A stretch of 28,843 nucleotides of DNA from a virus: positions 1 to 28,843 of IMG/VR virus record IMGVR_UViG_3300025138_012132. One strand, 5' to 3'. The translations under genes and the position numbers were made by a program. This document shows positions 1 to 28,843 of this stretch, one piece after another. Positions within the stretch are counted from its first letter, which is position 1. Each line of letters begins with the position of its first letter. The notes under the pieces were generated by a model. It worked only from the letters and a program-made list of their open reading frames with translations. It was not told where the DNA came from and made no database searches.

Positions 1-127
1 TGTTAAACACCAAGGTGCTGCAATGGTTACCACTAAAGCATCAGGTGTATTTAGAGAAAATGATAACCTAGCTAGAAAAGAATTTTTTGATAGTTTAAAA
101 ATTAATAACGGAGGACACAATATATAA
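1..127 (+). CDS. 3' end of an unidentified gene (partial)
   Basis: An open frame enters from the left edge (first full codon at base 2) and ends at a TAA at 125-127. It supplies about 41 C-terminal residues containing the stretches KHQGAAMVTTKASG and EFFDSLKINNGG. The codon use and AT content match the downstream genes, and the stop lies only 3 bases before the next start, so this is probably the last part of a phage gene in the same operon. I cannot identify the family from so short a tail. Its position before a phosphoribosyltransferase and a MazG-like gene makes a nucleotide-metabolism role possible, but that is a guess. Confidence 0.6.
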   Translation, partial: VKHQGAAMVTTKASGVFRENDNLARKEFFDSLKINNGGHNI

Positions 128-130
128 GAT

Positions 131-667
131 ATGGCATTAACAGTACACAATAGAACAATTTTAAGTTGGGGAGATATTAATGATTTAGTAGATGAATTAT
201 GTAAAAAAATCCCCTTAAATTTACCTTTAATAGACTCAGTTCACGGAATCCCAAGAGGTGGTTTAATACCTGCAGTACTAATCTCTCATAAATTAGGTTT
301 ACCTTATGTTAATGCTGTAGGCTCTAATACTTTAGTTGTAGATGATATAGCAGACACAGGAGTTACTTTAGAAAATTCACCTGGTGTTTATACTGCAGTA
401 TTACATTATAAACCTCATACATCATGTTTTATACCACAACTTTGGGCTAAATTACATGAGGGAGATGAATGGATTATATATCCATGGGAAACAAAAGACT
501 CAGATCCAATTCAAGATTATTTAAAAAGTGAAGAATTTAATGAATTTGCAGAAAGAGAAGATAATAGTAATAAAGAACTTGGACATCTGAAAGATACTTT
601 GTATATTGCGGGTATGACAAATGATAAAGAAGGATCATTTATGAAATTTCAAAATAAAATAAAATAA
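131..667 (+). CDS. Phosphoribosyltransferase-family protein
   Basis: This 178-residue protein has the type I phosphoribosyltransferase signature. The PRPP-binding loop TLVVDDIADTGVTL is at about residues 67-80: hydrophobic residues, two Asp, then the D-T-G-x-T turn that holds the 5'-phosphate. An upstream HGIPRGGLIP segment at about 39-48 matches the PPi-loop region of purine-type enzymes (xanthine/guanine PRTases). The segment IYPWE near residue 117 is also typical of that group. About 50 residues follow the catalytic fold and are not recognisable. Such enzymes couple a nucleobase to PRPP, so a salvage role in phage nucleotide supply is likely, but the base cannot be read from the sequence. 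The next gene starts 1 base after the stop, which suggests cotranscription with the MazG-like gene. A GGAGG string at 109-113 is too far upstream (about 17 bases) to be a normal ribosome site. Confidence 0.82.
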   Translation: MALTVHNRTILSWGDINDLVDELCKKIPLNLPLIDSVHGIPRGGLIPAVLISHKLGLPYVNAVGSNTLVVDDIADTGVTLENSPGVYTAVLHYKPHTSCFIPQLWAKLHEGDEWIIYPWETKDSDPIQDYLKSEEFNEFAEREDNSNKELGHLKDTLYIAGMTNDKEGSFMKFQNKIK

Positions 668-668
668 A

Positions 669-1229
669 ATGAACAAACAATTAAAATTATTTCCAGAAGA
701 AGAATTACCTGTATGGGTTAATGAAGTTCCATTTGTATCGGAAGTAGAAACTTTTAATCGTACGTTCGGAAAACCAAATAATTATGAGCCAACAATACCA
801 GAAAAAAAGGAGTGGCAATTCGTATACGACTTTATACTTGAAGAATTGGAAGAATATAGACAAGCTTGCGAAAACGGAGACATCGTGGAAGTTTTGGATG
901 CTTTGTGCGATATTGCTTACGTTTCCCTTGGGAACGGTACTATGCTACATGGTCTTAAAGATAAGATATGGCCTGCATATCAAGAAGTACAAGGAAGTAA
1001 TATGTCAAAGTCTTGCCTCACTGAAGAAGAAGCCATGGAGACTGTCTCCATCCGCTCTAAAGAACAAGCTGAGCCATGTCATTATGAGCAAGTGGAAACC
1101 CGATTTGTAGTATATAGAACACGTGATCGTAAAGTAATGAAATCAATAAATTACTACAGACCAGATCTCCAACAATTTTTTACAGGAGATGAATTACAAA
1201 AATTTCATCAACCAGGAGCTGTTATATAA
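669..1229 (+). CDS. MazG-like nucleotide pyrophosphohydrolase
   Basis: This 186-residue protein contains an all-alpha NTP pyrophosphatase (MazG/PRA-PH/dUTPase-like) core. EELEE lies at about residues 58-62, followed by EVLDALCDIAY at 74-84, giving the E-x-x-E...E-x-x-D metal-binding pattern (E58, E61/E62, E74, D77, D81). The family hydrolyses (d)NTPs or related nucleotides to NMP plus pyrophosphate, and MazG-type genes are common in marine T4-like phages. The 60-residue C-terminal tail (RTRDRKVMKS... ending HQPGAVI) is not recognisable. The gene sits between the phosphoribosyltransferase and the DNA polymerase, with essentially no spacing. Bases 720-1090 are noticeably less AT-rich and use more G/C-ending codons than the neighbours, which could mean a more recent origin. 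An overlapping +frame reading at 784-1110 is a shadow. Confidence 0.8.
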   Translation: MNKQLKLFPEEELPVWVNEVPFVSEVETFNRTFGKPNNYEPTIPEKKEWQFVYDFILEELEEYRQACENGDIVEVLDALCDIAYVSLGNGTMLHGLKDKIWPAYQEVQGSNMSKSCLTEEEAMETVSIRSKEQAEPCHYEQVETRFVVYRTRDRKVMKSINYYRPDLQQFFTGDELQKFHQPGAVI

Positions 1230-2972
1230 ATGTATAAAAAATGTTATCAAGGTAAAAAGTTAGGACATAATGTTTGGGAGATGCATCTTTGGGAAGAAGA
1301 TAAAGGCCACCAAGTTATACCTTATGAAAATATAGCATATCAAGAATGTAAGGAAGAAGACCACACTAATATTGGGTTAAATGGGGAGTATTTAAGACAT
1401 ACTAATAACTGGTATTTCTCCAGAAATCCCAATTATAGTGATAAAAACACTCCTGGTCTTCATTTTCATGATATGAAAATACATCAAAAATTCTTAGTTG
1501 AAAGATATGGAATTAATGATGTACCTTCTACAGGGCATAGAGAAGTATTTTTTGATATTGAGTGTGAAATTGGGGGTGCCTTAACTGAAGATTATATTGA
1601 AAGTGCACCAATGCCTATTACTTCAATTGCTTGGTGGGATAAAACACCTGATACTTGGCATATTTTAATTCTTGATAAAAAGAACCAACTTAAACATACT
1701 AAAGCTAGAAATAAAGAAATTATACCTTGTAGTACTGAAAGTCAATTACTAGCTAAATTCATTGAAATAATTAGAGATATAGATCCCGATATTTTAATTG
1801 GTTATAATTCAGATTATTTTGATATACCTTATTTATATTATAGAATGTGTAATACAATAGGCAAAGAATTTGCTGATCATTTATCTCCTTTAGGTAAAGT
1901 AGAATCTAAGAAATTTTCTAAGTTTTTTTATAAACGAAACCAGTTTGTTGATATTGTAGGAGTTGAATCACTTGATTATATTCGTTTACATAAAAAATAT
2001 AGTTGGAAAGATGAACCAAGCTGGAAACTAGATGCTATTGGGAAGAAATATGTTGGTATGAATAAAGTTGAGTATGAAGGAAATTTAGATCAATTATTTG
2101 AAACCGATATACAAAAGTTTATTCAATATAATTTTGTTGATGTTGAAATACTTCAAAAACTAGATGAAAAATTACAATATATTGCTTTAACTAAAAACTT
2201 ATCACATAAAGGTAAACATAATTATAGTGAAGTTTATTCTAATAGTGTAACTCAAGATGGAGCAATTTCAGCTTATTTATTATCTCAAAATATAATCCCA
2301 CCCCCTAAAGAACCTAACCCTCAAAAGAAAGATGGTTATGCTGGAGGATATCTTTTTTGCCCCAAGGCAGGATTATACAAGTATATGTTTGATGAGGATT
2401 TAACATCACTATATCCATCTATAATTATGTCGATTAACATAGGTAAAGAAACATTTGTGGGTCGTATTATAGATGCAGATGACCGTAATAATAGATTGGG
2501 GCTTAATGATTTAAAAGCTAGAGATTCTAAAGATTTATTATTAGTTGAAAATGGAAAACGACGTCAAACTAATGTTGAAGCTGGAGAATTAGTGAAAATA
2601 ATTGAATCACAAAATTTAGCTGTAGCTGCTAATGGTTCAATGTTTAGAACAGATAAAGAAGCAGTATTATCAACTATACTTAAAAAATGGTTTGAAGAAC
2701 GTGTTTTATATAAAGGACGTATGAAAGCTGCTTATAAAGCTAAAGATACTGAAAAAGGTGAATATAATTATTTAATGCAATATACAATGAAAATTTTGCT
2801 TAATAGTTTATATGGAGCTACAGCTTTACCTTCATTTAGATATGGTATGAATCATTCAATATTAAGTGAAGCAATCACACTGTCAGGACACAGAATTATA
2901 CAAGAATCGGCTCTTTGCGCAAATAGACATATGAATAAAGTTATGCGTGGAGAATTAAAATTAAAAATATAA
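1230..2972 (+). CDS. 43A: DNA polymerase gp43, N-terminal piece (exonuclease, palm motif A, fingers motif B)
   Basis: This 580-residue protein is the first two thirds of a T4-type family B DNA polymerase. It has all three exonuclease motifs: FFDIE (D109, E111), GYNSDYFD (N193, D198) and YNFVD (Y300, D304). Polymerase motif A is DEDLTSLYPSI (catalytic D390) and motif B is KILLNSLYGA (from K521). The protein stops about 50 residues after motif B, before the motif C aspartates, which lie on a separate gene 668 bases downstream. The two pieces add up to 891 residues, close to the 898 of T4 gp43, so together they appear complete. Alone, this piece could proofread but would lack one catalytic Asp pair for synthesis. 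The start follows the MazG-like stop directly, and its TAA overlaps the next ATG by one base. Confidence 0.96.
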   Translation: MYKKCYQGKKLGHNVWEMHLWEEDKGHQVIPYENIAYQECKEEDHTNIGLNGEYLRHTNNWYFSRNPNYSDKNTPGLHFHDMKIHQKFLVERYGINDVPSTGHREVFFDIECEIGGALTEDYIESAPMPITSIAWWDKTPDTWHILILDKKNQLKHTKARNKEIIPCSTESQLLAKFIEIIRDIDPDILIGYNSDYFDIPYLYYRMCNTIGKEFADHLSPLGKVESKKFSKFFYKRNQFVDIVGVESLDYIRLHKKYSWKDEPSWKLDAIGKKYVGMNKVEYEGNLDQLFETDIQKFIQYNFVDVEILQKLDEKLQYIALTKNLSHKGKHNYSEVYSNSVTQDGAISAYLLSQNIIPPPKEPNPQKKDGYAGGYLFCPKAGLYKYMFDEDLTSLYPSIIMSINIGKETFVGRIIDADDRNNRLGLNDLKARDSKDLLLVENGKRRQTNVEAGELVKIIESQNLAVAANGSMFRTDKEAVLSTILKKWFEERVLYKGRMKAAYKAKDTEKGEYNYLMQYTMKILLNSLYGATALPSFRYGMNHSILSEAITLSGHRIIQESALCANRHMNKVMRGELKLKI

Positions 2973-3235
2973 TGGCATTAAAAAAACAATCAATTAGAAG
3001 TAACCAATTAATTACCGAAAACGGAGAACCTGTTTCTAAAGAAGAACTAATATTAAGAAGTGAAGGATGGAGTGAAATTCAAGAAAATTTCTTCAGAAAA
3101 ATGCTTAAACAGGGAGGAACATTTAAAGTCGCTGGAATTAAATATAAAATTGAATTAATTGAAAGGAACGATTTAGATTCAAATGGAAATAAACCAGTTA
3201 ATTTACCTCCATTACCAGGAGAAAGAACCTTTTAA
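2972..3235 (+). CDS. Unknown 87-residue protein between the polymerase halves
   Basis: A small gene whose ATG overlaps the 43A stop by one base. The product is 87 residues, lysine- and glutamate-rich, with no signal peptide or membrane segment. Around residues 30-62 is GWSEIQENFFRKMLKQGG followed by a short beta-like stretch (FKVAGIKYKIELIE), suggesting a small alpha/beta fold. The tail is proline-rich (VNLPPLPGERTF). I do not recognise the family. It has none of the motifs of a homing endonuclease (no GIY-YIG, HNH or LAGLIDADG), which are the usual elements found in interrupted phage replication genes. Translational coupling with 43A looks likely. A role in bridging or stabilising the polymerase halves is conceivable but unsupported by sequence. 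Confidence 0.78.
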   Translation: MALKKQSIRSNQLITENGEPVSKEELILRSEGWSEIQENFFRKMLKQGGTFKVAGIKYKIELIERNDLDSNGNKPVNLPPLPGERTF

Positions 3236-3245
3236 ATATAAAAAT

Positions 3246-3644
3246 ATGATAAAAGGAGTTATAGCGGGTGCATTTGATATTATACACCCTGGTTACATTA
3301 AAATGTTTAAAGAAGCAAAACAACATTGTGATAGTTTAATTATACTTTTACATACTGACCCTACAATTGAAAGACCAGAAAAATTAAAAGCTATATTAAA
3401 TGTAGAGGATAGAAAAGAAATACTAGAATCTATTAAATATGTTGATGATGTAATTAGTTACACTTTTGAATCTCAATTATATGATTTACTTAAAATGGGT
3501 GAATTTGATATTAGATTTTTAGGAGATGATTATAAAGATGAACCTTTTACGGGAGATAATTTAAGAATTTTAATACATTATTTAAATAGAGACCATGGTT
3601 GGTCATCAACTAAATTTAAAAAATTAATAGCACAATCGTTATGA
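3246..3644 (+). CDS. Cytidylyltransferase-fold nucleotidyltransferase
   Basis: This 132-residue protein has the HxGH-superfamily nucleotidyltransferase layout. GAFDIIHPGYIKM at about residues 7-19 matches GxFDxxHxGH, with the last His replaced by Tyr. A KYVDDV segment follows in mid-protein, and HGWSSTKFKKL near the C-terminus matches the ISSTxxR-type motif. Its length fits single-domain TagD/GCT (glycerol-3-phosphate cytidylyltransferase) or the nucleotidyltransferase domain of HldE. These enzymes join CTP or ATP to a phosphorylated polyol or sugar. I start at the ATG at 3246, which puts the conserved strand at the N-terminus; a longer frame from 3183 would overlap the preceding gene. The gene lies between the DNA polymerase halves, and its TGA overlaps the 43B start (ATGA). 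A cytidylyl- or adenylyl-transferase would fit the downstream glycan island better than a replication operon. Substrate unknown. Confidence 0.82.
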   Translation: MIKGVIAGAFDIIHPGYIKMFKEAKQHCDSLIILLHTDPTIERPEKLKAILNVEDRKEILESIKYVDDVISYTFESQLYDLLKMGEFDIRFLGDDYKDEPFTGDNLRILIHYLNRDHGWSSTKFKKLIAQSL

Positions 3645-4576
3645 AACATTTAGAAGAAACACCTTGGTGGATATGTGATGCAGATGATGAAAACTATTGT
3701 GCTTATGTAGATACAGATTCTAATTATTTTAATGCTGAACCTATATTATTTCATTTATATCCTAATTTTGAAGAATTTACAGATAAAAAAAAAGATGATA
3801 TTTTAGAAAAAGTAGCACTTAAGTATCAAGATGTTATTACTAACCATTATGATAATTTAGCTAGGGATTGTTTTAATGTATCAGAACATAGACTTGAAAT
3901 GAAAACCGAGTGTGTAATCAGATCAGCTTATTTTAGAGCTACTAGGCGTTATGCACAATGGATTACTAAACAAGAAGGCATTGAAAAAGAAACTTTAGAT
4001 ATTAAGGGTTTGGAGTTTATGAAAGCAAATTTTCCACCTATCTTAGGAGAATTTTTTAATGATATTCTTCAACAAGTACTTAAAGGTGAAGAAAAAGATA
4101 ATATAATTTCTCAAATTAAAGTATTTAAAAAACAAATATTAGGCGGAGAAATATCATTAGCAAAATTAGGTAATCCTACTGCAGTTAAAAAATTACAAAA
4201 ATACTCAGGTACAAGTGCCAGAGCAGGTGAAATGTTTACTGAAATACTTAAAGGTGCCCCCGCACCTGTAAGAGCAGCTATTAGATATAATGATTTATTA
4301 AAATTATGGAAATTAGATAGAAAACATAATTTAATTACAATGGCTGATAAAGTCAAATGGATTTATTGTAAAGACAATCCGTATAAAATAGAAGCATTAG
4401 CATTTTTTGATTATGATATTCCTGAAAAAGTACAAGAATTTTTAGACAGATATGCTGATAGACAAAAAGTATTTGATTCAATATTATTAAATAAATTAGA
4501 AGGATTTTTTAGTGATTTACAGTGGTCATTAAATTTAAATCCTTATACAAATGCATTAAGTTCGTTTGAAATTTAA
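3641..4576 (+). CDS. 43B: DNA polymerase gp43, C-terminal piece (palm motif C and thumb)
   Basis: This 311-residue protein begins about 20 residues before the family B motif C, AYVDTDSNYF (catalytic D24 and D26), and continues through the rest of the palm and the thumb. Recognisable thumb features include RLEMKTECVIRSAYFRATRRYA (in T4 gp43 this region contacts primer-template) and a later IYCKDNPYKIEALAFFDYDIP segment. The C-terminus, NALSSFEI, is short and hydrophobic, as is the clamp-binding tail of T4 gp43; the clamp gene follows directly. The protein cannot work without 43A, which supplies motifs A and B. The start ATG overlaps the stop of the nucleotidyltransferase gene (ATGA), so it is probably translated by coupling. 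Split gene 43 is known in some Aeromonas T4-like phages; here two non-endonuclease genes separate the halves. Confidence 0.95.
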   Translation: MKHLEETPWWICDADDENYCAYVDTDSNYFNAEPILFHLYPNFEEFTDKKKDDILEKVALKYQDVITNHYDNLARDCFNVSEHRLEMKTECVIRSAYFRATRRYAQWITKQEGIEKETLDIKGLEFMKANFPPILGEFFNDILQQVLKGEEKDNIISQIKVFKKQILGGEISLAKLGNPTAVKKLQKYSGTSARAGEMFTEILKGAPAPVRAAIRYNDLLKLWKLDRKHNLITMADKVKWIYCKDNPYKIEALAFFDYDIPEKVQEFLDRYADRQKVFDSILLNKLEGFFSDLQWSLNLNPYTNALSSFEI

Positions 4577-4583
4577 AATAAAA

Positions 4584-4593
4584 TTCGTATATT
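4584..4593 (+). promoter_or_regulatory. TTCGTATATT element, copy 1 (upstream of the clamp gene)
   Basis: The 10-mer TTCGTATATT lies in the 23-base gap before the sliding-clamp ATG at 4600. Exact copies are in two other intergenic gaps, at 6247-6256 and 8768-8777. TATATT resembles the first six positions of the Bacteroidetes -7 box (TAnnTTTG). At this copy a TTTG at 4565-4568 precedes it by 19 bases, compatible with a -33 box. It could instead be an RNA element near the start codon, such as a site for a RegA-like translational repressor; in T4, RegA controls 44, 45 and 62. Function is inferred. Confidence 0.4.
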
Positions 4594-4599
4594 ACAGTT

Positions 4600-5322
4600 A
4601 TGATAAATAAAAACACATTAACATCAGTTATTTCCAAATATTACTTAAATGGTTTAAATAATCAGGTAAAATGGAGAATTAAAGATAACCAACTTATTAT
4701 TTATGCGGGTGAATCAGGTAGAGTATGTAAAATAGAACATAGTAATTTTCCATTAGAAGATGCTGAATTAGGTGTATTTGATACCCATAAATTAAGTAAA
4801 TTAATATCTATTACTAATGGTGATTTAATGGTTTCATTAGAAAAAATAAAAGCTGTCTATACTAAAATGCATTTTGCGGATGCTAATTTTGATTTAACTT
4901 ATTCATTAGCTGATATTCTTATTTTAGGTAAAAATACATATTATGAAGATCCTGAATCATTTGAAATGGAGCTTAATTTAACCAGAGAAGATATTGATCA
5001 TTTAATTAAAGCTAAAAGTGCATTAGCAGATGTAAATAATATGTTACTTACAAGTACCACAGATATGGATGGTACAAATATTTGTGAATTTATATTTGGT
5101 GATAATACTGGGTTTTCAAATAAAATAACATACCAAATTCAAGGTAATATATCTAAAAGTGGTATAGAAATACCTTTTGATTCTGATGTGTTTAAAGATA
5201 TCCTAAATGCTAATAAAGATATGGATAGTGGCACATTAAAGCTATCAGAACAAGGAATGTTAAAATTAAACTTCTATTCAGAAGAAGTAAATAGTGAATA
5301 TTTTATCGCAAGGAATGAGTAA
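4600..5322 (+). CDS. 45: Sliding clamp (DNA polymerase processivity factor) gp45
   Basis: This 240-residue protein fits T4 gp45 (228 residues) in length, context and pattern. It has two clamp-like repeats of alternating beta strands and helices, an N-terminal N-x-x-x-L-x-x-V-I-S helix start, and a mid-protein strand-rich stretch with AFDTHKLSKLISI-like character (here VFDTHKLSKLI, about residues 60-70). It also has an acidic, strand-rich C-terminal domain. It would form the trimeric ring that tethers the split polymerase to DNA and, in T4, also activates late transcription. Gene order polymerase, clamp, then clamp loader further on matches the T4-like replication set. It starts 23 bases after 43B, behind a TTCGTATATT element. 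Its last codons overlap the start of the next gene by 8 bases. Confidence 0.87.
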   Translation: MINKNTLTSVISKYYLNGLNNQVKWRIKDNQLIIYAGESGRVCKIEHSNFPLEDAELGVFDTHKLSKLISITNGDLMVSLEKIKAVYTKMHFADANFDLTYSLADILILGKNTYYEDPESFEMELNLTREDIDHLIKAKSALADVNNMLLTSTTDMDGTNICEFIFGDNTGFSNKITYQIQGNISKSGIEIPFDSDVFKDILNANKDMDSGTLKLSEQGMLKLNFYSEEVNSEYFIARNE

Positions 5323-5695
5323 AAAACCCGATATGTATGCTGAAAATAAGGCTATAATGCCCTATGGAGATAGTGTTGCGGCTCCAAAAATAGAATTAGA
5401 AGATACTAATTCGTGGGTAGCTAAACAAACAGTAGATGTAAATAATTATTTAGCAATAAAATTTGCTGAGTTAAAAGAAGAATACGCTAAGTTAATTTCA
5501 TTGTATAAATGGAATGAATTAGTAAATAAAGCTGATTTTAGTTTTATCCCAGTAAAAGGACATATTTATTTTTTATACCAACGAGAAGATGGGAATTTAT
5601 TTTTATCTCTTATTGAACCCGAATATTGGAACCAGTTATTTGTAGGTAAAGTAAAACTAGATTCAGATAATAAATGGATAAAAGAAGAAAATTAA
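5315..5695 (+). CDS. DUF2452-like protein
   Basis: This 126-residue protein starts at the ATG at 5315, which overlaps the clamp stop; an in-frame start 21 bases upstream is less likely because it would extend into the clamp gene. The N-terminal half carries MPYGDSVAAPKIEL. The C-terminal half has the pattern FIPVKGHIYFLYQREDGN, then LSLIEPEYWNQLFVGKVKLD and a final NKWIKEE. This resembles the DUF2452 family (a 'PviGk-YhLY...LSlisPeeW...LLaDhTW' pattern), which is found in Bacteroidetes and some eukaryotes and has no established function. Placement next to the clamp suggests cotranscription with replication genes but does not define a role. The family call is from memory of the motif, not a search. 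Confidence 0.62.
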   Translation: MSKKPDMYAENKAIMPYGDSVAAPKIELEDTNSWVAKQTVDVNNYLAIKFAELKEEYAKLISLYKWNELVNKADFSFIPVKGHIYFLYQREDGNLFLSLIEPEYWNQLFVGKVKLDSDNKWIKEEN

Positions 5696-5708
5696 TATAT
5701 GTATAATA
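5696..5708 (+). promoter_or_regulatory. TATATGTATAATA promoter-like element, copy 1
   Basis: The 13-mer TATATGTATAATA lies directly after the DUF2452-like stop and 82 bases before the Hsp20 start. An identical copy is at 12247-12259, in the only other block-opening gap of this kind. It contains a perfect TATAAT (5702-5707) preceded by TG, as in an extended -10 box but without the usual one-base spacer. I see no convincing -35 sequence at 16-18 bases, which would suit a phage-specific or activator-dependent promoter. It would drive the chaperone block. Confidence 0.45.
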
Positions 5709-5789
5709 GAACATAAGATTGCAGCTAGGGCGCGTTGTTATGTTTAAATTAAATTAACCGAGAGCTACGGCCTCACAAAACTAAATGAT
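5709..5789 (+). other. 81-base untranslated leader upstream of Hsp20
   Basis: This gap has no open frame of useful length. It is clearly richer in G and C than its surroundings at 5717-5737 (around GCAGCTAGGGCGCG) and 5758-5773 (around CCGAGAGCTACGGCCTC), separated by an AT block. If transcription starts just after the TATAAT at 5702-5707, this would be a 5' leader of about 75 bases. I see only short imperfect stems (for example CCG...CGG at 5758-5770) and no known riboswitch or terminator fold. A thermosensor or protein-binding leader would be plausible for a heat-shock gene but is not demonstrated. Confidence 0.3.
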
Positions 5790-6209
5790 ATGAGTACATT
5801 ATTCAATGAACGTACACCGTTCGACTTACTATTCCGTAACCTATTCAAGGCAGACGGTGTTTTTCAACCAACAACGTTTGAAAACAAACAACCACACCCA
5901 CTAGATATTTTTTATGACGATGAAGGACTTCATTTTGAAGTTGCCTGTACCGGTCTAACTAAAAAAGACATCCAACTAGAAATTGATGGGGATCTTTTAA
6001 AGATTATCTATAATAAACCTAATGACGAAGAGTTCGACTATAGTGGCTACATTTACAAAGGATTAGCTTCTAGATCTTTTAATTTAGGGTATAAAGTAGC
6101 ATCTAAATTCGAACTTGAGAAATTAGAAGCAGAAATGAAAGATGGTTTGCTCCATTTATTTATTCCAATTGCGGAATCTAAAAAAGCAAAAACAATTAAA
6201 ATAAAATAA
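5790..6209 (+). CDS. Hsp20/alpha-crystallin small heat shock protein
   Basis: This 139-residue protein has the small heat-shock protein layout. A short N-terminal arm has PFDLLFRNLF (about residues 9-18). The alpha-crystallin domain begins near residue 37 with PLDIFYDDEGLHFEVACTGL and continues with KKDIQLEIDGDLLKI. A C-terminal DGLLHLFIPI strand precedes a lysine-rich tail with the I-x-I tail motif (KTIKIK). Such ATP-independent holdases keep client proteins folding-competent and are widespread in T4-like marine phages, though absent from T4 itself. It heads a chaperone block with GroES and GroEL downstream. Its first 200 bases use many more C-ending codons (TTC, AAC, ACC) than neighbouring genes, perhaps reflecting high expression or a different origin. 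Confidence 0.93.
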   Translation: MSTLFNERTPFDLLFRNLFKADGVFQPTTFENKQPHPLDIFYDDEGLHFEVACTGLTKKDIQLEIDGDLLKIIYNKPNDEEFDYSGYIYKGLASRSFNLGYKVASKFELEKLEAEMKDGLLHLFIPIAESKKAKTIKIK

Positions 6210-6246
6210 AAGTTTTACCAAAAAAGCGTGTCCTAGCGCAATATTA

Positions 6247-6256
6247 TTCGTATATT
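6247..6256 (+). promoter_or_regulatory. TTCGTATATT element, copy 2 (upstream of the GroES/GroEL block)
   Basis: An exact second copy of TTCGTATATT lies in the 71-base gap between Hsp20 and the 106-residue gene, 24 bases before the ATG at 6281. The spacing suits a promoter whose transcript would start just before the gene. A weak TGT at 6229-6231, 19 bases upstream, could stand for the -33 box. The following CTAAATAAATA also resembles the T4-like late promoter (TATAAATA), so a dual role cannot be excluded. Confidence 0.42.
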
Positions 6257-6280
6257 CACGTCTAAATAAATAAGTTATAT

Positions 6281-6601
6281 ATGGCTAGAAAATCAAAATC
6301 TCACACAACAATTTCAGACCCTTTATTGGATCCTTACTACATTACCAAAGATGAACTTTGCTACACAGTAAATGAAAAAATAACTCCTAATAAAGATCAT
6401 TTTAGATCTAAAGGAGGTGGTACTGAATATGCAAAACCCCAAGGATATTATCCTGAATTTCAACAAGCATTAGTAAAAATTGCTAAAGAAAAATTACATA
6501 CTAAAAAAGAGTATAACTCACTTCGTGAGTTTTTAGATGAATTTAAATTAATAGAAACAAATATAAAAAATTATACAAATGGAATTAGAAGCACTATTTG
6601 A
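6281..6601 (+). CDS. Conserved-looking phage protein of unknown function (106 aa)
   Basis: This 106-residue protein begins with a basic, Ser/Thr-rich leader (MARKSKSHTT), then DPLLDPYYITKDELCYTVNEKITP and a Gly-rich turn (RSKGGG). The C-terminal half is helical, with KIAKEKLHTKKEYNSLREFL. There is no signal peptide or transmembrane segment. The 'DPYYITKDxxCYTV' pattern gives the impression of a small protein shared by marine T4-like phages, but I know no name or function for it. It sits between Hsp20 and GroES, and its end overlaps the GroES start by 23 bases, so it is probably cotranscribed with the chaperonins. A chaperone-related role is only suggested by position. Confidence 0.72.
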   Translation: MARKSKSHTTISDPLLDPYYITKDELCYTVNEKITPNKDHFRSKGGGTEYAKPQGYYPEFQQALVKIAKEKLHTKKEYNSLREFLDEFKLIETNIKNYTNGIRSTI

Positions 6602-6956
6602 TGCAGTTATCGTCAAACCCTATGAGTCAGAAGAGACTACTTATGGTAATATTATTGTCCCTGATTTAGGGAAAGAAAAAAACGAATTTGGTGAAGTAAT
6701 AGCAGTAGGACCAGGAAAACCCACTATTACGGGAGAAATTATATCTACAACAATTAAAGTTGGAGATAAAGTTGTTTTACCAACAATGGGTTTTACTAAA
6801 CTTCCATATAATGGAGAGGAATACTATGTAGGTCCCGAAAATCAAATATTGGCTAAAGTAAATAAAAAAAGCGACCTTAATGAAGTGTTAAGTGATACTT
6901 TACAAAATATAAGTACAGAAGAAATTAATAATTTAAAAGATATATCAAATGAGTAA
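6579..6956 (+). CDS. groES: GroES-like co-chaperonin (Cpn10)
   Basis: This 125-residue protein follows the Cpn10 plan. The N-terminal strand is LFDAVIVKPY (about residues 5-14), followed by the mobile loop region TTYGNIIVPDLGKEKNEFGEVIAVGPG; IIVP replaces the bacterial GGIVL, which binds GroEL. The second half contains IKVGDKVVLPTMGFTKLPYNGEEYYVGPENQILAKV, matching the conserved Cpn10 C-terminal strands. About 30 extra residues rich in Asn, Glu and Ser follow, making it longer than host GroES (about 97 residues). T4 uses gp31 (111 residues) as a GroES substitute for folding its major capsid protein; this phage instead carries a GroEL as well. Its end overlaps the GroEL start by 8 bases. Confidence 0.9.
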   Translation: MELEALFDAVIVKPYESEETTYGNIIVPDLGKEKNEFGEVIAVGPGKPTITGEIISTTIKVGDKVVLPTMGFTKLPYNGEEYYVGPENQILAKVNKKSDLNEVLSDTLQNISTEEINNLKDISNE

Positions 6957-8574
6957 ACAAGTTATATTAGGTTCAAAAGCTAGAACTAACCTAGTTAAAG
7001 GAATAGATGTGTTAGCTAATGCTGTAGTATCTACTTTAGGCCCTAATGGGAGAAATGTAGTAATAGCTAATGATCAAGGTGCACCTCAATCAACAAAAGA
7101 TGGTGTTACTGTTGCAAAATCAATCTCATTATCAGACCCAGAACAAGAGTTAGGGGTACAATTAGTAAAACAAGCAGCAATTAAAACAGCAGAAAAAGCA
7201 GGTGATGGAACAACTACATCTACTTTATTAGCTCGTGAAATGATTAAAGCAGGCTTAAATGCCCTAAATAATAATGAAAACGCTGTTCAAATTAAAAGAG
7301 ATATTGATTCTACAGTTAAAGATGTAGTTAATAATCTTAAAAATAAAATTGCAGAAGATATTTCAGGGGAAAAACAATTAGAACAAATTGCTACTATATC
7401 AGCAAATAATGACCCAGAAACTGGAAAGTTAATTGCTACTGCAATAGATAAAGTTGGAATGGAGGGAGTTGTTCATATTGAAGAATCAAAAACTGGAGAA
7501 ACCTATCTTGAAACTGTTGAAGGGTTACAATTTGATAGAGGTTATAAATCACCTTATTTTGTTACAGACAATAATTCAATGACTGCTACATTAGATAATC
7601 CTCTTATTCTTTTAGCAGATCAAAAATTAACACAGGTTAAAGAATTATTACCTATTTTAGAAAGTGTATCCTCACAAGCACGTTCACTTTTAATTATTGC
7701 AGAAGATATTGATAACGAAGCTTTAGCAACTCTTATCGTAAATAAAATGAGAGGTACAATGAAAGTAGTAGCAGTAAAAGCTCCTGATTTTGGTGATAGA
7801 AGAAAATTAGTTTTAGAGGATATAGCTATTACAACCGGAGGTCAAGTTTTTGATAAACAGAAAGGTATGAAACTTGATAAATTTAGTTGGGATTGGTTTG
7901 GTGAAGCTAGGACTGTTACAGTAGGAAAAGAACAAACTACAATTGTAGATGGTAAAGGTGAAATTGAACCTATAGAAGCACGTATAAAAGAATTACAAGG
8001 GCAAATAGATAAAGCGGCTACTCCCTTTGAAGTAGAAAAGTTACAAGAAAGATTAGCTAAGTTTGTAGGTGGAGTTGCTATTATTCATGTAGGTGGTAAT
8101 ACTGAAACTGAAATGAGAGAAAAGAAAGATAGAGTTGATGATGCCTTACATGCTACAAAAGCAGCTATAGAAGAAGGAATAGTACCTGGAGGAGGAACAG
8201 CATTATTATATGCATCATCAGGTATAGAAGCTAAATCAATAGGAGCAGATATTGTAGTAGAAGCATGTGCTAAACCGTTTAATCAAATTTTAGTTAATGC
8301 AGGGTTTGATAAAGTAAAAGGTCAAATTTTAGCTGATAATTTAGTTAATTCGGGTAATGATACATGGGCTGGGTTTAATATCAAAACAGAAAAAACAGTT
8401 GACATGAAAAAATCAGGTATTATTGATCCTACTAAAGTAGTAAGATTAGCCCTTGAAAATGCAGCTTCTGTTGCTGGTACAGTTTTATTAACTGAATGTA
8501 CCGTTGTAAATGAAATTGAAGAAAAAAATAATAACCAACCTCAATTAGACCCATCAATGATGGGGATGATGTAA
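6949..8574 (+). CDS. groEL: GroEL-type chaperonin (Cpn60)
   Basis: This 541-residue protein is essentially full length (E. coli GroEL has 548). Key sites are present: TLGPNGRNVVI (about 29-39), the ATP-site DGVTVAK (D51) and GDGTTT (85-90), the apical-equatorial segment VKAPDFGDRRK, RVDDALHAT with the hydrolytic Asp (about 395-403), and GGGTALL (414-420). The protein ends with a short Met/Gly tail (PSMMGMM), reminiscent of the GGM tail of bacterial chaperonins. It would form a 14-subunit folding chamber with the adjacent GroES-like protein, probably for phage structural proteins. Chaperonins are uncommon in T4-like phages, most of which borrow the host GroEL. The equatorial sequence departs from bacterial consensus at many positions, so this looks like an established viral lineage, not a recent host copy. 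Confidence 0.96.
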   Translation: MSKQVILGSKARTNLVKGIDVLANAVVSTLGPNGRNVVIANDQGAPQSTKDGVTVAKSISLSDPEQELGVQLVKQAAIKTAEKAGDGTTTSTLLAREMIKAGLNALNNNENAVQIKRDIDSTVKDVVNNLKNKIAEDISGEKQLEQIATISANNDPETGKLIATAIDKVGMEGVVHIEESKTGETYLETVEGLQFDRGYKSPYFVTDNNSMTATLDNPLILLADQKLTQVKELLPILESVSSQARSLLIIAEDIDNEALATLIVNKMRGTMKVVAVKAPDFGDRRKLVLEDIAITTGGQVFDKQKGMKLDKFSWDWFGEARTVTVGKEQTTIVDGKGEIEPIEARIKELQGQIDKAATPFEVEKLQERLAKFVGGVAIIHVGGNTETEMREKKDRVDDALHATKAAIEEGIVPGGGTALLYASSGIEAKSIGADIVVEACAKPFNQILVNAGFDKVKGQILADNLVNSGNDTWAGFNIKTEKTVDMKKSGIIDPTKVVRLALENAASVAGTVLLTECTVVNEIEEKNNNQPQLDPSMMGMM

Positions 8575-8598
8575 ATTAATAAATAAATAAAAAAAAAA

Positions 8599-8766
8599 AT
8601 GACAAAACAAGAAATCTTTGAGAGCATTGAAGCGAATTTCAATATCTTAGCAACAGAAAATAGTGGGACTACAAAAACTAGTCAAGCAAAAGCTAGAAAA
8701 GCAGCACAAGCTATTAAACGAGTGATTACAGATTATAAAAAAGCATCTGTGGCCGAGTCAAAATAG
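8599..8766 (+). CDS. Hc1/histone-H1-like small basic protein (55 aa)
   Basis: A 55-residue gene behind a very A-rich leader (8575-8598, repeated AATAAATAAA then an A run). The N-terminal part is a probable helix, EIFESIEANFNILATEN. The C-terminal part is basic: TKTSQAKARKAAQAIKR, then DYKKASVAESK. This arrangement, a short acidic helix followed by 'T/SxxRARKAxxxIxxxxxxxRKxSVxxxK', resembles the small Hc1 (histone H1-like) proteins common in Bacteroidetes, which bind DNA without sequence specificity. It could help compact phage DNA or interact with the host nucleoid. The gene lies between groEL and a small unknown gene upstream of clamp loader 44. The family call is by pattern; a simple charged helical hairpin is the alternative. 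Confidence 0.72.
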   Translation: MTKQEIFESIEANFNILATENSGTTKTSQAKARKAAQAIKRVITDYKKASVAESK

Positions 8767-8767
8767 T

Positions 8768-8777
8768 TTCGTATATT
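8768..8777 (+). promoter_or_regulatory. TTCGTATATT element, copy 3 (touching a start codon)
   Basis: The third exact TTCGTATATT begins one base after the TAG of the Hc1-like gene and runs directly into the ATG at 8778. If it were a -7/-10 box, transcription would start inside the 90-residue gene, so it could serve only the clamp loader further on. If it is an RNA-level operator overlapping the ribosome-binding region, its position is ideal for translational repression. This copy argues against a simple promoter reading of the motif. Confidence 0.35.
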
Positions 8778-9050
8778 ATGGCTAAAATAAAAATTGAAGA
8801 AAAAAATATCCTAATCGCTAGGAGAGTACCTCCTGGCGATAAATGGAGATTAATTGCAAATGAACCAGATGGTCCTATACATAAAACTTTAACTGATGCT
8901 TTAGAAGCATATATGGTTAAAACAGGTTTTAAAGGTAGTTATAGATTAGAACCTCTAAAAGGAAGTTTATATGCAATTGATTCTACAGAAACAGAAGTTA
9001 TACCAGAACCAGAAAAAAAATATTCTATATATGGAGAATTTGGATCATAG
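8778..9050 (+). CDS. Unknown 90-residue protein upstream of clamp loader gp44
   Basis: This protein begins MAKIKIEEKNILIARRVPPGDKW and contains HKTLTDALEAYMVKTGFKG, followed by a strand-like YRLEPLKGSLYAID and an acidic Glu/Pro-rich linker (PEPEKK). It looks like a small alpha/beta cytoplasmic protein without signal peptide or membrane segment. I do not recognise a family. Its last 20 bases overlap the start of gene 44, so the two are probably translationally coupled. A role connected to the replication complex is possible from context only. Confidence 0.75.
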   Translation: MAKIKIEEKNILIARRVPPGDKWRLIANEPDGPIHKTLTDALEAYMVKTGFKGSYRLEPLKGSLYAIDSTETEVIPEPEKKYSIYGEFGS

Positions 9051-9951
9051 TTTATTAGTAGAAAAATATAGACCTAAAACATTAAATAATTATGTTGGTA
9101 ATGAAAACATAAAAAAGTCTATATCTGCATACTTAAACCAAAATGATATACAAAATTTTATATTTTATGGTCCTGCAGGAACTGGTAAAACAACATTAGC
9201 AAAGATTATTGTTAATAGTCTAGATTGTGACCATTTATATATTAATGCTTCAGATGAACGTGGTATTGAAACTATTAGAGATAAAGTTTCTAGTTTTGCA
9301 TCTGTTGCATCATTTAAACCGCTTAAAGTGGTTATTTTAGATGAAGCAGATTTTCTTACAATTCAAGCACAAGCTTCACTTAGGAATATAATTGAAACAT
9401 TTTCACGTACTACAAGATTTATTATGACTTGTAATTTTGTAGAACGTATTATTGATCCCTTACAATCTAGATGCCAAGTACTTAAAATTGTACCCCCAAC
9501 TAAAAAAGATGTTGCTAAACATTTAAATTGGATCTTACAACAAGAATCAATTGAACATAATATAAATGATTTAGCACCCTTAGTTAACCAATATTATCCT
9601 GATTTACGTAAATGTATTAATACTATACAATTATCTACTTTAGATAGTAAATTAAAATTAGATAAATCAATACTTATATCATCAAATTATATTGATAAAG
9701 TAATTAATGAATTATCTAAGGGTAATAAAGTATCATCATTTAATACTATACGTCAAATTATAGCAGATGCTAATGTAGATGATTTTGATGAATTATTTAG
9801 AGCATTATATGACCGTTCATCAGAATATTATAAAGATAAAGAAGGTACAGCTACAGCCGCAATAAATGAAGCCCAATATAAAGCAAATTTCCGTATTGAC
9901 AAGGAAATAAATATAATGTCATTAATTCAAATTTTAATAAAATATAAATAA
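9031..9951 (+). CDS. 44: Clamp loader large subunit gp44 (AAA+ ATPase)
   Basis: This 306-residue AAA+ protein matches T4 gp44 (319 residues). Walker A is GPAGTGKTT (about residues 47-55) and Walker B is VILDEAD (101-107). Sensor 1 lies at FIMTCNF (130-136) and the SRC arginine-finger motif at S146-R147-C148. The N-terminal LVEKYRPKTLNNYVG is the canonical clamp-loader opening. It would assemble with gp62 to load the gp45 ring onto primed DNA using ATP. I start at the ATG at 9031, directly before the conserved YRP region; the longer frame from 8971 would overlap the previous gene by 80 bases. It is followed 7 bases later by a small unknown gene and then gene 62. Confidence 0.95.
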   Translation: MENLDHSLLVEKYRPKTLNNYVGNENIKKSISAYLNQNDIQNFIFYGPAGTGKTTLAKIIVNSLDCDHLYINASDERGIETIRDKVSSFASVASFKPLKVVILDEADFLTIQAQASLRNIIETFSRTTRFIMTCNFVERIIDPLQSRCQVLKIVPPTKKDVAKHLNWILQQESIEHNINDLAPLVNQYYPDLRKCINTIQLSTLDSKLKLDKSILISSNYIDKVINELSKGNKVSSFNTIRQIIADANVDDFDELFRALYDRSSEYYKDKEGTATAAINEAQYKANFRIDKEINIMSLIQILIKYK

Positions 9952-9958
9952 TTAAACT

Positions 9959-10201
9959 ATGGAACAACCAGTTCAACAACCTCAAATTGACCTAAAAAAT
10001 ACTACGGAAGTAAAAAATTTTAATGGTGGATCAATTTTTCAACAAGGAGTAATTTTACGTAGAGTATCTCGTTTTGTAACAGGAACAGATGAAGATGCTT
10101 TATTACCTATCCCCGTATTTTATGATCCTGAAACTAAAAAAGTATTAAAGGATTCAGTACCTAAAGATTTAAGAGAAGAATTAAAGGATGAATTGTGTTA
10201 A
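9959..10201 (+). CDS. Unknown 80-residue protein between gp44 and gp62
   Basis: The product is 80 residues: an N-terminal Gln/Pro-rich stretch (EQPVQQPQ), then NFNGGSIFQQGVILRRVSRFVTG, LLPIPVFYDPETKKVL and an acidic helical tail (DLREELKDEL). It reads as a small beta-rich domain with charged ends. It is not recognisable as any T4 protein. In T4, gene 62 follows 44 directly, so a gene at this point is an insertion relative to T4. Its end overlaps the gp62 start by 14 bases. It could be an accessory factor of the clamp loader, but nothing in the sequence proves this. Confidence 0.74.
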   Translation: MEQPVQQPQIDLKNTTEVKNFNGGSIFQQGVILRRVSRFVTGTDEDALLPIPVFYDPETKKVLKDSVPKDLREELKDELC

Positions 10202-10607
10202 TATATTTGATTGGTTAAAAGCAATTAATACTACCAAACCTCCCGTTGAGTCATTTACTGATAAAGATTGGGAGGTTTGGAATAGTTACATGATTCATAG
10301 ATTTTTATCCATGGACCACTCCAATATTGAATTAATTAATGAAATCCAGGAGATACCCCCTCAGGATAAAAAGAAAATATATTCTATATACAAAGAATTT
10401 ATTCCTAAAAATAGTAAATGGAATAAATATATTAAATCTAAGGTAAAACAACCTAATAAAGACTTAGTAGGCCATATTAAAGATTATTTTGAATGTTCAA
10501 GTAAAGAAGCAAAAGATTACATTATTTTGTTGGATACCCCAGAAATTAATCGTATATTAAATGGTAGAGGATTAAATAAAAAAGAAATAAAACCCTTATT
10601 AAAATGA
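10188..10607 (+). CDS. 62: Clamp loader small subunit gp62
   Basis: This 139-residue protein has the gp62 hallmark of cyanophage and T4-like clamp-loader small subunits: an N-terminal FDWLKAINTTK, then WEVWNSYMIHRFLSMDHSNI (about residues 29-48), corresponding to the 'Y-x-I-N-R-F/A-L-S' signature. The C-terminal part (YFECSSKEAKDYIILL, then NGRGLNKKEIK) is helical and lysine-rich. It is shorter than T4 gp62 (187 residues), as in marine relatives. It would bridge the four gp44 subunits. The position right after 44 (one small gene between) supports the call. The sequence is divergent and the call rests mostly on context plus the one signature. Its TGA overlaps the next ATG. Confidence 0.82.
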   Translation: MNCVNIFDWLKAINTTKPPVESFTDKDWEVWNSYMIHRFLSMDHSNIELINEIQEIPPQDKKKIYSIYKEFIPKNSKWNKYIKSKVKQPNKDLVGHIKDYFECSSKEAKDYIILLDTPEINRILNGRGLNKKEIKPLLK

Positions 10608-10828
10608 AAAAATTAGTAGATATGTTAAGAACATCTGCACAAGCAGATAAAGCAAAAGCATTATTATCACTTGAATTATTAGGTAACAAAGCAGTTGGTA
10701 TCGGAGATCACTCCACAGGAGATTTTTATAAAAATGCTGAAGAAGCACTTGTTATGTTAGTAGATGCTGACGATAGGTTAGAAGCATTAGAAAAGTATTT
10801 TGATTCCAAAGGACAAATTAATGGGTGA
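10604..10828 (+). CDS. Unknown 74-residue protein
   Basis: A small, mostly helical protein beginning MKKLVDMLRTSAQADKAKALL, with a Gly-rich middle (GNKAVGIGDHSTGDFYKN) and ending in the helix EALVMLVDADDRLEALEKYF. The 'DADDRLEALEKYF' ending is reminiscent of small proteins near replication genes of marine T4-like phages, but no function is known to me. The start overlaps the gp62 stop (ATGA) and its end overlaps the next gene by 8 bases, so it belongs to the same translationally coupled string. In T4 the translational repressor regA follows 62; this protein is shorter than RegA (122 residues) and I see no RegA similarity. Confidence 0.72.
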   Translation: MKKLVDMLRTSAQADKAKALLSLELLGNKAVGIGDHSTGDFYKNAEEALVMLVDADDRLEALEKYFDSKGQING

Positions 10829-11264
10829 TTCAATTAAAAAATATTTTACAGATATGAGTGATAGAGAAATTATGAACGCTAAGAATCCAAGTAAAAAAAT
10901 TCAAGAATTTATGGATGATGAAACAAACCAAATCATAACTATTTTTGAAGAAGAATACCCAGAATTATCTAACGAATTCCAAATTATACAAAATGAAATG
11001 TATGAGATGTTTGCTCGTAAACATATGGATTATGGGTTAAATAATATTGCTTTAGGCGGGGATATCGTTAATAACAGCGATGACAAAAAATTCTCACTAA
11101 CTGGGTTATGTATTAGATTAACTGATAAAATATCACGTTTAAAAAACCTATTAATTAATGGTAGATCATTTGTTGAAGGTGAGGGTATGCAGGATACATT
11201 TATTGATATCGCCAATTATGGCATAATCGGTCTTTTAGTAGGCCGTAATAAATGGAAAAAATAG
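10821..11264 (+). CDS. DUF1599/Nmad1-like protein
   Basis: This 147-residue protein starts at the ATG at 10821; a TTG-started frame 21 bases upstream overlaps the previous gene more and adds only seven residues. The core reads NEMYEMFARKHMDYGLNNI, later LCIRLTDKISRLKNLL, and finally MQDTFIDIANYGIIGLLVGR. This is the pattern of the DUF1599 family (now called nucleotide modification associated domain 1), an all-alpha family related in layout to MazG-type NTP pyrophosphatases and common in phages. A nucleotide-pool or DNA-modification role is the usual inference; the reaction is not established. The next gene's TTG starts one base after the TAG. Confidence 0.76.
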   Translation: MGDSIKKYFTDMSDREIMNAKNPSKKIQEFMDDETNQIITIFEEEYPELSNEFQIIQNEMYEMFARKHMDYGLNNIALGGDIVNNSDDKKFSLTGLCIRLTDKISRLKNLLINGRSFVEGEGMQDTFIDIANYGIIGLLVGRNKWKK

Positions 11265-11265
11265 T

Positions 11266-12240
11266 TTGGCTAAAAAACTTCCAAAAATTATAAAGGAGAT
11301 TAGAAATAATCCACCTAAACCAATTAATTTTGCTTATCAAAAGAATATATCATATTCTCAAATGTCTATCTTTAGGAGTTGTGCTTATAGATGGAAATTA
11401 CAATATAAGGATAAAATTAAAAGGTTTAATTCCTCAATTCATACGGTATTTGGGACTGCTATACATGAAGTAATGCAACATTATTTAGATGTCATGTACG
11501 AAAAATCAGCAGCATCAGCCGATAGGGAAATAGATATGGAAGAATATTTCCAAGATAAATTTATATCTGAATACCAATCCCAATATAAATCTAATAATAA
11601 TGAACATTTCTCTTCAGCTGAAGAAATGAGAGAATTTTTTGAGGATGGAGTTGCTATATTAGAATGGTTTAAGAAAAAACGTAGTAGGTATTTTAGTAAA
11701 AAAGGTACATATTTAGTAGGTTGTGAGATACCAATCGTTATTGCACCAAATAAAATGTTAAATAACGTATTATATATGGGGTATCTTGATGTTGTCACAT
11801 ACCATGAAGAAACTGAGACATTTAAGATAATCGATATAAAAACAAGTACTAAGGGGTGGAATTCTTATGATAAAAAGAATGAAGATAAACATTTTCAATT
11901 AATATTATATAAAAAATTCTTTTCTGAACAGTATGGAATACCCTTAGATAAAATTGAAATTGAATTTTTAATTGTAAAAAGAAAAGTGTTAGATTGGGAT
12001 GATGAAAAAATAATGTCCCCGCATCAAGCATACAGAGTACAACAGTTTGTACCACCAAGTGGTAAAATAAAAATAAATAGAGCTAGCAATGCTGTAAAAG
12101 ATTTTATAACAGAATGTTTTAGTTCAAGTGGGAAAATTAAAGAAATAGATTACTTAAAATCACCTTCTAAATGGAATTGTACATTTTGTCCCTATGGAGA
12201 AGATAAAGAATTATGTGGGGCAAAGGCGCATTTTGAATAA
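11266..12240 (+). CDS. PD-(D/E)XK nuclease, Cas4/RecB-like, with probable Fe-S cysteines
   Basis: This 324-residue protein has the RecB/Cas4-type exonuclease plan. SYSQMSIFRSCAYRWKLQY (C39) comes first, then FGTAIHEVMQHYL (H67), GYLDVV (D175) and the catalytic IIDIKTS (D190, K192). Near the end is WNCTFCPYGEDKELC (C305, C308, C317). One N-terminal and three C-terminal cysteines are the arrangement that holds a 4Fe-4S cluster in Cas4 and AddB nucleases. It would degrade or process single-stranded DNA ends during recombination or replication. The start is a TTG at 11266, one base after the preceding stop; the next ATG in frame (codon 33) would cut into the conserved N-terminal motif. It closes the replication region. 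Confidence 0.87.
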   Translation: MAKKLPKIIKEIRNNPPKPINFAYQKNISYSQMSIFRSCAYRWKLQYKDKIKRFNSSIHTVFGTAIHEVMQHYLDVMYEKSAASADREIDMEEYFQDKFISEYQSQYKSNNNEHFSSAEEMREFFEDGVAILEWFKKKRSRYFSKKGTYLVGCEIPIVIAPNKMLNNVLYMGYLDVVTYHEETETFKIIDIKTSTKGWNSYDKKNEDKHFQLILYKKFFSEQYGIPLDKIEIEFLIVKRKVLDWDDEKIMSPHQAYRVQQFVPPSGKIKINRASNAVKDFITECFSSSGKIKEIDYLKSPSKWNCTFCPYGEDKELCGAKAHFE

Positions 12241-12246
12241 TACTTA

Positions 12247-12259
12247 TATATGTATAATA
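12247..12259 (+). promoter_or_regulatory. TATATGTATAATA promoter-like element, copy 2
   Basis: A second exact copy of the 13-mer at 5696-5708 lies in the 41-base gap after the nuclease gene, with its TATAAT at 12253-12258, about 24 bases before the ATG at 12282. The spacing suits a promoter giving a leader of roughly 15 bases. No clear -35 box is visible. It is the only recognisable promoter-like site before the long glycan island, where genes then run with almost no gaps. Confidence 0.5.
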
Positions 12260-12281
12260 AATGTTTTAATTAATAAAGACT

Positions 12282-12482
12282 ATGACAAATAAAAAACCAA
12301 TGACACTAACGAGTGTCAAAGTCAAAAGCGATTTATTCGAGAATTTTAAAATTGAATGTGTAAAACGTAAATTTTCCTTCCAAAAACTTGCTGACCGTAG
12401 CTTATTTTTGTATCTTACAGATGAAGATTTCCGAAAACAAATTACTAATCAAATTAATCTCGAAATAAAGGGCGATGAATAA
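12282..12482 (+). CDS. Small ribbon-helix-helix-like protein (66 aa), putative regulator
   Basis: This 66-residue protein has a short strand (TLTSVKVKSDLFENFKIEC) followed by two helices (KRKFSFQKLADRSLFLYL, then DEDFRKQITNQ). Strand, helix, helix with a 'KVxxDLFxxFK' opening is the layout of ribbon-helix-helix DNA-binding proteins (Arc/MetJ/CopG), which act as dimers. Related small proteins are common in marine T4-like phages, but their targets are unknown. It sits directly after the TATATGTATAATA element and its stop overlaps the first glycosyltransferase gene by 8 bases, so it could regulate the island or itself. Its codon use is less AT-biased than the next genes. Confidence 0.62.
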   Translation: MTNKKPMTLTSVKVKSDLFENFKIECVKRKFSFQKLADRSLFLYLTDEDFRKQITNQINLEIKGDE

Positions 12483-13923
12483 AGACTTTAAGTATATCCC
12501 TAAGGATAAAAGAAAAAAAATACTCTTAATATGTGATGATATTAGAGTACACTCCGGTGTAGCTAACGTAGCAAAAGAAGTAGTACTAAGAACAACTCAA
12601 CATTTTAATTGGGTACAGATAGCAGGAGCTATTAACCACCCAGAAAAGGGAAAAAGATTAGAATTATCTGAAGATACAAATAAATTTACTGGCCTAAATG
12701 ATGCATCAGTAGTAATTTATCCAGTTGATGGTTATGGAAATAATGCATTATTAAGACAACTAATTAATACAGAAAAACCTGATGCCTTATTTTTAATAAC
12801 AGACCCAAGATATTTTACTTATATTTTTAATATGGAACAGGAAATTAGAAAAAAAATTCCAATTATTTATTTAAATATTTGGGATGATTACCCTGCTCCA
12901 ATGTATAATAGACCATATTATGAATCATGTGATCTATTATTAGGTATTTCAAAACAAACAGTAAATATTAATAAGTTAGTACTTGAGGATGCAGGGAAAA
13001 ATAAAATATTTGAATATGTACCTCATGGTATAAATTCCGAATTATATTTTCCTATTAAGAAAGATGATAAATATATAAAAGAATATAATAATTTAAAAAA
13101 ACAACTTTTTGGTGATGTAGATCCTAAGTTTGTTTTATTTTTTAATTCTAGAAACATTAGAAGAAAACAAATCCCAGACACAATGCTAGCTTTTAGAACA
13201 TTTTTAGATTCACTACCTAAAGAAGAAGCTAAAAAATGTTATTTAATACTTCATACTGAATTAGTTTCAGATGCAGGTACTGATCTCGGAAAAGTGAAGG
13301 AATATCTTTTTGATGGAGAATATGAGGATAATATAAAATTCTCAACTAATAAATTAACTCAAGCTCAATTAAATTTCTTTTATAATATAGCGGATGTTCA
13401 AATATTATTAACTTCTAATGAAGGATGGGGTTTAACTATCACTGAGGCTTTATTTGCAGGTACTCCTTTTATTGCTAATGTAACAGGAGGGATGCAAGAT
13501 CAAATGAGATTTGAAGATGAAGAAGGTAATTGGTTTACTCCTAATGCTAATATACCCTCAAACCATAGAGGTACTTTTAAAAAACATGGTGAATGGGCTT
13601 TCCCCGTTTATCCAACTTCTCGTTCTATTCAAGGTTCTCCCTCTACACCCTATATCTATGATGATAGATGTAAATGGGAAGATGCTGCTGAAAAAATAAA
13701 GGAATGTTATAAATTAGGCAGAGAAGAATTAAAACGTAGAGGATTAAAGGGTAGAGAATGGGCCATGTCTGATGAAGCCAAATTTACTACAGAAGAACAA
13801 GGAAAAACTATTATTAAATCCATAGATAAATTATTTGAAACTTGGAAACCAAGGGAAAAATATGAATTAATCAATGCTACTAAGTATAAAGGGAGATTTT
13901 TAAACCATAAAGTTATATATTAA
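12475..13923 (+). CDS. GT-B glycosyltransferase, GT4-like (482 aa)
   Basis: The protein has the two-domain GT-B layout. The N-terminal Rossmann half opens with KKILLICDDIRVHSGVANVA (about residues 14-33), the glycine-containing acceptor loop of GT4 enzymes. The C-terminal donor-binding half contains KFVLFFNSRNIRRKQIPDTM and the E-x7-E motif at E316-E324 (NEGWGLTITEALFAGTP). An insert rich in Gly, Ser and Pro at about 360-400 is unusual in length. No membrane segment or signal peptide is seen, so it is probably cytoplasmic. It transfers a sugar from a nucleotide donor; donor and acceptor are unknown. It is the first glycan gene of the island and is followed after 1 base by another GT4-like gene. 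Confidence 0.87.
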   Translation: MNKDFKYIPKDKRKKILLICDDIRVHSGVANVAKEVVLRTTQHFNWVQIAGAINHPEKGKRLELSEDTNKFTGLNDASVVIYPVDGYGNNALLRQLINTEKPDALFLITDPRYFTYIFNMEQEIRKKIPIIYLNIWDDYPAPMYNRPYYESCDLLLGISKQTVNINKLVLEDAGKNKIFEYVPHGINSELYFPIKKDDKYIKEYNNLKKQLFGDVDPKFVLFFNSRNIRRKQIPDTMLAFRTFLDSLPKEEAKKCYLILHTELVSDAGTDLGKVKEYLFDGEYEDNIKFSTNKLTQAQLNFFYNIADVQILLTSNEGWGLTITEALFAGTPFIANVTGGMQDQMRFEDEEGNWFTPNANIPSNHRGTFKKHGEWAFPVYPTSRSIQGSPSTPYIYDDRCKWEDAAEKIKECYKLGREELKRRGLKGREWAMSDEAKFTTEEQGKTIIKSIDKLFETWKPREKYELINATKYKGRFLNHKVIY

Positions 13924-13924
13924 G

Positions 13925-15214
13925 ATGAATAAACCAAGATTTGTTATAAGCTGTCCATTTGACACCTACTCGGGATACGGAGGTAGATCCAGGGATATAG
14001 TTAAAGCTATTATAGAATTAGATAAATATGAAGTTCAACTTTTACCTCAAAAGTGGGGGGAAACCTCATGGGGTTTTTGTAAAGATCACCCACAATGGGA
14101 ATTTTTATATAAATATACTGCTCCCCAAAATTGGCAACAGTCAAAACCTGACATTTGGATGCAAATTACTATCCCAAATGAATTTATGCCTGTAGGAAAA
14201 TATAATATAGGTCTAACAGCAGGTATTGAAGCTACAGCATGCAAACCAGAATGGATAGAAGGTTTAAATAGAATGAATATAAATTGGGTATCTTCTAAGT
14301 TTGCTAAACAAACTTTTGAAAGTATGGCTTATAAAAAAGAACATCCTGAAACTAAACAAAATATGGGGGAAGTTAGATGTCAAAAACCTATTCATGTTAT
14401 ATTTGAAGGAGCAGATTTAACAACATATAAGCCTCTTAAACCTAATGAAATCAAAACTATTAATTTAAAAGATATAAAAGAAAGTTTTTGTTATTTATTT
14501 GTAGGACATTGGATGAATGGGGAATTTGGTCATGATAGAAAAAATGTTAGTTTATTAATAAAAGCTTTTTATGAAACTTTTAAAAATAAAAAAAATCCTC
14601 CTGCGCTTATATTAAAATCATCAGTAGGGGTAGCTTCTTATATGAGTAGAGATGAAATTTTAAATAGAATTAAGAATGTTCGACAATCATTGGGTAAAAA
14701 TAGATTACCTAATATTTATCTACTAAATGGAGAATTTGATGATAAAGAAATAAATGAACTCTATAATAACCCTAAAGTAAAAGCAATGGTTAGTTTAACT
14801 AAAGGGGAAGGATTTGGTAGACCCTTACTTGAATTTAGTCTAACAGGTAAACCTGTTATAGCCTCTAACTGGTCGGGACATACAGATTTCCTTCATCCTG
14901 ATAATAATATTTTACTTCCGGGAGAACTAGAAAATGTCCACCATAGTGCTGCTAATAATTGGTTAATTACAGAAGCACAATGGTTTAAAGTAAGTACTCC
15001 CCATGTAGGACAAGCTTTTAAAGATGTATTTAAAAACTATAAAAAATACTATAAACTTTCTCAAAAGCAAAAATATTATGCTAAAAAGAATTTTAGTTAT
15101 GAGAAAATGAAGGAATTAGTAGATACTATTTTAAATAATAATCTCCCTCAGTTTGCTCAGCAAGTTGAACTTACATTACCTAAATTAAATTTACCTAAAC
15201 TAAATAAAGTTTAA
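13925..15214 (+). CDS. GT-B glycosyltransferase, GT4-like (429 aa)
   Basis: This is a second GT-B enzyme, unlike its neighbour except in the core. The N-terminus (RFVISCPFDTYSGYGGRSRDIVKAI) has the GT4-type Gly-rich acceptor loop. The C-terminal half contains CYLFVGHWMNGEFGHDRKNV and the E-x7-E motif at E295-E303 (KGEGFGRPLLEFSLTGKPVIA), followed by SNWSGHTDFL. The C-terminus ends in a repeated LPKLN pattern (LTLPKLNLPKLNKV), perhaps a flexible tail. It is probably a cytoplasmic retaining glycosyltransferase with unknown substrates. Its stop lies one base before the next start. Confidence 0.86.
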   Translation: MNKPRFVISCPFDTYSGYGGRSRDIVKAIIELDKYEVQLLPQKWGETSWGFCKDHPQWEFLYKYTAPQNWQQSKPDIWMQITIPNEFMPVGKYNIGLTAGIEATACKPEWIEGLNRMNINWVSSKFAKQTFESMAYKKEHPETKQNMGEVRCQKPIHVIFEGADLTTYKPLKPNEIKTINLKDIKESFCYLFVGHWMNGEFGHDRKNVSLLIKAFYETFKNKKNPPALILKSSVGVASYMSRDEILNRIKNVRQSLGKNRLPNIYLLNGEFDDKEINELYNNPKVKAMVSLTKGEGFGRPLLEFSLTGKPVIASNWSGHTDFLHPDNNILLPGELENVHHSAANNWLITEAQWFKVSTPHVGQAFKDVFKNYKKYYKLSQKQKYYAKKNFSYEKMKELVDTILNNNLPQFAQQVELTLPKLNLPKLNKV

Positions 15215-15215
15215 T

Positions 15216-15635
15216 ATGAATTATGATGAAATAATAAATTGCCCTAAATCAGGTGGTGATTTATGTTATAAAGTAGAAGTTAGTAAAGATATAACAAATT
15301 ATATGAGTTTATCTTGTGGGTTTTGGACTAATTCTTTAATGATAAAGGATTCCAAATTTTATAATGAACAAATACTAACTTTACCTGAATTATATAAAGA
15401 TTTAGCCTGGACCGATCCCGAAACCAATTTAATATGGATCCCTAATACTATAAATATAAAAGAAAAAGGTATGGTATTTGCCGATGGTACAAGTAGTAAT
15501 GATTGGAAATGGGCTGGTGTTAAAGCAATTCCCGATGAAGAAAAAGAATTTAAAACGGATATGTCTACTATAAGGCATTTTGAAGAACGTGATTATATAG
15601 AAGCTTTATCTTATATTGGAGTATTACCTGAATAA
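15216..15635 (+). CDS. Unknown 139-residue protein with a degenerate zinc-ribbon-like N-terminus
   Basis: The N-terminus has INCPKSGGDLCYKVEV followed about 15 residues later by MSLSCGFWTN. The cysteines at about 9, 17 and 33 recall a zinc ribbon in which some ligands are lost (CPKS instead of CPxC, SCGF for the second knuckle). The remainder has LPELYKDLAWTDPETNLIWIPN, KGMVFADGTSSNDWKWAGVKA and a helical end. The 'LPELYKDL...WIPN...INIxEKGxxFxxGTS' pattern looks like a conserved phage family, but I know no function. It interrupts a run of glycosyltransferases, with 1- to 3-base spacing on both sides, so it is cotranscribed with them. Confidence 0.7.
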   Translation: MNYDEIINCPKSGGDLCYKVEVSKDITNYMSLSCGFWTNSLMIKDSKFYNEQILTLPELYKDLAWTDPETNLIWIPNTINIKEKGMVFADGTSSNDWKWAGVKAIPDEEKEFKTDMSTIRHFEERDYIEALSYIGVLPE

Positions 15636-15638
15636 AAT

Positions 15639-16262
15639 ATGAAAATAAGTTATGCAATAACGGTATGTAATGAATACGAAGAGATTCAGAAACTTATATC
15701 TACTCTTATGTTAAATATAAGAGAAGAGGATGAAGTTATAGTATTATTTGATAAACAAGCTGGTACGGAACAAGTTTGGGATTATTTAGTTGGATTACAA
15801 ACTCAAGATTTAATAAAAGCTTATACCGAATCTTTTAAAAATCATTTTGCTGATTGGAAAAATAAGTTAACTGAGTATTGTACCGGAGATTATATATTTC
15901 AAATAGATGCTGATGAAATCCCACATGAATCTTTAATTGATAATTTACCTTATATATTAGAATCTAACCCCAATAATGAAGTTTATTTAGTCCCCAGAGT
16001 AAACACAGTAGAAGGATTAACTATAGAACATATTAATAAGTGGGGATGGAAAGTAGATAGTAAAGGCTGGGTTAACTACCCAGACTACCAATGGAGAATT
16101 TGGAAAAATAAATCTGAAATCAAATGGAAAAATAAAGTACATGAGGTTTTAGAAGGACATAAAACATATTCTGCATTACCCCCTCAAGAAGAATTATCTT
16201 TATATCACCCAAAAACAATAAAAAAACAAGAAAAACAAAATTCATATTATGAAACACTCTAA
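15639..16262 (+). CDS. GT2-like glycosyltransferase (207 aa)
   Basis: A short GT-A fold enzyme. The N-terminus KISYAITVCNEYEEIQKLI is the opening typical of family 2, and the metal/donor-binding DxD motif is IFQIDADEIP (D90, D92). An aromatic-rich acceptor region follows (WGWKVDSKGWVNYPDYQWRIW), then KVHEVLEGHKTY, a 'VHE' pattern seen in GT2 enzymes of the SunS/WaaE type. At 207 residues it is smaller than the usual 250-300. It probably transfers one sugar in the cytoplasm. Its 3' end overlaps the dehydratase/aminotransferase gene by 14 bases. Confidence 0.84.
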   Translation: MKISYAITVCNEYEEIQKLISTLMLNIREEDEVIVLFDKQAGTEQVWDYLVGLQTQDLIKAYTESFKNHFADWKNKLTEYCTGDYIFQIDADEIPHESLIDNLPYILESNPNNEVYLVPRVNTVEGLTIEHINKWGWKVDSKGWVNYPDYQWRIWKNKSEIKWKNKVHEVLEGHKTYSALPPQEELSLYHPKTIKKQEKQNSYYETL

Positions 16263-17406
16263 AAAAGTTTGGTATGCCCCCAATAGATTAGAAGCTTATG
16301 GGGAAAAAGAAATTAAAGCAGTAGAAAAAAGCCTTAGAGATGGTTGGTTAGCTGGATTTGGACCAAGTACTATAAAGTTTGAAAAGAAAATTGCTAAAGA
16401 ATTTGGTAAAAAATATGGTGTTTTTGTTAACTCTGGTTCATCTGCTTGTTTACTTGCTATAGCAGCTTTGGATTTACCTAAGGGGTGTAAAATAATAACC
16501 CCATCCCTTACATTTTCTACTACATTAGCCCCAATTATACAACTAGGTTATAAACCTATATTTATAGATTCTAATTTAACTTCTTATGTTCCTACAGTAG
16601 AAGATATTTTAGATAAAATAACCCCTGAAGTTAAAGCTATAATGGTACCTAATTTAATAGGTAATAAGCCAGATTGGGCCTTATTAAAAGCCGGGTTAGA
16701 GATTTTAGATAGAAAGGATATTTTTATAATTGAAGACTCAGCTGACACCATAACATATACAAAAGAATCAGATGTTTCTACAACTAGTTTTTATGCTTCT
16801 CATGTTATAACAGCTGGTGGAATGGGAGGAATGGTAATGTTTAATGATAAAAAACAAGTTAAAAAAGCACTACAATATAGAGATTGGGGTCGTATTGGCG
16901 ATAATAGTGAAAACATGGATGAAAGATTTGCTCATGAGGTTGATGGCATTCCTTACGACTATAAGTTTTTATATGGAGTTTTAGGGTATAATATGAAATG
17001 TAGTGAAATGAGTGCTGCATTTGGTTTAGTCCAATTAGAACGTTTTCAAACATTTAAACAAAAACGTAGAGATAATATTGAACGTTATTTAGAAAATTTA
17101 AAAGATGTTAAAGAATTAATACTACCAGATGATAGTATTAAACCAAATTGGTTAGCTATACCTTTTCAAACAAAACGTAGATTAGAACTACTAACCTTTT
17201 TAGAAAATAATAACATACAAACACGAGTTACATTTGCAGGTAATGTTACTAGGCATCCTATTTATAGAGAATATCTACAAGATTTTAAAAATGCAGATGC
17301 TGTTATGGAAAATGGATTTTTATTAGGGGCTCACCATGGAATGGATTTAGAAGACGTTGATTATGTTTGTAATAAAATAAAAGAATTTTTTGGATATGTC
17401 AAATAA
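16249..17406 (+). CDS. DegT/DnrJ-family PLP enzyme of the His-type (RfbH/ColD-like sugar 3-dehydratase)
   Basis: This 385-residue protein has the complete fold type I PLP layout: GWLAGFGPSTIKFEKKIA near the start, NSGSSACLLA for phosphate contacts, FIIEDSADTI with the ring-nitrogen Asp (D163), and SFYASHVITAGGMGG. In ordinary DegT aminotransferases the sixth position of that last motif is the PLP lysine; here it is His185. The same swap is found in RfbH (CDP-4-keto-6-deoxyglucose 3-dehydratase, SFYPAHHIT) and ColD, which remove the C3 hydroxyl instead of aminating. The next segment, RDWGR, and GYNMKCSEMSAAFGLVQLERF also fit RfbH-like enzymes, but the cysteine-rich iron-sulfur loop of RfbH is missing (RIGDNSENMDERF instead). 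I infer a 3-dehydratase or related enzyme making a 3-deoxy sugar. Substrate unknown. Confidence 0.85.
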   Translation: MKHSKKVWYAPNRLEAYGEKEIKAVEKSLRDGWLAGFGPSTIKFEKKIAKEFGKKYGVFVNSGSSACLLAIAALDLPKGCKIITPSLTFSTTLAPIIQLGYKPIFIDSNLTSYVPTVEDILDKITPEVKAIMVPNLIGNKPDWALLKAGLEILDRKDIFIIEDSADTITYTKESDVSTTSFYASHVITAGGMGGMVMFNDKKQVKKALQYRDWGRIGDNSENMDERFAHEVDGIPYDYKFLYGVLGYNMKCSEMSAAFGLVQLERFQTFKQKRRDNIERYLENLKDVKELILPDDSIKPNWLAIPFQTKRRLELLTFLENNNIQTRVTFAGNVTRHPIYREYLQDFKNADAVMENGFLLGAHHGMDLEDVDYVCNKIKEFFGYVK

Positions 17407-18358
17407 ACCTCGTTTAGTAATATCTGATATGTATAGAGCAAGAAATAAAGTTGCACTTTTTGCTATACACCAAGCTTTAGATAAATTTAAAGAATTAGAT
17501 TTAGAATTTCATATACTATGGGACGACCCTGAATATAAAGATGAATGGACAAAAAAATTTAGTAATTTAGAAAAATATATAGTATCTTACTCTAAAGAAC
17601 AACTTGATGATTATTGTAGGGAATGGGGGATAAGCGAAGAAACAATTTCGGATTTTAAAAACTTTAAGTCTATTTATTTTGTAATTCATGGGCATTATTT
17701 AAAAAGTAAAAATATATGTAATTACTATCTAATTTATGATGATGATATTATACTACAAGATAATTTAAGTGAACTTATTAATTGCTTAAAAAGTAAAACA
17801 CCAGTTTTAATAAAAGAACCACTAAACCCAGGGTGTGATAAAGTTTTATTGGAAAAATTAATAAAACTATATGGGGGCCAACCAGCTGCAGATTATTATC
17901 TAAGTATTAATCCTAAGTTATTAGGATTTAATGCTGGTTTTCAGGGGATGAGTTTGGATATGTATGAAGATTTTTTAACTAAAGAAGGTTTTCAACTTTT
18001 ACTAAATATTTTTTATTTAAAGGGTATATATGATGAGAATAGTAAAGAAATAACGGGCCCACTTAGAACATCAATAGATACTCAACAACAATCTTTTTTT
18101 GGTGTTATGAATATTATTAGATCTAAAACTAAACCACACATATTATCAGAAGATTATTTTACTTGTCCTAATTGGGGTACACACCCTGAATATGGAGATA
18201 TAAATACTTCTAATGAATATCAAGGTTGGGATATAAATCTAAAATCAAAAGTAGTACATTTTATAGGACACACACAATTAGATGGTAAATACTATGGAAA
18301 ACCTAAAATTTTTCATGATTTAGTAGATAAATATTTAGAAAAACATAATTTATTATGA
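17396..18358 (+). CDS. Putative GT-A type glycosyltransferase with DDD motif (320 aa)
   Basis: I start at ATG 17396; a TTG two codons upstream is less likely. The N-terminal half resembles a GT-A Rossmann domain, with RLVISDMYRARNKVALFAIHQ. The acidic motif is YYLIYDDDIILQDNL (D115-D117), as in GT8 or GT2-type metal-binding DxD loops. Later segments GFNAGFQGMSLDMYEDF and WGTHPEYGDIN, then VVHFIGHTQLDGKYYGKP, resemble acceptor-side and metal-ligand His regions of GT8-like enzymes (a H-x-x-G-x-x-KPW-like ending). I assign it to glycosyltransferases in general; the exact family is uncertain. It overlaps the previous gene by 11 bases and the next by 4 (ATGA). Confidence 0.74.
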   Translation: MSNKPRLVISDMYRARNKVALFAIHQALDKFKELDLEFHILWDDPEYKDEWTKKFSNLEKYIVSYSKEQLDDYCREWGISEETISDFKNFKSIYFVIHGHYLKSKNICNYYLIYDDDIILQDNLSELINCLKSKTPVLIKEPLNPGCDKVLLEKLIKLYGGQPAADYYLSINPKLLGFNAGFQGMSLDMYEDFLTKEGFQLLLNIFYLKGIYDENSKEITGPLRTSIDTQQQSFFGVMNIIRSKTKPHILSEDYFTCPNWGTHPEYGDINTSNEYQGWDINLKSKVVHFIGHTQLDGKYYGKPKIFHDLVDKYLEKHNLL

Positions 18359-19338
18359 AAATAACATTTCTTACTGAAATGGGGTTTGAGGGTAAAATAC
18401 CTTCTAACCATCCTAATATGAGAACAGAATTTGCTTGGATGCATGCTTTAGATGCTGAACATAATAATTTACGTAATTACCAAAACATAAAAAATCAAGA
18501 TCATGTTTTTATAATTTTTCCTAAGGGAGAAACTTTTTTAAATGCCGTAGGAGTTAAATTAATAGATAAAAATAACCCAACTTCAGATTTATTATCTTCT
18601 GATTTTATGGATATTTTAAAATCTAATAATAAAAAAATCCATTATATACAGGAAGGGCCTTCTTGGTTTTTTAATGATTATGAAATTATGGATCAATTCA
18701 ATTTTTACAATCTATTATCTAAATGTGATAGTATTTTTGCCCATAACGACCATGATATTAATTTTTATAAGGGCTTATTTTCTAATAAAAAAGTAAACTC
18801 TATAAAAACTCTTCTAATAGAAACTCTTATATCCCATATAACTCCCAACCCAGAAGAAAAAGTTATAATAGGAGGAAATTTTGCTAAATGGTATGGAGGA
18901 TTTCAAAGTTATATAATAGCGGATATTTTTGAAGCAGATAAATGGACCCAAGATTCCCATGCAAAAAGAACTAATGAACATAATATACATGATTTAAATC
19001 ATCTTCAACGACTACCATGGGCTGAATGGATGAATGTATTATCTACGTTTAAATACGCTGTACATTTAATGCCTACCATAGCAGCAGGAACATTTAGTTT
19101 AAATTGTGCTTATTTTGGAATACCTTGTATAGGAAATAAAAAAGTTGATACCCAAAGAATTTGCCATCCTGATTTGTCAGTTGATGTGGAAGATATAGAA
19201 AAAGCTCGTATATTAGCTAGTAGATTAAAAAATGATAAAGAATTTTATTTACATTGTGGCACCACTGCAAAAGAAAACTATAAAAAATATTATAATTTAG
19301 AAAAATGGAAAACAGAAATAAAGTTACAGTTGTCCTAA
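18355..19338 (+). CDS. Putative GT-B glycosyltransferase (327 aa)
   Basis: This protein begins MKITFLTEMGFEGKIPSNHPN and has a central HYIQEGPSWFFNDYE. Its C-terminal donor-domain-like half contains KVIIGGNFAKWYGGFQSYIIA, LPWAEWMNVLSTFKYAVHL and MPTIAAGTFSLNCAYFGIPCI, followed by QRICHPDLSV. The last stretch resembles the donor-site helix of GT4-type enzymes, where the first Glu of the usual E-x7-E is replaced (here A-G-T-F-S-L-N). Loss of that Glu means the catalytic mechanism may differ, or the similarity is only structural. It lies between two other glycosyltransferases, and the next start is 34 bases inside its 3' end. Confidence 0.7.
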   Translation: MKITFLTEMGFEGKIPSNHPNMRTEFAWMHALDAEHNNLRNYQNIKNQDHVFIIFPKGETFLNAVGVKLIDKNNPTSDLLSSDFMDILKSNNKKIHYIQEGPSWFFNDYEIMDQFNFYNLLSKCDSIFAHNDHDINFYKGLFSNKKVNSIKTLLIETLISHITPNPEEKVIIGGNFAKWYGGFQSYIIADIFEADKWTQDSHAKRTNEHNIHDLNHLQRLPWAEWMNVLSTFKYAVHLMPTIAAGTFSLNCAYFGIPCIGNKKVDTQRICHPDLSVDVEDIEKARILASRLKNDKEFYLHCGTTAKENYKKYYNLEKWKTEIKLQLS

Positions 19339-20090
19339 ATGGTTTTAGAAGAGGAGATAATCTTAATGAACAATTAGAAGCTCTAAATAACCAAACAGTT
19401 AAACCAGATGAAATTCTTCTTTGGTATAACAACCCGGGAGATGGTACTGATCCTAACTATGATATTGGAACTAAAATTCCTGCTGCATACTGCAATTACA
19501 ACTGGGGTGTTTGGGCACGATTTTATTTTGCTATGAACGCAAAAAATCCTTATGTATGTGTATTTGATGATGATACCATACCAGGAAAAAGATGGTTAGA
19601 AAATTGTTTTAATACTATGAAAACTCATGAAGGATTGTTAGGAACTGTTGGTTTACTTTATTTAAATCCCCTTCCCCCTCAAAATTCTTCTTATTACGAA
19701 CATTATCTTAGATTTGGATGGGTACCAGCAGGTAATAATGAAATACCTGTTAAAGTAGATTTAGTAGGTCATAGTTGGTTTTTTAAAAGAGAATGGTTAT
19801 CTCATATGGTAAGAGAATTACCAGACCCTAAGTATAATACTTGTGGTGAAGATATGCATTTTTCTTATATGTTGCAGAAGTATGCTAATATTCCTACTTA
19901 TGTTCCTCCTCATCCTCCATCTGATAAAGAACTTTGGGGCAGTACAAAGGGCAGCATATATGGGGGTGATAACGTATCGCTTTGGGAAACTAATCAAGCA
20001 GGGGTAGATGGAACTCCTTTTAAACAATTAATGAATCAATATTTTAAAGAACAAAGAATAAAAGGCTGGAAATTAGAAAATGAAAAATAA
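19305..20090 (+). CDS. GT2-like glycosyltransferase (261 aa)
   Basis: A clear GT-A, family-2-like enzyme. KVTVVLNGFRRGDNLNEQLEALNNQT at the N-terminus is the nucleotide-binding opening, and the DxD motif is YVCVFDDDTIPGKRW (D88-D90). DLVGHSWFFKREWL and the catalytic-region CGEDMHFSYMLQKYA (the 'ED' typical of GT2 catalytic bases) follow. It ends with a proline-rich loop (YVPPHPPSDK). The start overlaps the preceding gene by 34 bases, the largest overlap in the island; no later Met before the conserved strand could replace it. Substrates are unknown. Confidence 0.88.
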   Translation: MENRNKVTVVLNGFRRGDNLNEQLEALNNQTVKPDEILLWYNNPGDGTDPNYDIGTKIPAAYCNYNWGVWARFYFAMNAKNPYVCVFDDDTIPGKRWLENCFNTMKTHEGLLGTVGLLYLNPLPPQNSSYYEHYLRFGWVPAGNNEIPVKVDLVGHSWFFKREWLSHMVRELPDPKYNTCGEDMHFSYMLQKYANIPTYVPPHPPSDKELWGSTKGSIYGGDNVSLWETNQAGVDGTPFKQLMNQYFKEQRIKGWKLENEK

Positions 20091-21090
20091 ACCAATATTA
20101 TTATGTTTTGGAACAAGACCTGAGTGGCTAAAAATAAAACCTTTAGTAAAACTTATGGCTAGAAATGATTATAAACTTTTATTTACAGGCCAACACCCAG
20201 ATTTATTAAAGAATATTAATGTTGATTATGAAATTAAAATGAGTAAAAGTTCTAATAGATTAGATTCTATTATATCAGATTGTATGGTACAATTTCCTAC
20301 TAGTGATGATTTTGATAAAGTATTAGTACAGGGAGATACTGGTTCTGCTTTTGGTTGTGCCTTAGCTGCTTTTAATAGAAAATTAAAAATTTATTATTTA
20401 GAAGCAGGCTTAAGAAGTAAAAATTTAGACCATCCTTACCCTGAAGAAGGTTACAGACAAATGATAGCTAGAATATCTAATGTTAATTTCTCACCTACTA
20501 GTATATCAGCACAAAATTTATTTGATGAAAAAGCTAATGGGGATACTTTTGTAGTAGGAAATTCTGTATTAGATAATTTACTAGAATATAAGGACAAATG
20601 TGAATATACTAATAAAGTATTAATTACACTACATAGAAGAGAAAATCACCATTGGATGGATCAATGGTTTAATAAAATTAATAGGTTAGCAAAAGATAAT
20701 CCTGATTTAGAATTTATATTACCTATCCATCCAAACCCCAATGTACAAAAACATAGACATTTACTTACTAATATAAAAGTAGTAGAACCTTTATCCCATT
20801 CCAAATTATTAGATATTTTAGTAAAATGTAAATTAATAATTAGTGATAGTGGGGGATTACAGGAAGAGGGAGCATTTTTAAATAAAAAAGTTATTGTATG
20901 TAGAGAAACCACAGAACGACCGGAAGCTATTTATACTGGTCATTTGTTTTTATGTAAAACACCTAATAATTTAGAAAAAATATTTGGAGAAATAAATAAA
21001 AATCCGTATATTGACACTAAATGCCCTTATGGTAAAGGTAATACCTCTAATTTAGTTTATAATATTTTAATGGATGAAAAAGGAATTTAA
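20080..21090 (+). CDS. wecB: Non-hydrolysing UDP-N-acetylglucosamine 2-epimerase (WecB-like)
   Basis: This 336-residue protein carries the complete set of WecB/MnaA signatures: LLCFGTRPEWLKIKPLV (GTRPE, 11-15), VQGDTGSAFG (D86), YLEAGLRS (E108), PEEGYRQMIARIS (E122/E123), TLHRREN (H185) and ISDSGGLQEEGAFLNK, followed by RETTERPEA. These residues bind UDP and catalyse C2 epimerisation of UDP-GlcNAc to UDP-ManNAc in the cytoplasm. It is about 35 residues shorter than bacterial WecB (about 375), with loss apparently spread over loops. UDP-ManNAc or a relative would be a donor for the neighbouring glycosyltransferases, or a precursor for further modification. A hydrolysing NeuC-type role cannot be fully excluded. 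It overlaps both neighbouring genes. Confidence 0.92.
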   Translation: MKNKPILLCFGTRPEWLKIKPLVKLMARNDYKLLFTGQHPDLLKNINVDYEIKMSKSSNRLDSIISDCMVQFPTSDDFDKVLVQGDTGSAFGCALAAFNRKLKIYYLEAGLRSKNLDHPYPEEGYRQMIARISNVNFSPTSISAQNLFDEKANGDTFVVGNSVLDNLLEYKDKCEYTNKVLITLHRRENHHWMDQWFNKINRLAKDNPDLEFILPIHPNPNVQKHRHLLTNIKVVEPLSHSKLLDILVKCKLIISDSGGLQEEGAFLNKKVIVCRETTERPEAIYTGHLFLCKTPNNLEKIFGEINKNPYIDTKCPYGKGNTSNLVYNILMDEKGI

Positions 21091-21853
21091 ACAACATTTT
21101 AATTTATTTTTAGATAAGATAAAAAACAAAGAAAATTTTGCCTTTGCTAGATTTTCTGATGGTGAGTTATTTATTTTACAAAATAAGGAGTTAAAATTAG
21201 ATGATAATTATATTCAAGTAGGGGATCAAGTAACTGGAGGCCCATATAAACCTGCGGATTTTAAGCATTTTGATCCTAAAAAACATTCATTTTATAGAGA
21301 TAAACTAATAGAATCTTTTAAACATAAACAATCTAATTATTATAAAGGTATTAGTTGTAGTTGTTGTGTGGGGAAAGAAAGTTTTGATTGGCAAATTGAT
21401 TTACATGGTGGTGATGATGAATCATTAACTTGGGCTAATTTATGGGTAAATGGAAATTATCATTCATTTATACAAAATATATTACCCTTATTATATAGTA
21501 GAAAATGTATCTTTATAGGACATAATAGTGCTAATTTAACTAAAATCCCATTTTTTGTAAAAGATTTTAGAGTAGGATATAATGCTATGATAAATGATTA
21601 CCCTAAGATTAAAGATATAAGTGAATGGATTATTAAAAATAAAATTAAAAATCATTTATTTTTATTCTCAGCTGCTAGTTTTACTAATTTGGCTATATAT
21701 CAACTATTTAAAGATCACCCAAATAATACTTTTATTGACATAGGAACTTGTTTAGCCCCTATGATGGAATTGCCTGTTCAAAGGGATTACCTTCAAAAAT
21801 ACTGGTTATATCAAGGTGGAGGTGATAGTAATAAAATATGTATATGGAATTAG
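21074..21853 (+). CDS. Putative GT-D fold glycosyltransferase, DUF1792-like (259 aa)
   Basis: The N-terminal motif FAFARFSDGELFIL (about residues 23-36, with the D-G-E triplet at 29-31) matches the DxE motif of the GT-D family (DUF1792), first described in a streptococcal adhesin glycosylation enzyme. A SCSCCVGKESF Cys-rich turn is odd for the family. The second half contains KCIFIGHNSANLTKIPFF, LFLFSAASFTNLAIYQLF and TFIDIGTCLAPMM, typical of the C-terminal Rossmann-like part (the 'iDiG' strand). Such enzymes transfer a hexose in cytoplasmic glycan or protein glycosylation. The fold call is by motif only. It overlaps the WecB-like gene by 17 bases and the GNAT gene by 16. Confidence 0.74.
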   Translation: MKKEFKQHFNLFLDKIKNKENFAFARFSDGELFILQNKELKLDDNYIQVGDQVTGGPYKPADFKHFDPKKHSFYRDKLIESFKHKQSNYYKGISCSCCVGKESFDWQIDLHGGDDESLTWANLWVNGNYHSFIQNILPLLYSRKCIFIGHNSANLTKIPFFVKDFRVGYNAMINDYPKIKDISEWIIKNKIKNHLFLFSAASFTNLAIYQLFKDHPNNTFIDIGTCLAPMMELPVQRDYLQKYWLYQGGGDSNKICIWN

Positions 21854-22227
21854 TAAAATGTACAAAGGAATATTGGGAGTTTGTAAGAACTCTCAGAAAC
21901 GATGAAAGAGTTATAAGTGGGTTCATAAAATCAGTACACATTACTGAGGAAATGCAAACCAATTATATGAAAGGTAATTCACACTACTATCGAATTGGTT
22001 TACTTAATGGTGAACCCGCTGGTTATGTTGGAGTTATTGAAGATGATATCAGAGTATGTACTCATCCTAATTATCAAGGTAGGGGAGTGGGTAAGTTTAT
22101 GATTAATGAAATTATGAATGAGGAACCAACCGCATTTGCAAAAGTGAAAATGGATAATGAAGCTAGTATCAAATTATTTGAAGCTTGTGGATTTACAAAG
22201 AAATTTTATATATTAACAAAAGATTAA
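21838..22227 (+). CDS. GNAT-family N-acetyltransferase
   Basis: This 129-residue protein is a compact GNAT domain. The central strand and acetyl-CoA pyrophosphate loop read VCTHPNYQGRGVGKFMINEIM (Q-x-x-G-x-G at about 80-85). The final segments KVKMDNEASIKLFEACGF and TKKF are the conserved C-terminal N-x-x-S...Y/F-x-x-x-GF pattern. It would move an acetyl group from acetyl-CoA to an amine. Because a compact DegT aminotransferase begins 2 bases after its stop, the likely substrate is an aminosugar nucleotide, as in the WecE/WecD pair. Two in-frame ATGs (21838, 21844) compete as start. Confidence 0.87.
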   Translation: MYMELVKCTKEYWEFVRTLRNDERVISGFIKSVHITEEMQTNYMKGNSHYYRIGLLNGEPAGYVGVIEDDIRVCTHPNYQGRGVGKFMINEIMNEEPTAFAKVKMDNEASIKLFEACGFTKKFYILTKD

Positions 22228-22229
22228 AT

Positions 22230-22856
22230 ATGTTACACAACCCATACAAAATAGTAAAAATGTTTGAAGAAGAAATTTCAGCTTATACAGGAGCGCCCTA
22301 TGCGGTTTCTATAGATAGTTGCACTAATGCTTTATTTTTAATATGTAAATATTTAAAAGTAAAAGAAGTAACTATCCCTTCAAAAACTTATTTATCAGTA
22401 CCTCAATCTATAATACATGCTGGTGGTGAAGTAATATTTGATAAAAGAGGTAAAACTAACCATTGGAATGGAATTTATCAGCTTAAACCATACCCTATTT
22501 ATGATGCAGCTAAAAGGCTTACTAAAAGTATGTATATTCCTAATACTTATATGAGTTTATCTTTCCATATTAAAAAACAACTTCCTATTTGGAAAGGAGG
22601 AATGATTTTAACTGATAATAAAGAAGCGGCTGAATGGTTTACTAGAGCTAGATATGAGGGAAGAAGTCAAAAGTTTTATAAGGATGATGATATTGAATTT
22701 TGTGGTTGGAATATGTATATGACCCCACAACAAGCAGCTCATGGTTTAGCTATGTTTCAAAATTATCCTGAACATAAAGAAGATTTAGGAGAAAAAGGAG
22801 GATATAGAGATTTAACTGAATTTACTGTATTTAAAAACCATAAGGTAATAAAATAA
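22230..22856 (+). CDS. Compact DegT/DnrJ-family aminotransferase (208 aa)
   Basis: I start at ATG 22230, 2 bases after the GNAT stop; the frame is open further upstream only through overlap. It is clearly DegT-like: EEEISAYTGAPYAVSIDSCTNALF, PSKTYLSVPQSIIHAGGEV, the Asp segment PIYDAAKRLTKS (D92) and SLSFHIKKQLPIWKGGMILT with the PLP lysine at K116. But the protein is only 208 residues, against 360-390 for the family. The middle segment between the third strand and the Asp motif is cut by about 50 residues, and the C-terminal domain is nearly absent after MYMTPQQAAHGLAMFQ. All catalytic residues remain, so it may be a genuine minimal enzyme and not a wreck. Likely role: amination of a keto-sugar nucleotide, then acetylation by the GNAT neighbour. 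Confidence 0.82.
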   Translation: MLHNPYKIVKMFEEEISAYTGAPYAVSIDSCTNALFLICKYLKVKEVTIPSKTYLSVPQSIIHAGGEVIFDKRGKTNHWNGIYQLKPYPIYDAAKRLTKSMYIPNTYMSLSFHIKKQLPIWKGGMILTDNKEAAEWFTRARYEGRSQKFYKDDDIEFCGWNMYMTPQQAAHGLAMFQNYPEHKEDLGEKGGYRDLTEFTVFKNHKVIK

Positions 22857-22861
22857 TTGAT

Positions 22862-23587
22862 ATGAAAGTAGCACTTTGTTTACATGGTTTATTTGATTCT
22901 CTAACTGATATCAATTCTAAGGGAATAGATGGATTTAATCATATTAAAAAAAATATTTTAGATAAAGTAAATGCTGATGTATATATTCATAGTTGGGAAG
23001 AAGAAAAAGCAGATGAAATAAAAAAGTTATATAACCCTAAACAATGTTTATTTGAAACACAAAAAAATTTTTCTAATATAATATTTGAAAACAAACTAAA
23101 TACTTTATTAAACCCTCCTAGACCACCTAAATCAGTCCTTTCACATTTATATAGTGTAACGGAATCTATTAAATTGGCTTTTAAAAGCAATATTGAATAT
23201 GATATTATAATTAAGGCACGATTTGATTTAGGTAGGATTAATAGGTTAACATCAGGACCAGGTAGAGGTAATCCATACCCAGTTCAATGTATAAATTTTC
23301 AAACTAATATAGATGAAGATAAAATTTATATGGCTAATTGGCAACATTTTCATATGGGTCCTGCTGATATGTGGTTTTATGGATCTTCTAATATTATGAA
23401 ATCGTTTACTACATTATATGAATCATTAGAAAGTAATATGAAAGTAGATAGTGAATTTCATCATTTTTCTACTAGTATTGAAAATAATCCCAACGATTTA
23501 TCTAATGCTATTGCATTTTATAAATGGTGGATGTTAGAAAATGGACTTTGGAATAAACGAATAAATTTAAATACATCATGGGAATAA
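22862..23587 (+). CDS. Putative glycosyltransferase-like protein with RFDL motif (241 aa)
   Basis: The protein opens KVALCLHGLFDSL, has a NADVYIHSWEEEKADEIKKLY stretch and a central YDIIIKARFDLGRINRL (R120-L123), then MGPADMWFYGSSNIMKSF. This 'ALCxxG...D(V/I)(F/Y)IHSW...YDxxxxxRFDL...DxxFYxSxxxM' pattern recurs in uncharacterised proteins of marine phages and giant viruses that lie inside glycan clusters; they are usually considered glycosyltransferases. I cannot place it in a numbered family. No membrane segment is visible. It begins 5 bases after the compact aminotransferase and overlaps the next gene by 10. Confidence 0.66.
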   Translation: MKVALCLHGLFDSLTDINSKGIDGFNHIKKNILDKVNADVYIHSWEEEKADEIKKLYNPKQCLFETQKNFSNIIFENKLNTLLNPPRPPKSVLSHLYSVTESIKLAFKSNIEYDIIIKARFDLGRINRLTSGPGRGNPYPVQCINFQTNIDEDKIYMANWQHFHMGPADMWFYGSSNIMKSFTTLYESLESNMKVDSEFHHFSTSIENNPNDLSNAIAFYKWWMLENGLWNKRINLNTSWE

Positions 23588-24309
23588 ATTTACCATTAGT
23601 ACTTTACACACATACGGATATGGAAGATGTATGGCCAATGTTTTTTGGTCAGTTTCAAAAATATAATAGTAATTCCACTAAAATTTATGTAGCTGTAAAT
23701 AAACAAACCCCTTCACTACCAGACAATTGTATCCCTATATTATATGATGATTCCATTCCATATACAGATAGATGGAAACAAATTTTACCTGAAATTAAAG
23801 AAGAAGTATTCATGTTTTTACATGAGGATATGATTTTATTTGATAAACCTAAATTTAATTATATTGAAAGATATTATAATTTAGTTAAAGATAAAAAAGT
23901 AGAATCTATAAAAATGATTTATGTGCCATCTAATTTAATTGGAGGGAGCTTAGGTTTTACAGGAGATATGGTTTCGGATATAGATAATACTCTTATTACT
24001 AATGAATTTTCTCAATTCTCAATTCAACCAACTATTATCTCTAAAACATCATTTAATTCTATACTTGATAGTGTAGGGTCTTTAAATATTTGGGATTTTG
24101 AAATGGCAGTTAAAAATAATTTTGAATCCTATATGGTAAAATTAGGGGGTGAAGTTAAAAGGGGATTATTCCATTGTGATAGTATTATTTTTCCTTATAT
24201 TGCTACTGCCATAAGTAAAGGAAAATGGAATACTAGTGAATATAAAAAAGAATTAAGTATTTTCTTTAAAGAATATAATATAAACCCTAATATAAGAGGA
24301 GAAGTATGA
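23578..24309 (+). CDS. Putative GT-A-like glycosyltransferase with HED motif (243 aa)
   Basis: This protein opens LPLVLYTHTDMEDVWPMFFGQFQKY and has a motif resembling the GT-A metal-binding site: EVFMFLHEDMILFD (H82-E83-D84). IPYTDRWKQILPEI lies just before it, in the position where GT-A enzymes bind donor. Later segments SQFSIQPTIISKTSFNSIL and GLFHCDSIIFPYIATA complete a two-part layout. I assign it cautiously to glycosyltransferases; the exact family is unknown to me. The overlap with the next start is 4 bases (ATGA), and AGGAG at 24298-24302 is one of the few good ribosome-site look-alikes, serving the next gene. Confidence 0.66.
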   Translation: MGINLPLVLYTHTDMEDVWPMFFGQFQKYNSNSTKIYVAVNKQTPSLPDNCIPILYDDSIPYTDRWKQILPEIKEEVFMFLHEDMILFDKPKFNYIERYYNLVKDKKVESIKMIYVPSNLIGGSLGFTGDMVSDIDNTLITNEFSQFSIQPTIISKTSFNSILDSVGSLNIWDFEMAVKNNFESYMVKLGGEVKRGLFHCDSIIFPYIATAISKGKWNTSEYKKELSIFFKEYNINPNIRGEV

Positions 24310-25667
24310 TTAAGTTAGTTATTTTTGATTTAGATGGGGTTTTAGTTGAGGCTAAAAATATTCATTTTGATGCTCTTAATATGGCATTAGGAAAAGAATA
24401 TGCTATTAGCTGGAATGATCACTTATCTATTTATGATGGTTTAAAAACTAATCAAAAGTTAAAAATATTAACAGAACGTAAAGAACTACCAGCTAATTCT
24501 TATAAGGAAATTTGGGAAAAAAAACAAAAATTAACTTTATCTAAATTATCATCTTTAAAACCTAGTAAAACATTGCAATTAATTATGAATGCTTTAGTTG
24601 AAGATGGTTATAAAATTGCAGTATGTTCTAATTCAATTAGAAAAACAGTTTTAACAGTATTATCTAAATTGGGTATAATGGAATACATGGATTTAGTTAT
24701 ATCAAATGAAGATGTAAAAAATTCAAAACCACACCCAGAAATGTATTGGAAGGCAATATCAATGATGAGTTGTTTACCTGAAGAGACTTTAATTATAGAA
24801 GATTCTCCTTATGGATTACTTGCCGCCTCAAGGAGTAAGTCGTATATTTTAAGGGTAAAAAATCCAAACGAAGTAACTTATACTAATATATTTAAAAAAT
24901 TAAATGAAATAAATATGGGAGAAAAACAAACATCCCCTGCTTGGAGAGATGAAACATTAAATGTTTTAATCCCAATGGCGGGAGCAGGTAGTAGATTTGA
25001 AAAAGCTGGTTATACTTTTCCAAAACCTCTAATTGAGGTAAAGAAAAAACCAATGATACAAGTAGTAGTAGAAAATTTAAATATAAAAGCTAATTTTATA
25101 TATGTTGTACAAAAATCACATAGAGAAAAATATAATTTAGATGCTTTATTATCTTTAATTACTCCTGGATGTAAAATAGTAGAAACTGAAGGAATGACTG
25201 AAGGTGCTGCTTGTACAGCACTCCTAGCTAAAGATTATATTAATTCAGATGCTCCTTTATTCTTTGCTAATTCAGACCAATTTGTTGAATGGGATTCAAA
25301 TGAATTTTTATATAAAATGAATGAAACTGATGCTGATGGTGGTATTGTTTCATTTACTGCTACTCACCCTAAATGGTCTTTTGCTAAAGTAGATGAACAA
25401 GGGTTAGTAACAGAAGTAGCAGAAAAAAAACCAATTTCTGATATTGCTACAGTGGGATATTATTATTGGAAACATGGGTCTGATTTTGTAAAGTATTCAG
25501 AACAAATGATTGAAAAGGATATTAGAGTAAATGGTGAATTTTATGTTTGCCCTGTTTTTAATGAGGCTATCCTTGATAATAAACAAATTAGAACTTTTAA
25601 TGTTAATGGAATGTGGGGTCTAGGGACACCTGAGGATTTAAACTATTTTTTAGAAAATTATGAATAA
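24306..25667 (+). CDS. Bifunctional HAD phosphatase / sugar nucleotidyltransferase fusion (453 aa)
   Basis: Two domains are joined by a short linker near residue 205-217. Domain 1 (about 1-200) is a HAD-superfamily hydrolase: motif I FDLDGVLVEA (D8, D10), motif II VCSNS (107-110), motif III K141 in NSKPHPEMYWKA, and motif IV IIEDSPYGLLAA (E165/D166). Domain 2 (about 218-453) is an NTP-sugar transferase: VLIPMAGAGSRFEKAGYTFPKPLIEV (GxGxRF with the essential K240), then LFFANSDQFVEWD and a GMWGLGTPEDL end. The fusion could dephosphorylate a sugar phosphate and activate it with a nucleotide, as separate GmhB-like and HddC-like enzymes do in heptose activation. The substrate is not readable. There is no frameshift between the domains. 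It overlaps the next gene by 8 bases. Confidence 0.92.
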   Translation: MIKLVIFDLDGVLVEAKNIHFDALNMALGKEYAISWNDHLSIYDGLKTNQKLKILTERKELPANSYKEIWEKKQKLTLSKLSSLKPSKTLQLIMNALVEDGYKIAVCSNSIRKTVLTVLSKLGIMEYMDLVISNEDVKNSKPHPEMYWKAISMMSCLPEETLIIEDSPYGLLAASRSKSYILRVKNPNEVTYTNIFKKLNEINMGEKQTSPAWRDETLNVLIPMAGAGSRFEKAGYTFPKPLIEVKKKPMIQVVVENLNIKANFIYVVQKSHREKYNLDALLSLITPGCKIVETEGMTEGAACTALLAKDYINSDAPLFFANSDQFVEWDSNEFLYKMNETDADGGIVSFTATHPKWSFAKVDEQGLVTEVAEKKPISDIATVGYYYWKHGSDFVKYSEQMIEKDIRVNGEFYVCPVFNEAILDNKQIRTFNVNGMWGLGTPEDLNYFLENYE

Positions 25668-26355
25668 CAATACTTACGCTCAAATGCAAAAAACCCAATA
25701 TAGTAGTGGGACTAGTAATCATGAAGAACATAATAATAATCCTGATTATTGGGATGTACTCCTCTCAGATTTAAAAAATAAGGATTTATGGGAAGGAAAA
25801 AAAGCCTTAGACTTTGGTTGTGGTAAGGGTAGAAATGTTATAAATATGTTTAATTTGTGTAGCTGGGCTGGGGTAGATGGTATAGATATATCTGGGGGTA
25901 ATATTGATTATTGTAATAAAACATATATAGGATACTCTACTAAATGGTATTGCAATAATGGAACAGATGTATCGGATTTAAAATCTAATGAATATGACTT
26001 TATTATGTCTACCATTACATTACAACACATCCCAGTATATAGTATTAGAAAATCTTTAATTACAGATTTATTAAGAACACTAAAATCAGGAGGATTATTT
26101 TCTTTTCAAGTCCCATATGGTGAAGGATTAAAGCCCGGAAAGCTTGCTTCTATAAATAATAAAATAAGTAGTTACTATGAAAACTCTTATGATGCGGTTG
26201 GTACAAACTCTGCACATGATTTTAGAGTAAATAATGAACAAGATATTATTAATGATTTAAAAGAAATAGGTTTTACAAATGTAGAAACTATTATAAAACC
26301 TTCTTATAGTGACTATAATCATGAAGAATGGATTTATGTAAAAGCTTATAAATAA
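25660..26355 (+). CDS. SAM-dependent methyltransferase (class I)
   Basis: This 231-residue protein has the class I methyltransferase motif I ALDFGCGKGRNVINMF (about residues 49-64). An acidic SAM-ribose strand DGIDIS follows, then a motif IV-type YDFIMSTITLQHIPV and the later LLRTLKSGGLFSFQVPYGEG. The 'LQHIP' and 'GGLFSFQVP' segments resemble Methyltransf_11/12 enzymes. In a glycan island the usual role is O-methylation of a sugar, or capping of the chain, but no acceptor can be inferred. The N-terminal 35 residues are rich in Asn and Gln and look flexible. The gene overlaps the HAD-nucleotidyltransferase end. Confidence 0.87.
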   Translation: MNNNTYAQMQKTQYSSGTSNHEEHNNNPDYWDVLLSDLKNKDLWEGKKALDFGCGKGRNVINMFNLCSWAGVDGIDISGGNIDYCNKTYIGYSTKWYCNNGTDVSDLKSNEYDFIMSTITLQHIPVYSIRKSLITDLLRTLKSGGLFSFQVPYGEGLKPGKLASINNKISSYYENSYDAVGTNSAHDFRVNNEQDIINDLKEIGFTNVETIIKPSYSDYNHEEWIYVKAYK

Positions 26356-26357
26356 TA

Positions 26358-26810
26358 ATGATTTTAATATCACATAGAGGAAATATTAATGGGCCTAATC
26401 CTAAATTGGAAAACAATCCTACTTACATTGATAGGGCTTTATCCCAAGGATTTAATGTAGAAATTGATTTATGGGTTTACAAAAAAGAATTTTTTTTAGG
26501 TCATGATAAACCAACATATTTAGTTGAACTTCAATGGTTAGTAGATAGGGGATTATCTTTATGGATTCATTGTAAATCTTTAGACACTATAGAATTTATA
26601 AAAGAATTAGAATATAAAAATGGTTTAAGAGGTTTAAATTATTTTTGGCACCAAGAAGATGATGTTACTTTAACCTCTAAAGGGGTAATATGGGCATATC
26701 CTGGTAAACAACCCATAAAATATAGTGTCGCAGTAGACCCTGAAAGGTACAATGATAATACGTCTTCAGCATACGCAGTATGTTCTGATTACATTAAAAA
26801 TTATAAATAA
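26358..26810 (+). CDS. GDPD-like phosphodiesterase (150 aa, reduced)
   Basis: The protein has the glycerophosphodiester phosphodiesterase signatures ILISHRGNINGP (H6-R7) and GFNVEIDLWVYKKEFFLGHDKP (E35, D37, H49), the same order as the metal- and substrate-binding residues of the TIM-barrel GDPD family. LSLWIHCKSLDTIEFI and RGLNYFWHQEDDVTL follow, with YAVCSDYI at the end. It is about 150 residues; typical GDPDs are 240-300, so the barrel would be incomplete. Similar short GDPD-like proteins do occur in phage and bacterial glycan clusters, where their substrate is unknown. A role in cleaving a phosphodiester-linked polyol or sugar is plausible. It begins 2 bases after the methyltransferase stop. 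Confidence 0.78.
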   Translation: MILISHRGNINGPNPKLENNPTYIDRALSQGFNVEIDLWVYKKEFFLGHDKPTYLVELQWLVDRGLSLWIHCKSLDTIEFIKELEYKNGLRGLNYFWHQEDDVTLTSKGVIWAYPGKQPIKYSVAVDPERYNDNTSSAYAVCSDYIKNYK

Positions 26811-27797
26811 ATGAAAAAAATAGTTTATATAACTGGTTGTTTTGGGTTTATAGGTAGCTATGTGACTCGAGAATGTTTAAAAAAAGGATGGTATGTTATG
26901 GGTGTAGACAAAATGACTTATGCTTATTTTCCTGATGCCTATGATGAATTTATAAAGCACCCAAATTTTAAATTTCAAAAGAAAGATATTAATGATTTAG
27001 AATTTTTACATGAATGTGATTATGTAATTAACACAGCAGCTGAAACTCATGTAGGAAATTCTATAGTTAAAAGTGAAGATTTTTTACATTCTAATGTAAA
27101 TGGTGTACATAACTTACTTGAATTAATTAGGAATTATAGAGCAGAAAGTAGTAAAAAACCTATTTTATTACATTTTTCAACAGATGAAGTATATGGAGAT
27201 ATTACAGATGGAGAGCATATAGAAACAGATATACTTAAACCTTCTAACCCCTACTCAGCTACAAAAGCTGCAGCTGACCAATTAATTACAGCCTGGAATC
27301 GTACTTATAGTTTACCTTATATTATTATAAGACCAACTAATAACTATGGAGTAGGGCAATATGTAGAAAAATTAATCCCTAAATCCATTAAATATTTAAG
27401 TCTGGGTAAAGAAATCCCTTTACATAATAATGGTACCCCAGTAAGAAATTGGTTGCATGCTCAAGATACTGCTAATGCTATAATTACTATCATTGAATCA
27501 GGGGTTAAAAATGAAATATATAATATATGTGGTGGTTTTGAACAAACCAATTTGGATACCGTTAATAAAATTATTACATTATACCATGGTGAAGATGAAT
27601 CATTAAAAACAACTTTTCCTTATTATAATGAGAATAAGAACCAATTTTTAAACTTATCTTACTCTAGACAGGGTCAAGATGTTAGATATGCACTTAATGA
27701 TGATAAACTTAGATTATTAGGTTGGGAGCCTAAAAAAATATTTAATAAGGAATTGCCTGCTATAGTAGGTTATTATAAAAATAATTTTATTTGGTAA
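26811..27797 (+). CDS. NAD-dependent sugar epimerase/dehydratase, RmlB-like (328 aa)
   Basis: An extended short-chain dehydrogenase. The NAD-binding motif is ITGCFGFIGSYV (9-15, GxxGxxG), and ADP-side contacts lie in NTAAETHVGNSI (75-85). HFSTDEVYGD (123-130) is the T-D-E triplet typical of nucleotide-sugar 4,6-dehydratases such as RmlB. Y148 and K152 (NPYSATKAAAD) form the YxxxK catalytic pair. The C-terminal part has RPTNNYGVGQY and VRNWLHAQDTANAI, matching the substrate-binding side. The Asp-Glu pair of the triplet makes a 4,6-dehydratase more likely than a simple epimerase, giving a 4-keto-6-deoxy sugar nucleotide that the DegT enzymes could use. The product has the full expected length (about 330-350). 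The downstream transketolase gene begins with a one-base overlap. Confidence 0.93.
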   Translation: MKKIVYITGCFGFIGSYVTRECLKKGWYVMGVDKMTYAYFPDAYDEFIKHPNFKFQKKDINDLEFLHECDYVINTAAETHVGNSIVKSEDFLHSNVNGVHNLLELIRNYRAESSKKPILLHFSTDEVYGDITDGEHIETDILKPSNPYSATKAAADQLITAWNRTYSLPYIIIRPTNNYGVGQYVEKLIPKSIKYLSLGKEIPLHNNGTPVRNWLHAQDTANAIITIIESGVKNEIYNICGGFEQTNLDTVNKIITLYHGEDESLKTTFPYYNENKNQFLNLSYSRQGQDVRYALNDDKLRLLGWEPKKIFNKELPAIVGYYKNNFIW

Positions 27798-28405
27798 TGA
27801 ATAAATTAAAAAAACGTATATTAGAAATTGCTTATAAGCATAAACTATCACATTTAGGTTCATATCTATCAGCTTTAGATATAATAGATGAGATTTATAA
27901 TACTAAAGACTCCGATGATATTTTTATATTATCATCGGGACATGCTGCTTTAGCTTTATATGTAGTATTAGAAAAATATGAGGGTAAAGATGCTGAACAT
28001 CTATTCTTAAAATATGGAGGTCATCCCCATTTAGCGGAAGAAGATGGTATCTATTGTTCAACAGGTAGTTTAGGAACAGGTATTACTATTGGAGTTGGAA
28101 GAGCGTTAGCTAATAAAAACAGGAAAGTGTACGTTTTAATTAGTGATGGTGAATGTGCCGAAGGAAGTATTTGGGAATCGTTACGTTTTATCAAAGAACA
28201 TAATATAGATAATATAGAAGTATATGTTAATATAAATGGTTATGCCGCTTATGATAAAGTAGATACTAAGTACTTATCAGATAGATTAAAGGTATTTTTA
28301 CCTAAAATAAAATTAAAATATACATCAGTAAACCAAACTTCATTTTTAAAAGGAATTAATGCTCATTATCATGTTATGAGTGAGGAAGATTATAAATCAT
28401 TATGA
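27797..28405 (+). CDS. Transketolase N-terminal subunit (TPP-binding domain)
   Basis: I choose ATG 27797, which overlaps the preceding TAA by one base; a TTG two codons upstream is less likely. The 202-residue protein has the N-terminal transketolase pattern: HLGSYLSALDIIDEIY, then FILSSGHAALALYVVLEKY, GHPHLAEEDGIYCSTGSLGTGITIGVG and the TPP/Mg motif ISDGECAEGSIWESL (D117-G118-E119, with N145/N147 downstream). It is the first of two genes; the C-terminal half begins in an ATGA overlap. It is shorter than other two-gene transketolase N subunits (about 270). It would transfer two-carbon ketol units with TPP. In this island it may act on a sugar nucleotide and not on pentose phosphates. Confidence 0.92.
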   Translation: MNKLKKRILEIAYKHKLSHLGSYLSALDIIDEIYNTKDSDDIFILSSGHAALALYVVLEKYEGKDAEHLFLKYGGHPHLAEEDGIYCSTGSLGTGITIGVGRALANKNRKVYVLISDGECAEGSIWESLRFIKEHNIDNIEVYVNINGYAAYDKVDTKYLSDRLKVFLPKIKLKYTSVNQTSFLKGINAHYHVMSEEDYKSL

Positions 28406-28843
28406 GAAAACAATTTGCAAAATACTTACATGATGAAATGTCTAATAACGAAGACATCATATTAATGACTGGGGACTTAGGTTATGGTTTATGGGATCAA
28501 ATTAAAATCGACTATCCAGATAGGTTTATTAATTTTTTATCATCTGAACAATTAATGTTAGGAGCAGCTACAGGCATGGCGTTAGAAGGAAAAATTCCTA
28601 TTGTTTATTCAATCACCCCCTTTGTACTATATAGACCTTTTGAATGGATTAGAAATTACTTAGATCATGAACAAATTCCTGTTAAATTAGTAGGTGGCGG
28701 GAGAGATAAAGATTATGGTTATTTAGGTTTTTCACATTGGGGAGAAGAAGATATTGATATTTTATCTGTATTTAAAAACATTCAATTAATGAAACCTGAA
28801 GAATTAGATTTGCATACATTTAAGACATTTATTCATAGTACAA
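28402..28843 (+). CDS. Transketolase C-terminal subunit (pyrimidine-binding domain), partial at the right edge
   Basis: The frame opens at ATG 28402 inside the stop of the preceding gene and runs to the edge without a stop (about 147 codons visible). The visible part includes DIILMTGDLGYGLWDQI, then FINFLSSEQLMLGAATGMALEGKIP and ITPFVLYRPFEWIRNYL, followed by KLVGGGRDKDYGYLGFSHWGEEDI. This is the pyrimidine-domain pattern of transketolase and related enzymes; the Glu of SSEQ is the residue that activates the TPP aminopyrimidine. The domain ends cleanly where the upstream gene begins to be absent, so this is a natural two-subunit enzyme and not a frameshift. The rest lies outside the window. 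Confidence 0.92.
   Translation, partial: MRKQFAKYLHDEMSNNEDIILMTGDLGYGLWDQIKIDYPDRFINFLSSEQLMLGAATGMALEGKIPIVYSITPFVLYRPFEWIRNYLDHEQIPVKLVGGGRDKDYGYLGFSHWGEEDIDILSVFKNIQLMKPEELDLHTFKTFIHST

Follow-up and report, generated by a model that had tools for sequence, protein, structure and literature searches.

The stretch of DNA analysed here (the window; 28,843 nucleotides, positions 1 to 28,843 of the IMG/VR virus record IMGVR_UViG_3300025138_012132) carries, in this order, hsp20, a 106-aa ORF, groES, groEL, a small gene referred to below as hc1, a 90-aa ORF, and a clamp-loader ATPase, with the small clamp-loader subunit further on. The genes groES (Cpn10; 6579-6956) and groEL (6949-8574), the latter being the usual upstream neighbor of hc1 in the window lineage, were assigned from family matches. 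They are followed on the same (+) strand by hc1 (8599-8766), by the 90-aa ORF (8778-9050), which was taken from the ORF list and has no assigned function, and by the large, ATPase subunit of the clamp loader (9031-9951), for which the start at 9031 was chosen by eye and the mechanically predicted ORF begins at 8971. The preliminary description had placed hc1 between groEL and the clamp-loader genes; groEL does end 24 bases upstream, and on the other side the 90-aa ORF intervenes before the clamp loader. The hsp20 chaperone gene (5790-6209) lies upstream of groES and groEL, and three of four successive ORFs are therefore chaperone genes.

An A-rich leader, attaataaataaataaaaaaaaaa (8575-8598, + strand), separates the stop codon of groEL from the start codon of hc1 and is alike in relatives. 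Directly 3' of hc1, on the same strand, is the junction TTTCGTATATTATG (8767-8780), whose last bases are the start codon for the 90-aa ORF. It recurs directly 3' of groEL in relatives that lack hc1 and may serve as a promoter or as a translation signal; a single exact copy is present in the window. A strong GC hairpin (-14.8 to -18.2 kcal/mol, z near -3) was located directly 3' of hc1 in the three relatives examined, where hairpins of the GGGGGAGCUUGUCUCCCCC type were observed at L004:5160-5230, L061:5160-5230, and L017:5160-5230; no hairpin or terminator directly follows hc1 in the window.

A family-B DNA polymerase is encoded upstream of the hc1 region and is seemingly split into two ORFs, at 1230-2972 and 3641-4576, which correspond to positions 30-567 and 565-842, respectively, of the 856 positions of PHROG 262. 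The two halves are separated by an ORF of 87 aa and one resembling a cytidylyltransferase. A long run of sugar genes occupies positions 12475-28405 and includes glycosyltransferases, an RfbH/PseC-like aminotransferase, a UDP-GlcNAc 2-epimerase, a nucleotide-sugar epimerase, and a HAD phosphatase fused to a nucleotidyltransferase (24306-25667). Judged by gene content alone, the window is compatible with the label T4-like.

Conservation and accessory distribution of hc1

The ORF at 8599-8766 begins with ATG, ends with TAG, and comprises 55 codons, exactly as had been claimed. Its product, MTKQEIFESIEANFNILATENSGTTKTSQAKARKAAQAIKRVITDYKKASVAESK, has a pI of 9.7 and a net charge of +4. Residues 1-22 contain one K/R and four D/E, and residues 23-55 contain nine of the ten K/R and two D/E, which bears out the acidic first helix and basic second helix of the preliminary description. 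Relatives of the 55-aa protein in IMG/VR, confirmed by tblastn, numbered 222 when the single sequence was used as query and 359 when an alignment was used. The start and length of the ORF are kept in nearly all of them, and the collected relatives range from 53 to 62 aa; some members of the family are near neutral, with a lowest pI of 5.8. Purifying selection was evident among 51 distinct close sequences, with a mean pN/pS of 0.23, a median dN/dS of 0.15, and 7878, 6967, and 20306 pairwise changes at codon positions 1, 2, and 3, respectively. A chance ORF is ruled out by this selection, by the number of relatives, and by synteny, and hc1 is a genuine conserved gene under purifying selection. 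The suggestion that it would be missed by standard gene callers was too strong: the homolog in Flavobacterium phage immuto (QQO91754.1) is annotated as a hypothetical protein, and gene callers therefore do detect hc1, only the name being missing. A bacterial MAG also includes a contig (L084; JAAEPJ010000368.1), probably of phage origin, that encodes a copy 87% identical to hc1.

A survey based on groEL covered 80 related loci, of which 50 contained hc1 and 30 cleanly lacked it. At the loci without hc1, (T)TTCGTATATTATG comes almost immediately after the groEL stop; the same motif lies 3' of hc1 in the window, where it opens the next gene. When presence and absence were placed on the GroEL tree, 10 changes were needed, of which at least 6 were forced by well-supported branches; no copy of hc1 was found elsewhere in the 14 searched contigs that lack it at this locus (fragments of 14-119 kb). 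Thus, hc1 is an accessory gene that has been repeatedly gained or lost, with at least six such events.

Among the 241 relatives with sequence available upstream, groEL is the immediate upstream neighbor in 154 and the clamp-loader large subunit in 8, these counts being dependent on the query and including near-copies. In other contexts, the sampled neighbors that gave a match were a DnaB-like helicase, ribonucleotide reductase, UvsX, thymidylate synthase, a clamp loader, and one dehydrogenase. Three neighbors had no match, and no head or packaging genes were recognized among those sampled. Neighbors of the replication and nucleotide type indicate an early or middle setting in DNA metabolism and argue mildly against a role in packaging.

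Descent from the Hc1 family and predicted fold

Hc1-domain proteins are annotated in Bacteroidota, and a resemblance of the phage protein to them had been proposed together with a profile search against Hc1 (PF07432). That search returned no match for the 55-aa sequence itself, even at E<=10, and the Pfam gathering score of 23.5 bits was not reached. With the window sequence alone as query, family matches in Pfam, PHROGs, and NCBIfam got no lower than E=0.08; taken literally, the Pfam check therefore fails. An EF-hand_SWAP70_N match (E=0.084) and PHROG matches, which had E>=0.017 for any member of the hc1 family, were discarded as noise, and sequence searches of the PDB gave nothing useful, whether the query was the protein or its profile. 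A tiny phylum that was reached from a single MAG match yielded no Hc1.

The resemblance stands by descent. Four relatives 73-76% identical to the window protein exceed the PF07432 threshold over residues 4/5-55 (L067, 23.9 bits; L074, 25.6; L080, 24.9; L083, 24.3), and the proteins of immuto and LR745206 score 23.5 and 30.7 bits, respectively. Further relatives match more strongly, including L133, which is 58% identical to the window protein (E=1.8e-8), L160 (E=2.8e-10), and the intermediate L262 (E=1.3e-18), in which the cellular-type loop TKAAGTRARKA (motif KAAGTRARKA) is combined with the phage-type ending EYRKASVEESK. A profile-profile comparison by hhalign between the window clade and a set of Bacteroidota plasmid 'histone H1' and Lak phage sequences gave a probability of 94.6 and E=6.6e-8 over 52 columns, the cellular-type set being drawn from plasmid and phage records instead of Bacteroidota genomes. 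An approximate cellular consensus served only to fetch real sequences, and the real sequences alone were compared. Sequence comparison thus places the phage protein, by descent, in the Hc1 family and relates it to the small 'histone H1' of Bacteroidota (PF07432). The window protein has no PF07432 match of its own; its place in the family was therefore assigned by descent, as a divergent relative, rather than by Pfam recognition. The Pfam model misses a large divergent clade of phage proteins.

The AlphaFold2 model of the window protein, based on an 88-sequence alignment, has helices at residues 3-20 and 26-54 (pLDDT 95.6), and a control with a cellular-type sequence gave the same hairpin architecture, with helices at 2-25 and 28-57 (pLDDT 97.0). 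The helical hairpin anticipated in the preliminary description is therefore reproduced in both models, and the window protein is predicted to fold as a two-helix hairpin of about 55-60 residues, as expected of an Hc1 domain. Two helices and no strands were modeled, which does not correspond to the winged-helix domain of eukaryotic linker histone H1, and the window protein has no linker-histone match in Pfam. Foldseek searches returned only generic helical hairpins from the PDB (E>=1.5), and the best match in BFVD (E=0.83) did not reach significance, given how short the hairpin is; the top BFVD neighbor by E-value was 'Histone H1 [uncultured virus]' (TM 0.86, probability 0.98). The lack of significance in these searches arises because the helical hairpin is a common shape.

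Over the 88 aligned sequences, K26 and R33 never vary, and a basic residue occupies each of positions 34, 41, 47, and 55 in at least 94% of cases. In helix 2, the basic moment (angle 17, P=0.02) is directed about 170 degrees away from the hydrophobic moment (angle 208, P=0.012), the basic moment being of modest significance only. On the model, helix 2 appears to bear a conserved basic face formed by K26, R33, K34, K40, R41, K47, K48, and K55, which is the type of surface that would be expected to contact DNA.

Candidate roles in the infected cell

The reading that we favor, by a modest measure, is that the hc1 product, a divergent Hc1-domain protein of Bacteroidota phages that has no C-terminal tail, acts as a small nucleoid-type protein in the infected cell, presumably by binding DNA. 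As a dimer held together by its hydrophobic faces, the 55-aa protein would place helix 2 with its basic face along the DNA backbone. It may act inside the infected cell during the early or middle phase of replication, on phage or host DNA, and its effect could be to tune DNA compaction or transcription. Sister phages without hc1 exist, and the gene would for this reason aid phage fitness rather than be essential. Membership in the Hc1 family alone is no proof that a tail-less domain binds DNA; the DNA-binding region of chlamydial Hc1 lies in a C-terminal part (PMC3469542), which the phage protein lacks. The low net charge of +4, the near-neutral members of the family, and the modest significance of the basic moment also weigh against the favored reading. 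Within a limited coverage of the literature, no papers testing the function of tail-less Bacteroidota Hc1 were found.

Foremost among the rival explanations is that the phage protein mimics or partners the Hc1 (histone H1) of the host, forming mixed dimers with it or displacing it, so that the host nucleoid is reorganized or silenced without strong DNA binding by the phage protein itself. Its homology to a host-type protein is as this would predict, and repeated gain and loss of hc1 would suit a use that depends on the host. The basic face of helix 2, however, is strongly conserved and would not be needed by a decoy that only dimerizes, and at about 20-25% identity to the cellular type, the window clade is highly diverged, so that we regard this explanation as unlikely. 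A more specific version, in which the widespread tail-less phage Hc1 is a counter-nucleoid tool that pairs with or displaces host histone H1 early in infection, silencing or opening the host chromosome, and is gained or lost according to host type, is offered as speculation and is somewhat less probable still.

A role in the virion, coating or condensing the genome as it is packaged, was suggested by the moraphage authors for their Hc1 (PMC12619734), and the small size and basic character of the product would fit such a role. Close relatives that do without hc1 altogether speak against it, as do the recognizable neighbors in several lineages, which are chaperonin, clamp-loader, helicase, recombinase, and nucleotide-metabolism genes and include no head or packaging genes; we consider it improbable. 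Action on something other than DNA, whether by binding RNA or by assisting GroEL from within the groES-groEL transcription unit, is given an equally low likelihood. The tight linkage to groEL, seen in 154 of the 241 relatives whose upstream sequence is available, and titles cited in PMC3469542, which report interaction of chlamydial Hc1 with both DNA and RNA, are in its favor, but homologs in other phage lineages have no groEL nearby and lie beside replication genes, and hc1 is missing from 30 of the 80 related groEL loci. The phage version of Hc1 is widespread, short, and under selection, and sister phages differ naturally in whether they carry it; it offers a handy route to the function of the tail-less Hc1 domain, and the isolate immuto, whose laboratory host is Flavobacterium sp. 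LMO8, makes this question accessible to experiment.

Comparison with known H1-like proteins

Phage-borne PF07432 proteins are already in the literature: one is encoded in each of four complete moraphage genomes, and genome compaction during packaging was suggested by the authors (PMC12619734, 2025). The moraphages are described there as tailed phages of large size whose predicted hosts are Bacteroidota; their H1-like proteins are likened to the window protein here on the published description. That paper makes no mention of groEL, and its passages on the H1-like proteins report no pattern of presence and absence. New here are the large divergent clade below the Pfam threshold, the link to groES and groEL, the pattern of presence and absence, and the replication-gene neighborhoods.

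The Prevotella Lak megaphages (MK250015-MK250029) encode a PF07432 protein of the cellular type (Pfam E=3.8e-22), which is much nearer to the bacterial proteins than the window protein is. The gene is located at 5001-5171 of the Prevotella phage Lak-C1 sequence (L331) and is present in the other Lak genomes, the records being without annotation. In two Flavobacteriaceae plasmids (L325:1501-1677 and L326:1501-1677), a histone H1 gene was observed with a topoisomerase C-terminal-repeat gene on one side and an S24 peptidase/Y-family polymerase pair on the other.

Chlamydial Hc1 (HctA) is related to the phage protein through the Hc1 domain family. It is about 126 aa long and has a C-terminal DNA-binding domain (PMC3469542), whereas the phage protein has no such basic, nucleic-acid-binding tail and ends with the Hc1 domain at residue 55. 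The 'histone H1' proteins of Bacteroidota (PF07432; 57-58 aa; for example, WP_131541116.1 of Myroides and WP_007750534.1 of Bacteroides) are like the window protein in length and two-helix architecture and share with it the helix 2 pattern ARK...K...(Y/F)(R/K)K.S(V/L)...K. They are separated from it by the low identity given above and by the loop, in which GTTKxSQ of the window clade, 4 columns shorter, replaces GNKAAGT. The isolate homolog in immuto is 51% identical to the window protein and directly follows groES and groEL, as in the window; it differs in its length of 57 aa, in a short C-terminal extension, and in not lying beside clamp-loader genes.
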